A stretch of 58,645 nucleotides of DNA from Lachnospiraceae bacterium (GTDB taxonomy: Bacteria; Bacillota; Clostridia; Lachnospirales; Lachnospiraceae). The stretch lies in assembly GCA_024697065.1 (NCBI GenBank), contig JAILGE010000042.1, positions 1-58,645 of the forward strand, in the 5' to 3' direction. Of this stretch, positions 1-58,645 are shown one piece after another (the first letter of the stretch is position 1; each line of letters opens with the position of its first letter). Position numbers and translations under genes: made by a program. Under the pieces are notes generated by a model. It did not search any database and was not told where the DNA came from. It worked only from the letters and a program-made list of their open reading frames with translations.

Positions 1-1
1 A

Positions 2-349
2 TGCTCTGTAGATGCTGACAAGATCCCTGCTGATAAGGAAGGTGCTGATATCGGACCTAAGACAGTTGCTCTTTACGAAGAGGCTGTTAAGTCTGCAAAG
101 ACTGTTGTTTGGAACGGACCTATGGGTGTATTCGAGAACCCCGTTCTTGCAGCAGGTACAAAGGCTGTTGCAAAGGCTCTTTCTGAGACAGATGCAACAA
201 CTATCATCGGCGGTGGTGACTCCGCAGCTGCTGTTAACCAGCTTGGCTATGCAGATAAGATGAGTCACATTTCAACAGGCGGCGGTGCTTCACTTGAGTT
301 CCTTGAGGGCAAGAAGCTTCCCGGCGTATATGCTGCAGATGATAAATAA
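2..349 (+). CDS. pgk: Phosphoglycerate kinase, C-terminal part (truncated by window edge)
   Basis: Cytosolic glycolytic enzyme that transfers phosphate from 1,3-bisphosphoglycerate to ADP. Only about the last 115 codons are visible; reading frame 2 is open from the first base. The C-terminal family signatures are present: WNGPMGVFE (nucleotide loop), [10 protein letters not shown] (phosphate-binding glycine-rich loop) and the closing [18 protein letters not shown]. It is followed 37 nt later by tpiA, the usual order in a clostridial glycolytic operon. The 5' part, and therefore the start and regulation, lie outside the window. Confidence 0.97.
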
Positions 350-386
350 GATCAGGAAGGTATAACTATTCAGGAGGGTTTTAATT

Positions 387-1133
387 ATGGCAAGAAGAAG
401 GATCATCGCAGGCAACTGGAAGATGAACATGACTCCCAGCGAGGCAGTTGCTCTTTGCGGAACACTTAAGGATCTTGTAAAGAATGATGCCGTTGATGTA
501 GTTTATTGCGTACCTGCTATCGATATCGTACCGGTAGTTGAGGCTGTTAAGGGCAGCAATGTACATGTTGGTGCCGAGAACTTCTACATCGAGGACAAGG
601 GGGCATTTACAGGTGAGATCTCAGCTCCCATGCTGAAGGATGCAGGTGTTGAATATATCATCATCGGTCATTCCGAGAGAAGAGACATTTTCGGTGAGAA
701 TGATGTCCTTATCAACAGCAAGGTTAAGAAGGCATTCGCTTCCGGGCTCAAGCCCATTCTCTGCTGCGGAGAGTCTCTTGCTCTTCGTAAGGCAGGAACA
801 TACAAGGAGTGGATCACCAGACAGATCACATGGGATCTTGATGGCATCACCGCTGATCAGGTTAAGGAACTTGTTATCGCTTACGAGCCTATCTGGGCTA
901 TCGGAACAGGTGAGACAGCTTCTGCTGATCAGGCTGAGGAAGTTTGCGGACTTATCCGTGAGCTTATCGCCAAGCTTTATGATCAGGCAACTGCTGATGC
1001 AGTACGCATCCAGTACGGCGGATCAATGAATGCAGGCAATGCTGCAGAGCTTTTAAGCAAGCCCAATATCGACGGCGGACTTATCGGCGGTGCATCACTT
1101 AAGCCTGACTTCGGCAAGATCGTTAACGCTTAA
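387..1133 (+). CDS. tpiA: Triosephosphate isomerase
   Basis: Interconverts dihydroxyacetone phosphate and glyceraldehyde 3-phosphate in the cytosol. The 248-residue length is normal for the family. Catalytic residues are all visible: Lys12 in GNWKMN, His95 in IIGHSERR and Glu167 in AYEPIWAIGTG; the phosphate loop YGGSMNAGN and the closing GGLIGGASL are present. The ATG is preceded by a strong CAGGAGG site at about 372. The gene sits 37 nt downstream of pgk, probably co-transcribed, and ends at an intrinsic terminator. Codon choice looks like that of a highly expressed gene (pgk, efp similar). Confidence 0.98.
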   Translation: MARRRIIAGNWKMNMTPSEAVALCGTLKDLVKNDAVDVVYCVPAIDIVPVVEAVKGSNVHVGAENFYIEDKGAFTGEISAPMLKDAGVEYIIIGHSERRDIFGENDVLINSKVKKAFASGLKPILCCGESLALRKAGTYKEWITRQITWDLDGITADQVKELVIAYEPIWAIGTGETASADQAEEVCGLIRELIAKLYDQATADAVRIQYGGSMNAGNAAELLSKPNIDGGLIGGASLKPDFGKIVNA

Positions 1134-1154
1134 GAAACAGAGCTTGATCTGAGT

Positions 1155-1197
1155 AAAACGGCAGTGTGTGAGATGATCACCCGCTGCCGTTTTTTTT
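1155..1197 (+). terminator. Intrinsic terminator after tpiA
   Basis: Stem AAAACGGCAG / CTGCCGTTTT flanks a roughly 19-nt loop and runs into an unbroken T tract. It closes the pgk-tpiA operon; the next gene has its own -10 element just downstream. Confidence 0.85.
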
Positions 1198-1212
1198 ATA
1201 TAAATTATATAT

Positions 1213-1218
1213 TATAAT
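1213..1218 (+). promoter_or_regulatory. -10 hexamer TATAAT directly before the DUF2974 gene
   Basis: A perfect TATAAT lies only 7 nt before the ATG at 1226. No Shine-Dalgarno sequence is seen between them. Transcription would start at or next to the ATG, giving a leaderless mRNA. The -35 region falls in the T tract of the preceding terminator and is a weak match. Confidence 0.5.
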
Positions 1219-1225
1219 ATCTGAC

Positions 1226-2473
1226 ATGGAAACTTTGTTTGATTACCTCGACTGGCGGGGAGACATATCTTTTTCATACGACGGAGTGAATGAAGTAGAC
1301 TGTGCTCTTTTTGCATGGCTTTCATACTTCAGCTTTGACGGGCTGCTTTCCGGAGACGGAAGGAAAGACAGCCTGAAGAATATATGCGATAAATATCTGA
1401 AGGAGAGAGGGGCCGAAACGGACAATAAGAGAGAAGTCTTTTATCATACGGTCTTCTCCCTTTTTGTAAAAGCCGCACAGTCTGCGAGATACGGCAGGAT
1501 CTCTGTTCTTGACCATTCTCATGTCTTGAGCAGTGAAGACGGAGTTCAATTTGCGGCCATGACTTTTTCGGTGCTTCCGGATCTGGACATCATAGTTTTC
1601 CAGGGGACCGATTCCACCATAGTGGGATGGAAAGAAAATCTGGAACTATCATACATGGATGAGGTTCCGGCCCAGGGGCTGGCAGTGCAATATGTATCAC
1701 GTATTCTTTCAAAACGAGGAAAACGCAGCATCATCTGCGGACATTCAAAGGGCGGTAATCTGGCTGTATATTCCATGTTAAAGAATAAAGTTAAACCGGA
1801 GCTCATAGAATGCGTATATAATTTTGACGGACCGGGAATGAACGATACGATATTAAAGTCGGATCTGTATGATAAATACTCAGATAAGATCATAACCATC
1901 GTTCCCAGGACTTCCATAGTGGGAAGATTCTTCGGCCACAAGGAACAGTTCTTTGTGACGGATTCCAATGAAACAGGCATAGGCCAGCATGATATCACAT
2001 CATGGGGAGTGAAGGGGACAGACTTTGTCTACGTTGATGAACTTGATGAGATGAGCAATTATGCGGAAGAGACCATGCGTGAATGGCTCGATGGCATATC
2101 TCTGGAGGAAAGAAAGAGATTTCTTGATACGCTCTTTGAGATCCTTGATAAGAATCATATAACCACTTTTGAGGGACTGTCGGGACAGCGCGCGGTAAAG
2201 GCTCTTCAGGATATCAGTTCATCGGTCAACGACCTTGATCCCGAAAGCAAATCTATATTAAAGCAGGTCTTCGGCTCACTTATATCCAATGGTGTAAAGA
2301 ATGCTACGGAGCGCGCTACGGACGGGTTCAGGAGCGGAGCCGGAAAAGTATCCGACGGGATCGTGACAGGAGCGGAGAAAGCGGCAGACGGTATCAAACG
2401 GATGATGATCCGTTCAGAAGAGAAGAAAAAGAAAAGGCTTGAAATGAAAACTGATAAGAAAAAGGAGAAATAA
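1226..2473 (+). CDS. DUF2974 (Mbeg1-like) alpha/beta-hydrolase-fold protein
   Basis: A 415-residue protein of the DUF2974 family, common in Firmicutes and of unknown function. The N-terminus LFDYLDWRGDISF and the following NEVDCALF match the family start, which supports the ATG at 1226. A lipase-type nucleophile elbow GHSKGG places Ser174 as the likely catalytic serine, so hydrolase activity is plausible but unproven. The last ~60 residues are amphipathic/basic and end in a Lys-rich tail (EEKKKKRLEMKTDKKKEK). It is followed 3 nt later by the shikimate kinase gene. The start has no ribosome binding site and appears leaderless. Confidence 0.8.
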   Translation: METLFDYLDWRGDISFSYDGVNEVDCALFAWLSYFSFDGLLSGDGRKDSLKNICDKYLKERGAETDNKREVFYHTVFSLFVKAAQSARYGRISVLDHSHVLSSEDGVQFAAMTFSVLPDLDIIVFQGTDSTIVGWKENLELSYMDEVPAQGLAVQYVSRILSKRGKRSIICGHSKGGNLAVYSMLKNKVKPELIECVYNFDGPGMNDTILKSDLYDKYSDKIITIVPRTSIVGRFFGHKEQFFVTDSNETGIGQHDITSWGVKGTDFVYVDELDEMSNYAEETMREWLDGISLEERKRFLDTLFEILDKNHITTFEGLSGQRAVKALQDISSSVNDLDPESKSILKQVFGSLISNGVKNATERATDGFRSGAGKVSDGIVTGAEKAADGIKRMMIRSEEKKKKRLEMKTDKKKEK

Positions 2474-2476
2474 CAG

Positions 2477-3004
2477 GTGACAGTGGGGAATATAATCCTT
2501 ACAGGATATATGGGGTCCGGAAAAACCAGTGTTTCAAGATCACTGGAAAGGATAACGGGGCTTAAAATGCTGGATACGGATGCGAGAATAGAAGAACAGG
2601 CAGGTAAGAGCATAAGCCGGATCTTTGCGGAAGATGGTGAGGAAGTATTTCGCGATATGGAGACAGGGCTTCTGGAGAATCTGATAAAGGAAGGTTTTAA
2701 GGGTATACTTTCCACCGGCGGCGGAATGCCGCTTCGCAGAGAAAACAGGATACTTATGAGCAGACTGGGAACGGTCTTTTATCTAAAGGCATCGCCCGAG
2801 ACAATATGTGCGAGGCTTTTAAATGATACCACAAGGCCCCTTCTGGCAGGAGAGACGAAGGAGGGCAAGCTGGAGAAGATAAAGAGCATGCTGGAACAGA
2901 GAAAGGCTGCTTATGAGTCCGGAGCGGATCATATCGTGATCACAGACGGGCTTGATATAAAAGACATAGCATCTGATATACGTTCCAAAGTATATATGGA
3001 ATAA
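2477..3004 (+). CDS. aroK: Shikimate kinase
   Basis: Phosphorylates shikimate with ATP in aromatic amino-acid biosynthesis (cytosol). At 175 residues it is standard length. Walker A GYMGSGKT (residues 10-17), the DTDARIEE shikimate-binding motif and the STGGGMPLR loop are visible, with the lid arginines in NDTTRPLL. The start is GTG at 2477, preceded by AAAGGAG that overlaps the end of the DUF2974 gene. The next gene, aroQ, encodes another shikimate-pathway step, which supports the assignment. aroK versus aroL naming cannot be decided from sequence. Confidence 0.93.
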   Translation: MTVGNIILTGYMGSGKTSVSRSLERITGLKMLDTDARIEEQAGKSISRIFAEDGEEVFRDMETGLLENLIKEGFKGILSTGGGMPLRRENRILMSRLGTVFYLKASPETICARLLNDTTRPLLAGETKEGKLEKIKSMLEQRKAAYESGADHIVITDGLDIKDIASDIRSKVYME

Positions 3005-3039
3005 AAGAAATTTTTTATCGATCGGAGGAATTAACTTAA

Positions 3040-3492
3040 ATGGCAAAAATACTTGTTATCAATGGACCGAACCTTAATTTTCTGGGTATAAGAGAAAAAA
3101 AGATCTACGGCACCCAGGACTATAATGCCCTGCTTGAGATGATAGCGGAGAAGGGACGGCAGACAGGATCTGAGATCGAAGTATATCAGTCTAATCATGA
3201 AGGCGCCATAATTGACCGCATCCAGGCAGCTTATTCAGACGGTACCGAAGGGATCATCATCAACCCAGGTGCTTATACTCACTACAGCTATGCCATCAGG
3301 GACGCTCTCGCAAGCTATGATCTCCCCAGGATAGAGGTACATATTTCCGATATCGATACCAGGGAGGAATTCAGGAAGATCTCCGTTACTGCGGAGGTCT
3401 GCAGGGAACAGATAAAGGGATTGGGACTGGAAGGATACCTTACAGCCATCGATCATATGATCGGATTTATCAAGGATCAAAAAAAATCTTGA
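3040..3492 (+). CDS. aroQ: 3-dehydroquinate dehydratase, type II
   Basis: Dehydrates 3-dehydroquinate to 3-dehydroshikimate, cytosolic. The 150-residue length fits the dodecameric type II family. The N-terminal INGPNLNFLGIRE motif, catalytic Tyr23 (IYG) and His101 (IEVHISDI) are present, as are the substrate-binding NPGAYTHYS residues. A TCGGAGG ribosome site lies at about 3022. Together with the upstream shikimate kinase it forms a two-step shikimate-pathway pair. The efp promoter overlaps its stop codon. Confidence 0.95.
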   Translation: MAKILVINGPNLNFLGIREKKIYGTQDYNALLEMIAEKGRQTGSEIEVYQSNHEGAIIDRIQAAYSDGTEGIIINPGAYTHYSYAIRDALASYDLPRIEVHISDIDTREEFRKISVTAEVCREQIKGLGLEGYLTAIDHMIGFIKDQKKS

Positions 3493-3517
3493 AATCCCAA
3501 AGGGAATAGGGTATAGT
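3489..3517 (+). promoter_or_regulatory. Probable sigma-A promoter for efp
   Basis: TTGAAA (3489-3494), a 17-nt spacer and TATAGT (3512-3517). It overlaps the aroQ stop codon and gives a ~95-nt leader for efp. Confidence 0.55.
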
Positions 3518-3618
3518 AGTACAGTATTATTTCGTGACAGTAAACGATGCGGGCTTTTTGCGGCTTTTTTGCGGAAGTTTGAAGTTTGCTGCAGTATGAA
3601 TCCAGGAGGAAGTATTTT

Positions 3619-4176
3619 ATGATTTCTGCAGGTGAATTCAGAAATGGTATGACCATTGAGATCGACAGCAATGTATGCCAGATCGTGGAATTTCAGCATG
3701 TTAAGCCCGGAAAGGGAGCAGCTTTCGTACGTACAAAGCTTAAGGACGTTAAGAACGGCGGTGTTGTAGAGCGTACATTCAGACCTACCGAGAAGTTCCC
3801 TCAGGCACGTATTGACAGAAAAGATATGCAGTATCTGTATTCAGACGGTGACCTTTTCAATTTCATGGATACAGAGTCTTATGAGCAGATCGCTCTCGAC
3901 AAGAATACTGTCGGCGATGCTCTTAAGTTTGTTAAAGAAAATGAGATGGTTAAGGTTTGCTCACATAACGGTAACGTGTTTGCTATCGAGCCTCCTCTGT
4001 TCGTAGAGCTTGAGATCACAAATACAGAGCCGGGATTCAAGGGCGACACAGCTACAGGTGCTACAAAGCCTGCTACCGTTGAGACAGGAGCTCAGGTTTC
4101 CGTTCCTCTTTTCGTTAACAACGGAGACAAGATCAAGATCGACACCAGAACAGGTGAGTATTTAAGCCGCGTATAA
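3619..4176 (+). CDS. efp: Elongation factor P
   Basis: Ribosome-binding factor that relieves stalling at polyproline stretches. The reading frame extends upstream to 3586, but ATG 3619 has the correct CAGGAGGAAG site and gives the normal 185-residue protein beginning [10 protein letters not shown]. Domain I (KOW-like, [10 protein letters not shown] with the loop lysine Lys32 that is the modification position in many species), domain II and the C-terminal OB domain ending [10 protein letters not shown] are complete. No EpmA/EpmB-type modification genes are in the window. An intrinsic terminator follows. Confidence 0.97.
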
Positions 4177-4203
4177 TCAATACGCACTAACTTAAGCCTA
4201 TAA

Positions 4204-4244
4204 GACAGCAGATGTAATGAGAACATTGCAGCTGCTGTTTTTTT
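4204..4244 (+). terminator. Intrinsic terminator after efp
   Basis: Long stem: ACAGCAG, then TGTAATG, a short AGAA loop, CATTGCA and CTGCTGT, followed by seven T residues. Only single-base bulges and G-U pairs interrupt it. Confidence 0.88.
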
Positions 4245-4275
4245 GTGTGCTTAAACATTTTTAAAGGAGAAAAGT

Positions 4276-5292
4276 ATGGAGTTTAATGAGTTTTGTGAAA
4301 AAGTTAAGAGGCATGTGGAGGAGCACTACGGAGCTTCCAAAACTGTCACAATGAAAAACGTTATGAAAAATAACGGTTTCACCCTTACCGGCCTTGTTGT
4401 GAGCGGGGATGAGAGTAATATTTCTCCCACGGTATATCTGAATGGCTTTTATGAGGCGTATGAAGACGGGGAGACGATGACATCCGTTGTTCAAAAAGTC
4501 ATAGAAGTTGCGGATACGGGACAGCTCAGTCTTAGTATAAATATAGAGAGCTTTACGGATTTTGAGAAAGCAAAGGGAAATATCGTATATAAGCTCATTG
4601 GAAACAGGAGCAACACTGAGTTGCTTTCAAAGATACCGCATGTCTCTATGCTGGATATGGAGATCGTATTTTTCTTTCTCATCGAGGGAACCGTGGAAGG
4701 CAATGCATCAGTACTCATTACAAATGAGCATATGAAAAGATGGGGAACTGACACGGAGACATTGATGGGTCTTGCGAAGAGCAATACTCCACGCCTGATG
4801 CCGTCATGCGTTCACCGTATGGAGGATCTGATACGTCAGATGTTCATTGAAAATGTGCGTGAGAAGTATGAAGCAGATCATGTGATACCGGGAATTGAAG
4901 ACGGTGAAGATCCCGAGCATGCTATGAACAGACTGGCGGATGAGGTGCTTGGCGCCGTGACGGACAGCGACAGATGTATTCCGATGCTTGTAGTCAGCAA
5001 CAGCCTGAAATACTTCGGAGCAGCATGCATGCTGTATGAAAATGTGCTGTCGGAGCTTGCAAAGCGCATAGGAGGAGGTTTTTATCTTCTTCCTTCGTCG
5101 GTGCATGAATTTATTGCAGTTGATGAACGGTATGTAAATGCTCCGGAAGAACTTGCCGAAATGGTAAAAGAAGTGAATGCCACACAGGTCCGCCCGGATG
5201 AAGTCCTTACGGATTCGGTATATCATTTTGACAGAAAAAACAATAAACTGACATTGGCTGTGAGCAAAAAAACAGCCTGTGCTAATATGTGA
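4276..5292 (+). CDS. DUF5688 family protein
   Basis: A 338-residue soluble protein of the DUF5688 family, found mainly in Lachnospiraceae and often in several copies per genome; its function is unknown. The ATG follows AAAGGAGA at about 4263. The N-terminus MEFNEFCEKVKRHVEE and the central NVRE / LLVSNSLKYFGAACML region are typical; no catalytic motif, signal peptide or membrane helix is seen. It has its own cistron between the efp terminator and tRNA-Arg. Family assignment is by recollection of the pattern. Confidence 0.75.
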   Translation: MEFNEFCEKVKRHVEEHYGASKTVTMKNVMKNNGFTLTGLVVSGDESNISPTVYLNGFYEAYEDGETMTSVVQKVIEVADTGQLSLSINIESFTDFEKAKGNIVYKLIGNRSNTELLSKIPHVSMLDMEIVFFFLIEGTVEGNASVLITNEHMKRWGTDTETLMGLAKSNTPRLMPSCVHRMEDLIRQMFIENVREKYEADHVIPGIEDGEDPEHAMNRLADEVLGAVTDSDRCIPMLVVSNSLKYFGAACMLYENVLSELAKRIGGGFYLLPSSVHEFIAVDERYVNAPEELAEMVKEVNATQVRPDEVLTDSVYHFDRKNNKLTLAVSKKTACANM

Positions 5293-5333
5293 TAAAATAC
5301 TCCTTTCCGAAACAATTACTATCATAGATCCTT

Positions 5334-5366
5334 CAGAACCGGGGAGTCGGGATCTCTCCGGTTCTG
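5334..5366. repeat. Strong hairpin without T tract after the DUF5688 gene
   Basis: CAGAACCGGGGAG and CTCTCCGGTTCTG pair over 13 positions (one G-U) around a 7-nt loop. No T run follows on either strand, so it is not a classical intrinsic terminator; it may protect the 3' end of the upstream mRNA. Confidence 0.6.
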
Positions 5367-5408
5367 ATATGATAAAGAGGGAAGTGATATTGGCTGTCAA
5401 TTAATTTA

Positions 5409-5437
5409 TAGACAAAGAAATACCCCTATGTTATAAT
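5409..5437 (+). promoter_or_regulatory. Promoter of tRNA-Arg and the SH3 gene
   Basis: TAGACA (5409-5414), exactly 17 nt, then TATAAT (5432-5437). Transcription would start about 15 nt before the mature tRNA 5' end. It is the only good promoter upstream of the SH3-domain gene as well. Confidence 0.75.
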
Positions 5438-5459
5438 GAATCGTTGCGAAATTTTGCAG

Positions 5460-5531
5460 GCACTCGTAGTCTAGTGGATAGAACGGAGGCCTCCGACGCC
5501 TTTAATGCAGGTTCGACTCCTGTCGGGTGCA
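5460..5531 (+). tRNA. tRNA-Arg(CCG)
   Basis: Cloverleaf drawn by hand: acceptor GCACTCG / CGGGTGC, anticodon stem GAGGC / GCCTT with loop CTCCGAC, so the anticodon is CCG. T arm GCAGG-TTCGACT-CCTGT and discriminator A are present. CCA is not encoded. A protein gene starts only 9 nt after the discriminator base. Confidence 0.95.
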
Positions 5532-5540
5532 TTTATCATT

Positions 5541-6992
5541 ATGAGTAAGAAGAAAAACAAAAAGAACAAGAATATCGAAAAAAACATTCAGAACGAAGGT
5601 ACATCATTTACCGAGGAAGAACAGCCTGAAGATACACAGTCAGAGGATTTCGAGGAGGAGTCCGGTTATCAGGCGGATCCGGGGCTCAATCCGGAAGATT
5701 TCACGGAGAAAGATGATGAATCATCAGATGAACAGGATGATATCGATGAAACCGGTGAGATTTCCGATGATAAGTGGAACCGGGTTAAGGAAGAAAATGC
5801 CAGGATACGCAGTCGCAACAGACTGATCCTTATAATCATCGTATCTGTTGTAGCTTTGGTATTGATCATCCTTTTGGGAGTAGCTATTTCTCACAAGCTT
5901 TCGGGCAGAAAAGGAGTTTCGGATAATTCCGTTTCAGGTTCTTCTCTGTCGGCGGATTCGGTTTCGGATAACGGTGTGATACCCGTAACGTCAGAGAGCC
6001 TCAAGGAGAACGCATTCCCTGAAGTTAACGATCTTGTTAACAGATATTTTGCGGCGAGGACTGCAGATGATCTTGTAAGCGGAAATGTGATCCGGGGTGA
6101 GCTCAATACGAGAGAGGCTGCCAAGATCGAGGCAAGAAATATTTATGTTGAGGCTTATCAGAATCTCAACTGCTATACAAAGCCGGGCCCCTATACAGGT
6201 TCATATGTGGCATTTGTAACCTATGACCTGAAGCTCAAGGATTGGGAACAGACAGCTCCCGGACTTATAACTCTTCTTATCTGTCCCGATGACAATGGTG
6301 TACTTTATGTATATACCGGGGATTTTGAAGAAAATGCTGCTGAGTATATCAGACAGGTATCCGTACAGAGTGATGTCGCAGATCTTTTGAACCGTATCGA
6401 CACTCAGTACAATGAGATACTTGACGGAGATAAAGAGTTCGCTACTTATATGAGCTCACTCAATGAGCTTATAAAGAATTCCGTAGGTGAGATACTTGCG
6501 GAAGCTGCTGCGGAAGCCAGTGTAAGTGATAATACCGTAAGCGGAAATTCAGTCAGCTCCGATTCCGCAAGCGCCAATGCAGCAGGATACTTCACTGTCA
6601 TAGCTGCAGAGACCGTTAATGTCAGAGTGTCTGACAGTGAGAATGCAGACAGGATAGGACAGGTTGCTGAAGGTACAGAGCTTGTATGTCATGAGCAGAA
6701 GGACAACGGCTGGAGCGAGATCGAATATGATGGAAAAGTAGGCTATATCAAGTCTGAGTACCTTAAGAAGTCCGGTGAAGAAACAGATACACCTGCAGAT
6801 ACAGGGGCAGATAAGGTCACGATAAAAGAAAGTGTAAATGTCAGGGATAAGGCTTCTACTGACGGAGAGAAACTGGGTCTTGCTTATGCCGGAGAATCCT
6901 ATGAGGTTGTGACAGCTGATAAGAACGGATGGACAGCCATTAATTACAAAGGAAATACCGGATATATCAAGACGGAATATATCCAGAAATAG
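5541..6992 (+). CDS. Membrane-anchored protein with two C-terminal SH3b domains
   Basis: A 483-residue protein with a Lys-rich then very acidic cytosolic N-terminus (1-90), one transmembrane helix (about 95-117) and an extracellular part. A Ser/Val/Asn-rich linker follows the helix and recurs before the SH3 domains. Two bacterial SH3 (SH3_3) repeats close the protein, each with an SVNVR / TVNVR start and a GYIK(S/T)EY end; these usually bind cell-wall peptides. The open frame runs back into tRNA-Arg, but ATG 5541 is the only sensible start. It has no Shine-Dalgarno sequence and lies 9 nt after the tRNA. A role in cell-wall sensing or binding is inferred. Confidence 0.8.
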   Translation: MSKKKNKKNKNIEKNIQNEGTSFTEEEQPEDTQSEDFEEESGYQADPGLNPEDFTEKDDESSDEQDDIDETGEISDDKWNRVKEENARIRSRNRLILIIIVSVVALVLIILLGVAISHKLSGRKGVSDNSVSGSSLSADSVSDNGVIPVTSESLKENAFPEVNDLVNRYFAARTADDLVSGNVIRGELNTREAAKIEARNIYVEAYQNLNCYTKPGPYTGSYVAFVTYDLKLKDWEQTAPGLITLLICPDDNGVLYVYTGDFEENAAEYIRQVSVQSDVADLLNRIDTQYNEILDGDKEFATYMSSLNELIKNSVGEILAEAAAEASVSDNTVSGNSVSSDSASANAAGYFTVIAAETVNVRVSDSENADRIGQVAEGTELVCHEQKDNGWSEIEYDGKVGYIKSEYLKKSGEETDTPADTGADKVTIKESVNVRDKASTDGEKLGLAYAGESYEVVTADKNGWTAINYKGNTGYIKTEYIQK

Positions 6993-7013
6993 AATACAGT
7001 AAAATACATTTAA

Positions 7014-7044
7014 GACAGCCATGCGATTCGTGTGGCTGTTTTTT
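7014..7044 (+). terminator. Intrinsic terminator after the SH3 gene
   Basis: ACAGCCA / TGGCTGT stem around an 11-nt loop, followed by six T residues. Confidence 0.85.
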
Positions 7045-7140
7045 GGTGCAAAATGAATTCATGCGTGATAGCATATCTTCAAAGCGGAATATTTCTTTAG
7101 CGCTCCGGCGTATCTAAGATCATGATGATCTGTCATTTTG

Positions 7141-7269
7141 AAAGCGAAAAGAAAGATCACTCCGGTGGAGGAAATAAATGTCATCGACGACTATATATTT
7201 AATGAAATGTTATTCGATGAGAAGACAGGCAAAGGAGTCTGTCGTATGATACTCGAGAAGGTATTATAA
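7141..7269 (+). pseudogene. Relic of a PD-(D/E)XK nuclease (Rpn/transposase-like) gene, N-terminal fragment
   Basis: An open stretch of 42 codons without a proper start reads KAKRKITPVEEINVIDDYIF, then NEMLFDEKTGKGVCRMILEK and a stop. This resembles the N-terminus of the Rpn / PD-(D/E)XK nuclease family transposase proteins that are abundant in Lachnospiraceae, where a variable IDDxxF...M..D...C...LE pattern precedes the nuclease core. The catalytic core is absent; the rest of the 7045-7335 gap shows no coding. I read it as a decayed gene. Family assignment is by pattern memory only. Confidence 0.5.
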
Positions 7270-7334
7270 AGGAGTATCGGTGAAGAGTAGATTATGTTGT
7301 GATAATTTTAAGCTGTATTGCGATACAGTATGTT

Positions 7335-7368
7335 AAAAAACGCCTGTGAGAGTATCACAGGCGTTTTT
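7335..7368. terminator. Bidirectional intrinsic terminator
   Basis: AAAAACGCCTGTGA / TCACAGGCGTTTTT is a perfect 14-bp stem with a short loop and T tracts on both strands. It ends the minus-strand FKBP gene and blocks any read-through from the left. Confidence 0.88.
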
Positions 7369-7391
7369 GGATCTTAATATGTAAGTGTTTA

Positions 7392-8720
7392 TCAGTTGAG
7401 CTTTCCTGTAAGGAATTCAACGATCTTATCCTGTATAAGGAATGTTCTTGCGGTTTCTTCCGTAGCACCGTAATCGCGGTAAAAGGATTCCAGATCGCTG
7501 TAACCGTATTCTGTAGCAAGTGCTGTGAGATCCGCATCTGTTACCGTTAATCCGTTGCTCTCTGCTATAGCCTGGTAAAGAACATTGTAACGGGCGCTGT
7601 TAACTGCATCACTCATGGCTGCAGCCTTGAGATCATCCATGCTCTGACCCTGGGCACTGACAAGATCGCTTATGCTCATTCCTGTTGTAGCGGAGATCTG
7701 ATCATAATATTTCAGCTGTGATTCATAAGCTGAAGTGATCACATCTTCAGGACAGGAAGATACATAGAAATCAGTATCAAGGAATGTCATGATTTTGTCG
7801 CTTAACATTGACTCCTTAAGGAAAGAACGGAGTTCGGCAGCAGTAGGATACTGGCCGCCTGTAACTTCATTGGCGATCTGATCGTTCAATTCGGGATAGG
7901 TAACGGTTCCGAGTATCTCATTAACGGTGATCGTAAATACTGCAGTCTTTCCTGCAACTTCGGCATTGTGGTAATCGGCAGGGAAGGTGGTATTGACGTC
8001 CTTGGTCTCTCCCACGCTCATTCCGATCATTCCGTCTTCAAAACCGGGGATAAATCCGCCGCCTCCAACGGTAAGAACCTGACCTTCAGCTGAACCGCCT
8101 TCAAATGCAACACCATCGATCTTGCCAACATAGTTAACGCTGACACTGTCCATGTTCTGAACTGTTGTATGACCTGTATCCTTGGTCTCGGCATAACCTG
8201 AAAGTACCTGTGACTTTATGACAGCTTCAACATCATCATCGGAAACCGAAGCTTCACCGGAAAAGTATTCGGCGTTGTCGTAATTGTGAACGTAAACAGT
8301 TGCTCCGCTTTCGGTTGTCAGTTTGATCATTGTACCGGCAGCAACTTCTGCTTCACACTCTGCCTCTGTGAGATTATTGAAGGAAACTGAATCGGGGATA
8401 GCGGGCATATTTGTCCACAGCTCCGAATTATCGACGGATACGGAAGCCCCGGATACAGCATTTACAGTCTGATCACTGGGAGAAGGGGCATCTTTTTTGG
8501 GATGGTTGATCACTACAGCCACGATGATGAGGATGATCGCTGCGACAGCGATTATAGCCTCAATGATAAGTGATGTAGGAGCAGATTTTTCTCCTCCGTC
8601 TTTGGTCTCCTTCCTGGTTTCTTCTTTTGAATCCTTTTTTGAATCTTTTTCAGTTTCTTTTTTTGTTTCTTCTTTTTCTTTTAATTCTTCTTTTAACTCT
8701 TCTTTCTTTTCTTCGCTCAT
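7392..8720 (-). CDS. Membrane-anchored FKBP-type peptidyl-prolyl isomerase with trigger-factor-like C-terminus
   Basis: A 442-residue protein: Lys/Glu-rich cytosolic N-terminus (1-48), one transmembrane helix (51-71), a spacer containing an AVSGASVSVDN stretch, an FKBP domain (about 190-270, with VNYVGKIDGVAFEGG and GFIPGFEDGMIGM) and a C-terminal helical region like the chaperone arm of trigger factor. It probably acts as an extracytoplasmic foldase for secreted proteins. The ATG is preceded by ACAGGAGGAAAA on the minus strand. It stands alone, with its own promoter and a bidirectional terminator. The domain order matches membrane-bound trigger-factor-like proteins of Lachnospiraceae. Confidence 0.88.
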   Translation of the reverse strand: MSEEKKEELKEELKEKEETKKETEKDSKKDSKEETRKETKDGGEKSAPTSLIIEAIIAVAAIILIIVAVVINHPKKDAPSPSDQTVNAVSGASVSVDNSELWTNMPAIPDSVSFNNLTEAECEAEVAAGTMIKLTTESGATVYVHNYDNAEYFSGEASVSDDDVEAVIKSQVLSGYAETKDTGHTTVQNMDSVSVNYVGKIDGVAFEGGSAEGQVLTVGGGGFIPGFEDGMIGMSVGETKDVNTTFPADYHNAEVAGKTAVFTITVNEILGTVTYPELNDQIANEVTGGQYPTAAELRSFLKESMLSDKIMTFLDTDFYVSSCPEDVITSAYESQLKYYDQISATTGMSISDLVSAQGQSMDDLKAAAMSDAVNSARYNVLYQAIAESNGLTVTDADLTALATEYGYSDLESFYRDYGATEETARTFLIQDKIVEFLTGKLN

Positions 8721-8757
8721 AGTTTTCCTCCTGTATAAATTTACCCACAGATTAAGA

Positions 8758-8788
8758 ATTATACCATAATATATAAGAAAAGTGTCAT
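8758..8788 (-). promoter_or_regulatory. Possible promoter of the FKBP gene
   Basis: On the minus strand, ATGACA is followed after about 19 nt by TATAAT (complement of ATTATA near 8758-8764). The spacer is slightly long; the A/T-rich context and position fit a promoter about 40 nt before the ATG. Confidence 0.4.
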
Positions 8789-8843
8789 TTACAGAGGGAA
8801 GGGGCTTATGCGGACACTTTTGGGATACCCGGGCTGTTTTGAC

Positions 8844-8872
8844 TTGTTTTATTTCTCATACCATGATATGAT
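8844..8872 (+). promoter_or_regulatory. Probable promoter of tRNA-Leu
   Basis: TTGTTT (8844-8849), 17 nt, TATGAT (8867-8872), about 22 nt before the tRNA. An overlapping TTGACT at 8839 is an alternative -35 box with poorer spacing. Confidence 0.5.
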
Positions 8873-8894
8873 AAAGCCTGTTTTGAAAACACAT

Positions 8895-8977
8895 GCCGGC
8901 GTGTCGGAATGGCAGACGAGGCAGACTCAAAATCTGCTGTCAGCAATGGCGTGCGGGTTCAAGTCCCGCCGCCGGCA
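8895..8977 (+). tRNA. tRNA-Leu(CAA)
   Basis: Acceptor GCCGGCG / CGCCGGC, anticodon stem GCAGA / TCTGC with loop CTCAAAA, giving anticodon CAA, plus the long variable arm of class II tRNAs and a GCGGG-TTCAAGT-CCCGC T arm. Discriminator A, no encoded CCA. It marks the left border of the nitrogenase-like island. Confidence 0.95.
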
Positions 8978-8989
8978 TTGAACAAGGGA

Positions 8990-9028
8990 CCGTGGATACG
9001 TTTGAAGGAACGTATTCACGGTTTTTTT
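8990..9028 (+). terminator. Intrinsic terminator after tRNA-Leu (left copy of a duplicated hairpin)
   Basis: CCGTGGATACGTT / AACGTATTCACGG stem with a short GAAGG-containing loop and seven T residues. A near-identical hairpin occurs at 18943-18978, at the other end of the island. Confidence 0.88.
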
Positions 9029-9078
9029 CTTTTAATTGTTCCCTGCGCAACATAAATAAATGATCCGATTGTTTATAG

Positions 9079-9096
9079 TTTGTTATAGCTAACAAA
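9079..9096. promoter_or_regulatory. Palindrome upstream of the island's first gene (candidate operator)
   Basis: TTTGTTA-TAGC-TAACAAA is a perfect 7-bp inverted repeat with a 4-nt centre, the geometry used by many Crp/Fnr-family dimers. It lies 18 nt before the start codon at 9115. The island encodes a Crp/Fnr-family protein, which makes it the natural candidate ligand. Confidence 0.5.
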
Positions 9097-9114
9097 AATA
9101 TGGAGGTTTGGATC

Positions 9115-10041
9115 ATGAATTGCGGATTAGCGGACACTCTGCATTTTACTGCAGAAAATAAAGAGGCAAAATTGCTGGGAAGGGTACCCTGTGTTATCCA
9201 GCTCCCTTTACAGGAGTATTTGGATAAGGAGCTGGGGGACAGAAATATTTACAATATCGCTCTGGCCGAATTTGGAGAGAACTGGCTTTCCGATCTGCTG
9301 GAGAAAAACGATCCGGATGTGATCATAGGCGTAGGGATAGAGGGCATGGTCAACAACGCAGCTCTGAAAAACAAAGGCTATACCTGTGTGAATGGTGATC
9401 TTTTGCAAAACAGGGATTTTATCGATCATGCAGATCCGAAAGGAAATTTTGCCTTGTTTTCCTGCATCCCGCTTGTAATGGTAGCAGACAGATCGCAGGC
9501 AAACGGGAGGAAAATCCCGGAGAAATTTACGGATGTTTTAGCCGAAGAATATACGGACAGTGTGGTATATCCCGATGACGGACATATGCTGGATGGGATA
9601 ATCATGACATACATCCATAAAACAGCGGGTGATGATGGAGTGAAGGCTTTTAAACGAAGTTGTTTTGCCGGAGCACATCCTTCGCAGATGATCAAGCCCG
9701 GCGGCCTGGACAGGAAACCCTTTATCATGCTGATGCCGTGGGTGTTTGCAAAGCTTAAGGCTATGCAGCCGAATATGGAACTTATCTGGCCGGAGGACGG
9801 AGCTCCGATCCTCCCGATAGTAGTGACGGCTAAGGAAAATGATAATGCCCGTGCCATTACGGAAGTTCTGTTCAGAAAGGAAGTGGGGGATATATTTGTT
9901 AAAAACGGGTTCTTCCCGAGTGCTTCCACCGAAACGGATAATAAACTTCCGGGAAAGCTGCAGTTCGTGGGATGGGATTATTTATACAGTGAAAAGCTGC
10001 CGGAAATAATAGCTCATTGTAAAAGTATGATACAGCAGTAA
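9115..10041 (+). CDS. Periplasmic-binding-protein-fold protein without signal peptide (Fe(III)-type, nitrogenase-like island)
   Basis: A 308-residue protein; ATG 9115 follows a TATGGAGG site, whereas the frame opens at 9100. The sequence pattern (two alpha/beta lobes, NPD-type DPDVIIGVGIEGM, a hinge around FALFSCIPLVMVADR, and ICxGAHPSQMIKPGG-like central region) resembles type 2 substrate-binding proteins of the Fe(III) ABC transporter class. There is no signal peptide or lipobox, so it should remain in the cytosol. It is the first gene of a three-gene operon with a HypB/CobW-like GTPase and a soluble ABC ATPase. A cytosolic metal or metal-complex carrier for the nitrogenase-like enzyme is my inference; no ligand can be read from the sequence. 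Confidence 0.6.
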   Translation: MNCGLADTLHFTAENKEAKLLGRVPCVIQLPLQEYLDKELGDRNIYNIALAEFGENWLSDLLEKNDPDVIIGVGIEGMVNNAALKNKGYTCVNGDLLQNRDFIDHADPKGNFALFSCIPLVMVADRSQANGRKIPEKFTDVLAEEYTDSVVYPDDGHMLDGIIMTYIHKTAGDDGVKAFKRSCFAGAHPSQMIKPGGLDRKPFIMLMPWVFAKLKAMQPNMELIWPEDGAPILPIVVTAKENDNARAITEVLFRKEVGDIFVKNGFFPSASTETDNKLPGKLQFVGWDYLYSEKLPEIIAHCKSMIQQ

Positions 10042-10058
10042 GATCCGGAGGGGAAAAA

Positions 10059-10739
10059 ATGAGATTAGTTACATTTGCAGGACCGCCTGCCGGTGGTAAG
10101 ACCACAGTTCTTTGCAAGATAATAAAATGTTTCAAAAATGAAGGTATACCGGTAGGTGCGGTTAAATTTGACTGCCTTCAGACAGAAGATGACAGGATAT
10201 TCGGTGCCATGGGGATACCGTCAAAAAAAGGTCTGTCGGCCGAACTGTGCCCGGATCACTATTTTATCACCAACATCCCCGATGTTTATAACTGGGGACA
10301 GAAAAACGATCTGGAATATCTTTTTACGGAAAGTGCGGGATTGTGTAACCGATGCTCTCCTTACATCAGGAATATACTTTCGATATGCATCATCGATCAG
10401 CTAAGCGGTATTAATTCACCGCAAAAGATAGGACCGCTCCTTAAGCTTGCGGATATGGTACTGATAACCAAGGGAGATATAGTTTCCCAGGCAGAAAGAG
10501 AAGTGTTTTACAGGAGGGTTCAAATGGCAAATCCTCACGGTGAGATCTATTTTGTTAACGGGTTGACCGGACAGGGGATATATGAGATCTGCGAAAGGAT
10601 CAAAGAACTTTCGTCCGAATGTGTTCTTGAGGAGCAGACATTGAGATTTCCGATGCCCATGGCATTGTGTTCTTATTGTCTGGGAGAGACTAAGATCGGA
10701 GAAGAGTATCAGATCGGAAACGTAAAAAAGATAGGATAG
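10059..10739 (+). CDS. HypB/CobW-like P-loop GTPase with two CxxC motifs
   Basis: A 226-residue SIMIBI-class NTPase. Walker A is GPPAGGKTT (8-16), a metallochaperone-like FTESAGLCNRCSPY segment follows, and ITKGDIV occupies the base-recognition (NKxD-like) position. The C-terminal part has CSYCLGETKIGEEYQIGN. The CNRC and CSYC pairs could bind a metal or cluster. Related enzymes (HypB, UreG, CooC, CobW) insert nickel, zinc or cobalt into targets. The ATG follows CCGGAGG. It lies 17 nt after the binding-protein-like gene and 9 nt before the ABC ATPase gene. A role in loading metal for the adjacent nitrogenase-like enzyme is inferred. Confidence 0.72.
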   Translation: MRLVTFAGPPAGGKTTVLCKIIKCFKNEGIPVGAVKFDCLQTEDDRIFGAMGIPSKKGLSAELCPDHYFITNIPDVYNWGQKNDLEYLFTESAGLCNRCSPYIRNILSICIIDQLSGINSPQKIGPLLKLADMVLITKGDIVSQAEREVFYRRVQMANPHGEIYFVNGLTGQGIYEICERIKELSSECVLEEQTLRFPMPMALCSYCLGETKIGEEYQIGNVKKIG

Positions 10740-10748
10740 GAAGTTGTG

Positions 10749-11750
10749 ATGATGAATAAAACGATCAGAGAATTAACGGAACAATATCCATATATAAATA
10801 TTTATCTGGATGATTTTGATATTAACTTTGATGAGAACAGATCTTTTGAAGAGAATCTTAAGCAGCAGCCTGATCATTTTTTTGAACAGCGTAAGATGTC
10901 ATTTAAGGAAGTGCTGGATGAATTTGAGGATTATCTGGATAAAGCAAAAGCTATCCTTGAAGAAAGTATAGAGAATGTAGATGATATCACGATCTATCCG
11001 GGAAAAGGGAAGGATGGGGTTCCCGAACCGTATGAAGAAATAACCGTGCATCCCGGTGAGATCATCGCCATAGTCGGAGAAACCGGAAGCGGGAAGAGCA
11101 GGCTGCTCGAAGATATTGAATGGCAGGCCGAAAAGGACACACCTACAGGCAGAACTGTGATCATCAACGGAATGTCAAAAAAAGAACGGAGAAAAACATC
11201 AGGAAGGCAAAGGCTTATTGCGCAGCTGTCCCAGAATATGAATTTTGTTCTTGATATGAACGTGGATGAATTTCTGAAAATGCATGCCGAATGTTTTGTC
11301 AGTCAGGGAGAAGTTGAAGTACTGGTAAAAAAAGTTTACGAAACTGCCATAAGCCTGTCCGGTGAAGAGTTTTCATTGAATTCATCCATAACAGGTTTAA
11401 GCGGCGGCCAATCCAGAGCCTTGATGATCGCAGACTGTGCTTATATTTCCAGGGCACCAATAGTGCTCATTGATGAGATAGAAAATGCAGGTATCGATAT
11501 ACAAAGAGCCATGAAGATCCTGGTAGGAAGCGAGAAGATCGTATTTATCGCAACCCACGATCCTGTACTGGCTTTGTTTGCCAACAAGCGCATTGTTATC
11601 AGAAATGGTGCTGTCAGCAAGATAATCGAAAGAAATGAAGAGGAAGAGAAGGCTTTGCATGAAGCGGAAAAGCTCTATGGAAGGCTGCTTTATCTCAGGA
11701 ACAGGATAAGATCCGGCGAGAAGATATCACAGTTCGGGGGGATGGCATAG
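10749..11750 (+). CDS. Soluble ABC ATPase with N-terminal helical (DUF1858-like) domain
   Basis: A 333-residue protein with no membrane segment. Residues 1-75 form a helical domain (IRELTEQYPYINIYLDDF...) reminiscent of DUF1858/DUF542-type modules. The ABC domain has Walker A GETGSGKS, Q-loop region, signature LSGGQSRALMIAD, Walker B APIVLIDEIENAG and H-loop IATHD. No permease is encoded next to it, so it probably drives a cytosolic assembly or transfer step. Starts GTG 10746, ATG 10749 and ATG 10752 are all possible; AGGAAG at 10737 suits 10749 or 10752. Its 3' end overlaps the convergent Crp-family gene by 24 nt. Confidence 0.75.
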   Translation: MMNKTIRELTEQYPYINIYLDDFDINFDENRSFEENLKQQPDHFFEQRKMSFKEVLDEFEDYLDKAKAILEESIENVDDITIYPGKGKDGVPEPYEEITVHPGEIIAIVGETGSGKSRLLEDIEWQAEKDTPTGRTVIINGMSKKERRKTSGRQRLIAQLSQNMNFVLDMNVDEFLKMHAECFVSQGEVEVLVKKVYETAISLSGEEFSLNSSITGLSGGQSRALMIADCAYISRAPIVLIDEIENAGIDIQRAMKILVGSEKIVFIATHDPVLALFANKRIVIRNGAVSKIIERNEEEEKALHEAEKLYGRLLYLRNRIRSGEKISQFGGMA

Positions 11751-12398
11751 GGTTACATTATTTCCGTCCATTATGATCATCCCTTCGTCCTGCATACGCC
11801 CAAGCTCACGGCAAACGCTTGAACGTTCTGCACATACGTAGGACGCAAGCTGTTCTCTGTTGAAATTGATCTTAAAGCTGGTACTGTTTGTGCTGGCGGC
11901 GGTTTGGGTGAAAAAAGTCATCAGCTTTTCACGCAGAGTTTTTTGGGTGAGAAGCTGAATTTTTTTATTTAACTGTATGTTGGTGCCTGCCAGTATTCTG
12001 GTTATATTGTTTATGAATTTGATGTGATATGGATTTTTGCCGGGAGACGATAAGATTGAACGAATATCCAGATAAAGGATATCGGTATCGACCGTAGCAA
12101 TAAAATAGGCGAAAGAATTGTGCTGACCCGTTATGGAAAATGCCTGGCCTATCAATTCCCCGGGAAATTCGGATACTACTATTCCTTCACGTCCGACGCT
12201 TGATATCTGGACCACATTGATCTGCCCTGACAATATGATACCCGTGTTTTTTATCGTATCTCCGGGACCGTATATTTCTTCGCCTTTTCGATAACTTCTT
12301 TCGAAATATCCGTATTCATTCAAAAAAGCGCTGATCTCACCGGGAGAGAAATCGCTAAACAGTTCGGATTTTAACAGATTTTGTATGGTCTTACTCAT
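11727..12398 (-). CDS. Crp/Fnr-family transcriptional regulator
   Basis: A 223-residue protein with an N-terminal cyclic-nucleotide-type beta-barrel (about 20-120) and a C-terminal winged helix (FNREQLASYVCAERSSVCREL as recognition region). The N-terminal cysteine cluster of Fnr is absent, so direct [4Fe-4S] oxygen sensing is unlikely; the effector is unknown. It is divergent from the nifH-like gene and convergent with the ABC ATPase gene, so it is the likely local regulator. Its leader is odd: the SD-like GGAAG is separated from the ATG by a GTTGCC-AC-GGCAAC hairpin and a T run. Confidence 0.85.
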   Translation of the reverse strand: MSKTIQNLLKSELFSDFSPGEISAFLNEYGYFERSYRKGEEIYGPGDTIKNTGIILSGQINVVQISSVGREGIVVSEFPGELIGQAFSITGQHNSFAYFIATVDTDILYLDIRSILSSPGKNPYHIKFINNITRILAGTNIQLNKKIQLLTQKTLREKLMTFFTQTAASTNSTSFKINFNREQLASYVCAERSSVCRELGRMQDEGMIIMDGNNVTLCHPPEL

Positions 12399-12411
12399 TT
12401 TACAAAAAAAT

Positions 12412-12425
12412 GTTGCCGTGGCAAC
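12412..12425. promoter_or_regulatory. Palindrome in the crp-family leader (autoregulatory site or attenuator)
   Basis: GTTGCC-GT-GGCAAC, a perfect inverted repeat 14 nt from the regulator's start codon. On the minus strand it is followed by ATTTTTTTG, so it could also act as a short terminator/attenuator in the regulator's own mRNA. Confidence 0.45.
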
Positions 12426-12459
12426 TTCCTTTTTCAGTTTTTTTATATATAGTAGTCAA

Positions 12460-12477
12460 GGTTAGAAACAACTAACC
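12460..12477. promoter_or_regulatory. Inverted repeat GGTTAG-N6-CTAACC upstream of the nifH-like gene
   Basis: Perfect 6-bp arms with a 6-nt centre, the spacing of Crp-type operators. It lies between the divergent regulator and nifH-like genes, 62 nt before the latter's start codon. Confidence 0.5.
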
Positions 12478-12508
12478 CGAATACGATATATCATACATTG
12501 GATTCGGG
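12476..12508 (+). promoter_or_regulatory. Hairpin CCCGAAT / ATTCGGG in the nifH-like leader
   Basis: 7-bp arms with 19-nt loop, overlapping the end of the GGTTAG repeat and ending about 30 nt before the ATG. It may be an mRNA 5' structure or a second protein site; no T run follows. Confidence 0.35.
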
Positions 12509-12538
12509 AATAAAACAAGTGACAAAGGAAATCGATTT

Positions 12539-13300
12539 ATGATCAAGATTGCGGTTTACGGGAAAGGCGGCATCGGTAAGTCAACAACGACATCAAACCT
12601 TGCTGCGGCATTGTCCCGAAAGTACAAAGTGATGCAGATCGGATGTGATCCCAAGGCGGATTCCACCAAGAATCTGATGGGTGGGCGGAGAACATCCACC
12701 GTTCTCGGAACGATCAAAGAAAAGGGTGAAGACATAGAACTGGAGGATATTGTTCATATCGGATATAACGGTGTGCTTTGCGTCGAAGCCGGTGGCCCTA
12801 CACCCGGGATCGGCTGTGCGGGACTGGGGATCATTTCCGCATTTCAAAAGCTTGATGAGCTGGGAGCATTTGAAACCTACAAGCCGGATATAGTTTTATA
12901 TGACGTACTCGGGGATGTGGTATGCGGTGGATTTGCAATGCCCATAAGAGACGGATATGCGGAACATATCTTTATTGTCACATCAGGCGAAATGATGGCG
13001 TTATTTGCCGCAGACAATATAAACAGAGCTGTAAATAACTTTAAAGACAGAGGATATGCGAGAGTACGTGGAATAGTCTTGAATGAAAGACTTGTGGAAA
13101 ATGAGGAACAGTTAGTCTCGAAGTTTGCAAAAGAAAATGATCTGAATGTGATACAGACTATCCACAGAAGCAGGATGGTCCAGTTAGCGGAAGATGACGG
13201 AATGACTGTTGTGGAAAAATTTCCTGATTCAGACATAGCACAGGATTACATCACTCTTGCCGAAAAGATGGTGGAGATCTGTTCTGCGGGGGTGGCGTAA
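12539..13300 (+). CDS. NifH-like ATP-dependent reductase component (nitrogenase-like, not diazotrophic)
   Basis: A 253-residue NifH/BchL/CfbC-family iron protein, expected to be a homodimer bridging one [4Fe-4S] cluster and passing electrons to the component-1 proteins with ATP hydrolysis. Walker A is [10 protein letters not shown] (8-17); switch I/II aspartates lie in [10 protein letters not shown] and VLYDVLGDV. Both cluster cysteines are present, Cys93 (GIGCAGLGI) and Cys129 ([12 protein letters not shown]). In nitrogenase NifH the residue after CAG is Arg100, the ADP-ribosylation site; here it is Leu. The ATG follows AAAGGAAA. The two component-1 genes follow with 0 and 1-nt contacts, so all three are co-translated. 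Absence of nifB/E/N argues against nitrogen fixation. Confidence 0.9.
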
Positions 13301-14542
13301 ATGAAGTTTGAAGGAAACCTTTGTTATTGTTCACCGGCTCACGGCGGGTGGGGAATAATAAGAGTTGCGGCTATGATACCGGAGAGCTATCTGCTTTTTG
13401 TCTGCCCTGCGGCATGCTTCAGACATGGTGCCCTTGGCGCGATACAGCACGGTTATAAGAACAGGATATCTTATCTCTACATAAGTCAGGAAGATATCGT
13501 TGAAGGATATGACGCACTGATCGAAGAAGGGATAGATGAATTATTAAAAAGGACAAAGGAACATATCCGGTTGTTATTTGTATATGTTTCGTGTCTTGAC
13601 GATTTCATAGGTACGGATCTTGATGCAGTGCTTGAAAAAGCAGGAAGGAAATATCCGGAGGTGGTTTTCAGACCCGGACATATGAACCCCATAGCATCGA
13701 GTACTAAGCTGCCTCCTGCTGTTACCACCTTTGATTCCATGCTTGCCGCTTTGCCGGTGCATGAAAAGACGGATGAAAATGTTTCTTTATACGGAAATTT
13801 CGTGGGAATCCCTGAAGACAATGAGCTGATAAAGGTTCTGAATAATGCCGGAAAAAAGGTAAGACAGATCAGCAACTGCGGTTCTTTTGACGAATACCGT
13901 GAAATGTCTTTATCAGAATACGGGATCATCTTAAAGCCTCTTGCGGCGATGGGAGTTTCGAATCTGGAAAAGAAGACCGGAGCGGTACACGTTACTATGT
14001 ACGCGTCTTATGACATCGATACCGTAAAAAATGATTATTCCGGGATCGAAAAGATGCTGGGGATAAGTATCATTCCGGAAATCGGATCTGCGGAGGAAGC
14101 AGCACGCAGTGCGATTGAAAAAGCAAAAGAAGCTGTCGGTGATCTGCCGGTTTATGTATCTGACAGTGCAACCATATTTCCGTGCCGCTTAGCGTTAACT
14201 CTTTTAAGATACGGCTTCAATGTAAAACGGATCTATGCCGTGGATCTGGTCAATCCCGATCAGGATGCGATTAAAGCACTTCAGGAAAACTATCCCGAGG
14301 TGGAAATAATACAGGCGGATCATCCGAAAATGAATATACGTGAAAAAAACGAGAGTTACGCCTTATCCATTGGCGAAGAAGCTGCCTACCTGTCCAACAG
14401 CAGATTCGTTGCCGATATTTCCGCAGATGAAGGGATGCTTGGATTCCAGGGAATAAAGATCCTGATGGATACTCTGGCAGAGTCGGTTAAGGAGAAAGCG
14501 GATATCAGAAAGCTTATTGAAGAGTACGGAGGTATTGTGTGA
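13301..14542 (+). CDS. Nitrogenase component-1-like subunit A (NifD/K/CfbD-like)
   Basis: A 413-residue protein of the nitrogenase component-1 superfamily, shorter than NifD/NifK (about 480-520) and closer to the group IV proteins. Cysteines sit at the P-cluster-like positions: Cys8/Cys10 (LCYCSPAHGGWG), Cys35/Cys39 (CPAACFRHG) and Cys98 (YVSCLDDFIGTD). The C-terminal Rossmann-like part follows. It starts immediately after the nifH-like stop codon. It likely pairs with the next gene product to form a heterotetramer that receives electrons from the NifH-like protein. Substrate unknown; CfbD (nickel-tetrapyrrole cyclization) and MarD/MarK (methylthio-alkane reduction) are characterised relatives. 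Confidence 0.85.
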   Translation: MKFEGNLCYCSPAHGGWGIIRVAAMIPESYLLFVCPAACFRHGALGAIQHGYKNRISYLYISQEDIVEGYDALIEEGIDELLKRTKEHIRLLFVYVSCLDDFIGTDLDAVLEKAGRKYPEVVFRPGHMNPIASSTKLPPAVTTFDSMLAALPVHEKTDENVSLYGNFVGIPEDNELIKVLNNAGKKVRQISNCGSFDEYREMSLSEYGIILKPLAAMGVSNLEKKTGAVHVTMYASYDIDTVKNDYSGIEKMLGISIIPEIGSAEEAARSAIEKAKEAVGDLPVYVSDSATIFPCRLALTLLRYGFNVKRIYAVDLVNPDQDAIKALQENYPEVEIIQADHPKMNIREKNESYALSIGEEAAYLSNSRFVADISADEGMLGFQGIKILMDTLAESVKEKADIRKLIEEYGGIV

Positions 14543-15726
14543 TGAAAAATAAGGTATGCATGTATTTGCCTCCGTTCGCCGGAGATTATTCCGGCGTGGC
14601 TTCTACATTGTTCGATCTGGGCGGGATGATCTGTATCCATGATGCGGCAGGATGCACCGGTAATTATACCCACTTTGACGAACCGAGATGGTATGGAAGC
14701 GAATCCATGGTTTACTGTACCGGACTCAGGAAGATGGAGGCAATCCTCGGAGATGAAGAAAAGTTCATAAACAGGATCATTAACAACGCCATGGAAAAGA
14801 AACCGGAGTTCATCGCTATTGTGGGGAGCCCTGTGCCTAATGTCATAGGTTTTGACTTTAAGGGTGTTGCAAATGCCATCGGGAAAAGAACAAATATCCC
14901 GACTTTCGGATTTGCCACAGCGGGGATAAAGGGCTCATACAAAGACGGGATAGTAATGGCGGCGAGAGAGCTGATGGATCATTACCGCAGATATCCCGCA
15001 GAAGGAACGGTTAATAAAGCAAAAAAACTTGCTGCTGTTCCGGGGATCTCACCACTTGATATGCCTCAGGATATTTATGAAAAGCTTCAAAGGCTGACCA
15101 AAGATTTGGGACTTACCCTTATCCAGAAGAGTGGGGATTACGGAAGCCTTGATTTTTATAAACATCCGGAAAATGTAAATATAAATATTGTACTGAATCA
15201 GGCCGGTTACGAGATCGCAGCATATATGAAAGAAGAATACGGTATTCCGTTTGTCACGGGATTTCCAATAGGCGCAGAGCTCATAAATGAGTATAAGAAG
15301 TGTGTTAACGATGTCCTTGCCGGAAACTGCCGGAGAGATTATATCGAAGAGACAAATGAGGTTTTGGACAGCACATGCAAAGGCCTGGTGATAGCTGACG
15401 GAGTGACGGGAATATCCGTAAGGAAATATCTGCGAAGCCTGGGGGCGGAAGTAAAGGTCGGGGTTATCTCCGGAGACTTCAGAGATACCGTGAATCTAAA
15501 CAATGAGGATCTGATACTTGAAGAGGTAAGTAAGGATTACGATTTTGTTATTGCGGATCCGTTAATACTTGAACTTGTTCCGGATAAGACAGCAAAAATA
15601 AGCCTGCCTCATTATGCTGTTTCAAGCAGAGTGGGCAAGAATGAGAATTGGGATTATCTGGATGAGAAGAACTGGATCGAAAGATTAGGTTCGGTTGTTA
15701 ATAAAGCCGTGAAAAAGCCGGCTTAA
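14542..15726 (+). CDS. Nitrogenase component-1-like subunit B (NifD/K-like)
   Basis: A 394-residue second component-1 protein, distinct from subunit A. ATG 14542 overlaps the previous stop (TGATG) and follows GGAGG; GTG 14539 is an alternative. Cysteines at 6, 31, 38 (HDAAGCTGNYTHF) and 59 (MVYCTGL) are visible, and LGDEEK matches the FGGEKK element of NifD/NifE. At the position of the third P-cluster-type cysteine the sequence is GSPVPNVIG, without Cys. So the pair is asymmetric: subunit A keeps three Cys positions while subunit B keeps two. No FeMo-cofactor Cys/His pair could be recognised. Confidence 0.82.
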   Translation: MKNKVCMYLPPFAGDYSGVASTLFDLGGMICIHDAAGCTGNYTHFDEPRWYGSESMVYCTGLRKMEAILGDEEKFINRIINNAMEKKPEFIAIVGSPVPNVIGFDFKGVANAIGKRTNIPTFGFATAGIKGSYKDGIVMAARELMDHYRRYPAEGTVNKAKKLAAVPGISPLDMPQDIYEKLQRLTKDLGLTLIQKSGDYGSLDFYKHPENVNINIVLNQAGYEIAAYMKEEYGIPFVTGFPIGAELINEYKKCVNDVLAGNCRRDYIEETNEVLDSTCKGLVIADGVTGISVRKYLRSLGAEVKVGVISGDFRDTVNLNNEDLILEEVSKDYDFVIADPLILELVPDKTAKISLPHYAVSSRVGKNENWDYLDEKNWIERLGSVVNKAVKKPA

Positions 15727-15750
15727 ATATATATAGAAAGAGGTAATAAA

Positions 15751-16995
15751 ATGAAGAAAAAATTATGTGCATTGTTAATGACGGCAGCAATGACTGTTTA
15801 CGGTCTGGCTGCCTGCGGAACCGATACGGGAAGCGTAAGTCCTTCAGGCAGTGGTACGTCAGACGGCGATCAGGTTGTTACAACCGAAAGTGTTTCGTCT
15901 GATTCAACTGAGGCTGAAGCCGGCTCACCGGAAGAGACAACGACTGTAACTGAGTATATATATGATGAAAACGATCCTGACGGAACTCACATCGTTATCG
16001 ATCATGCAGGAGATGAAGTTGAAGTACCCAACAGGATCAGCCGTATTGCAATCGGCAGTTTCTATCCCCTTGCTTCCGTTACTGCAGAGTATCTTGGCTC
16101 TGCTGATGCGATCGTAGGTATTCATCCGGTGTCAATGTCTGCTGCAAAGAACGGTCTGCTTGGACAGGTCTACCCGGAGATCCTGGATGCAAATACAGAT
16201 TTTATAGCAGGTTCCGAAGTTAATATCGAAGAGCTTCTTAAGATCGATCCGGATATCGTGATAGGTGTGGGTAAGGAGCAGGCACAGGCTATAAGAGAAG
16301 CGGGTATTCCGGCACTTACAGTCTCTGCTTCCGCCTGGGAATACGATCTGTTTGAAACTTATGATAACTGGGCAGATCTGCTGGATCAGGTTTTCGGTGG
16401 CAGCCCTGTGGCTGAGAAGGTTCAGAAAGACAGTGCTGCAAGCTATGAGTATGTGCAGTCTGTCGTTTCGGAAATCCCCGAAGAAGAGCAGGCAAAAGTG
16501 CTTGTATTATTCCAGTACAGTGATGCGGCAATGGTAGCATCAGGCGTAAATTTCTTCGGACAGAAATGGTGCGATTATGTAAATGCATATAATGTTGCGA
16601 GTGAAGTTGAAAACGGTATCCAGGTTCAGATATCCATGGAGCAGGTTTATGAGTGGGATCCGGATGTTATCATCATAACCAACTTCTGCGGTACTCAGCC
16701 TGAAGATCTCTATAACAATGCCATCGGAAACGATGATTGGAGCACTGTAAGTGCCGTAAAGGAAAAGCGCGTATATAAGATGCCCCTTGGTCTCTACAGA
16801 AGTTACACACCCGGCGGTGATACACCTGTTACAGTGAAGTGGCTTGCACAGACTGTTTATCCCGAACTCTTTGCAGATATGGATATCAGAGAGGAAGCAC
16901 GTAATTACTATAAGGATCTGTTGGGATATGAGTTTTCTGATGAACAGCTTGATATGATGTTTAATCCGTCAAGAAATGCGGCAGACGGACTGTAA
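15751..16995 (+). CDS. Iron/cobalamin-type ABC importer, substrate-binding lipoprotein
   Basis: A 414-residue secreted lipoprotein. The signal peptide ends in lipobox GLAAC (Cys22), followed by a Ser/Thr/Glu-rich tether to about residue 75. The remainder is a FecB/BtuF/FepB-type class III binding protein, with the VPNRISRIAI start of the fold, DPDIVIGVGKEQ and the closing DPDVIIITNF and KRVYKMPLGLY regions. It is expected to capture a siderophore, heme, corrinoid or other metal chelate. The ATG follows AAAGAGG, 24 nt after subunit B, so it belongs to the nitrogenase-like operon. The true ligand cannot be read from sequence. Confidence 0.9.
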   Translation: MKKKLCALLMTAAMTVYGLAACGTDTGSVSPSGSGTSDGDQVVTTESVSSDSTEAEAGSPEETTTVTEYIYDENDPDGTHIVIDHAGDEVEVPNRISRIAIGSFYPLASVTAEYLGSADAIVGIHPVSMSAAKNGLLGQVYPEILDANTDFIAGSEVNIEELLKIDPDIVIGVGKEQAQAIREAGIPALTVSASAWEYDLFETYDNWADLLDQVFGGSPVAEKVQKDSAASYEYVQSVVSEIPEEEQAKVLVLFQYSDAAMVASGVNFFGQKWCDYVNAYNVASEVENGIQVQISMEQVYEWDPDVIIITNFCGTQPEDLYNNAIGNDDWSTVSAVKEKRVYKMPLGLYRSYTPGGDTPVTVKWLAQTVYPELFADMDIREEARNYYKDLLGYEFSDEQLDMMFNPSRNAADGL

Positions 16996-17006
16996 ATGAT
17001 TAAGAT

Positions 17007-17035
17007 GATCGCGGGGATATTTTATCTCCGCGATC
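17007..17035 (+). other. Intercistronic hairpin between binding-protein and permease genes
   Basis: GATCGCGGGGA / TCTCCGCGATC forms an 11-bp stem (one G-U) with a 7-nt loop and no T tract. Such structures commonly stabilise the upstream binding-protein mRNA, so that it is made in excess over permease and ATPase. Confidence 0.6.
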
Positions 17036-17050
17036 TTATGCAGGTGACTT

Positions 17051-18049
17051 GTGAAAAAAAAGACTAATATTTTATGGACAATAGGCATTGTTGCTGTAAT
17101 GATTGTTGCTTTTACCATCGCAGTTACAGCCGGAAGATACTCGATCTCCGTTGAGGATATGATCAAAGTCTTAACGGGACAGGCTGTTGAAGACAGTAAT
17201 GTAAAGACAGTTATGTTCAGCATACGTTTGCCGAGAGCTCTTCTTGCGATCATAGCCGGTGCAGGCCTTGCAGTTGCGGGAGCTGCGTTTCAGAGCATGT
17301 TTTCAAATCCGCTTGCCACACCGGATACTCTGGGCGTTGCGACCGGCGCATCCTTTGGCGCCACACTTGGTATCATGATGAGGCTTCCGTCCATGGGGAT
17401 CCAGACTTCGGCATTCTTGATGGGCATCATTTCAATTTTCCTGGTTTATTCCATCAGTAAGGTTAAAGGAGAATCATCACTGGTAATGCTGATCTTAGCC
17501 GGAATGGTGATCAGTTCGTTATTTGAAGCATTGGTTTCGTTGGTAAAGTATGTTGCGGATCCGCAGGATGTTTTGCCGGAGATCACTTATTGGCTGATGG
17601 GGTCTCTGTCGGGGACCGGATTTGACGATCTGCTTGTCGGAGTGATCCCAATGCTGGCAGGCATATTCATAATTCTGGGATTGAGATGGAAATTAAATGT
17701 TTTATCACTTAATGAGGATGAAGCCAGATCAATGGGTATAAACCTCAGATTTATAAGAGGGCTGACCATTGTTTCATCGACAATGATCACTGCATCGGTG
17801 ATCGCGATGTGCGGAAAGGTTGGATGGATAGGCATACTTATTCCTCATGTTGCCAGGATGATATTCGGAAATAATAACAAATATGTTATACCGGCGTCAC
17901 TGGGGCTTGGAGCAACGTACTTATTGATAATAGATACCGTTGCCAGAAGTATTTCCGCGGCGGAACTGCCTATTTCTATCCTTACAGCGATAATAGGCGC
18001 ACCGGTATTCATTATTTTACTCAGAAAGACTGGAGGGATAAAAGCATGA
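17051..18049 (+). CDS. FecCD-type ABC importer permease
   Basis: A 332-residue integral membrane protein with about nine to ten helices, of the FecCD/BtuC family. Recognisable family elements are SIRLPRALLAIIAGAGLAVAGA, FQSMFSNPLATPDTLG, and GKVGWIGILIPHVARMI near the coupling helix. The start is GTG 17051 with AGGTG upstream. Its stop overlaps the ATPase start by 4 nt (ATGA). Only one permease gene is present, so it should form a homodimer. Confidence 0.93.
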   Translation: MKKKTNILWTIGIVAVMIVAFTIAVTAGRYSISVEDMIKVLTGQAVEDSNVKTVMFSIRLPRALLAIIAGAGLAVAGAAFQSMFSNPLATPDTLGVATGASFGATLGIMMRLPSMGIQTSAFLMGIISIFLVYSISKVKGESSLVMLILAGMVISSLFEALVSLVKYVADPQDVLPEITYWLMGSLSGTGFDDLLVGVIPMLAGIFIILGLRWKLNVLSLNEDEARSMGINLRFIRGLTIVSSTMITASVIAMCGKVGWIGILIPHVARMIFGNNNKYVIPASLGLGATYLLIIDTVARSISAAELPISILTAIIGAPVFIILLRKTGGIKA

Positions 18050-18903
18050 CGTTTGAAGTTAGAAATGCATCATTTGGATATAAAGGCGGGAAAATGATAC
18101 TTAGCAACATTTCCTTTTCCGTTGAAAAGGGAGAGATCCTCTCCATACTTGGATCAAATGGTGTGGGAAAGACGACTCTTTTAAGATGCACGCTTGGATT
18201 TCAACCATGGAAGAAAGGTGCAACGTATATTGACGGTATGGAGTGGGCGAAATGGAAGAATCAGGAGATCTGGAAAAAGATCGGATATGTTCCCCAGGCC
18301 AAACGTTCTGCTTTTTCATATACTGCCGAAGAGATGGTTCTGCTTGGAAGAAATGCACATTTGGGGCTTCTGTCGCAGCCGTCCAAAGAAGATATGAAGC
18401 TGGCGGAAAAGTGTCTTGAGATGGTAGGGATGGAACGCCTGAAGGGAAAGCTTTGTAATGAGATCTCAGGCGGAGAATTACAGATGGTTCTGATCGCCAG
18501 AGCTCTGGCTACTGATCCTGAAATGCTGATCCTTGATGAGCCTGAATCCAACCTTGATTTTAAGAATCAGCTGATAGTTATAAATACGATAAGGGATATC
18601 TGTGAAAGAGAAGGTATATCATCGATCATCAATACTCATTATCCCGAACATGCCATAGCGATCTCGGAAAAGGCGCTTGTTCTTAACCGGGATGGCAGTA
18701 ATGTTTTTGGAGATGCAAAAGCCGTGATCACGGAGAAAAATCTCAGAAAAGCATTTGATGTGGATGTAAGGATCCGTTCGTTTGAAGCAGACGGTAAAAT
18801 GCATACCTGTGTATTACCGATTGGTATCATAAACAACTTGGAGCCTGAAGTGGTTGACGGGATATTTCCCAAACAGGATGCGCTGATCCACGGAGTGGCA
18901 TGA
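18046..18903 (+). CDS. FecE/BtuD-type ABC importer ATPase
   Basis: A 285-residue ABC ATPase: Walker A GSNGVGKTT, signature ISGGELQMVLIARAL, Walker B LILDEPESNLD and H-loop histidine in INTHYPEHA. It is about 30 residues longer than typical FecE, with a C-terminal extension after the RIRSF segment. Start ATG overlaps the permease stop (ATGA). Last gene of the nitrogenase-like operon; the duplicated terminator hairpin follows 40 nt later. Confidence 0.93.
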   Translation: MTFEVRNASFGYKGGKMILSNISFSVEKGEILSILGSNGVGKTTLLRCTLGFQPWKKGATYIDGMEWAKWKNQEIWKKIGYVPQAKRSAFSYTAEEMVLLGRNAHLGLLSQPSKEDMKLAEKCLEMVGMERLKGKLCNEISGGELQMVLIARALATDPEMLILDEPESNLDFKNQLIVINTIRDICEREGISSIINTHYPEHAIAISEKALVLNRDGSNVFGDAKAVITEKNLRKAFDVDVRIRSFEADGKMHTCVLPIGIINNLEPEVVDGIFPKQDALIHGVA

Positions 18904-18942
18904 CCGGGATTCCGGGTTGATGCGATAAAGGAATTGTACAGA

Positions 18943-18978
18943 CCGTGAATACGTTTGTGAGAACGTGTTCACGGTTTT
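18943..18978 (+). terminator. Intrinsic terminator at the right end of the island (second copy of the hairpin)
   Basis: CCGTGAATACGTT / AACGTGTTCACGG stem with T-rich tail. It is nearly the same as the hairpin at 8990-9028, so the island lies between two copies of one ~40-bp element in direct orientation. Confidence 0.85.
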
Positions 18979-18996
18979 GTTTTGTGGTGGTTATGA

Positions 18997-19002
18997 TATA
19001 AT
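18997..19002 (+). promoter_or_regulatory. -10 hexamer TATAAT directly before the zinc-finger gene
   Basis: TATAAT ends 8 nt before ATG 19011, with no Shine-Dalgarno sequence between. A leaderless transcript is likely. The -35 region is a weak match within the terminator tail. Confidence 0.5.
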
Positions 19003-19010
19003 AAAAAATC

Positions 19011-19334
19011 ATGGATTGCAGAGATTATCACAGACAATTTATTGATTTCATTAATGATGAACTTGGGTTTAACGAGACATCGGCGCTCGTTTCACATGTA
19101 ATGCACTGCGAGGAGTGTTCATCCGATCTTAAGAACGAGTATCTCATGATCACGGGAATGCGAAAACTTGATCGTGATCCGGTACCGAAAAACATCCCCA
19201 CTTACGAGGAAAAGATTAAGATGATGTCAAAGAAATGCAGGAGAGAGAAGCTCTTCAGGATACTCTCCGTGCTTTTCATTGTGGCTTCCACAGTGATATC
19301 GGTTTATTTTTTTATCAAAGGCCTGGTCCTTTAA
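19011..19334 (+). CDS. Small anti-sigma-type zinc-finger membrane protein (zf-HC2)
   Basis: A 107-residue protein with an N-terminal zf-HC2 motif: Cys3, a helix, then HVMHCEEC (His, Cys33, Cys36). One transmembrane helix follows near the C-terminus (about 82-104). This is the layout of single-pass anti-sigma factors, but no ECF sigma gene is adjacent, so its partner is unknown. It has no ribosome binding site and appears leaderless. It is followed 13 nt later by polA. Confidence 0.75.
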   Translation: MDCRDYHRQFIDFINDELGFNETSALVSHVMHCEECSSDLKNEYLMITGMRKLDRDPVPKNIPTYEEKIKMMSKKCRREKLFRILSVLFIVASTVISVYFFIKGLVL

Positions 19335-19347
19335 AACGAGGTATACA

Positions 19348-22017
19348 ATGGCAGACAAATTAGTACTAATTGACGGACACAGTATTTTGAACAGGGCGTA
19401 TTACGGTATCCCGGACCTTACCAATTCCGAGGGTCTTCATACCAATGCCATATACGGCTTCCTCAATATCATGTTTATGATAGTGGATGCGGAAAAGCCG
19501 CAGTATCTTATAGTCACTTTTGATGAGCACGCTCCCACTTTCAGACATGAGATGTATGCTGCATATAAGGGGACCAGAAAACCCATGGACGAGGAACTGA
19601 GACAGCAGGTGCCTGTCATTCGTCAGGTCCTTGAGGTAATGGGGGTTAAAGTTATCTCAAAGCCGGGACTGGAAGCTGACGATCTCATGGGAACTCTTGC
19701 AAAAGAAGCGGAGCGCAAGGGCATGGAAGTGGCTCTTGTTTCGGGAGACAGGGATCTGCTTCAGATCGCTTCGGATCATATCAAAATAAGGATCCCCAAG
19801 ACCAAGAGGAACGGAACGGAGATAGAGGATTATTATGCTGCGGATGTGAAGGAAAAATATCAGCTCACTCCGCTGCAGTTTATAGAGCTCAAAGCACTTA
19901 TGGGTGATACTGCTGATAATATCCCGGGTGTTCCCAAAGTAGGTGAGAAGACTGCTACGGAACTCATGGTGACCTATGGGTCGATAGCCTCGATCTACGA
20001 GCATCTTGAAGATATAAAAAAGAATGCTGTAAGGGAGAGTCTCAGAGAAAATAAGGATCTGGCAGAGCTAAGCTTAAAACTTGCAACCATAAAGACTGAC
20101 TGCGAGTTGCCCATTCATCCTGAGGAGGCGGCGATCCCGGATTTTTATAATGCGCAGGCTTATGAGCTTTTCAGAAAGCTTGAGCTTAAGAGTTTCTATG
20201 GAAGATTTGATAAGGATCTGAGCGTTGCGGCAGAAACGGATATTAATACTGAGACTGTTTTTGCCAAAGATGCGGCAGATGTCGAAAGTTGGATCGCTTC
20301 CCTTGCAGGAGAAGAAAAATGTATCGCCGTGAGACTCTGTCCCACGGAAGGTGATGACTTTGTGATTGCCATAGCCGGTGAGGATAAAGAGAAAATCCTC
20401 TTTGCGGATTCTAAGGAAGCGGGAGGCGATGCATTAAGAGCGGTTTTAAAGAAATATACGGATAACGGCGGGCATATCATAACTTACGATGTAAAGCCTG
20501 TATATCCTTATCTTGGCATAGATGAGAAGAAGCTTTCAAAAGATGCGACAGCATCACTTGACGATATGATGCTTGCGGCTTATCTCCTCAATCCCTTAAA
20601 AGGAAGTTATCCTATAGAGGAAACTTCCAATACCTATCTGCATACGATGATGAAGGGCTATGGAGAGATCTTCGGGAAGAAGACTCCGGCAGAAAGTTTT
20701 TCAACTGACAGGGAAGGCTTTATCGACAGAATATCAAAGGAGAGCGCAGTTCTCTACAGACTGGGCGGGATCCTGAAAGAAGAACTGGTCTCAAATAAAA
20801 TGTATGATCTCTACAGAGATATAGAGATGCCTCTTTCCTATGTTTTATACAAAATGGAAAGTGAAGGGATAAAGGCTTCCGCGGAAGCTCTTGCAGCATA
20901 CAGTAAAGATCTTGAAACCACGATAGATACTCTTGAAAAAAGGATATGGCTGGAAGCCGGACAGGAATTTAACATCAATTCTCCCAAACAGCTGGGAGTC
21001 ATACTCTTTGAGCAGATGAAGCTCCCCGGCGGTAAGAAGACGAAGACCGGTTATTCCACTGCTGCAGATGTACTTGAGAAGCTGGCAGCAGAGCATCCTT
21101 TTGTAAATGACATACTCGAATACAGAACATATACCAAGCTTAAGTCGACATATGCCGACGGTCTTGCTCAATACATAAAGGAAGACGGCAGGATACATAC
21201 AAGCTTTAACCAGACCATCACAGCAACGGGAAGACTTTCATCTACCGAGCCCAATCTTCAGAACATACCGATGCGTTATGAACTTGGAAGGAAGATAAGG
21301 AAAGTATTTACCCCAAGGGAAGGATATGTTTTTGCTGATGCGGATTATTCCCAGATAGAGCTCAGGATCCTTGCGTCTCTTGCAGGAGACGAGGGCCTCA
21401 TCGAAGCATACCGCTCTGAAGAGGATATCCACAGGATCACCGCTTCAAAGGTATTTGGTGTTCCCTTCGAAGAAGTGACAGATCTGCAGAGAAGAAATGC
21501 AAAGGCGGTGAACTTCGGTATAGTCTATGGTATTTCTTCTTTCGGATTGAGCGAGGGTCTGTCCATTACCAGAAAAGAAGCGGCTCAGTATATCGAGGAT
21601 TATTTCAGGACCTATCCGGCCATAAAGGAATATCTCGATTTCGTAAAAGAAAGCGCAAAGAAGACGGGATACTCCGTTACCGCATTCGGAAGACGCAGAC
21701 CCATACCGGAGCTTAAAGCATCTGAATTCATGAGAAGACAGTTCGGAGAGAGAGTTGCCATGAATGCTCCTATCCAGGGAACTGCGGCGGATATCATCAA
21801 GATCGCCATGATCAGGGTGTATGACAGATTAGTTAAAGAAGATATGAGATCCAGACTGCTTCTTCAGATCCATGATGAATTGCTGATAGAAGCTGCGGAG
21901 GAAGAGAAAGACAGGGTACTCGAGATCCTCAGGGAAGAAATGCAGGGGGCTGCCGATCTTCCTGTAAAGCTTACTGTGGATGCGCATACCGGAAAGGACT
22001 GGTACGAGGCGAAATAA
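19348..22017 (+). CDS. polA: DNA polymerase I
   Basis: An 889-residue repair and Okazaki-fragment polymerase. The N-terminal 5'-3' exonuclease domain (about 1-290: LVLIDGHSILNRAYYG, ALMGDTADNIPGVPKVGEKTA) is intact. The middle 3'-5' exonuclease-like domain lacks the DxE active site at its start (IAVRLCPTEGDD), so proofreading is probably lost, as in many Firmicutes. Polymerase motifs are intact: motif A DADYSQIELR (Asp663), motif B RRNAKAVNFGIVYG, and motif C QIHDELLIE (His-Asp-Glu 842-844). Its stop overlaps coaE by 1 nt. Confidence 0.98.
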   Translation: MADKLVLIDGHSILNRAYYGIPDLTNSEGLHTNAIYGFLNIMFMIVDAEKPQYLIVTFDEHAPTFRHEMYAAYKGTRKPMDEELRQQVPVIRQVLEVMGVKVISKPGLEADDLMGTLAKEAERKGMEVALVSGDRDLLQIASDHIKIRIPKTKRNGTEIEDYYAADVKEKYQLTPLQFIELKALMGDTADNIPGVPKVGEKTATELMVTYGSIASIYEHLEDIKKNAVRESLRENKDLAELSLKLATIKTDCELPIHPEEAAIPDFYNAQAYELFRKLELKSFYGRFDKDLSVAAETDINTETVFAKDAADVESWIASLAGEEKCIAVRLCPTEGDDFVIAIAGEDKEKILFADSKEAGGDALRAVLKKYTDNGGHIITYDVKPVYPYLGIDEKKLSKDATASLDDMMLAAYLLNPLKGSYPIEETSNTYLHTMMKGYGEIFGKKTPAESFSTDREGFIDRISKESAVLYRLGGILKEELVSNKMYDLYRDIEMPLSYVLYKMESEGIKASAEALAAYSKDLETTIDTLEKRIWLEAGQEFNINSPKQLGVILFEQMKLPGGKKTKTGYSTAADVLEKLAAEHPFVNDILEYRTYTKLKSTYADGLAQYIKEDGRIHTSFNQTITATGRLSSTEPNLQNIPMRYELGRKIRKVFTPREGYVFADADYSQIELRILASLAGDEGLIEAYRSEEDIHRITASKVFGVPFEEVTDLQRRNAKAVNFGIVYGISSFGLSEGLSITRKEAAQYIEDYFRTYPAIKEYLDFVKESAKKTGYSVTAFGRRRPIPELKASEFMRRQFGERVAMNAPIQGTAADIIKIAMIRVYDRLVKEDMRSRLLLQIHDELLIEAAEEEKDRVLEILREEMQGAADLPVKLTVDAHTGKDWYEAK

Positions 22018-22625
22018 TGATCACTATCGGTGTGACAGGCGGAGTGGGTGCCGGCAAATCCGTTGTAATGGATTATTTGGAAAAGGCATATAATGCGGCG
22101 GTCATCAAAGCTGATGAAGCCGCCCATCTTCTTGAAGAGCCGGGACAGGATTGTTATAATGAACTGTTAGATATTTTCGGCAAAAGCATACTTGATGAGA
22201 ACGGATTTATAGACAGGAAAGCATTTGCGACAATGCTTTTTTCAGACCCTGAGGCACGTACGAAGACAAATGCATGTATTCATCCGGCAGTTAAGAAGTA
22301 TGTATTAAAACGCATAGCGCAGGAAGAGGCCAAGAGAACAACTTATTTTGCGCTGGAAGCGGCGCTGTTGATAGAAGAACATTATGACGAGCTGTTGGAC
22401 AGGATGTGGTATGTCTATGTGCCTGAGGATATCAGACGCAGGCGCCTTAAGGAAAACAGAGGCTACAGCGATGAGAAGATAGACAATATCTTTGCATCAC
22501 AGCTTTCCGAAGAGGAGTTCAGAAGTCACTGCAACGAAGTGATCTTTAACGGCGGATCGCCTGAGGAGACATACAGGGAAATTGATGCGATCATGAAAAG
22601 GTATCTGATGGAAGGGTATCTATGA
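22017..22625 (+). CDS. coaE: Dephospho-CoA kinase
   Basis: Last step of coenzyme A synthesis, phosphorylating the 3'-OH of dephospho-CoA in the cytosol. The 202-residue length is normal. Walker A is GVTGGVGAGKS, then IKADEAAH, HPAVKKYV and the lid RRRRLKENRGYS. The ATG overlaps the polA stop (TAATG), and its own stop overlaps the next start (ATGA). The polA-coaE order is common in Clostridia. Confidence 0.95.
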   Translation: MITIGVTGGVGAGKSVVMDYLEKAYNAAVIKADEAAHLLEEPGQDCYNELLDIFGKSILDENGFIDRKAFATMLFSDPEARTKTNACIHPAVKKYVLKRIAQEEAKRTTYFALEAALLIEEHYDELLDRMWYVYVPEDIRRRRLKENRGYSDEKIDNIFASQLSEEEFRSHCNEVIFNGGSPEETYREIDAIMKRYLMEGYL

Positions 22626-25009
22626 GGAAAAAAGAAACCGCGGAAATGAATACTGTTGAAAAGAACATGACCGATATTGAAAAATCCGGGAAAAAGGTGT
22701 CTGAAAAGAAGAAGACAACGGCAAAAAGAGGCACCAAAAGGACTTCGGCAAAGTCTGCGGAAAAGCAGGCACCGGTTGGCTCATCGCTTCCGGCTGAACA
22801 GGGGAAGCTGGTATTTGGCCTGGATATAGGTACCAGAAGTATAGTCGGAACTGTCGGTTATCGTGAAGGTGATGTGTTCTATGTATTGGGACAGCGCTCC
22901 AAAGAGCATGAGACAAGAGCCATGCTCGACGGACAGATCCATGATATATCCGCGGTTGCCAAGTCGATAACGGAAGTAAAGCAGGGGCTCGAGAAGGACC
23001 TTAATATCGCACTTAAGGATGTCTGCATCGCTGCCGCAGGACGCGTGCTTAAAACGGAGGAGACATCCGTTACTCTTGAATTTGAAAACGAGAAGCTGGT
23101 TACGGGTGAGGATGTTGCGGCTCTTAACGCTATGGGTATAGAAAAAGCGTATGAGCAGTTCCAGAATGATAATGATACAAATCTGAAATTCTATTGCGTG
23201 GGTAATTCGGTCATCAGGTATTACATGAACGGTTACCAGATAGGTGCGGTGGAGGAACATAAAGCTCATTCCATCGGATGTGACATGATTGCCACTTTCC
23301 TGCCGGATGATGTGGTGGATGGTCTCTACAGATCCGTTGAACTGGCAGGGCTTCGCGTCGTTAATATGACACTCGAGCCTATAGCCGCCATTTCAGTGGC
23401 GATCCCGGAGAATTACCGTATGCTCAATATCGGTCTTGTCGATGTGGGGGCGGGAACAAGCGATATCTGTATCACCAGAGACGGCTGTGTAGTCGCTTAC
23501 GGTATGATCCCCGTTGCGGGAGATGCCATGACAGAGATCATAGCTAAAAATTATCTGGTGGATTTTAATACCGCAGAGGAGATAAAGTGCGGAATTTCTG
23601 ACAAGGATGTCGTTGAATATAAGGATATAATGGGACTTCCCCAGAAAGTATCCAAAGAAGATATCTTAAATCTTATCGGACCGCAGATAGATGAAGAAGC
23701 GAAGCTCGTTGCGGAGAAGTTCAAGGAACTGAACGGCGGCAAGCCTGTAAGCGCAGTGTTCGTAGTCGGCGGTGGCGGAACCGTTGAGGGCTATACAAGC
23801 AAGCTTTCCGAGCATCTTGGGATCATAGCCGAGCGTGTTGCGGTCCGCGGTGAAGAAGTTTTAAACAGGATAGTATATAAGACTGAAGCCGAGAAGAATT
23901 CCAGAATGGTTACCCCGGTCGGTATATGTCTGAATTATTACGAGCAGGGAAGTAATTTCATATATGTAACTTTCAATGATGAGCGTATCAAGCTCTATGA
24001 CGGCGGCAATCTTGCGGTTGTTGATGCTGCGATGCATGCAAGCTTTCCGAATGAGGGACTGTTCCCGAAGAGAGGCCCGGCTGTCAATTATACGATAAAC
24101 GGCAGATCTGCCATCAGGCGCGGAGCACCGGGAGATCCTGCAATCATAAAAGTTGGCGGGAAGGATGCGGATATGCATACCCCTGTAAGAGCCAACGATG
24201 TGATAGAAGTTAAGGAATCAACAGAGGGTGAAGCGGGACATATCACCCTTGCGGAACTTCCCGAATTCAAGTCAGTGATCAGGGTCAATGTAAACGGTAG
24301 CAGGATACTGCTTCCCGAATTTGCGGAAGTAAACGGAGAGATAAAGACAGGATTCTATGAAATAGAAGACGGTGATGAGATCGAAATGCGCGATTATTAC
24401 ACCGTTAAGGAAGTTAAGGAATTCATGGATGTCATACTTGACGGCGATGTTCAGGTGACGGTTAACAATGAGCCGGCTGACGATGATACCAAGGTCTATG
24501 AGAATTTTTCTATCAAATGGGGATTGAAGAAACAGGAACCGGTTAAGGATACGGGATCCGAAACAGCGGATAAAGCCGGTGAAGAATCCGGCAGTGACAG
24601 TCATTTAAGTGATAAGGGAACCGTATCGGAGGATGCTGCAGCAGAGGAATATGAAGAAGCATCCGGAGAAAACGGTATTGAAGAAGCCGGTTTCGAAGAG
24701 TATGAGTCGGAAGAAGATGAACCTGATGATGAGATCGAAGACGAGAGCGTTGCCGGCAGCAGGGCTGATAAAACTTCGGACGTATCTTCGGATAATACGA
24801 TCACAAGATCCATCACTGTTGAAGTAAACGGTAAGAGTATAACGCTGAGCGGGAAGAGCGGCTACGTATTCGTGGATGTGTTCGACTATATTGATTTTGA
24901 TCTGAAAAAAGTCGGGGGCGATAAGCTGATTACCAATTTAAACGGAAGTCCCGCGGAATATATGCATGAGTTAAGATCCGGCGATATCATTGAGATCAGG
25001 TGGATATAA
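22622..25009 (+). CDS. FtsA-like actin-fold cell division protein with long C-terminal extension
   Basis: A 795-residue protein. Residues 1-60 are Lys/Thr/Ser-rich and disordered. The actin/FtsA-type ATPase follows from about 65: phosphate 1 FGLDIGTRSIVG, SHS2 region, phosphate 2 LVDVGAGTSDI, and adenosine motif VFVVGGGGTVEG. After about residue 470 there are beta-rich domains absent from classical FtsA, a highly acidic linker (about 645-725), and a final ~65-residue domain starting ITVEVNGKSITLSG. No amphipathic C-terminal membrane helix of the FtsA type is visible. It may take part in division or envelope assembly. A TTG/ATG choice is not an issue; ATG 22622 overlaps coaE. Confidence 0.75.
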   Translation: MRKKETAEMNTVEKNMTDIEKSGKKVSEKKKTTAKRGTKRTSAKSAEKQAPVGSSLPAEQGKLVFGLDIGTRSIVGTVGYREGDVFYVLGQRSKEHETRAMLDGQIHDISAVAKSITEVKQGLEKDLNIALKDVCIAAAGRVLKTEETSVTLEFENEKLVTGEDVAALNAMGIEKAYEQFQNDNDTNLKFYCVGNSVIRYYMNGYQIGAVEEHKAHSIGCDMIATFLPDDVVDGLYRSVELAGLRVVNMTLEPIAAISVAIPENYRMLNIGLVDVGAGTSDICITRDGCVVAYGMIPVAGDAMTEIIAKNYLVDFNTAEEIKCGISDKDVVEYKDIMGLPQKVSKEDILNLIGPQIDEEAKLVAEKFKELNGGKPVSAVFVVGGGGTVEGYTSKLSEHLGIIAERVAVRGEEVLNRIVYKTEAEKNSRMVTPVGICLNYYEQGSNFIYVTFNDERIKLYDGGNLAVVDAAMHASFPNEGLFPKRGPAVNYTINGRSAIRRGAPGDPAIIKVGGKDADMHTPVRANDVIEVKESTEGEAGHITLAELPEFKSVIRVNVNGSRILLPEFAEVNGEIKTGFYEIEDGDEIEMRDYYTVKEVKEFMDVILDGDVQVTVNNEPADDDTKVYENFSIKWGLKKQEPVKDTGSETADKAGEESGSDSHLSDKGTVSEDAAAEEYEEASGENGIEEAGFEEYESEEDEPDDEIEDESVAGSRADKTSDVSSDNTITRSITVEVNGKSITLSGKSGYVFVDVFDYIDFDLKKVGGDKLITNLNGSPAEYMHELRSGDIIEIRWI

Positions 25010-25010
25010 A

Positions 25011-25808
25011 ATGAGAATGAAGAGCATTGCCAGCGGAAGCAGCGGCAATTCAATATATATCGGATCGGATAAAGCACATCTGCTGATCGATACCGGTGTA
25101 AGTAAAAAAAGGATAGAAGAAGGCTTGAAGGAACTGGGGCTTACGGGCAACGATCTGAGTGGTATACTTCTTACTCATGAACATTCTGATCATGTCCAGG
25201 GCCTCGGAGTTTTTTTGAGAAAGTATCAGATACCTGTCTATGCAACACAGGGAACGATAGATGCCGTCTGCAGGATGAAGAATCTCGGTGTTTTCGATAC
25301 ATCGCTTCTTACTCCGATATCCAATGAGGAGAGATTTACCATTGGGGATATCGGTGTTTCGGCGATAAAGACAAGTCATGATGCGGCTGATCCGGTGGCT
25401 TACCGTTTTGAAAGCGGATATTCATCTGCGGCAGTGGTCACAGATCTGGGAGAGTACAATGATTACATCGTAGAATCCCTGAAGGGATTGTCCGGAGTTT
25501 TTATCGAAGCCAATCATGATGTCAGGATGCTTGAAACAGGCCCCTATCCGTATGAGCTTAAGCAGCGCATACTGGGAAGAAAAGGACATCTGTCCAATGA
25601 AGCATCGGGAAGGCTCTTGTCGGTATTACTTAACGATAAGATGAAGCACGTGTTCCTGAGCCATCTGAGTCATGAGAATAATATGCCGGAGCTTGCCTTT
25701 GAAGCGGTGCGACTGGAAATAGAGATGTCAGAGAATGAATATCACGGAGATGATTTTCCGATAGATATAGCATACAGAGACCGGCCGGGAATGACGGTTG
25801 AGGTCTGA
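25011..25808 (+). CDS. MBL-fold metallohydrolase, WalJ/YycJ-like
   Basis: A 265-residue metallo-beta-lactamase-fold protein. The metal motif LTHEHSDHVQG, the later TSHDAADP and the closing FLSHLSHENN are visible. The start of the protein, SIASGSSGNSIYI, is diagnostic of the YycJ/WalJ group, whose members act as nucleases linked to DNA repair and the WalKR locus in Bacilli. Here it is not next to walKR but after the FtsA-like gene. The frame opens at 24990; ATG 25011, 2 nt after the previous stop and preceded by AGGTGG, is preferred. Confidence 0.88.
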   Translation: MRMKSIASGSSGNSIYIGSDKAHLLIDTGVSKKRIEEGLKELGLTGNDLSGILLTHEHSDHVQGLGVFLRKYQIPVYATQGTIDAVCRMKNLGVFDTSLLTPISNEERFTIGDIGVSAIKTSHDAADPVAYRFESGYSSAAVVTDLGEYNDYIVESLKGLSGVFIEANHDVRMLETGPYPYELKQRILGRKGHLSNEASGRLLSVLLNDKMKHVFLSHLSHENNMPELAFEAVRLEIEMSENEYHGDDFPIDIAYRDRPGMTVEV

Positions 25809-25823
25809 GAAAGAGGTGGAACT

Positions 25824-26096
25824 ATGAAGAGAACGATAATTACAGTAGTGGGAAAAGATACGGTTGGTATCATTGCAAAGGTATGTACTTATCTTGCGAA
25901 TAACAGGATCAACATACTTGATATATCACAGACGATAGTTCAGGGATACTTCACAATGATGATGATAGTTGATCTTCAGTCTTCGGAAAAATCTTTTGAT
26001 ACCGTATCCGATGAACTTGAACAGATCGGAGAAGAGATCGGTGTAGTAGTTAAGTGCCAGCGTGAAGAGATCTTTGATTCCATGCACAGGATCTGA
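25824..26096 (+). CDS. ACT-domain protein (UPF0237)
   Basis: A 90-residue single ACT domain, [19 protein letters not shown] at the start, of the UPF0237 family. It lies 20 nt before the UPF0210 gene; the pair is conserved in Firmicutes and Archaea but its role is unknown. ACT domains usually bind amino acids, so a regulatory role towards the next protein is plausible. AAGAGGTGG precedes the ATG. Confidence 0.93.
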
Positions 26097-26116
26097 GTCA
26101 GATAAGGAAGAAGAAT

Positions 26117-27481
26117 ATGATCAATATAAATGAAGTGGTTGAAACCAACCAGATGATTGAAAAAGAAAACCTGGATGTCAGGACCATCACTCTCGGAATC
26201 AGTCTGCTCGATTGCGCTGACTCCGATCTTGATAAGCTTTGCGAAAAGGTCTATACCAAGATAACTACAGTTGCAAAGGATCTTGTTAAGACAGGACGGG
26301 AGATAGAGAAGAAATATGCGATACCTATCGTTAACAAGCGTATCTCGGTAACTCCCATCGCCCTCGTCGGAGGAAGCGCATGTAAGACATCCGATGACTT
26401 TGTTAAGATCGCAAAGACGCTTGATGAAGCAGCAAAGAAAGTCGGGGTTAATTTCCTTGGAGGATATTCCGCGCTGGTAGCAAAGGGAATGACGAAAGCG
26501 GATGAACTGCTTATCAGATCCATCCCCAAAGCACTTGCATCCACTGATATTGTCTGCAGTTCGATAAATCTCGGATCTACCAAGACCGGTATAAATATGG
26601 ATGCGGTCAGACTCATGGGTGAGATCATAAAGCAGACCGCTGAACTCACAAAGGAAAATGATTCTCTTGGCTGCGCAAAGCTTGTTGTATTTTGCAATGC
26701 GCCTGATGATAATCCTTTCATGGCAGGAGCATTCCATGGTGTTACTGAAGCTGATGCTGTGATCAATGTAGGTGTCAGCGGCCCCGGAGTAGTTAAGACA
26801 GCACTTGAGAGCGTAAGAGGCGAGAGCTTTGAGGTCCTCGGAGAGACTATCAAGAAGACTGCATTTAAGATAACACGTGTAGGTCAGCTCGTAGCAAAGG
26901 AAGCATCGAAGAAGTTAGGTATTCCTTTCGGTATCATAGATCTCAGTCTTGCACCCACACCTGCCATCGGTGACAGTGTTGCGGATATCCTTTGTGAGAT
27001 GGGACTTGATCATGCCGGTGCACCCGGAACGACCGCTGCTTTGGCTATGCTTAACGATCAGGTTAAGAAAGGCGGTATCATGGCATCTTCCTATGTAGGA
27101 GGACTCAGCGGTGCATTCATTCCTGTCAGTGAAGATCAGGGTATGATAGATGCCGTAAATGCAGGATCACTTACGTTAGAGAAGCTTGAAGCCATGACCT
27201 GCGTATGTTCTGTGGGCCTTGATATGATAGCGATCCCGGGAGATACAAAAGCAACCACGATCTCGGGTATCATTGCCGATGAAATGGCGATCGGTATGGT
27301 CAACCAGAAGACTACAGCTGTAAGACTTATTCCTGCTGTGGGTAAGGATGTGGGAGATACGGTTGAATTCGGCGGACTGCTCGGAAGAGCACCCATCATG
27401 CCGGTGAATAATTTCTCCTGTGATGCTTTTGTGGGCAGAGTGGGAAGGATCCCCGCACCCATACACAGCTTTAAGAATTAA
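26117..27481 (+). CDS. UPF0210 / PFL-family protein (DUF711)
   Basis: A 454-residue cytosolic protein of the DUF711 family, structurally related to pyruvate-formate-lyase barrels but without the glycyl-radical motif. Family elements include [47 protein letters not shown] and the terminal [18 protein letters not shown]. The function is unknown. It is translated right after the ACT-domain gene, with an AAGGAAGAA site. Length is typical for the family. Confidence 0.93.
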
Positions 27482-27512
27482 TGAACGATCATGATTATTT
27501 GGGAGGGTAAAA

Positions 27513-28484
27513 ATGTTTTGTGAGAATTGTGGAAGTAAACTTCCTGATGATGCGGTATTCTGTCCTGATTGCGGATATGATCTCAGACCGAAAGACGGTA
27601 ATGGTAAAGCGGAAGGACAGGGGCAGAGTGCATTAAACGGTTCGCAGTCTCAAATGGGACCTCAGAGCGCGGGAATGCCAAACGGTGGCCAACCTGACAT
27701 GGGGCCGCAGGTGACAGGAATGCCAAACGGTGGCCGGCCTCAAATGGGACCGAAGGAACTCGATATGCAGTTCGGTCAGCCCAATATGGGACCGGGTTTT
27801 GGCCCACAGTCCGGTATGGGACAGCCCTATTATTCACAGCCGGATAATTTTGTATCATATACACCTCCGACACCTGTCAAACAGCCGGCGGGCGGCATGG
27901 CAGTCATAGCTTTGATTCTCAGTATCCTGGGACTTCTTATGAGCTGTGCCTTTGGTATAGGCGGTATATTTGCCATTATCGCACTTATTCTGGCAATAGT
28001 TGCCGGTAAGAAAGGCAATACCTCCGGAACAAAGAAAGGTGCGATCGTAGTCAGCATAATAAGTATTGTATTTGCTGTGCTCACCGTGCTTGCCCAGTTA
28101 TTCATATTTGGTCTTACCGGCGCAACCTCCAAGTATGGCAGCAGAGTAAGACTTGAAACGGATATACAATTGATGCACTCTATGCAGACTTGCATGCAGA
28201 CGGCATACTATGAACCGGAAGTCGCTTACAGTCCTGAAATAGATGAGATCAGGGCGGAACTTGAAGATGGGATTAATCTGAGTGAGATCTCTCCTGATGA
28301 TAATATCCTGTACAGAGATTTCTTTTCCATGTTGAATTGCAATGATTCGCAAGAGCTCCTTGATGGAACGAAAACGCCCGGTGTTGATGACTGGTATTTC
28401 GAATTACAGGGGGATGATATCAATGTCAAAGCTGTCGGGGATAATCTGAAAGAAAATGATGCTGAGGCATTGTCCACTTTCTGA
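27513..28484 (+). CDS. Zinc-ribbon membrane protein with DUF4190-like domain
   Basis: A 323-residue protein. The N-terminus is a zinc ribbon (FCENCG...FCPDCG). Residues 30-120 are Gly/Pro/Gln/Met-rich with short repeats of the form GMPNGG(Q/R)PxMGPQ. Two membrane helices follow (about 130-205, DUF4190-like, separated by AGKKGNTSGTKKG), then an extracytoplasmic acidic domain with no known motif. A GGGAGGG site precedes the ATG. It converges on tmcAL with a 16-nt gap. Function unknown. Confidence 0.75.
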   Translation: MFCENCGSKLPDDAVFCPDCGYDLRPKDGNGKAEGQGQSALNGSQSQMGPQSAGMPNGGQPDMGPQVTGMPNGGRPQMGPKELDMQFGQPNMGPGFGPQSGMGQPYYSQPDNFVSYTPPTPVKQPAGGMAVIALILSILGLLMSCAFGIGGIFAIIALILAIVAGKKGNTSGTKKGAIVVSIISIVFAVLTVLAQLFIFGLTGATSKYGSRVRLETDIQLMHSMQTCMQTAYYEPEVAYSPEIDEIRAELEDGINLSEISPDDNILYRDFFSMLNCNDSQELLDGTKTPGVDDWYFELQGDDINVKAVGDNLKENDAEALSTF

Positions 28485-28500
28485 TAGGGGACATAAGAGA

Positions 28501-29682
28501 TCACTTAATTATGATAGGCATTCTGTATTCGGAGGTGAAGCCCGGGCAGATATGAGATTTCTTCCTGTAAAGTTCGGATGCAAAGATATCTTTTTTCAGG
28601 AAATATCCGGCAGCTTCCGTTAAGAGATCTTTACTGTCGGCAAGCTTTGAGATGAAAGGAACATCCGAGTATTGTTTGATCAGTGTGAGAAGTTCCGAAG
28701 CTTCCTTTTTAAACCCAAGTGGTCTGAGATAAGGACAATAATTAAAGTCGGACGTGATCATATTCACGTCTGACTTTTTTATATCAAGCACAATATGAAG
28801 CAATGCACGGCTTATATGTGACCATGCAAGCTCTTTTGACTTAAGTGTCTGTATGAAACCTTTGAATGTATTGAACGAATGAGCATTCTTGATTATCTTG
28901 TCTGACAGATCGTCATAGATATCAAAGATATCATTGAAAGGTATTTCGTCTGAGATCCTTTTAAATATCAGATATTGAAGTATATCGGAATAGGCCTCTG
29001 TGCTCATGAGCCTGTTTTCGGAAATGTAGTCTTCAAGGATACCTAACTGGGATCCCGGCATATATTCGTGCAACGGAGCCTGCTCAAGGGGTGAACCCAA
29101 AAGGATCTTCCTGAGATGGGTAGCAGAGGCAAAACCGTCTTTTGTTTCGATATCATTATAGCCTGCACCGATACGTTTTAATGTATATGGAGCTATATTC
29201 TCGTTTTTAAAGAATCTGAGGGCTGCCAGATATTCACGTCCGAGTATGTCATTGGGAAGAGCGTATGAAGGCGTGTCGGCATGGCGGCCTGTGGGTGACG
29301 TCATATTATCGCTGTTGAAGTCCGCTGTCCGCAGGCTGTTAATATCGCCGCTTTCAGAGCCGAACAGAAGAGTGTTCACGCATCCGGTATGAATGAGGGC
29401 GGATACAGCACCTCGGGCAAAATACTGTGCACTTGCGGTTGAGAATATGACCGGCAGCTCCAAAACAAGATCCGCACCTTCAGTAAGCGCAACATTGGTA
29501 CGTGCGAATTTATCGATAAGTGCGGGCTCACCACGCTGAACATGATCGCCGCTCATTACGACGACAATATAGTCAGCTCCGAGTTCATTCCTTGCATGGT
29601 CAAGCAGATATTTATGACCGTTGTGGAAGGGGTTATATTCTGCGATTATACCGCATATCTTTTTGGCTTTTTTATTGCTCAT
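28501..29682 (-). CDS. tmcAL: tRNA(Met) cytidine acetate ligase
   Basis: A 393-residue nucleotidyltransferase-fold enzyme, formerly DUF795/YlbM, which forms N4-acetylcytidine at the elongator tRNA-Met wobble base from acetate and ATP. GIIAEYNPFHNGHKYLL carries the HxGH motif and VVMSGDHVQRGEPALIDKF the second conserved block; ELPVIFSTASAQYFA is present. No Shine-Dalgarno sequence precedes the ATG. Instead a TTGTCA-16-TAGAAT promoter ends 6 nt before it, so the mRNA is probably leaderless. Confidence 0.93.
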   Translation of the reverse strand: MSNKKAKKICGIIAEYNPFHNGHKYLLDHARNELGADYIVVVMSGDHVQRGEPALIDKFARTNVALTEGADLVLELPVIFSTASAQYFARGAVSALIHTGCVNTLLFGSESGDINSLRTADFNSDNMTSPTGRHADTPSYALPNDILGREYLAALRFFKNENIAPYTLKRIGAGYNDIETKDGFASATHLRKILLGSPLEQAPLHEYMPGSQLGILEDYISENRLMSTEAYSDILQYLIFKRISDEIPFNDIFDIYDDLSDKIIKNAHSFNTFKGFIQTLKSKELAWSHISRALLHIVLDIKKSDVNMITSDFNYCPYLRPLGFKKEASELLTLIKQYSDVPFISKLADSKDLLTEAAGYFLKKDIFASELYRKKSHICPGFTSEYRMPIIIK

Positions 29683-29688
29683 GGGGTC

Positions 29689-29716
29689 ATTCTAACATAT
29701 CAGATAAAAATGACAA
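29689..29716 (-). promoter_or_regulatory. Promoter of tmcAL abutting the start codon
   Basis: On the minus strand TTGTCA, 16 nt, TAGAAT, then 6 nt and ATG. Transcription should begin at the start codon. Confidence 0.6.
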
Positions 29717-29780
29717 ATCAGCCCGAATTTGGTATCATTTGAATATTATGGTCCTAAGGCAGTACAAAGGGAGGGTTTTA

Positions 29781-32273
29781 ATGAGAAAATTATCAAACAG
29801 AAAAATGAAAAGGAATGGGGTAAGGATCGTTACGGGACTGTTGACCGCAACGTTTATGCTCGACCTATGGGGCACACCTGTTTTGGCAGCAGGCCCTGAT
29901 AATGGTCAGACCGTTCTTCTGGATAAGGATGATGATGATGATAATTCCGGATCTTCAAGCGGATCACACGATGGAGTTCTGAAGGATCGTGTAAAGCATT
30001 CAGATCTTAAATTCGGTGAATATGAATATAAGCGTCTTTCACAGGCAGATTTTGAAACTATAGTTGACGGTCTCGAGGATCTCGCATCGGATTCAAAGAA
30101 TGAGGATGCGGTGATGGACGTTATCACCGAGATGGAAGATTACTACAATGAACTTGCCTGCAATTATTCATTAGCCAATCTTTATTCAAATCTGTATGCA
30201 GATGATGATCAGTATGATGAGGAAGTTGAGTTTTACAGTGACTTACTCACAAATGTATCTGATCTGCTTATGCAGAATTATCAGATAGTAGCTTTAAGTC
30301 CCTGCGCAGATCGTCTTGAAGAGCATATAGATGATGCCGATGACTGGCAGGATATCCTTGATTATGAGGTGATGAGCGAGGAGGAAAAGGATCTCAAAGC
30401 CAGAGAGACCAGGCTTGAGCTCGATTATGATGACCTTTCGCTCAAGGAATATACAACTGATATCAACGGAACCACATATAACGAGGATGAGCTGGAAGAA
30501 GCCATCGAGGACGGTTCCATAGAAGTAATGGATTATCTGAACGGTCTTTCCGATATCACCACACAGAAGAATGAAGAAAAAGCAGAACTTTATCTTGAGC
30601 TGGTAGATATCCGTACACAGATTGCCAAGCTTAACGGTTATGACAACTATGTGGATTATGCATATAAGGAAATCTATGACCGTGATTATACATATGATGA
30701 TCTCAGTGACTACAGACAGAGTGTAGTAGACAATATGGTACCTCTGGGACAGGAACTCAGAGAAATGATGACCGAGGATATGAGTGAAGAATACTCGGCA
30801 ATGATAAGTGCTGAGATGACAGAGGAGGAGTGCCTTGATAAGCTTTCCGCTCATCTTCCTGATATTTCAGAAGACTTCATGCTTTCATATAATTATATGA
30901 TCGATCATGACCTTATTGATATTTCCCAGAGTGACAGCAAGGCACCCGGAGGATTTACAACATCCATTACCGGCTATAATGCGCCTTTCCTGTACAACTG
31001 TGCTGACGGATCCATCTCAGATATGCAGACTCTTATCCACGAGTTCGGTCATTATAATGAGATGTACTACCAGAGTGAGGATACATGGTACTACGATAAT
31101 ACAAATCTTGATCTTGCAGAGATCCACTCTCAGGGTATGGAAATGCTCTTTATGGATTATGCGGATGATATTTACGGTGACAATGCCGAAATCATGAAGC
31201 TTTACAACCAGTTCTCCATGACATATTCGGCCGTTCAGGGTGTAAAGGAAGATGAATTCCAGTATCTCGTTTATTCGGATCCCGACAATCTTACTGTATC
31301 GGATCTGAACCAGCTGTATTATGATGTCTGCGAAAAGTACGGCGATCTTGAAAATTACAACAGCTACTACATCGCTTTGTATGGCGCCGGTATTCCGGAA
31401 GGCGAGATCCTTGAATGGACTGAGATCCCTCATACTTTCCAGTCACCCGAGTACTATATCAGTTATTCTGTTTCCGTAGCTGCGGTATATGAGCTTTACG
31501 ATCATATCCTTAATGACAGAGATGAGGGTATCGATATATATATGGCTCTTGTGGATGCCGAATTCCAGGATGACTTCCAGGAAACTCTTGAGAATGTAGG
31601 TCTTAACAATCCGATAGAGACACCCAGATTTGATCTGTATGCTGATGATGTACGTTATTCCTTAGGCCTCGAACAGAAGGGCCATGCGGATTACGGTGAC
31701 GGCAGCGGTATCGGAGATGGCACCGGAGATGGCACCGGAGATGAAGAAGAGCCTGAAGTCACCGAAGAAACCACAAACGACAAGAAGGATAAGAAGAAAA
31801 ATAAGGATAAAGACAAAGATAAGGAAAAAGAAGAAGAGAAGGATGACGATACAGACTTCCTGAAGACGATCCTTATAGGTGTCTGCGTCGGCGGCGTTAT
31901 ATTTATAGTTATCATAATAGTTATAATCATTGTTGCTGTTAATGCAGGCAAGAAGAAAAAGGCTAAGATCGCACAACAGCGAAATAACGGAGCACCTATG
32001 CAGCCCGGTCAGTACGGAGCACCTCAGGGCAACCAGGCACCCTTCGGAGCGCCCACACAGCCCGGTCAGTTCGGGGCACCTCAGGGCAACCAGGCACCCT
32101 TCGGAGCGCCCACACAGCCCGGTCAGTTCGGGGCACCTCAGGGCAACCAGGCACCCTTCGGAGCACCCACACAGCCCGGCCAGTTCGGGGCACCTCAGGG
32201 CAATCAGGCACCCTTCGGAGCGCCCACACAGCCCGGAAATAACGGTGCGAACGGCTCCAACAATAATCAGTAA
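29781..32273 (+). CDS. Surface-anchored M3-family metallopeptidase with repetitive cytosolic tail
   Basis: An 830-residue protein. ATG 29781 follows GGGAGGG, although the frame opens far upstream. A signal peptide (about 1-38, cut near VLAAGPDN) leads to an extracellular M3/oligoendopeptidase-type domain. Its zinc site is HEFGH (His420, Glu421, His424) with third ligand Glu447 in LDLAEIHSQ. A Gly-Asp linker and a Lys-rich segment precede one helix (about 695-720), then a short cytosolic tail. The tail carries four 19-residue repeats (APTQPGQFGAPQGNQAPFG) and a partial fifth. A membrane-tethered oligopeptidase is inferred. Confidence 0.85.
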   Translation: MRKLSNRKMKRNGVRIVTGLLTATFMLDLWGTPVLAAGPDNGQTVLLDKDDDDDNSGSSSGSHDGVLKDRVKHSDLKFGEYEYKRLSQADFETIVDGLEDLASDSKNEDAVMDVITEMEDYYNELACNYSLANLYSNLYADDDQYDEEVEFYSDLLTNVSDLLMQNYQIVALSPCADRLEEHIDDADDWQDILDYEVMSEEEKDLKARETRLELDYDDLSLKEYTTDINGTTYNEDELEEAIEDGSIEVMDYLNGLSDITTQKNEEKAELYLELVDIRTQIAKLNGYDNYVDYAYKEIYDRDYTYDDLSDYRQSVVDNMVPLGQELREMMTEDMSEEYSAMISAEMTEEECLDKLSAHLPDISEDFMLSYNYMIDHDLIDISQSDSKAPGGFTTSITGYNAPFLYNCADGSISDMQTLIHEFGHYNEMYYQSEDTWYYDNTNLDLAEIHSQGMEMLFMDYADDIYGDNAEIMKLYNQFSMTYSAVQGVKEDEFQYLVYSDPDNLTVSDLNQLYYDVCEKYGDLENYNSYYIALYGAGIPEGEILEWTEIPHTFQSPEYYISYSVSVAAVYELYDHILNDRDEGIDIYMALVDAEFQDDFQETLENVGLNNPIETPRFDLYADDVRYSLGLEQKGHADYGDGSGIGDGTGDGTGDEEEPEVTEETTNDKKDKKKNKDKDKDKEKEEEKDDDTDFLKTILIGVCVGGVIFIVIIIVIIIVAVNAGKKKKAKIAQQRNNGAPMQPGQYGAPQGNQAPFGAPTQPGQFGAPQGNQAPFGAPTQPGQFGAPQGNQAPFGAPTQPGQFGAPQGNQAPFGAPTQPGNNGANGSNNNQ
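31992..32237 (+). repeat. 57-bp tandem repeat inside the M3 peptidase gene
   Basis: Four copies, at 31992, 32049, 32106 and 32163, plus a partial copy from 32220. Each encodes 19 residues rich in Gly, Pro, Gln and Ala. Copies two to four are almost identical at DNA level, so copy number may vary by recombination or slippage. Confidence 0.9.
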
Positions 32274-32303
32274 AATATCCCGCGATAAGGAGGCGGATTT
32301 ATT

Positions 32304-33563
32304 ATGGGAATGACAATGACACAGAAAATTCTTGCTCATGGAGCAGGGCTTGATAAGGTAGAGGCAGGCCAGCTGATCATGAGTAAGCTTGATCTCGTAT
32401 TGGGCAATGATATCACCAGCCCTGTTGCGATCAAGGAAATGGGAAAGTTCAACAAGACAAGTGTATTTGATAAGGACAAGATCGCGCTTGTACCTGATCA
32501 TTTCGTACCTAACAAGGATATAAAGTCGGCTGAACATTGCAAATGCGTTCGTGAATTTGCAAGAAGAAATGATATCACCAATTATTTCGAGGTCGGTGAG
32601 ATGGGAATAGAACATGCGCTCCTTCCCGAGAAAGGTCTTACCGTTCCCGGTGATGTTATCATCGGTGCGGATTCACACACATGTACATACGGTGCTCTTG
32701 GCGCGTTTTCAACAGGCGTGGGATCAACGGATATGGCCGCAGGAATGGCAACCGGTGAAGCCTGGTTCAAGGTTCCCGCAGCTATCCGTTTTGTGCTTAA
32801 GGGAAAGCCTGCGAAGTGGGTCTCCGGTAAGGACATCATCCTTCATATCATCGGTATGATCGGTGTGGACGGCGCTCTTTACAAGTCAATGGAATTTGTC
32901 GGTGACGGCATACAGTATCTTTCGATGGATGACCGTTTCACTATCTCCAACATGGCAATCGAAGCCGGCGGAAAGAACGGTATCTTCCCTGTTGATGATA
33001 TTACAAAGGAATATCTCAAGGAGCATACGACGCGTGAGTGGACTGCTTATGAAGCAGATGAGGATGCTGTTTATGATGAAGAATATGTGATCGAGCTGGA
33101 CAAGCTTAAGCCTACGGTTTCTTTCCCTCATCTTCCGGAGAATACCCATACTATCGATGACTGTGGAGATATCGCCATCGACCAGGTAGTGATCGGATCC
33201 TGTACAAACGGAAGGATCGCAGATATGAGAACTGCGGCTGAGATCCTCAAGGGAAGACATATCGCAAAAGGCATGCGCTGTATCGTGATCCCTGCCACAC
33301 AGAAGATCTATATGCAGGCCATGGAGGAAGGGCTTCTTAAGATATTTATCGAGGCAGGAGCAGTAGTGAGCACACCTACCTGCGGACCGTGTCTCGGCGG
33401 ATATATGGGTATCCTTGCAGAAGGTGAGCGCTGTGTTTCCACCACCAACAGAAACTTTGTAGGACGTATGGGACATATCAAGAGTGAGATCTACCTTGCA
33501 AGCCCTGCTGTTGCTGCAGCTTCGGCTATAGCCGGCAAGATCGCATCACCTGAGGATATTTAA
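32304..33563 (+). CDS. leuC: 3-isopropylmalate dehydratase, large subunit
   Basis: Aconitase-superfamily [4Fe-4S] enzyme for isomerising 2- to 3-isopropylmalate in leucine synthesis. At 419 residues it is of the shorter (archaeal/clostridial, HacA-like) class. The cluster ligands lie in VIGSCTNGR and [23 protein letters not shown] is also present. A strong AAGGAGGCGG site precedes the ATG. The small subunit gene follows 16 nt later, supporting the call. A related substrate (citramalate or homoaconitate type) cannot be excluded. Confidence 0.93.
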
Positions 33564-33579
33564 GGTAAAGGAGAGAAAG

Positions 33580-34068
33580 ATGAAAGCAGAAGGAAGAGTA
33601 TTTAAATTCGGAGACAACGTTGATACAGACGTTATAATACCTGCACGTTACCTTAATTCATCAGATCCTGCAGAGCTTGCAGAGCACTGCATGGAGGATA
33701 TAGATGCAGAATTTGTAAAAAAAGTTAAGAAGGGCGATATCATCGTGGCTGATAAGAATTTCGGCTGCGGTTCATCCAGAGAGCATGCTCCCATTGCCAT
33801 CAAGGCAGCAGGAGTAAGCTGTGTCATAGCTGAAACTTTTGCAAGGATCTTTTACAGAAATGCCATCAATATCGGTCTTCCTATCCTTGAGTGTCCTGAG
33901 GCTTCAAAGGCTATCAAGGATGGTGATGAAGTAGTAGTTGACTTTGACAGTGGTGTTATTACCGACAAGACCACCGGAGAAGAGTTCAAGGGACAGCCTT
34001 TCCCTGAATTTATGCAGAAGATCATCAAGTCCGAGGGACTGATAAATTACATCAACAGCGAGAAGTAA
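33580..34068 (+). CDS. leuD: 3-isopropylmalate dehydratase, small subunit
   Basis: A 162-residue swivel domain partner of LeuC. The [17 protein letters not shown] start and [19 protein letters not shown] are diagnostic. It follows leuC closely with an AAAGGAGAG site. No leuA or leuB is in the window. Confidence 0.95.
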
Positions 34069-34071
34069 TAA

Positions 34072-34692
34072 ATGTACGCTTATTTTAAAGGTACTCTTGC
34101 GAAAAAAAAGCAGGGCAGCATCATCATAGAGGCGGGGGGCATCGGCTACAATATTGCCTATCCCGACGGGATGCTTGATTACATTCCTTCGGTAGGTGAT
34201 GAGACGGTCATATATACCTATACATCTGTTACACAGGATGCCATATCGTTATATGGATTCCCCACCGAAGATGCACTGGACATGTTCAGGCAGCTTATAA
34301 AAGTCAGCAATGTGGGCCCCAAGGCTGCGATGGCCATTCTGTCGGTGCTTGATCCTGATAGTGTAAGGATAGCTATCGCCACAGGTGATACAAAGGCATT
34401 GGCCAGGGCTAAGGGCGTATCCACCAAGACTGCAGAGCGTATCATAGTCGATCTTAAGAATAAGATAGAGATAGGAGATCTGGCTGTGGCTGCAGAAGCA
34501 AAGGGTGAGCTTCCGGTTGCGGATTCAATGAGCAGCAAAGCTGCGGAGGATGCTTGCGAAGCACTTACCGCTCTCGGATATGGCAGGAAAGAAGCACTCA
34601 GAGTTGTATCGAAGGCATTGCAGAAGACAGGAGAGGATGCATCTTCAGATGAGTTGCTCAAGGCAGCATTAAGGGAGCTTAAGACTCCTTAA
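34072..34692 (+). CDS. ruvA: Holliday junction branch migration protein RuvA
   Basis: A 206-residue DNA-binding subunit that holds Holliday junctions as a tetramer. The OB domain ([20 protein letters not shown]), the helix-hairpin-helix region ([34 protein letters not shown]) and the C-terminal domain that contacts RuvB ([12 protein letters not shown]) are complete. It begins 3 nt after leuD and is followed 8 nt later by ruvB. No ruvC is seen; many Firmicutes use RecU instead. Confidence 0.96.
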
Positions 34693-34700
34693 GAAATATA

Positions 34701-35714
34701 ATGAAAAGAATGATAGAAACTTCCTTTACAGAGGAAGATGAAAAAACAGAACCCACTCTGCGGCCGCAGACTTTGCAAAGCTACATAGGACAGCAGAAGA
34801 TAAAAGATAATCTGGCTGTCTATATACAGGCTGCAAAGGAAAGAAAAGAACCGTTGGATCATGCATTGTTTTACGGACCACCGGGGCTTGGCAAGACGAC
34901 TCTGGCCGGCATCATTGCAAATGAGATGGGCGTACATATGAAGGTTACCAGCGGCCCGGCTATTGAAAAACCGGGAGAGCTCGCTGCCATACTCAATAAT
35001 CTTCAGGAAGGCGATGTGCTTTTTATCGATGAGATACACAGACTCCCCAGGACAGTAGAGGAAGTGCTTTACCCTGCTATGGAGGATTTTGAGATCGATA
35101 TCATAATCGGTAAAAACGGAGAGTCGACGAGGTCTGTCAGACTTGATCTTCCGAGGTTTACTCTTATAGCGGCTACGACAAGAACGGGACTTCTGTCAGC
35201 GCCTTTGCGTGACCGTTTCGGATTGATAGAGCATCTGGAATTCTACACGGTGGATGAACTTAAGACCATCATCAGAAATTCGGCAAAGATCCTGAATGTT
35301 AAGATCGATGATGCCGGAGCTGAAGAAATGGCAAGAAGATCAAGAGGAACACCAAGACTTGCCAACAGGATGTTAAAGAGAGTAAGAGACTTCGCTCAGA
35401 TAAAGTTTGGCGGAGAGATAACGAGGGAAGCTGCTGAATATGCCCTTGATCTGATGAAGGTGGACAGGGACGGACTCGATCAGCTGGACAGGAATCTGTT
35501 GCTTACTCTGATCAATAACTTTTCAGGTGGCCCTGCGGGACTCGACACTCTGGCTGCTGCTCTCGGGGAAGATGCGGGAACCATTGAAGATGTGTGTGAA
35601 CCCTATCTGTTGCAGAACGGATATATAAACCGCACTCCCAGAGGAAGGGTGGCTTCCGAAAAAGCTTACCTTCACTTTGGACTTGATTTCGAGACAGACT
35701 CTGATTATAATTAA
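34701..35714 (+). CDS. ruvB: Holliday junction branch migration helicase RuvB
   Basis: A 337-residue AAA+ motor for branch migration with RuvA. The N-terminus contains [19 protein letters not shown]; Walker A is [10 protein letters not shown], Walker B FIDEIHRL, sensor 1 [18 protein letters not shown], and the winged helix ends with [15 protein letters not shown]. Complete and of standard length. A weak GAAATATA leader is present, so translational coupling to ruvA is likely. Confidence 0.97.
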
Positions 35715-35770
35715 TATTGGTTTACGTAATATTTTTATGAGACAGATTTAATCAGATAGGGAGTCTTGTC

Positions 35771-36190
35771 ATGTCGGAGAAAAAAGTTATCAAAGTCCTG
35801 ATCGCTGATAAGGTCATGACTATGAGTGGCTACGAAAGTGAAGAATATATGCAGAAGGTGGCCGCATACATAAATGACAAGATCGATGAGTATAAAGCAG
35901 TAACTTCTTTCAAAAGGGCAACACCTGATATACAGCACAGACTGCTGGAGATCAATATTGCCGATGATTATTTCAAAGCTCAGACCAGAGTGGATGAACT
36001 GGAAGAAGAGATCAAGATCAAGAATAATGAGCTTGATGATATAAAACACGACAGTGTTAACAAGGCTATGATAGCCGATGAAATGAAGAAAAAACTGGAT
36101 CAGGCGCTGAAGGATCTTCGCGAAAGCGAAAAGAAAGTTGTGGAGCTGCAAACGGAGTTAAAGGTACGTGGCGTCGGAAATAAAAGATAA
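35771..36190 (+). CDS. zapA: Cell division protein ZapA
   Basis: A 139-residue FtsZ-ring-stabilising protein. The N-terminal ZapA domain (KVLIADKVMTMSGYESEEYMQKVAAYINDKI-type pattern) is followed by a long coiled coil (about 70-135). Length is a little above Bacillus ZapA. It precedes the U32 gene, whose GTG start lies inside zapA; this order is common in Clostridia. Confidence 0.88.
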   Translation: MSEKKVIKVLIADKVMTMSGYESEEYMQKVAAYINDKIDEYKAVTSFKRATPDIQHRLLEINIADDYFKAQTRVDELEEEIKIKNNELDDIKHDSVNKAMIADEMKKKLDQALKDLRESEKKVVELQTELKVRGVGNKR

Positions 36191-38417
36191 AAAACAATCT
36201 GATCATATAAGCAGCCGCCGCGAGGGGCTGCTTTTTTTACCGGAGCTGTTATCACCTGCGGGAGACTATGAAACAGCTGTCGGTGCGCTTAATGCGGGCG
36301 CGGATGCGGTTTATCTCGGGGCATCTGCTTTTTCTGCACGCGCATATGCGAAGAATCTTGATACGGAAGAGATTGCGGAGATAATCCGTTATGCACATCT
36401 TTTCGGAAAAAAAATCTATCTGACCGCCAATATCCTCATGCGGAATTCTGAGCTTAAGGATCTTCTCGCCATCACAGACAGACTATATGAAGCAGGCCTC
36501 GACGGATGTATCATCCAGGATCTGGGCGTGCTTTCTCTTTTTCATGAGAGATATCCGAAAATGGAAATGCATGCAAGTACCCAGATGTCTGTATTGTCGG
36601 CTGCCGGTGTAAGGAAACTGAAAAAATACGGCGTTACGAGAGTGGTACCGGGCAGAGAGCTTTCGCTTGATGAAGTCATTGCGATCAAAGCGGAAGGTAT
36701 CCAGGCAGAGTGTTTTATTCACGGTGCCATGTGCTATGCATATTCGGGCAGATGCCTGATGAGCTCGCTGGCAGGAGGAAGGAGCGGCAACAGAGGAAGA
36801 TGTGCCGGACCCTGCAGACAGTTCTACAGATGTTCAGGGGGTGATGAAGGTTATATCATCAGCATGAAAGATATGTGTTCCGTGAAAGCCATTCCCGCAC
36901 TGATCGATGCAGGTGTGGATTCGTTCAAGATTGAGGGACGCATGAAAGATGCTGCCTACAGCGCAGGTGTAACAGCAGTTTACAGGCATGTGATAGATGA
37001 TTATATAAAGACCGGAAAATTCATTTTATCCAAAGAAGATGAGTATTCTTTAAAAACTCTGTATATCAGAAGTGAGGTGCAGGACGGATATTACTTCAAG
37101 CATAACGGGAAGGATATGATTTCGGTTGATTCACCTGCATATGTTAAAGTTCCGGATGAATTAAAAAGTTCCGTAAGGGATAAATATTTGTCCGGAAAAA
37201 TGAAGATCCCTGTCAGGGCGAAGATAACAGTTAAAAAGGATGAGGATCTTAAACTCGAATTAACTTCCGGAAATATATGTGTTTCCAAAACAGGAGACAG
37301 AGTAAACGCGGCAACGGCAAGACCTTTGTCTGATGATGTGATAAAAGATAAGATCTGTATGACAGGTGCTACGGACTATGAGATCAAAGAGCTGATCATA
37401 GATAATGACGGCGGCAGTTTTGTCCCGATGGGTGCGCTTAAGAAGATAAGAAGGGACGCATTTGATGAACTTGCAGCCTGTGCCGGATCAGGAATAAGAG
37501 AAGCCAGAGTAATAGAGACTGACGCGGAAGATGTGCCGGCATTCATCGACGGAATATCAAAAAAAGCAAAAAGAGATACAAAAGAAAAAAGATCGGAAGA
37601 GATGATCTGGTATGCAGGCATCAGTGATATGGCGCAGCTTTCCGAAGTGCTCAGGGCAGATCAGATCAGGTCGGTGATTGTTCCGATGGATCTGTTAACT
37701 GACAGCAGTATAGGTGTTAAGAAAGCGACGGATATCCGAAATGCGGGGAAAGATCTCTTTATACGGCTTCCGGATATAGTAAGACAAAAAGATCTTGAGC
37801 GCATAAGAAAGAAACTTAAGAATACTGTAGAGTGTTATGCACCGGATGGAGTATATGTTGACAGTTATGATGCATTGGGTCTGGCTTGTGAATTCTTCGA
37901 TAAAGACAGGATCCATGCGGATATGCATTTATACGCATTTAATTCCTGTTCGATAAGGGAGCTGCTTACTGAAGCAGGATCATATACGGTCGATGTGGAA
38001 TCCAATATCCATGATATACGTGAGAAGACTCAGCCTGATAAAGCCGAGCTTATCACTTATGGGTTTATTCCCGTGATGTATTCTGCGGGATGCGTGATCA
38101 AAACAGCAAAAAACGGATGCGATAAGAATGAGGGTAAAACCTGTATAAGTGATGAAAAGGGACACAGATTTTCCGTGTTACCTGTTCATGAATATTGTTA
38201 CAACATAATCTATAATTGTGTACCAACATCATTGCATACTGTGCTTGATGAAGTCGGAAACGCAGGTATAGCAAAAGTTTTCAGACTTGAATTCACTATG
38301 GAAAGCGCAGGTGATACCGGCAGGATACTTAAGTATTACTGTGGGGGAGCATCGGGGGATGCACCGGATTGTCTGAAACAGTATACCAACGGACATCTTT
38401 TCAGAGGTGCCATGTAA
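36168..38417 (+). CDS. U32-family protein (peptidase-like, RNA hydroxylation type)
   Basis: A 749-residue protein of the U32 family with a C-terminal DUF3656-type extension. Characterised relatives (RlhA, TrhP) hydroxylate rRNA or tRNA rather than degrade protein. LPELLSPAGDYETAVGALNAG and the cysteine-rich CFIHGAMCYAYSGRC...GRCAGPCRQ block, a likely [4Fe-4S] site, are clear. The start is GTG 36168, overlapping zapA by 23 nt with AAAGG upstream; no better start is visible before the conserved region. Precise substrate is unknown. Confidence 0.85.
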   Translation: MASEIKDKKQSDHISSRREGLLFLPELLSPAGDYETAVGALNAGADAVYLGASAFSARAYAKNLDTEEIAEIIRYAHLFGKKIYLTANILMRNSELKDLLAITDRLYEAGLDGCIIQDLGVLSLFHERYPKMEMHASTQMSVLSAAGVRKLKKYGVTRVVPGRELSLDEVIAIKAEGIQAECFIHGAMCYAYSGRCLMSSLAGGRSGNRGRCAGPCRQFYRCSGGDEGYIISMKDMCSVKAIPALIDAGVDSFKIEGRMKDAAYSAGVTAVYRHVIDDYIKTGKFILSKEDEYSLKTLYIRSEVQDGYYFKHNGKDMISVDSPAYVKVPDELKSSVRDKYLSGKMKIPVRAKITVKKDEDLKLELTSGNICVSKTGDRVNAATARPLSDDVIKDKICMTGATDYEIKELIIDNDGGSFVPMGALKKIRRDAFDELAACAGSGIREARVIETDAEDVPAFIDGISKKAKRDTKEKRSEEMIWYAGISDMAQLSEVLRADQIRSVIVPMDLLTDSSIGVKKATDIRNAGKDLFIRLPDIVRQKDLERIRKKLKNTVECYAPDGVYVDSYDALGLACEFFDKDRIHADMHLYAFNSCSIRELLTEAGSYTVDVESNIHDIREKTQPDKAELITYGFIPVMYSAGCVIKTAKNGCDKNEGKTCISDEKGHRFSVLPVHEYCYNIIYNCVPTSLHTVLDEVGNAGIAKVFRLEFTMESAGDTGRILKYYCGGASGDAPDCLKQYTNGHLFRGAM

Positions 38418-38426
38418 GGATAATAT

Positions 38427-40583
38427 ATGGTTTTATTTTTGATCGAAACAGGGAAATATATAAATATCGTTCTGGCAGGACTCTACTGCCTGTTTTCTTA
38501 TATTTCACTTGGAAGAAAAGATGAAGATGGCAGAAACGGTGTTTTTCATATACTTGAATTCATCACATTATTGCTTTTTATAAGCGGTGTGACTGACCTG
38601 GCTCTTGCATATTCCTATGCAGGTGATGAAGTTGCCATGCGTAATGTGATATTGCTGGGTGCGGCAGAAGCAGCGGGGATGTTTGCATTTGCAAGATTAA
38701 TGTACCATTTTTATCCGGAGATGAACCGTCTGCTTTTTGCGGATATGGAATTCATGCTCTGTATCGGATTTGTTGTACTCATGCGTCTGAATTACAGGCA
38801 TGCACTGCGTCAGTATGTCATTATAGCAGCAGGTCTTGTGATCTCGATGTTCATTCCCATGCTGATCCACAGATTAAAGCTTATTAAGAAAATGGGATGG
38901 ATATGCGGCGCTGCAGGCGGGGCGGCATTGCTGATAGTCTATATTCACGGAAGCATAACCAACGGCGCCAAGCTTTCCATGAAGATCTTCGGCCTGACAT
39001 TTCAGCCGTCTGAGATCATTAAAATACTGTTTGCTTTCTTTATCGCCGGTATTCTGTATAAGTCTGCGGGCTTTGTAAAGATCGCTATCGCGGCAGCCAG
39101 TGCATCGGTCCTGATAATCATCCTCACGATATCGAGAGATCTGGGAATGGCGCTTATCTATTCAGTGATGCTTATCGCGATGATATATATGGCCAGCGGC
39201 AGGATCAGATATGTATTTATAGGTGCCGGAGCGGGAGCAGCTGCAGCTACGGCAGCATACAGACTGTTCTCACATGTTCGCGTCAGATTTAATGTCTGGA
39301 GGGATCCATGGACAGATATTGATAATACTGGCTATCAGCTGACTCAGTCATTATTTGCCATCGGTACGGGTAACTGGTTCGGCCTGGGCATAGGTCGGGG
39401 CAAGCCGACTACGATCCCGGATGTGGAGGATGATTTTATTTTCTCAGCCATCGCTGAGGAGTCAGGGCTGATATTCGGCATCATCCTTATACTGGTATGT
39501 CTCAATCTACTGATCGCCATGCTGCTCATGGTGGGAAGGGTAAAAGACAGGTTCTTCAGGATAGCGGGAATGGGAATGGCTGTCTGTTACGGTATTCAGA
39601 CTGTTCTTACCATAGGCGGCGGCACGATGTTAATACCGCTTACAGGTGTGACCCTCCCTCTGGTAAGTAATGGCGGAAGCTCTGCCATGGCGACATTGCT
39701 TTTGTTTGCAGTGCTGCAGGGAATAAGTCTTATCAGAATGGATGAGATCTATGATGGCGTGTCCGCAGAATCCGAGGATACACCATTGAATAATGATAAA
39801 ACCGAAAGCAAAAAGGAAAACAAAGCTGCACATAAAAAAGAAAAGCCTGTTAAGGAAAAAAAGAATAAGAAAGAGCAGGGGGATGGCAGACGAAGAGCAG
39901 GGAAGAACGAGATTAATGAATCAGCCCAAAGGGCTTCGAAAAATAATGATGCCAAAAATATCGCGGCTGCAGGAGCGTTGGAAGTGGCGGCTTCGGCAGC
40001 TGAAGTAACTGCAGCAGAAGAAGCTGTGGATGAAGTTATGGAAGAAACCATGGTTGAAGCGATGGGAACTGCGACAGGGGCATTTGCGACTTCAGCAGAT
40101 GAAACCGGCTTCAGCGGTGATATCGAATCTGACGCCGGGGATCCTGTTGGGGATGAAGAGTACGACGAGGAAGACTTCAACGAAGAAGACTTCGACGACG
40201 AGGCTGCAGAATACTCCGACGGTGAAGACGAGAAGTATGACGAAAAAGACATCGATGAAGAATACGACGATGATGAGGAGGAGTATGCTGAGGAAGACAT
40301 CGACGGGGAAGATTCCGATGACGACGATGACGAATACTTCGGCGATGAAGACGAAGAGTATGACGAGGAAGACATCGACGACGACGAATACTCTGACGAT
40401 GAAGACGAAGAGTATGCTGAGGAAGACATCGACAATGACGAATATTCCTGCGATGAAGATGATGAGTACGACGGTGAGGACCTCGATAGTGAAGATGATA
40501 TAGAGTATGATGAAAAATCTGCAACGGTTTTTCCTGATGAAGACTACGCGGATGAGATCATAGACGATGATAAGAAGTTTTGA
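38427..40583 (+). CDS. SEDS-family glycosyltransferase (FtsW/RodA-like) with long acidic C-terminal tail
   Basis: A 718-residue protein. The first ~440 residues are a SEDS peptidoglycan polymerase with about 10-12 helices: FGLTFQPSEIIKI, DPWTDIDNTGYQLTQSLFAI and LPLVSNGGSSAMATLLL are the family motifs. The remainder is unusual: a Lys-rich stretch (about 460-500), an Ala/Glu stretch, then about 150 residues dominated by Asp, Glu and Tyr, with imperfect repeats. The PBP gene 22 nt downstream is its probable transpeptidase partner. Whether it serves elongation or division cannot be decided from sequence. Confidence 0.88.
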   Translation: MVLFLIETGKYINIVLAGLYCLFSYISLGRKDEDGRNGVFHILEFITLLLFISGVTDLALAYSYAGDEVAMRNVILLGAAEAAGMFAFARLMYHFYPEMNRLLFADMEFMLCIGFVVLMRLNYRHALRQYVIIAAGLVISMFIPMLIHRLKLIKKMGWICGAAGGAALLIVYIHGSITNGAKLSMKIFGLTFQPSEIIKILFAFFIAGILYKSAGFVKIAIAAASASVLIIILTISRDLGMALIYSVMLIAMIYMASGRIRYVFIGAGAGAAAATAAYRLFSHVRVRFNVWRDPWTDIDNTGYQLTQSLFAIGTGNWFGLGIGRGKPTTIPDVEDDFIFSAIAEESGLIFGIILILVCLNLLIAMLLMVGRVKDRFFRIAGMGMAVCYGIQTVLTIGGGTMLIPLTGVTLPLVSNGGSSAMATLLLFAVLQGISLIRMDEIYDGVSAESEDTPLNNDKTESKKENKAAHKKEKPVKEKKNKKEQGDGRRRAGKNEINESAQRASKNNDAKNIAAAGALEVAASAAEVTAAEEAVDEVMEETMVEAMGTATGAFATSADETGFSGDIESDAGDPVGDEEYDEEDFNEEDFDDEAAEYSDGEDEKYDEKDIDEEYDDDEEEYAEEDIDGEDSDDDDDEYFGDEDEEYDEEDIDDDEYSDDEDEEYAEEDIDNDEYSCDEDDEYDGEDLDSEDDIEYDEKSATVFPDEDYADEIIDDDKKF
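40140..40575 (+). repeat. Low-complexity acidic repeat region in the SEDS gene
   Basis: Imperfect tandem units of roughly 50-60 bp encode blocks such as DEDEEYDEEDIDDDEYS. On the opposite strand this yields spurious long Ser- or Arg/His-rich open frames, which are not genes. Confidence 0.75.
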
Positions 40584-40605
40584 ATCGGAGATTTAATGGA
40601 TTATC

Positions 40606-42057
40606 ATGGGTAAAGATTCAAAGAAAAAGACAAACAGGGAAAAGAAGAATGATCCGGGGATGGCTGTGGCATTGACCACTGTGATCCTTTTTTCAGTTAC
40701 CTTTATTGCGATGATAATTAATGTCTTTTTATTCCAATCAAAAGACAGAAATGTTGTATATACCAATTCCTACAATCATGAACGCATGGATATCATCAAG
40801 AATATGATCAGCAGAGGAACCATATATGCGGCAGACGGAAGTGTTCTGGCCAGGTCAGTTGAAGATGATGAAGGAAATGAGAAAAGAGAATATCCTTACG
40901 GTGAGATATTCGCTCATCCTGTGGGATTTTGTCAGAAGGGTGTAATGGGACTTGAAAGAGATATGCAGCCTTATCTTATGAGTACCGGGATCGGTATACC
41001 TGAGCAGCTTGGAAATGCCATGGATGATAAGAAGAATCCGGGGAATGATGTTTATACCACTTTGGAGCCTAAGATTCAGGAAGCGGCATTTAAGAGTCTG
41101 GGTGATAAGAAAGGTGCGATAATCGTCACTGAGGTAAAGACCGGCAGGATACTTGCGATGGCATCTACACCCTGCTTTGATCCCAATGAGATCGAAGAAA
41201 ACTGGGATGCGGTTTCCAAGGATGCGGAAAACAGTCCGTTGCTCAATCGTGCTTCCCAGGGATTATATCCTCCGGGATCTACTTTTAAGATACTTACGGC
41301 TGCGGAATATATAAGAGAGCATCCGAAGGACTGGGAGGATTATGCATTTAAGTGCACGGGAAAATTTACTTATGGAGACGAGTCAGTAAACTGTTTTCAC
41401 GGAAACATACACGGAGACGTGGATCTCAGGACAGCATTTGCAAAATCCTGTAACAGCTCGTTTGCAAATATAGGAACTGAGCTTGATCGAAAGAAATTTT
41501 CCAAAATGCTTGAAGACATGAATTTTAACGAAAAGCTTCCGGTTGAGTTCGAATCATCTGTAAGCAGGATACTCTGGGATGAGGATATGACTGACAAGGA
41601 AATGCTTCAGACCTCTATAGGTCAGTCAATAACCATGATGAGCCCGCTTCACCTGAATATGATAACTCAGGCTGTAGCAAATGATGGAGAAATGCTTTGC
41701 CCATATCTGACGGAAAAGGTTGAAGCGGCTAACGGACAGATGATAGCAAGCTATAAGGTAACCGGCCTTGGAAATGTGATGACGAAGAGTGAGGCGGAGG
41801 TCTTACAGGATCTTATGAGAGAAGTGGTGGTTTCCGGAACGGGCGATGACCTTAATGGCAAACCATATACTGTTGCAGGAAAGACAGGATCTGCGGAAAT
41901 ATCAGACAGCAGCACTTTGAGTCATGCATGGTTTACGGGATATGCTCCTGCGGAAGATCCGGAAGTTGTTATCACTGTGATCATCGAAAAGGGAGGCTCC
42001 GGCGGAGCTGTTGCGGCGCCCGTGGCAGGAGAAGTATTGGATGCATATTTTGACTGA
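40606..42057 (+). CDS. Class B penicillin-binding protein (transpeptidase)
   Basis: A 483-residue PBP with a short basic cytosolic tail, one transmembrane helix (about 22-46) and an extracellular transpeptidase domain. The three motifs are STFK (Ser225), SCN (Ser281-Asn283) and KTG (Lys426). It is short relative to FtsI and resembles the PbpA/PBP2-like partners encoded next to SEDS proteins (as with FtsW/RodA in Actinobacteria and Clostridia). Located 22 nt after the SEDS gene. Confidence 0.92.
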   Translation: MGKDSKKKTNREKKNDPGMAVALTTVILFSVTFIAMIINVFLFQSKDRNVVYTNSYNHERMDIIKNMISRGTIYAADGSVLARSVEDDEGNEKREYPYGEIFAHPVGFCQKGVMGLERDMQPYLMSTGIGIPEQLGNAMDDKKNPGNDVYTTLEPKIQEAAFKSLGDKKGAIIVTEVKTGRILAMASTPCFDPNEIEENWDAVSKDAENSPLLNRASQGLYPPGSTFKILTAAEYIREHPKDWEDYAFKCTGKFTYGDESVNCFHGNIHGDVDLRTAFAKSCNSSFANIGTELDRKKFSKMLEDMNFNEKLPVEFESSVSRILWDEDMTDKEMLQTSIGQSITMMSPLHLNMITQAVANDGEMLCPYLTEKVEAANGQMIASYKVTGLGNVMTKSEAEVLQDLMREVVVSGTGDDLNGKPYTVAGKTGSAEISDSSTLSHAWFTGYAPAEDPEVVITVIIEKGGSGGAVAAPVAGEVLDAYFD

Positions 42058-42072
42058 TAATGGAGTACGATC

Positions 42073-42495
42073 ATGAATGATAAGAAGCCTGCAATATTCA
42101 GTGTATGGAAGCTGATAGGACTGTTGATCGCCTTTGCGGCTCTTGGTTATAAGGTCTGTTATACTGTGGCTAATTATGATTCTATAGCAAAATGGTGGGC
42201 CGGAACTATCTTCATATTCTTTGCAGCTTACTTAACAAGTATCGCCACAGCCGTTAATTCTTTTACAAGAGGAATGATCACGATGATCACCTCGGCGGTG
42301 ATGATATTTATTTCGTTGATAATGTTATCACTGGATGTATTATGTTTTTTGGGATTTGCCGCAAGTCTTGAAGATGCGACATTGACTGAGAGAGGGATAT
42401 TCCCGGTAGTCAATCTTTTGAATATCCTGGCAAGCATATTTGATCTGATCGGATTCCTTTTTATCCGGCACAGAGAAAAAAACAGGAAGGGCTGA
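42073..42495 (+). CDS. Small membrane protein, function unknown
   Basis: A 140-residue protein with four predicted transmembrane helices (about 12-28, 36-56, 65-90, 110-130) and a basic C-terminus (RHREKNRKG). No family recognised. It lies 15 nt after the PBP gene and 3 nt before cobI, with a TGGAG site, so it is part of the operon. Confidence 0.7.
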   Translation: MNDKKPAIFSVWKLIGLLIAFAALGYKVCYTVANYDSIAKWWAGTIFIFFAAYLTSIATAVNSFTRGMITMITSAVMIFISLIMLSLDVLCFLGFAASLEDATLTERGIFPVVNLLNILASIFDLIGFLFIRHREKNRKG

Positions 42496-42498
42496 GAT

Positions 42499-43155
42499 AT
42501 GGCGGAAATTCTTTATGCTGTGGGTGTGGGGCCGGGAGATCCGGAACTGCTCACTCTAAAAGCAGTAAGGGTGATGCGCGAAGCAGATGTAATTGCATGC
42601 CCGGCTAAAGGGGAATCATTCGGTGTGGCATACGATATAGCTTTTCAGGCCTGCCCCGAGATCGAAGATAAGGAAAAACTCGCACTTGATTTTCCTATGA
42701 TGGAGGGCGATATATCCGAAGCTCACAGGAAGGCTGCAGAGAGTATTGTAGATTTACTTTCAGCAGGGAAGAGGGTTGTATTTCTGACATTGGGAGATCC
42801 GGGATTCTATTCTACTTTTTCTTACATATCCGATGCAGTATGTGAAAATGGGTTTGATATAGAAGTGGTAAGCGGTATCACTTCCTTTTGTGCGGTTTCT
42901 GCTGCGTTGAAGGTGCCAATATCATTAGGGGATGAAGCGGTTTTGATCACAGCAGGAGAGTATCGGGATTTTGTCGGGACACTTATAATCATGAAGGCCG
43001 GACGAAAGCTTGGGGATATAAAAATTCAGATTAAGAAAAGCGGCAGGAAGGCTTATCTGGTTGAGAATTGCGGAATGCCGTATGAAAAAATATACACAGA
43101 TATTAATACCTTCCCGGATACGGCAGGATATTTTTCCATATTGATTGTTAAATAA
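42499..43155 (+). CDS. cbiL: Precorrin-2 / cobalt-factor II C20-methyltransferase
   Basis: A 218-residue SAM-dependent tetrapyrrole methyltransferase: YAVGVGPGDPELLTLKAV (SAM site), FLTLGDPGFYSTFSYI and VVSGITSFCAVSAAL are characteristic of CobI/CbiL. It methylates C20 of the corrin precursor in cobalamin synthesis. Odd context: it is alone at the end of a cell-wall operon, without other cob/cbi genes. The cbiL/cobI choice depends on the aerobic or anaerobic route; the anaerobic one is assumed here. Confidence 0.85.
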   Translation: MAEILYAVGVGPGDPELLTLKAVRVMREADVIACPAKGESFGVAYDIAFQACPEIEDKEKLALDFPMMEGDISEAHRKAAESIVDLLSAGKRVVFLTLGDPGFYSTFSYISDAVCENGFDIEVVSGITSFCAVSAALKVPISLGDEAVLITAGEYRDFVGTLIIMKAGRKLGDIKIQIKKSGRKAYLVENCGMPYEKIYTDINTFPDTAGYFSILIVK

Positions 43156-43354
43156 TGTATCCGGATGAAGATGGAATTCGTTCCCCATGTATCAAAATAA
43201 TATAATGATAATAAGCTTTCTGACTATAGAAGGTTGACAGTTTAAATCGAGCGTTCAAGGCTGTTTTGTGATAAAATTATATAGGAGAAGCGTATGTGGT
43301 CGATCAAGCTGAACGGATGGGCCGGGAGCTGATGGAATCTGTGGGGGACAGTTA

Positions 43355-45220
43355 ATGAACATTGAGTTACAGGTATGCGGCCTTGTCATGCTCATTATCT
43401 TTCTTGTTTTGATCGAACGGGACAGGAAGCTTAATGTTAAGAATCGCTTGCTGTTTATGGCGGCTTTTGGTGTTTGTATAGTCTGTCTGGTATTTGATAT
43501 AGCTTCTATTGTCGTTATCCGCATGGCAGTATATGAAGGATTTTCTCCAACAGTTACCAGAGCAGTTTGCAAGCTGTATATAATGACCCTGGTCACACAG
43601 GGATATTGCGGATTTCTGTATTCATGTCTTGATATCGCGGTTCAGTTCAAAAATGACTTAATAAGAAGATTTGCTTTGATCCTTTATGTGATAGGTGAAT
43701 TACTTATAGTGACCCTTCCAATCGAATATTATATGGACGGAAGGATCGTTTATTCATACGGCCCTGCTACACTTTGTACTTACGGGCTGGCGTTATTCTA
43801 TATAATTGCCACGATTTTTCTGTCAATAAAGCACCGGAAAAAAATCTCCCACAGAAGACTGGTTGCGCTGTTTACATGGCAAGGCCTATGGCTTGTAGCC
43901 GCAGTTATCCAATTCATTTTCAAAGAGATCCTGTTAGTCGGGTTTGCTGCAGCTCTGGGCATGGTTGTACTTTATTCCCAACTTGAAAATCCGAATGAAC
44001 ATATTGACCGTGTTACGGGACTGTTTACGCAGAATGCTTTATCACTGTACATGCAGGATAAGTTTAATTACCGGAAATCATTTGCTTTTTATACAGCCAA
44101 GATAAAATATCTGATTCCGTCAGTTGACCTGGATATCAAGAAAAATGCAGTCAGCCGTTCTGCAAGAGCGTTTTTAAAGCTGGGGAAGGAGCCGGTATTC
44201 AGACTGGGTGACGATATGTTCTGCGTGATCTATGAATCGTCGGAAGAAGCGTACTTAAAACTAATGGAGATAAAGTCTCAGGCGGATGGGGTTACGGATA
44301 TTCCGGTTGAGGCAAAATTTATCCTTTGTAAGGATAGTATGATGTTTTCCGGCGCTGATGAGATCTTTAATTTCATACACTGTTATGAGGATTCAAGTGA
44401 AAGTCTCATTAACTGTGACAAGATACTCATAGAAAGGATGAGACACAGAAGTGAGATTTATAATCTCATAGAAAATGCTCTGAGAGATGACCGGATAGAA
44501 GTGTATTACCAGCCGATTTATGATGTTAAAGAAGGACGATTTACTACCGCGGAAGCCCTGGTAAGGATCAGAAATGAAGCGGGGAAGCTGATCCCGCCCG
44601 GAAGCTTTATTCCTGTTGCAGAAGAAAACGGACAGATTATTCCATTGGGAATGAGAGTTTTCAAGAAGGTTTGCGAATTTTTGGCTACAGGTGAACTGCA
44701 AAAACTTGGTATAAAGAATATAGAGACTAATGTGTCGGCGGTTCAGTTTGACCATGAAAACCCGGCTGATTTCGTAAAGCGTCATATAGAGACTTACAAT
44801 ATCGATCCTGCTAATATTAATCTGGAGATCACTGAAACGGCTGATAACGGGCTGAAGCATCTCCTGCTTTTGAATATGGAAAAACTAATAGGCATGGGGG
44901 TGAGCTTTTCATTGGATGACTTTGGAACAGGGCGTTCCAATCTGGATTATTTTGTAAGTATGCCGGCAAAGAATATCAAATTTGATACGACTTTTACCCA
45001 GGGATATTTTACTAATGACAAGCTCAGACTTGTGATGAAGGGTATGGTAAATATGGTTCATGATATGGATCTGAAGATCGTTTCGGAAGGTGTGGAGACC
45101 AGGGAACAGTATGACGCTATGGTCGGATTGGGTATTGATTATATACAGGGATATTATTTTTCGAAACCTATCCCCGGACCGGACTTACTGGAATTTTTAA
45201 AGATGCATCAATCTTCTTAA
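43355..45220 (+). CDS. Membrane EAL-domain cyclic-di-GMP phosphodiesterase with degenerate GGDEF
   Basis: A 621-residue protein. The N-terminus has seven helices (about 1-215, 7TM histidine-kinase-type sensor). A degenerate GGDEF domain follows (VTGLFTQNALSLY; RLGDDMF in place of GGDEF). The C-terminal EAL domain keeps the catalytic motifs TAEALVR, DDFGTGRSN and SEGVETREQ, so it probably hydrolyses c-di-GMP; the usual IKID motif reads IKFD. The ATG follows GTGGGGGAC. It ends at a shared bidirectional terminator. Confidence 0.9.
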   Translation: MNIELQVCGLVMLIIFLVLIERDRKLNVKNRLLFMAAFGVCIVCLVFDIASIVVIRMAVYEGFSPTVTRAVCKLYIMTLVTQGYCGFLYSCLDIAVQFKNDLIRRFALILYVIGELLIVTLPIEYYMDGRIVYSYGPATLCTYGLALFYIIATIFLSIKHRKKISHRRLVALFTWQGLWLVAAVIQFIFKEILLVGFAAALGMVVLYSQLENPNEHIDRVTGLFTQNALSLYMQDKFNYRKSFAFYTAKIKYLIPSVDLDIKKNAVSRSARAFLKLGKEPVFRLGDDMFCVIYESSEEAYLKLMEIKSQADGVTDIPVEAKFILCKDSMMFSGADEIFNFIHCYEDSSESLINCDKILIERMRHRSEIYNLIENALRDDRIEVYYQPIYDVKEGRFTTAEALVRIRNEAGKLIPPGSFIPVAEENGQIIPLGMRVFKKVCEFLATGELQKLGIKNIETNVSAVQFDHENPADFVKRHIETYNIDPANINLEITETADNGLKHLLLLNMEKLIGMGVSFSLDDFGTGRSNLDYFVSMPAKNIKFDTTFTQGYFTNDKLRLVMKGMVNMVHDMDLKIVSEGVETREQYDAMVGLGIDYIQGYYFSKPIPGPDLLEFLKMHQSS

Positions 45221-45310
45221 ACTATCGCACTATTGTTCTGTAAAATAAAAGTCCGAATGTAAGATTTAGGATACAAATCATAATAAACAAAGATAAAAGT
45301 GGATCAATAA

Positions 45311-45340
45311 AAAAACGGTACATGTCAATGTACCGTTTTT
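45311..45340. terminator. Bidirectional intrinsic terminator
   Basis: AAAAACGGTACAT-GTCA-ATGTACCGTTTTT, perfect 13-bp stem with T tracts on both strands. Serves the EAL gene (plus) and the RND pump gene (minus). Confidence 0.9.
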
Positions 45341-45361
45341 ATAATGGATATATTTGAATGC

Positions 45362-48300
45362 TTATCCTACCTGAGTTTCTTTGGTTAACTTCTTATGATT
45401 CTTTCTGAGCTTCTCGAAGATCAGGTAGAAAGTAGGGATGAGGAGCAGTGTAAGTATTGTGGATGCCAGCAGTCCGCCGACGATAACTACTGCCATACCC
45501 TGCATACTCTCGGAGTTCTTTGCAAGCTTAAATGCTACCGGGAGCATGGCAAGCTCTGTAGTGAGAGTGGTGATCAGGATAGGACGGAGACGATCCTTAC
45601 CTGCAAGTATAAGTGCACTTCTTATATCCACACCTTCTGCGCGGATCTGATCCGTAGTATCAATGTAGATGATACCGTTATTAACTACTATACCGGCAAG
45701 CATCAATACACCAAGCAACGCTGTCATGGAAAGCTTAACATTCATCACAAAGAGCATCAGCACCGATCCGATGGCCGCAAAGGGGATGCAGAGCATGATG
45801 AGGAGTGCACTGGGGATGGATTCAAACTGTATTGCCATGACCATGAATACCAGGTAAAGTGCTATGAGAATAGCCTGGCCGATAGCACCGAATTCTTCAT
45901 CACGGATCTCGTCACCCATATTAGTGATATAGTTTACACCTTCACCAAGATCGAGTTCCTTCATCTTGGGTTCAAGTTCTGCCAGAATCTCATTTTGAGT
46001 ATCTGCTGTCATGATAGCTTCAACCGTTGCGGAGAAGCGGCCGTCGGTACGAACGATGGTCTGGGATCCCATTTCCAGACGGATATCGGCTATCTCGGTG
46101 ATAGGAACGGTACGTCCTTTTGGACTCGTAAAAGTCATGGATTCCACATCTTCAAGACTGTTATAGTAATCCTTAGGATTTTCAACCTTGATATCGTAAG
46201 TCTTACCACCAAGGGTTACTTCACCTGCATCGGAGCCGTTTAAGTTCTGGTAGACCATCTGCGATACCTGAAGAGCAGTGAAACCGTTAGCCTGGGCTTT
46301 ATCGGGATCCACATCAACCATGATCCTGGTACCTGTTCCATCAAGTGTGGATGTAACATTCAGAATACCGGCAGTATTCTCGAGTACTTCTTTGATACGG
46401 TTACTTGCTTCGATAAGAGAATCCATATCATCCGCAGCGATATCGTAGGATTTGGAAGCACCGGTCGAAATGGAAGCTGACATAGTCGTAGAACCTTCGC
46501 TTACTTTGATCTCGCAGTTATCGGAGAATCCGTTCAGGGCTTCGTTCCATTCGTCAACGATCCTGCTTGTTGCCATTTTAAGATCGTCTTTTTTATATGC
46601 TGTTATGGTTGCTGTAGCAGAGGATTCAGTAATGGAGACACTGCATTCATCTGTATATCCGCTGTCAGTAACGAACTGCTCCAGATCACGGACGGTGTTG
46701 TCCATATTTTCCAGCTTGGTATTGGGACGGAAGGTCACATCGATATTAACGATTCCTTCATCAGCCTGAGCGATCAGCTCGGTAGGCATACCGGATGCTA
46801 TAAAGATTGACAATCCGAAGAGTACAACTGCGATAAGTGTTGCAAGCTTCTTGTAACTGAGTACTCTGTCAAGCAGGCGGCCGTAACGCTCCGCAATACC
46901 GTCGATCAGGATGGTAACAGGGTTGTTGATACGCTCCTTGGGCTTGTAGAGAGCAAAGAAGAAGGGCACAAAGGTAATGGCAGAGATAAGGGATGCCAGA
47001 AGTACGAATACTATGGTAAGTCCCATCTGCTTAAACATCTGTCCGGAAAGACCGTTCAGAGCAACCAGGGGAAGGTAAACGACTACGGTTGTTATGGTCG
47101 AACCGATGACAGATCCCATAACTGTCTTAGCGCCGGTATATGCAGCTGACTTAAAATCTTCTCCTGCTTCCTGTCGTTTAAAGCACATCTCTATTACCAC
47201 GACAGCATTATCGGTGATCATACCTATCGATAAGACCAGACCGTTCATGGATACGACATTGAGGGAGATTCCCGCAAAGTACATACATACCAGAGCAAAG
47301 AGTAATGATATCGGCATGGTGATACCGACGATAAGTGAGCCCTTAAGGTCTCCGAAGAATACGAAGATAACTGCCATTGCAATAGCGACTCCGACAAGCA
47401 ATGTCTTTGCTACGGAGATAAGAGTGTCTATGATCTCATCGGCGCTGTCATAGACCGTCTCGATGTGGATATTGGGATTCTCTTCGTTGAATTCTTTAAT
47501 GAGCTTCTTAACCTGTGTAGAGAGAGCAACGGAGTTTGATGACTGCTTTCTCTTTAATCCCAGTGTAATAGCGCTGTTTCCGTTATATCGGGAAATTTCC
47601 GTCTGATCGGATGTACCAAACTGAACATCAGCGACATCTCCGAGATGGATCACGTTTCCGCGTGAGGTCTGGATTGGGATCTCACGGATTTTTTCCAGAT
47701 CGTTAAAGTGAGTTGCACTTTCCATATTCAGCATTTGGTTGCCGTATTCAATATTTCCTGCAGGCATTGAAAAGTTAACGCCTGATATCGCTGCAACCAG
47801 GGCAGATTGTGATACCCCGTACTGCTGGGCATATTCGGGAATGATACGTACAGCTATATATCTTTCGTCACCACCGGTGATGGATACATCAGCCAGTGCA
47901 TTGGCATGACGGAGCTTCGGTTCCAGCTTATCCTCGATTATATTTAAGAGATCGGAGTCTTCTACATCTGTAGTAACGGCAAGCTGCATATCGTCAAATG
48001 CTTCGAAGTCCATTTCCATGATTACGGGATTTCCGGCTTTTTCAGGTAACTGATCCTGTACCAGATCGATCTTCGCGCGGATATCATCATGTGCCTCATC
48101 AAGATCAGTACCGTAGTTGAACTGGAATATGATAACGCCGTAATTCTCATAAGAATTCATTATAGTCTTTTTAAGACCGGAAACGGTGGAACAGCTCTCT
48201 CTGATCTTCTCTGTGACATTTTCATCCACCTCTTCGGGGGAAGCCCCGGGGTAGGTAGTCATTACGACCATCATCGGTATATTGATATCCGGCATGAGTT

Positions 48301-48406
48301 TAAGTGACATGCCGCGGATCGAAACAATACCGAACACTACCAGTGCGAGCAATGTAACTATAACTGTGACAGGCCTGTTGATAGCGGCCTTTGTAATCTT
48401 GTGCAT
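45362..48406 (-). CDS. RND-family efflux pump permease (HAE1/AcrB-like)
   Basis: A 1014-residue proton-driven transporter with the duplicated 6-helix plus large extracytoplasmic-loop architecture of AcrB. RPVTVIVTLLALVVFGIVSI at the start, GLVLSIGMITDNAVVVIEM (helix 4 with the Asp of the proton relay) and MLAGIVVNNGIIYID (helix 10) are clear. It is downstream of the adaptor in a MarR-adaptor-pump operon. No outer-membrane channel gene is present, as expected for a monoderm. Substrates unknown; drugs or lipids possible. Confidence 0.95.
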   Translation of the reverse strand: MHKITKAAINRPVTVIVTLLALVVFGIVSIRGMSLKLMPDINIPMMVVMTTYPGASPEEVDENVTEKIRESCSTVSGLKKTIMNSYENYGVIIFQFNYGTDLDEAHDDIRAKIDLVQDQLPEKAGNPVIMEMDFEAFDDMQLAVTTDVEDSDLLNIIEDKLEPKLRHANALADVSITGGDERYIAVRIIPEYAQQYGVSQSALVAAISGVNFSMPAGNIEYGNQMLNMESATHFNDLEKIREIPIQTSRGNVIHLGDVADVQFGTSDQTEISRYNGNSAITLGLKRKQSSNSVALSTQVKKLIKEFNEENPNIHIETVYDSADEIIDTLISVAKTLLVGVAIAMAVIFVFFGDLKGSLIVGITMPISLLFALVCMYFAGISLNVVSMNGLVLSIGMITDNAVVVIEMCFKRQEAGEDFKSAAYTGAKTVMGSVIGSTITTVVVYLPLVALNGLSGQMFKQMGLTIVFVLLASLISAITFVPFFFALYKPKERINNPVTILIDGIAERYGRLLDRVLSYKKLATLIAVVLFGLSIFIASGMPTELIAQADEGIVNIDVTFRPNTKLENMDNTVRDLEQFVTDSGYTDECSVSITESSATATITAYKKDDLKMATSRIVDEWNEALNGFSDNCEIKVSEGSTTMSASISTGASKSYDIAADDMDSLIEASNRIKEVLENTAGILNVTSTLDGTGTRIMVDVDPDKAQANGFTALQVSQMVYQNLNGSDAGEVTLGGKTYDIKVENPKDYYNSLEDVESMTFTSPKGRTVPITEIADIRLEMGSQTIVRTDGRFSATVEAIMTADTQNEILAELEPKMKELDLGEGVNYITNMGDEIRDEEFGAIGQAILIALYLVFMVMAIQFESIPSALLIMLCIPFAAIGSVLMLFVMNVKLSMTALLGVLMLAGIVVNNGIIYIDTTDQIRAEGVDIRSALILAGKDRLRPILITTLTTELAMLPVAFKLAKNSESMQGMAVVIVGGLLASTILTLLLIPTFYLIFEKLRKNHKKLTKETQVG

Positions 48407-48427
48407 AGTATATATCCTCTTGATCTG

Positions 48428-49942
48428 TTATTTTTCTGCTTCAACTGCGGTTCCGTCCTTAAGACCTGAGCTCCAGGTGACAATGATGGGATCTTCCGCA
48501 ACCACGCCTTCAGTGATCTCAACACGTCCGTCCTCTTCAAGACCTGTTGTGACATAGCGGATACGTGCGGAATCACCCTCAAGGACATACAGATAGGGCT
48601 GTTCACCTTCGTAATAAATGCAGTCTGAGGGAACTGTCAGTGCGTTAACCGACTGTCTAGAGACAGTGCGGAGTGAAACCGATGATCCGCCGGCTAAGGG
48701 CGCATCTCCCTGAATAAGGGCTTCAACCTTGTAGAGGCCCTGGGCCTGATCTATTACGGAAGAAACGGATACGATGCTTCCGGTATAGTTTTCACCGTTC
48801 TGTTCTACAGTAACTGAATTTCCTACTGTCATCTCACGCATTGTTCGCTCTGCAACATAGAACACTACCTTGCAGTCTTCATCTGTTTCGATGACATAAG
48901 CCGCCTGAGTGGGAGCAGCCATGTTGTGTTCTGTGATATTTTTGGAAATGATCGTGCCGGTAACAGGACTTGAAACACTATAGTAGGTAAGAGCGAGCTG
49001 GGCATTTGCCAGACCTGCACTGGCCTGACCTACGGATGCACGGCTTGCTTCAACCTGAGCACCTGATGCTTCAAGTGTAGCCTGTGAAGCGGCTAACTGT
49101 TCGGCAGAGATTACACGCTGTTCTTCCGTAGCCAATACCTGAGACTGGATGGAAGCGGAGGTTAACTGTTTTGTGAAGTTCAAATAATCCTGCTGCTGAC
49201 GTATTGCTAGATCATAAGCGGCCTCAGCAACTGCTACTGACTCAGCTGAGCTGTCAGATGAGTTTCTTGCTGAGAAAAGCTGCATCTCCAGCTGGTCGAT
49301 AGTGTCCTTGGGAGCTTCTTTATCAACAGCACGGTTTAAGAGTGACTCGGTCGTGTGATAATTTTCCATAGCTGTTCCTGCAGCAAGCTTGGCCTGGGTT
49401 AACTGAGCTTCAGCTCTGTCCACTGCAACCTGTAACTGGTATTCTGTGGTAGCCATCTTGTTGGCATTATCTGCGGCTGTGAGCATCTGTACATCAGCAT
49501 TTGCAGTCTGTATGTTGTAATTTGCCTGCTGTATCGCATATGCGGCTTCCTGACCGCTGTAGGCACACTGGGCAGCGGAAAGTCCGGCATTGGCAGCATT
49601 CAATGCAGCCTGCGCCTGTTGTTGGGCTATCTGAGCGGATGTGTCATCAAGAGTAAAGAGCAGGTCACCTTCTGAAACGTGATCGCCGACTTCAAATTCA
49701 GTACTGAGAACTTCAGCGCTTACCCGGGGAAGAATGGTGATGGTACTTCCGGCTTCAACAGTACCGATATATCTGGATTCGACTGAAATGGTCTGGGACT
49801 GAGGGGTTTCGGTACGCACTTTAAGGATCTGTTCCTCTTCAGTTGCTGCAGTGTCCTCTGTTTTGCTGCCACAGGCACTTGTGAGCAGCATTGTTGCTGC
49901 AATTCCGATACCGAGAAATCTTTTTAAAACTTTTGTTTTCAT
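48428..49942 (-). CDS. RND efflux adaptor (HlyD/AcrA-type) lipoprotein
   Basis: A 504-residue membrane-fusion protein. The signal peptide ends with lipobox LTSAC followed by GSKTED. A split lipoyl-type domain (EVGDHVSEGDLLFTLDDT ... YYSVSSPVTGTIISKNI) encloses a long Ala/Gln-rich coiled coil (about 100-310). The C-terminal beta domains end with IIVTWSSGLKDGTAVEAEK. ATG overlaps the MarR stop by 4 nt; the pump gene follows after 21 nt. Confidence 0.93.
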   Translation of the reverse strand: MKTKVLKRFLGIGIAATMLLTSACGSKTEDTAATEEEQILKVRTETPQSQTISVESRYIGTVEAGSTITILPRVSAEVLSTEFEVGDHVSEGDLLFTLDDTSAQIAQQQAQAALNAANAGLSAAQCAYSGQEAAYAIQQANYNIQTANADVQMLTAADNANKMATTEYQLQVAVDRAEAQLTQAKLAAGTAMENYHTTESLLNRAVDKEAPKDTIDQLEMQLFSARNSSDSSAESVAVAEAAYDLAIRQQQDYLNFTKQLTSASIQSQVLATEEQRVISAEQLAASQATLEASGAQVEASRASVGQASAGLANAQLALTYYSVSSPVTGTIISKNITEHNMAAPTQAAYVIETDEDCKVVFYVAERTMREMTVGNSVTVEQNGENYTGSIVSVSSVIDQAQGLYKVEALIQGDAPLAGGSSVSLRTVSRQSVNALTVPSDCIYYEGEQPYLYVLEGDSARIRYVTTGLEEDGRVEITEGVVAEDPIIVTWSSGLKDGTAVEAEK

Positions 49943-50394
49943 TTACACTCCTTTTCAAGCTTGTCTATATTTGCTCCAATCTGTTTTAATGCTGCACAAT
50001 ATATTTCTTTTTGTTTTTCGGATACCCCTTCTAACAGGACTTTGCCGGAATACTCAGTGAGTTTTTTGATCTCACACAGCAAAGCCTCGGATCTGTCGGT
50101 TAACCGATAGTAGGTGTAGCGTTGATCGTTCTCATCTTTTTCCGTCCGGATGTAGCCTTTACTCCTTAGTGCGGAAATTGCCTGTGAAAGCTGACCTTTG
50201 TTAAGGTACATTTTGCGACTTATCTCGCCAAGGGAAGCATCACGGTGTCTGTCCAGATAAAAGATGATCTCAAGATCGATCTGTTTCAGATCGTAGTTCT
50301 TGCGGATCTGAGTGGAAAAGACACTATAGAGTTTTTTCATCTTCTTTGCATAGATGAAAACGTGCGATAAGTCTATTGTTTCCGAAACTGACAT
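49939..50394 (-). CDS. MarR-family transcriptional regulator
   Basis: A 151-residue winged-helix dimer: LDRHRDASLGEISRKMYLNKGQLSQAISALRSKGYIRTEKDENDQRYTYYRLT-type pattern covers the DNA-binding core and wing. First gene of the RND operon, so it probably represses the operon and responds to an efflux substrate. AAAGGA precedes the ATG. Two direct repeats lie in its promoter region. Confidence 0.92.
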   Translation of the reverse strand: MSVSETIDLSHVFIYAKKMKKLYSVFSTQIRKNYDLKQIDLEIIFYLDRHRDASLGEISRKMYLNKGQLSQAISALRSKGYIRTEKDENDQRYTYYRLTDRSEALLCEIKKLTEYSGKVLLEGVSEKQKEIYCAALKQIGANIDKLEKECK

Positions 50395-50408
50395 AACCGT
50401 ATCCTTTC

Positions 50409-50433
50409 AAACGGTATAATATTAAACGGTATA
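50409..50433. promoter_or_regulatory. Direct repeat upstream of the MarR-RND operon
   Basis: AAACGGTATA occurs at 50409 and again at 50424, exactly 15 bp apart, 15-40 bp before the MarR start. It is a candidate operator region, although MarR sites are usually inverted repeats. Confidence 0.4.
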
Positions 50434-50589
50434 AAATCGAACATTATTATAATCAGATATGACTAACTGTGTCAACGTATATATATGTGAAAAAATTGTG
50501 TTAGCTTACGGATTCCTGTAAAATTGATAAGCACATGAAGAAATAAACGCCCGGGGTGCTGAGGACAATTGGGATATTATTGAAGGTTT

Positions 50590-51162
50590 ATGCAGGTTAT
50601 TAGAGGTAAGATCGTGAAAAAAATATCTGAAATGAAATACTATAATACGATTTGTGACTGTATCGAGTTCTTTCTGATCTATTGCTTCTTCGGATGGGTA
50701 TATGAATCTGTATGGTGCTGCATGATCTACCATAAGAGAGGCTTCATAAACAGAGGCTTTCTCTTTGGACCATGGCTTCCCATTTACGGCATCGGCTTCT
50801 TTATAATATGGGGTATCTTTAAATTACTTAAGGTAAAAAAGCATGTTCCGGTTTTTGCGCTAGGCGCTGTCATTGCGGTAATTGCGGAATTGATAGCAAG
50901 TTATATCATTGATGCTGTTGTAGGAACACCCCTTTGGGATTATACGGGATACTTCATGAATTTTGACGGCAGGATAGCCCTGGTTCCCGGCCTGATGTTC
51001 GGATTTTTGATATGGCTGGCTGTATGTGTTGCTCATCCGCTTATCATCAGATTCCAGAATAAAACAAGAGAGTCGAATATACATAAGATCTGCTTTTATG
51101 TGATAGTTATGTTATTTTTGACAGACCTCATCAGCAGGATATGGCTGGGCAGCAATATTTAA
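50590..51162 (+). CDS. CmpB-like integral membrane protein (ABC_trans_CmpB family)
   Basis: A 190-residue membrane protein with about five helices. FGWVYESVWCCMIYHKRGF and INRGFLFGPWLPIYGIG are typical of the putative ABC-transporter CmpB family, whose function is unknown. The start may be ATG 50590 or GTG 50614 (AGAGGTAAG upstream, better spacing). It is followed by the YlmH-like gene with overlapping or near-overlapping ends. Confidence 0.82.
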   Translation: MQVIRGKIVKKISEMKYYNTICDCIEFFLIYCFFGWVYESVWCCMIYHKRGFINRGFLFGPWLPIYGIGFFIIWGIFKLLKVKKHVPVFALGAVIAVIAELIASYIIDAVVGTPLWDYTGYFMNFDGRIALVPGLMFGFLIWLAVCVAHPLIIRFQNKTRESNIHKICFYVIVMLFLTDLISRIWLGSNI

Positions 51163-51173
51163 TTTCGTTTATC

Positions 51174-51923
51174 ATGAATGAACATGAACAGAAAAATTTA
51201 AAGCGCTTCACGGAGTTGGCTGAGCGGGCAAGACAGGGCGGAATATACACATATTCAAGTTTTCATTCGGCGCGGACGGCGAGCCTGGCTTATGATGTAG
51301 CCGGAGAACATGAGATTTTCATGTGGGGCGGAATGCAGGACTGTGAGCGTGTAGTGACACGTTTTGGGGATCCGGATGAGATCGCATATGATGAACCGTT
51401 CCCGATCAGTATCCTGTATGTCAGACCGAAGCAGGAAAAGTTTGCGGATAAAATGACGCACAGGGATTATCTTGGAGCAATATTAAACCTTGGGATTGAA
51501 CGGGATGTTATCGGCGATATAATCATTGCGGATCAGGCGGCTTATTTCTTTGTGCTGAATGAAATGACGGATTATATATGCTCGGAGCTTCAGCGCGTAA
51601 AGCATACCACGGTGATCTGCAGCATTTCGGATGAAGTGCCGGGAGACTGTATCCCGAAGCTGTACGAGGAAAATGTAACCGTATCGTCACCCAGACTGGA
51701 TGCGGTCATCGCCAAAGTTTATCACATATCCAGAAGTGAGGCAGTGAAACTGTTTTTGGCGGAAAAGATAACGCTAAACGGAAGACTATGCAGGAATCCG
51801 GAAACATTACTCAAGGGTGACAGCAGGATCTCAGTGAGAGGTTACGGCAGGCTTGAATACCGTGGTGAAGAGCGTACCACGAAAAAGGGGAAAACCGGCG
51901 TGACCATATGGCGTTATATTTAG
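51174..51923 (+). CDS. YlmH-like S4-domain RNA-binding protein
   Basis: A 249-residue protein (starting MNEHEQKNLKRFTELAE, as in YlmH homologues; the frame also allows ATG 51141). The middle part matches the YlmH fold (LGAILNLGIERDVIGDII) and the C-terminus is an S4 RNA-binding domain (RLDAVIAKVYHISRSEA...). YlmH has been linked to rescue of stalled 50S subunits and to division loci. No SD is seen before either start, so translation may be coupled to the upstream gene. It converges on the LysR gene with a 4-nt gap. Confidence 0.85.
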   Translation: MNEHEQKNLKRFTELAERARQGGIYTYSSFHSARTASLAYDVAGEHEIFMWGGMQDCERVVTRFGDPDEIAYDEPFPISILYVRPKQEKFADKMTHRDYLGAILNLGIERDVIGDIIIADQAAYFFVLNEMTDYICSELQRVKHTTVICSISDEVPGDCIPKLYEENVTVSSPRLDAVIAKVYHISRSEAVKLFLAEKITLNGRLCRNPETLLKGDSRISVRGYGRLEYRGEERTTKKGKTGVTIWRYI

Positions 51924-51927
51924 GACA

Positions 51928-52779
51928 TCAGATCTTAAATATCCCGGAACAGATATCATCAAGATTCTTCTTGTAAATTATATATGTATTTATCACAGGC
52001 GGAGTAAAACCGAGAAGGGGGACCCGCCTTAATTTTTTTTCTTTGATATATGTCTCTGCCATATCCTTTGGAAGGAAAGTATAATTATCCTGGTCGAGAA
52101 GAAAGGGAACTATCTTCATACAGTCATCGATCTCCAATTCAAACTGATGGTATTTCGGAAAGAGCTTTCTGATATATTGACCGACGTCCTGTAATGCGAA
52201 GTTACACATCAGATATTTTTCTTCAAGGAGCTGCGAGGCAGTGATCCCTTTTTTGTATTTCGTATTATTGATATCCGTTACAAGGACAAGTGTATCTTTT
52301 CTGTATGGTTTGCAGCAAAAAGAATTCTTGTGAAGCGGAAGATAAGTAAAGACCACATCAAACATGTCTTTTTGTATCTGTTCCAGAAGTTGTTCGGTCA
52401 GACCTATGGATATCTTAAGATAATCCTTGGGATGAGTGGAACGGTGTCTGAGGATAAGACCTGATAAATGTCCTTCGTAGATTGAATCTGCACAGCCTAT
52501 GCGTAAATAGTGATCGTATTTTTGTTCTGATGAGATCTCTGCAAGTGAAGTATCAGTAAGTTCTATGACTTTCTCAGCATAAATTCTGAATTTTTCTCCC
52601 GCCGGTGTAAGTCCTACTTTTCGATTTGTTCTTTTAAATAAAGTGAAACCAAGTTCTTTCTCCAGTTCGTTAATTCGTTTGGTTATTGTTGACTGGGCTA
52701 CAAACAACTGATCGGCAGCTCTGGTGAAATTTTTGGTGTGTGCCAGAGTCATAAAAGTTTTTATAGATTCTATGTCCAT
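51928..52779 (-). CDS. LysR-family transcriptional regulator
   Basis: A 283-residue regulator: N-terminal HTH (MTLAHTKNFTRAADQLFVAQSTITKRINELEKELGFTLF-type) and effector-binding domain (about 90-283). It is divergent from the Re-citrate-synthase-like gene, so it likely controls it in response to a metabolite. An LTTR-type box lies in the 115-nt divergent region. Confidence 0.93.
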   Translation of the reverse strand: MDIESIKTFMTLAHTKNFTRAADQLFVAQSTITKRINELEKELGFTLFKRTNRKVGLTPAGEKFRIYAEKVIELTDTSLAEISSEQKYDHYLRIGCADSIYEGHLSGLILRHRSTHPKDYLKISIGLTEQLLEQIQKDMFDVVFTYLPLHKNSFCCKPYRKDTLVLVTDINNTKYKKGITASQLLEEKYLMCNFALQDVGQYIRKLFPKYHQFELEIDDCMKIVPFLLDQDNYTFLPKDMAETYIKEKKLRRVPLLGFTPPVINTYIIYKKNLDDICSGIFKI

Positions 52780-52802
52780 AAAGATCCCCTCTTTATCATA
52801 CT

Positions 52803-52817
52803 ATTCCATATAGGAAT
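52803..52817. promoter_or_regulatory. LysR-type box (T-N11-A) between the divergent genes
   Basis: ATTCC-ATATA-GGAAT, a perfect palindrome that satisfies T-N11-A, 23 nt before the LysR gene start and 78 nt before the synthase gene. Confidence 0.6.
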
Positions 52818-52894
52818 CAATACTATTTATTTTATTCATTTTACAAATAATGCCATGTATGGTCAAATGTAAAATAATTTAAGGAGGAAAAACG

Positions 52895-54265
52895 ATGAGA
52901 GAGATAGTTTTAAGTGATAAAACTTACAAATTGGAGCAGGATCCCTATACATATCGACTGCAGGATACTCCTGAACCTGAGCTGTACAGAGAAATGTTTC
53001 CTTATACAGAAACTCCAAAGATCGCATTTAATTACAGACGTGTACCGGAAAATATGCCGGAGGATATATTTATAACAGATACAACGTTTCGTGACGGACA
53101 GCAGTCAAGGACTCCTTATACCACTGAACAGATGGTACATATATATAAGCTGTTGCATAAGCTGGGCGGTCATAATGGAATGATCCGTCAGACTGAATTC
53201 TTTGCATATTCACAAAAGGATAGAATGGCTATAGAGGAATGTCTGGAACTCGGATTTGATTTCCCGGAGATAACCACATGGATCCGGGCAAATAAAAAAG
53301 ATTTTGAACTGGTTAGATCGATAGGGATAAAGGAGACGGGAATACTTGTCAGCTGTTCCGATTATCACATCTTCAATAAAATGGGCCTTACCAGAAAACA
53401 GGCTTTGGATAAATATCTGGGGATCGTTAAGGACTGTATTGAAGCGGGTCTTCGTCCGAGATGCCACTTCGAAGACATCACCAGGGCGGATTTTTACGGA
53501 TTTGTGGTTCCCTTCGCAAGCAGTCTGATGGAGCTTTCGAGAGAGAGCGGGATACCTGTTAAGATACGCGCGTGCGATACCATGGGATACGGCGTGCCTT
53601 ATCCCGGAGCGACTCTTCCAAGAAGTGTTTCAGGCATCATATACGGATTACAGCATTATGCAGGTGTACCTTCCGAATTGTTAGAGTGGCATGGCCATAA
53701 TGATTTCTACAAAGGTGTTGTCAATGCAACCACAGCATGGATGTATGGAGCAAGTGCCGTTAACTGTTCTTTGCTTGGAATAGGTGAACGAACCGGGAAT
53801 GTTCCGTTGGAAGCTATGGTATTTGAATATGCTTCTTTAAGAGGTCATCTTAACGGTATGGATACCCGCGTTATCACAGAGATAGCAGACTATATCAGAT
53901 ATGATACAGGATATGATATACCTCCCATGACTCCGTTTGTGGGAGACAGTTTTAACCTGACACGGGCAGGGATCCATGCTGATGGGATGATGAAGGATCC
54001 GGAAATATATAATATATTTGATACTGAGAAGATACTCGGAAGAGCCCCAAGAGTATCTATCAATAATTCTTCGGGACTTGCCGGGATTGCTTTCTGGGTA
54101 AATGAATACAGAACACGTCACGGAGAGGAGAAGCTTTCAAAGAAGGATGAATTGATACAAAAACTCTATGACTGGGTAATGTCGGAGTACGAAAACGGAA
54201 GAGTCACTGTGATCAGTGAGGGTGAGATGGCTGAGCACTATGAGGAATTGGTGTCAAAAACATGA
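52895..54265 (+). CDS. DRE-TIM metallolyase, probable Re-citrate synthase
   Basis: A 456-residue enzyme of the isopropylmalate/homocitrate synthase superfamily. It has the metal/acceptor motif DTTFRDGQQS (61-71) and EWHGHNDFYKG. Its length and N-terminal block (YREMFPYTETPKIAFNYRRVP) match the Re-citrate synthase of Clostridium kluyveri as I recall it, not LeuA, which carries a regulatory domain. It would form citrate from oxaloacetate and acetyl-CoA in an anaerobe that lacks Si-citrate synthase. AAGGAGGAAA precedes the ATG. Homocitrate or citramalate synthase remains possible. Confidence 0.75.
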   Translation: MREIVLSDKTYKLEQDPYTYRLQDTPEPELYREMFPYTETPKIAFNYRRVPENMPEDIFITDTTFRDGQQSRTPYTTEQMVHIYKLLHKLGGHNGMIRQTEFFAYSQKDRMAIEECLELGFDFPEITTWIRANKKDFELVRSIGIKETGILVSCSDYHIFNKMGLTRKQALDKYLGIVKDCIEAGLRPRCHFEDITRADFYGFVVPFASSLMELSRESGIPVKIRACDTMGYGVPYPGATLPRSVSGIIYGLQHYAGVPSELLEWHGHNDFYKGVVNATTAWMYGASAVNCSLLGIGERTGNVPLEAMVFEYASLRGHLNGMDTRVITEIADYIRYDTGYDIPPMTPFVGDSFNLTRAGIHADGMMKDPEIYNIFDTEKILGRAPRVSINNSSGLAGIAFWVNEYRTRHGEEKLSKKDELIQKLYDWVMSEYENGRVTVISEGEMAEHYEELVSKT

Positions 54266-54368
54266 TGCTTTAACTATATAACCGGGAATAGATATAATAG
54301 AAACGAAATAATTTACCAAAGCGTAGTAAGATATTTCGGGAATTAAAATCTGCGGCAGGCAGGTGTTA

Positions 54369-54385
54369 TCGGTCGTACGGACCGA
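54369..54385 (+). other. Small hairpin upstream of a decayed region
   Basis: TCGGTC-GTACG-GACCGA, 6-bp stem, just before a strong GGAGGGG site at 54393 and ATG 54407. The ATG opens only a 10-codon peptide. Confidence 0.35.
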
Positions 54386-54406
54386 AAAATGTGGAGGGGT
54401 AAGGAA

Positions 54407-54638
54407 ATGTTAGAGAATGCTCATGTTGAAAAAAACTGACGGCTGGTCGCCTTTAAGACGGTGCTGAGAAATCGCAGAAACAGAGAAACTTCGATCTCAT
54501 ATGGCATCGGACACGGTCAACACCAATACCTTTGGAACTGTAATATATCAGGTCGCAGCACAGGCTCCGGAGCAACTTGAAAGTGTAGGGGCTGTTGTGA
54601 GTCTGTTGACGGGATTTACGCAGTATTCGGATCCTTGA
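54407..54638 (+). pseudogene. Decayed or non-coding stretch with short open frames
   Basis: A good SD (GGAGGGGTAAGGA) precedes ATG 54407, but the frame closes after 10 codons. A neighbouring frame reads 45 codons from ATG 54501 (MASDTVNTNTFGTVIYQVAA...) to a stop at 54636, with an in-frame stop at 54465 blocking the upstream part. This looks like a degraded gene with frameshift and stop. I could not recognise the family. Confidence 0.35.
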
Positions 54639-54780
54639 TATACAGATCAGTTCTGACAACTTCACATCAGAGGATTCGATCATCACTGGTCAGACCGGTG
54701 AATGGTCTTGATTTTGATATGTGAAAGTTAGGGGGGGGAAAAGTGGAATATACGATATATTTAATATATTAGTATCTTCA

Positions 54781-54814
54781 AACCGCTTATCTGATTCGGA
54801 TAAGTGGTTTTTTA
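54781..54814 (+). terminator. Intrinsic terminator
   Basis: AACCGCTTATC / GATAAGTGGTT stem, 6-nt loop, followed by TTTTTT. It ends transcription through the decayed stretch after the synthase gene. Confidence 0.85.
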
Positions 54815-55098
54815 TATAGTAGTGAAAAATGATTTCCATTTTGGAAGGTAAACAGTTAAAAGATTATGAAGGAGGGATGAAAGATGAAAGTCCTAAATAC
54901 CGGGGGAAGGCGAAGCTGTAGGTTTTAAAGAATGAGGCATAAGGGATTGGGAGCTGCCGATCGGAAACCGGAAATGTATTGATATGGAGATACCCATGTA
55001 GATAAGGAGAGGTTTATTAATGAGGAAAGATAATCTGAGTCGTGCCTTTTTTGATATAATAATAAAAAATATCATTTCAACGTAATGGATGAATAGTG
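54815..55098. other. Intergenic stretch without recognisable genes
   Basis: Several SD-like sequences (GAAGGAGGG at about 54867; AAGGAGAGG at about 55003) lead only to 14- and 21-codon frames (for example MRKDNLSRAFFDIIIKN). Probably remains of deleted genes; no RNA or site could be supported. Confidence 0.4.
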
Positions 55099-55188
55099 AT
55101 GACAAAAGAAAAAAGAGAAGGATTTAGAAGCAAACTTGGGTTTATCCTGGTAAGTGCAGGATGTGCGATCGTATTATTTGATATTTGA
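55099..55188 (+). pseudogene. N-terminal relic of a sodium:neurotransmitter-symporter-family transporter
   Basis: A 29-codon frame reads MTKEKREGFRSKLGFILVSA, then GCAIVLFDI and a stop. The (S/K)LGFILVSAGCAIG(L) pattern is the hallmark of NSS/SNF transporter first helices, where GLGNVWRFPY normally follows. Here the sequence breaks right after GCAI, so the remainder (about 420 residues) is deleted. The VOC gene starts 10 nt later. Confidence 0.65.
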
Positions 55189-55198
55189 GGATTTTTAT

Positions 55199-55582
55199 AT
55201 GAAGATAGAACATGTTGCAATGTACGTAAATGATTTGGAAGCTGCCAGGGATTTCTTTGTGAAGTATCTGAGAGGAACTTCAAATGATGGATATCATAAT
55301 GAAACAACGGGATTCAGATCATTCTTTATCAGTTTTGATGATGGAGCACGGATTGAGATCATGAACAAGCCTTCTATGGAGAATGATAAAAAGTCCGCAG
55401 ATCGTACCGGATATATTCATGTGGCTTTTTCTGTAGGAAGCGTTGAGGAAGTCGACAGATTAACAGGACAATTCCGTGAAGACGGTTTTGAGGTATTAAG
55501 TGGCCCGCGAACAACAGGGGATGGCTACTATGAGAGCTGTATAGTCGGAATTGAAGGAAATCAGATTGAGATCACTGTTTGA
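55199..55582 (+). CDS. VOC-family (glyoxalase-like) protein
   Basis: A 127-residue single vicinal-oxygen-chelate domain, MKIEHVAMYVNDLEAARDFFVKY at the start, metal-binding His5 and a later Glu in GARIEIM and NQIEITV. The reading frame runs back to 55154 across the transporter relic, but ATG 55199 is the natural start. Substrate unknown (glyoxalase, fosfomycin-type or dioxygenase-like). Confidence 0.88.
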   Translation: MKIEHVAMYVNDLEAARDFFVKYLRGTSNDGYHNETTGFRSFFISFDDGARIEIMNKPSMENDKKSADRTGYIHVAFSVGSVEEVDRLTGQFREDGFEVLSGPRTTGDGYYESCIVGIEGNQIEITV

Positions 55583-55780
55583 TCAAAACGGAATACAATT
55601 TCCTTTATTTAGCATTGATTACCTATGATGTGGATTCGATAGCACAAAAACAGGAAAAGGTATTATGACTAATACATTTGCAGCCTGAAGAGACAGAAGA
55701 TACCCTGGCGGATCTATTGAGCTGACGAACTTACAGTCACATTTGGAATCGATACATATGAGACACTATACGGAGGAGTT

Positions 55781-56275
55781 ATGTTAAAGTTTATACATAT
55801 ATTTAATAATTACTATTTGGGGATATCATTTATCGGGATAGCTGCATTCGTGATACAGGAAGTCCCTTATATGATCATGCCTTTGATCAAACCGGTGTCT
55901 AATCCGATAATGAATATGAAGAATGAGATCAAATGGATCGGAACGATACAGGGAATATTAGGTATCTTATCAATGATCCTGCTAATGCTGATCGTAAGAG
56001 ATGATGTTAAGATTATCCCAATAGAGACTGACAAGGATAAGGTTTTCCTTTTCCTGGCGGTTCTGATGATTGTGATCAACTTTGTTGGATGGACATTGTA
56101 TTATACGGGGCACCAATATGGATGGATGATAATAATCAGCCAGTTTGCCGCTGTTCCGTTGTACTATCTTTTCTTTGGGATCTGGCAAAGAAATTACCTG
56201 TTGGTGGGGATTTCTGTTCCGTTTTTCCTGATACATACCATCAATGGAATAATGAATTTTGCGATAAAAAAATAA
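55781..56275 (+). CDS. Small membrane protein, function unknown
   Basis: A 164-residue protein with four predicted helices (about 8-35, 50-70, 85-107, 115-160). No family recognised. CGGAGGAG lies directly before ATG 55781. The 198-nt gap upstream (55583-55780) holds only short broken frames. Confidence 0.65.
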   Translation: MLKFIHIFNNYYLGISFIGIAAFVIQEVPYMIMPLIKPVSNPIMNMKNEIKWIGTIQGILGILSMILLMLIVRDDVKIIPIETDKDKVFLFLAVLMIVINFVGWTLYYTGHQYGWMIIISQFAAVPLYYLFFGIWQRNYLLVGISVPFFLIHTINGIMNFAIKK

Positions 56276-56354
56276 GATCATTCAATAAGACTTGATTTTC
56301 AAGAAGGATGATGCAATACGGGAGTACAGTAAAAAAGGGAGGCGAACGAGAAAA

Positions 56355-57497
56355 ATGAATATGGTGTTTGATGAAAATACGAAGAAGCTAGGCTTTGGAA
56401 TGATGCGACTTCCTGAACTTGCCACATCCGGAAAATTTGGGAACATCGATATCAATCTTACCGGGGAGATGGTGGATTTCTTTATATCCGAAGGTTTTAC
56501 GTACTTCGATACCGCCTGGATGTATTGCGGGTTCAAGAGTGAGGATGCTGCAGGTGAAACACTTGTAAGCCGACATAACAGAAACGAGTTTACATTGGCC
56601 ACCAAGCTTCATTCGGGATTCTTTAATAGCGAAGAAGAAAGAGAGAAGGTGTTTATTTCACAGCTAGAGAAAACACGGGTGGATTATTTTGACTACTATC
56701 TTCTTCATGATCTGGGAGAAGATCATTATAAAAAGTATCAGAAATTCGGATGTTTTGAATGGCTGGCTGATAAGAAGAAAGCCGGATATGTCAGACATAT
56801 GGGGTTTTCATATCATGACAGGGCTGATCTTCTCGACAGGATCCTAACTGAGCATCCCGAGGTTGAATTTGTTCAGCTTCAGCTTAATTATCTCGACTGG
56901 GAGAATGACGTAATACAGTCGAAAAAATGTTATGAGGTTTGTGAAAAACATGGAAAACCCGTGATTGTCATGGAGCCCGTCAAAGGCGGATCTTTATCTA
57001 ATGTAGTGCCGGAGGTTGAAAAGCTGTTTAAAGATTACGCGCCTGATATGTCAATTGCATCCTGGGCTATCAGATTTGCGGCAAGCCAGCCGAATGTAAA
57101 GATGGTACTTTCCGGTATGGGAAATATGGATATGTTGAGAGACAATACCGGTTATATGAAGGATTTCATTCCATTGAACGATGAAGAGATGAAGATAATA
57201 AAAAAGGCAACCGATATGATCAATGAGAGCATAGCTATACCTTGTACCGGCTGCGCTTACTGTGTGGATGGATGTCCGAAAAGCATTCCGATACCAAAAT
57301 ATTTTTCCGTATACAACGCTGAGATGCAGGAGTATGAGGGAAAACCGTTTACTTCGCAGGGTGAATACTATGACAGACTTACACAAGTGTATGGTAAGCC
57401 CGGGGACTGTATTGGCTGTGGAAAGTGCGAAAAGATCTGCCCTCAGCATCTACCCATACGAACAAATCTTAAGCTGGTGGCCTCTAAATTCGGTTGA
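56355..57497 (+). CDS. Aldo/keto reductase with C-terminal 2[4Fe-4S] ferredoxin domain
   Basis: A 380-residue protein; ATG 56355 follows GGGAGGCGAACGAG, although the frame opens at 56292. The AKR barrel shows GFGMMRLPEL, TYFDTAWMY (Asp/Tyr), LATKLH (Lys) and YYLLHDLGED (His). The C-terminus carries two cluster motifs, CTGCAYCVDGCPKSIPI and CIGCGKCEKICPQHLPI. This family is common in Clostridia and probably uses ferredoxin-type electrons; its substrate is unknown. Confidence 0.92.
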   Translation: MNMVFDENTKKLGFGMMRLPELATSGKFGNIDINLTGEMVDFFISEGFTYFDTAWMYCGFKSEDAAGETLVSRHNRNEFTLATKLHSGFFNSEEEREKVFISQLEKTRVDYFDYYLLHDLGEDHYKKYQKFGCFEWLADKKKAGYVRHMGFSYHDRADLLDRILTEHPEVEFVQLQLNYLDWENDVIQSKKCYEVCEKHGKPVIVMEPVKGGSLSNVVPEVEKLFKDYAPDMSIASWAIRFAASQPNVKMVLSGMGNMDMLRDNTGYMKDFIPLNDEEMKIIKKATDMINESIAIPCTGCAYCVDGCPKSIPIPKYFSVYNAEMQEYEGKPFTSQGEYYDRLTQVYGKPGDCIGCGKCEKICPQHLPIRTNLKLVASKFG

Positions 57498-57581
57498 TAA
57501 TATTGAAGAGGTAATCGAGCAAAAATAGTCGAGAAATAATTTTTCTATTATTGTAATATTCGCTCATAAGGAGATGGGCAA

Positions 57582-58454
57582 TTGGACGAAACAAGAGCAG
57601 CAGTAAGAGTAATGCAGGATTATATTACTGAACATATCAGTGAAGAAATCACTATAGAGGATCTTGCAAGATGCTCTTCATTTTCACCCTGGTATGCAAG
57701 GAAGCTTTTTGTGAAGCATCTGGGGATGACACCGGCAGTTTATATCAGGCGCCTGAAACTGTCGAAGTCAGCCCTGCGTCTCAGGGATGAGAAACTGACA
57801 GTTCTTGATGTTGCAATGGAGATGGGATTCGGAAGTGTGGATGGATATCAGCGCTCGTTCAGGCGCGAATTCGGCTGTAATCCCAAAGAATACGCGTTGA
57901 GTCCGATCCCGATATGGTTGTTTACTCCTTATTTCATTATGGATGAGGAAAGGAAAATGAGAAAAATGAGCGAAATAAGAAATGTATTTATTCAGGTGAT
58001 AGAAAAACCTTCCAGAAAAGTAATCATTAAAAGAGGGGTGAATGCTAACGAGTATTTCAGCTACTGTGAAGAAGTTGGTTGTGATGTATGGGGATTGCTT
58101 ACAAGTATAAAGTCCATTAGTGGAGAACCTGTATGTATGTGGCTTCCTTCGGAAATGAGAAAGCCTGTAACCAATGAGTATGTTCAGGGCGTAGAAGTTG
58201 AGGAGGACTATTCGGGTAAAGTTCCTGAAGGATTTGATATTCTGGATCTTCCGGCTGCCACATATCTGCTGTTCAGAGGTGAACCGTTTGCAGAAGAGGA
58301 TTATGAAGCTGCCATTGTTGAAATATGGGATGCTGAAAAGAAATATAATCCTGAATTTATTGGCTTTAAATGGGATGATAAGAACCCAAGGATTCAGCTT
58401 GAACCCAGGGGAGAACGGGGATATATTGAGATGGTTCCCGTTAAGAAAATATAG
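57582..58454 (+). CDS. AraC-family regulator with GyrI-like effector domain
   Basis: A 290-residue regulator. The start is TTG 57582 behind AAGGAGATGGG. The N-terminal AraC double HTH (about 8-105: ISEEITIEDLARCSSFSPWYARKLF, VLDVAMEMGFGSVDGYQRSFRREFG) is followed by a GyrI/Rob-type small-molecule-binding domain (about 125-290). It lies downstream of the aldo/keto reductase gene and is likely its regulator. Confidence 0.92.
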   Translation: MDETRAAVRVMQDYITEHISEEITIEDLARCSSFSPWYARKLFVKHLGMTPAVYIRRLKLSKSALRLRDEKLTVLDVAMEMGFGSVDGYQRSFRREFGCNPKEYALSPIPIWLFTPYFIMDEERKMRKMSEIRNVFIQVIEKPSRKVIIKRGVNANEYFSYCEEVGCDVWGLLTSIKSISGEPVCMWLPSEMRKPVTNEYVQGVEVEEDYSGKVPEGFDILDLPAATYLLFRGEPFAEEDYEAAIVEIWDAEKKYNPEFIGFKWDDKNPRIQLEPRGERGYIEMVPVKKI

Positions 58455-58526
58455 TGGGGCCTCATATGCCGGAGCATAAGACTTATGGCATATGGAAAAA
58501 ACTGAGATGATGGACTATCCTGTACT

Positions 58527-58552
58527 AAAGCACCCTGTTAACAGGGTGCTTT
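58527..58552. terminator. Perfect palindrome / terminator after the AraC gene
   Basis: AAAGCACCCTGTT followed directly by AACAGGGTGCTTT: 13-bp arms, no spacer. As RNA it forms a stem with a small loop followed by TATATGTTT. A group II intron starts a few nt downstream. Confidence 0.7.
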
Positions 58553-58556
58553 ATAT

Positions 58557-58645
58557 GTTTGCGCGCCATGGGCGCGCTCTAACGGGTGAAAGTCCCGAAC
58601 ATGCCCAGATAGTGGGAAGTGTATAGCCGAACAGCAAGGGTGTCC
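58557..58645 (+). mobile_element. 5' end of a group II intron (cut by window edge)
   Basis: After the terminator the sequence GTTTGCGCGCCATGGGCGCG forms the first hairpin, then CTAACGGGTGAAAGTCCCG and the AGTGGGAAGTGTATAGCCG / AACAGCAAGGGTGTCC segments, which I recognise as domain I of clostridial group II introns that encode a reverse transcriptase/maturase. Insertion right after an intrinsic terminator is the known habit of class C introns. Exact 5' boundary (about 58557-58561) is uncertain and the intron ORF lies outside the window. Confidence 0.75.

Follow-up and report, generated by a model that had tools for sequence, protein, structure and literature searches.

A nitrogenase-like reductase of a distinct family encoded beside a FecBCE-type importer in a Lachnospiraceae bacterium

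Most group IV nitrogenase-like enzymes are still without assigned substrates. The window analyzed here, the whole stretch of 58,645 nucleotides of contig JAILGE010000042.1 from a Lachnospiraceae bacterium, encodes a nitrogenase-like reductase next to an importer. This arrangement raises the question of what the enzyme reduces and whether the importer delivers it. The source organism is a gut-type bacterium.

Gene content of the locus

The open reading frame listing and Pfam support for each family confirmed all ten genes of positions 9079 to 18978 (Table 1), i.e. the nine genes plus a regulator of the original prediction: three cytosolic genes (the trio), a Crp-like gene, a NifH-like gene, two component-1 genes, and FecB-C-E. 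The genes lie where a single compact locus had been described, but they form two gene strings and a divergent regulator, since the Crp-like gene is on the opposite strand, antisense to the ABC gene, whose tail it overlaps by 24 nucleotides. The string nflH-A-B-fecB-C-E spans positions 12539 to 18903. Its spacing is not uniformly zero to 24 nucleotides as claimed: nflA/nflB and fecC/fecE each overlap by 4 nucleotides, and the gap between fecB and fecC is 55 nucleotides. A chance arrangement is excluded because the identical reductase-importer order recurs across many genera.

Table 1. Genes identified at positions 9079 to 18978 of the window.
Gene product	Position	Strand	Support and remarks
SBP_bac_6-like protein, first trio gene	9100-10041	+	Pfam SBP_bac_6, 7.1e-40; no signal peptide visible by eye
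CobW/HypB/UreG-like GTPase, trio	10059-10739	+	Pfam cobW, 1.8e-7
Soluble ABC-type ATPase, trio	10746-11750	+	Pfam ABC_tran, 3.1e-14
Crp/Fnr-family regulator, divergent from nflH	11727-12398	-	Pfam cNMP_binding and HTH_Crp_2
nflH, NifH-like ATP-dependent reductase, 253 aa	12539-13300	+	Pfam Fer4_NifH, 3e-91
nflA, component-1 subunit A	13301-14542	+	Pfam Oxidored_nitro, 2.2e-18
nflB, component-1 subunit B	14539-15726	+	Pfam Oxidored_nitro, 1.5e-23
fecB, substrate-binding protein	15751-16995	+	Pfam Peripla_BP_2, 2.8e-18; lipobox-like start by eye
fecC, FecCD/BtuC-type permease	17051-18049	+	Pfam FecCD, 3.5e-86
fecE, importer ATPase	18046-18903	+	Pfam ABC_tran, 5e-30

Cluster ligands and family placement of NflHAB

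Both predicted [4Fe-4S] cysteines of the NifH-like protein, C93 and C129 of NflH, were retained in 46 of 46 aligned homologues. The two component-1 subunits are distinct, as predicted, nflA and nflB being separate open reading frames whose products belong to separate clades. The predicted model of NflA (pLDDT 90.8) has the nitrogenase component-1 fold, and a profile search with NflB matched NifE, NifD, and DPOR-B chains. NflA C39 and C98 were both present in 51 of 51 aligned homologues, and NflB C39 in 52 of 53, the remaining row having a gap. In a separate superfamily alignment, the two NflA cysteines are equivalent to alpha88 and alpha154, and NflB C39 to beta95. These are the only cysteine equivalents retained in that alignment, in which the alpha62, alpha275, alpha442, beta70, and beta153 positions of the window subunits contain no ligand residue. 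The column of FeMoco Cys275 is occupied by K in NflA and N in NflB, with no Cys across 19 A and 19 B rows, and that of His442 by S in both window subunits. The conserved C193 of NflA was considered as a FeMoco-type Cys275 and rejected, since the alignment places it outside this K/N column. The cysteine pattern of NflAB agrees with that reported for homologues from Methanocorpusculum, Desulfitobacterium, Coprococcus, and Dorea in section 11 of PMC3464626. NflAB would thus carry one [4Fe-4S] cluster on three conserved cysteines, two from A and one from B.

To place the subunits, a tree was built with a quick method. From this and the other subunit trees, incomplete sets, short fragments, and component-1 open reading frames exceeding 560 aa had been removed. 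Each of the A and B subunits formed a clade (19 rows and SH-aLRT of 100 in both cases) separate from CfbD, BchNBYZ, Mar-like, and NifDKEN sequences. A clade apart from CfbCD and MarHDK, as the original prediction had anticipated, was therefore obtained for component-1, in a tree without CfbC and Isr references and in which the long CfbD and Bch branches are placed approximately. NflA and NflB reached no named-family cut-off, NifD/K and Bch models included; the CfbD model gave 18.6 bits with NflB (cut-off 268.4) and no match with NflA at an E value of 0.01. The best-scoring models for NflH were NCBIfam CfbC (329 bits, cut-off 402) and nifH (327.4 bits, cut-off 394.35), neither of which was reached. 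Together, these results uphold the claim that the locus is neither CfbCD nor MarHDK.

Comparison with the named systems leads to the same distinction. CfbCD resembles the window set in having a NifH-like reductase, and NflA has both CfbD cysteine positions, but CfbD is the homodimeric product of a single gene (PMC11423573) whereas the window encodes two distinct subunits and an importer. DPOR and COR (BchLNB and BchXYZ) are likewise ATP-driven two-component reductases with a heteromeric catalytic part; the window set differs by its ligand pattern, its separate clades, and the lack of tetrapyrrole genes among the annotated genes of the locus. MarHDK and IsrHDK have the same H-D-K layout but carry a radical-SAM B gene (PMC12552129; PMC11423573), whereas no radical-SAM gene was found among the open reading frames of positions 9079 to 18978. 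The claimed lack of a marB-like gene thus holds for the locus, but another contig of the same genome encodes a separate Mar-like set accompanied by a NifB-like gene. The ligands of both the P-cluster and the [Fe8S9C] cluster of Mar are missing from NflAB, as are the FeMoco ligands of the Nif, Vnf, and Anf nitrogenases. We define here a FecBCE-linked nitrogenase-like family, to which the window set belongs by its NFL-A and NFL-B clades and its adjacent FecB, FecC, and FecE. The products of nflHAB make up a complete two-component nitrogenase-like reductase that belongs to this distinct, widespread, and uncharacterized family.

The substrate was correctly described as unknown, and our literature search retrieved no published function for the family. 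The pairing of such sets with ABC transporters is nevertheless not new: Dos Santos et al. (2012; PMC3464626) described nitrogenase-like NifHEN sequences of unknown function adjoining ABC transporters, with a pair of cysteines in the D/E-like subunit and a single one in the K/N-like subunit, and a linkage to hydrogenase maturation in Coprococcus catus. They suggested metallocluster roles and proposed that metal transport is coupled to the assembly of cofactors. By cysteine pattern and ABC linkage, these sets are the same kind of enzyme as that of the window. Section 11 and the first part of section 12 of that paper neither define a FecBCE cassette as a family nor mention a relation to HydG.

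Importer linkage and optional neighbors

Subunit B matches (E ≤ 0.001) were found in 86 of 299 genomes, the family being called only for the 39 below 1e-30; the plasmid collection yielded a single record, from Treponema saccharophilum. Related loci were taken as the best 80 among genome contigs, 79 of which had a B-subunit open reading frame on the matched strand. Within 8 kb, H and A were present in 73 of these 79 loci, FecB, C, and E were complete in 62, and at least one Fec gene was present in 74. The loci span Bacillota, Spirochaetota, Synergistota, and other phyla. FecBCE is therefore the usual partner of the reductase, in agreement with the prediction that the enzyme has its own importer. 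Several of the 17 loci lacking a complete FecBCE are at contig ends, but the importer is not obligatory since one locus (L117) has no FecBCE despite full flanks and another (L115) has a different gene directly downstream. Some relatives also have other metal-related neighbors: FeoB, Fur-family, and P-type ATPase genes lie on the single contig of L041/L152, and L123 has a heavy-metal P-type ATPase gene.

FecB is 37-92% identical to 41 relatives and matches the enzyme in conservation, its mean column identity being 42% compared with 40% for subunit B and 39% for subunit A. The predicted model of residues 82 to 414 (pLDDT 95.5) is closest to PDB entry 4ovk, which has no stated ligand, and then to MolA (HI_1472; molybdate), CeuE (nickel), and YiuA (iron siderophore), with heme and B12 binders, including BtuF, scoring lower. 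MolA, CeuE, and YiuA have the FecB fold in common with the window protein, at 19-22% identity (21% for MolA). To our knowledge, none has a nitrogenase-like partner. The BtuCDF models were not reached (17.8 bits for BtuF, cut-off 234; 191 and 198 bits for BtuC, cut-offs 334 and 461), and neither the window nor the seven related loci searched (L036-L042) contained a riboswitch above the Rfam threshold. FecBCE is probably an importer for a small metal complex. Of the metal chelate and corrinoid originally proposed, the corrinoid is disfavored by the structural neighbors of FecB and the lack of a riboswitch in these loci.

The trio had been regarded as a metal-handling module belonging to the locus. 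This assignment was not borne out: at least two trio genes were found within 8 kb in only 12 of the 79 related loci, and among 18 trio stretches located elsewhere, each 5-17 kb long, 17 had no reductase. One of the 18 had it, two had a prismane-family gene, and three had Fec-type genes together with a gene of a methyltransferase cluster. A search of 291 class genomes matched the trio GTPase in 15, at 49-61% identity except for two at 38%. The predicted regulator is present, but a Crp-like gene occurs within 8 kb in only 20 of the 79 loci. We regard both the trio and the Crp-like regulator as optional additions to the cassette. Fur-box-like sites (at least 11 of 14 positions) were found upstream of 11 of 73 nflH genes versus 30 of 623 other genes, a proportion that led us to reject universal Fur control; the same scan detected none upstream of the window nflH. 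A looser motif scan detected no common Fnr or Crp site.

Possible roles of the reductase and its relatives

Unexpectedly, sister sets with FecBCE or HypFDE occur in host-family genomes possessing the [FeFe]-hydrogenase maturases HydE and HydF but not HydG. The sister branch is often found where related bacteria lack HydG, a key enzyme for hydrogenase metal centers. Among 155 host-family genomes with HydE and HydF, HydG was absent from 24 of the 28 bearing the family versus 4 of the 127 family-free genomes. These sets were compiled by hand, with HydG counted only above its cut-off (a fragment in G047, outside this table, therefore counts as absent) and HydE matches of 1e-41 to 1e-56 left out (G009, G050, G079, and G165). 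All 18 sampled genomes with HypD and the family had HydE and HydF and no HydG, two genomes with [NiFe] operons (G000 and G004) being set aside and ten HydG-bearing HypD controls being hand-picked. The source of CO and CN must differ in these 18 genomes if their [FeFe]-hydrogenases work. The four family-free genomes without HydG (G011, 86% complete; G128, 69% complete; G142; and G181), of which G011 alone has HypD, indicate that other routes or assembly gaps exist.

Lineage was controlled for with a tree of HydF from 76 of the 160 genomes that carry it, including 45 hand-picked HydG-bearing family-free controls. Of three family-bearing genomes in neither type (G245, G262, and G285), G245 was assumed to belong to the HydG-less hydrogenase-maturation clade (clade II), whereas G262 was counted as without, as was the window group. 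HydG absence required 17 changes on this tree, against 16 for the clade II/Hyp form. Well-supported branches yielded just four independent pairs; on average, 2.7 of them followed the expected direction, none opposed it, and 1.3 showed no difference (p = 0.25). The lineage-corrected support for the association is not significant. Nor is clade II strictly HydG-free: of six clade II genomes outside the sample (five placed by the tree, L150 by its neighbors), five have HydF, three lack HydG, and three keep it (Intestinibacter bartlettii, a Clostridium MAG, and a Blautia MAG).

The window enzyme itself falls outside clade II in the subunit tree. The 11 members of the window group form a grade: ten rows cluster with an SH-aLRT of 84, and the eleventh, L049, was included on account of its Fec context. 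Eight of the 11 genomes have none of HydE, HydF, and HydG; among members with HydE and HydF, HydG is absent from one and present in two (Fisher p = 0.11). In the window genome, none of HydE, HydF, and HydG was found above cut-off. The window enzyme was accordingly rejected as a replacement for HydG.

For the window enzyme, we tentatively favor an ATP-driven [4Fe-4S] reductase acting on a small metal complex imported by FecBCE. In its favor are the recurring cassette, the separate clades, the cysteine pattern, the structural neighbors and the conservation of FecB, the metal-related genes near some relatives, and the Fur-box-like sites; the low identity of FecB to MolA, the missing Fur-like box of the window nflH, and the loci with an incomplete importer count against it. 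FecB would capture an oxyanion, a metal chelate, or a siderophore-type complex for import by FecCE. A NflH dimer, with its [4Fe-4S] cluster and ATP, would pass low-potential electrons to NflAB, which has a single predicted [4Fe-4S] cluster and no FeMoco or L-cluster ligand equivalents and may reduce the complex in its open cleft, making the metal available for release or cofactor assembly. Linkage does not prove that the ligand of the importer is the substrate of the enzyme, and the gene order would look identical if the importer merely fed metal to the reductase or the trio while NflAB reduced another, cytosolic substrate. The trio GTPase is of a metallochaperone family and the proposal of Dos Santos et al. 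(2012) points the same way, but an ordinary [4Fe-4S] cluster, the only one predicted from the ligands, needs no special imported metal, and the trio is rare in related loci; we consider this reading rather unlikely. Less probable still is reduction of an imported heme, corrinoid, or chlorophyll product. DPOR and CfbCD are also [Fe4S4]-only enzymes, with tetrapyrrole sites (PMC12552129), corrinoid and heme systems are known among FecBCE-type importers, and CfbC is among the top models for NflH, but the structural neighbors of FecB, the riboswitch search, and the separation of A and B from the long Bch and CfbD branches argue against it. A carbon-sulfur bond reductase akin to MarHDK or IsrHDK, suggested by the identical overall layout, is highly improbable in view of the missing radical-SAM gene and P-cluster and active-site ligands, the separate clades (in a tree without Isr), and the distinct Mar-like set of the same genome.

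A role of the window enzyme in assembling a hydrogenase active site, in which Fe has CO and CN ligands, as argued for the sister sets, would fit the distribution of HydG, the nesting of clade II A subunits among window-type ones (tree of the A subunit only), and the 49-52% identity of clade II FecBs to the window FecB, above most FecBs of the window group. We nevertheless regard it as improbable. In addition to the Hyd gene content of the window genome and the window group, 14 of the 34 named genomes from beyond the sample that had no clade II assignment have HydG, and pocket residues A42, A100, and A101 differ between groups (H, D, and mostly D versus G, H, and mostly H). The one HydA-like protein of the window genome lacks the L2 motif in a pattern search, and this genome has a group-4-like [NiFe] operon with HypD, HypE-like, and HypB-like genes. 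A broader scheme, which we consider doubtful, is that all members of the family act on low-valent iron units, iron-carbonyl/cyanide or others: the window form would import an iron complex and reduce it to a reactive iron synthon, and the derived clade II, fed by import or by HypCDEF and a second reductase (clade I), would replace HydG in supplying Fe, CO, and CN to HydE and HydF.

An importer fixed beside a nitrogenase-like enzyme offers a direct handle on such enzymes, since the ligand of FecB can be fished out and identified. The pattern of the sister sets points to a testable gap in hydrogenase biology; if clade II does replace HydG, it would provide a HydG-independent route to the H-cluster of [FeFe]-hydrogenases.

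Organization and family placement of the reductase

The ten open reading frames listed in the original prediction were recovered at their positions by ORF calling, and their Pfam families agree. They comprise a trio of genes (for an SBP_bac_6-like protein, a CobW-type GTPase and a soluble ABC ATPase), a Crp-like gene, and a string encoding the NifH-like reductase NflH, the component-1 subunits A and B, and the importer FecBCE. Within this string, 4-nt overlaps are present at A/B and C/E, and the FecB and FecC genes are separated by 55 nt. The tRNA-Leu gene precedes the trio; tRNA genes are common insertion points for islands. The genome was assembled as 2.69 Mb in 44 contigs.

Features of the window, of a second contig of the same genome (L035) and of related loci in the host family
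Feature	Position	Remark
tRNA-Leu (caa)	window 8894-8978	ends about 120 bp ahead of the first trio gene
Trio	window 9100-11750	three-gene string
Crp-like gene	window 11727-12398	opposite orientation; 24-nt tail overlap with the trio
nflH-A-B-fecB-C-E	window 12539-18903	six-gene string
AcrB-family RND exporter with HlyD-type adaptor	window 45362-49942	
HydA-like protein	L035:1754-3292	single copy in the window genome
Second nitrogenase-like system	L035:9820-14819	contig C20; NifE/MarD-like, BchB/MarK-like, NifB-like, NifH
HypF-HypD-HypE loci (16)	L045, L051, L054, L055, L057-L059, L061, L063, L065-L069, L071, L073	

NflH is a NifH-type reductase that contains both cluster cysteines but does not reach the cut-off of either the CfbC or the NifH model. 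Neither component-1 subunit reached the cut-off of a named-family model. In a tree built by a quick method from 57 rows, including CfbD, NifDKEN, BchNBYZ and Mar-like subunits but neither CfbC nor IsrHDK, all 19 A subunits grouped in a single clade (SH-aLRT 100, stem 1.56) and the 19 B subunits in a second (SH-aLRT 100, stem 1.41); the CfbD and Bch branches are long, making the exact placement of both unsure. The predicted structure of subunit A (pLDDT 90.8) has a component-1 fold, about equally similar to AnfK, MarD, NifN and BchN.

Alignment with Nif, Mar, Bch and Cfb proteins indicated that the only cysteine equivalents kept in the window are those of alpha88, alpha154 and beta95, corresponding to C39 and C98 of A and C39 of B. 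The Cys275 column is occupied by K and N, and the His442 column by S and S, in A and B, respectively. Both cysteines of A were conserved in 51 of 51 rows and that of B in 52 of 53. According to excerpts of PMC3464626, the same pattern has been reported for homologues from Methanocorpusculum, Desulfitobacterium, Coprococcus catus and Dorea longicatena. Since only these three cysteines are kept, NflAB is predicted to hold a single bridging [4Fe-4S] cluster, bound by them and a fourth ligand, and to have an open cleft. In these predicted features NflAB would resemble DPOR and CfbD.

The FecBCE importer and the upstream trio

A scan of named genomes for relatives returned at least 577 stretches encoding one. 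The best 80 were retained, 79 of them with an ORF for subunit B, and genes were counted within 8 kb. The hosts of these 80 loci included Lachnospiraceae, Ruminococcus flavefaciens, Treponema, Christensenella, Romboutsia, Tissierella, Synergistota and a methanogen. The closest named relative of subunit B among them was from Lachnospiraceae bacterium XPB1003 (72% identity in the best segment), followed by a Pseudobutyrivibrio ruminis MAG (66%); judged from these relatives, the window genome is of Lachnospiraceae type.

The FecBCE importer is the usual partner of the reductase. Among the 79 loci, drawn from the best 80 of at least 577, NflH and A were both present in 73, FecB, FecC and FecE together in 62, any Fec gene in 74, and two or more FecB genes in 17. 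The trio and the Crp-like regulator are optional at this reductase: in the same 79 loci, two or more trio genes were found in 12 and a Crp-like gene in 20. When 291 genomes of the class were searched for the trio GTPase, 15 gave a match. In 18 trio neighbourhoods of 5-17 kb (L199-L216), the reductase was present once, a prismane-family (Hcp-type) gene twice, and Fec-type genes with a methyltransferase-cluster gene three times (two of the three were checked with Pfam). The sole distant SBP-like trio protein scanned carries an N-terminal DUF1858 domain. The three genes form a conserved system in their own right, which some lineages have put next to the reductase.

The FecB model (pLDDT 95.5) was closest to 4ovk from Veillonella parvula (TM 0.85), whose ligand is not stated, followed by HI_1472/MolA (0.77), CeuE (0.74) and YiuA (0.74), with HmuT, BhuT and BtuF at 0.60-0.65. 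Ranking by sequence profile gave the same order. Because FecB is nearer to MolA, CeuE and YiuA than to HmuT, BhuT and BtuF, these comparisons favour, by a modest margin, a small metal complex as the more likely ligand over heme or a corrinoid.

Sister sets linked to HypFDE and the distribution of HydG

The host family was represented by 299 genomes, of which 39 were positive for subunit B at E<1e-30 and 86 at E<=0.001. Of the 40 stretches examined, one is the Mar-like locus of the window genome itself; the remaining 39 are family loci and come from 38 further genomes. Two or more Fec clusters were present in 17 of the 39 loci, and all three in 15. In 16 loci, HypF, HypD and HypE adjoin the reductase, with HypC in five; these come from HydE+HydF+ genomes without HydG. 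Ten of the 16 contain a gene for a TM1266-type regulator (by Pfam name, of the [FeFe]-hydrogenase system), and 14 contain two reductase sets, one being a contig-end fragment. In the reductase tree, clade I is the set adjoining hypF, clade II combines the second set of two-set loci with FecBCE sets from HydE/HydF genomes, and group III is the window's own. Clade II A subunits are nested within group III; the order in the B-subunit tree was unresolved. Excerpts of Dos Santos 2012 (PMC3464626) note linkage of such nitrogenase-like sets to ABC transporters and of the Coprococcus catus set to hydrogenase maturation genes, and suggest a role in metallocluster assembly. In titles and abstract openings of the open-access papers listed by keyword searches, with subscription papers and preprints mostly outside scope, the family was neither assigned a function nor tied to HydG loss.

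HydG, HydF, HydE and HydA were searched in the same 299 genomes. Among 155 HydE+HydF+ genomes, HydG was missing from 24 of 28 with the family versus 4 of 127 without it (Fisher 4e-20, treating genomes as independent). By type, it was missing from 18 of 18 HypD-bearing, five of six clade II-Fec and one of three group III genomes. HypD was found in 20 of the 39 family-bearing genomes (the 18 just mentioned, plus G000 and G004), in one of the four family-free HydE+HydF+ genomes lacking HydG, and in none of ten hand-picked HydG-bearing controls. Absence of HydG was scattered (17 changes) over a tree of HydF from 76 genomes, but a lineage-corrected pair test, with four supported pairs, was not significant. 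Among 40 named genomes outside the 299, HydG exceeded the cut-off in 17, comprising three of six genomes assigned to clade II and 14 of 34 others. Activation of HydA by HydE and HydF without HydG, at about 1% and doubled by added CO or CN (cited in an excerpt of PMC9431212), makes another source of CO/CN chemically plausible. The HypFDE-linked reductase sets in HydG-less genomes suggest a HydG-independent route to the H-cluster.

In five other genomes (G039, G096, G022, G042 and G116; stretches L087-L091), HydA carries the L1, L2 and L3 H-cluster motifs by our own patterns, and HydE, HydF, HydG and the nitrogenase-like family were all below the thresholds used.

Hydrogenase context of the window genome

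In the window genome, HydE, HydF and HydG were all below the cut-off. Motif L2 of the H-cluster was not found, by our own pattern, in its single HydA-like protein, encoded about 6.5 kb from the second nitrogenase-like system. The genome contains a group-4-like [NiFe] operon and, by Pfam, HypD, HypE-like and HypB-like genes; operons of this kind, with HypD nearby, lie on stretches L080 and L081, from the window genome and its congener G004 (the latter by similar reading frames). Pocket residues differ among the reductase groups. On these grounds, the window was not assigned to hydrogenase maturation. With slightly less than even confidence, we propose that the window enzyme is coupled to the importer and reduces a small metal complex.
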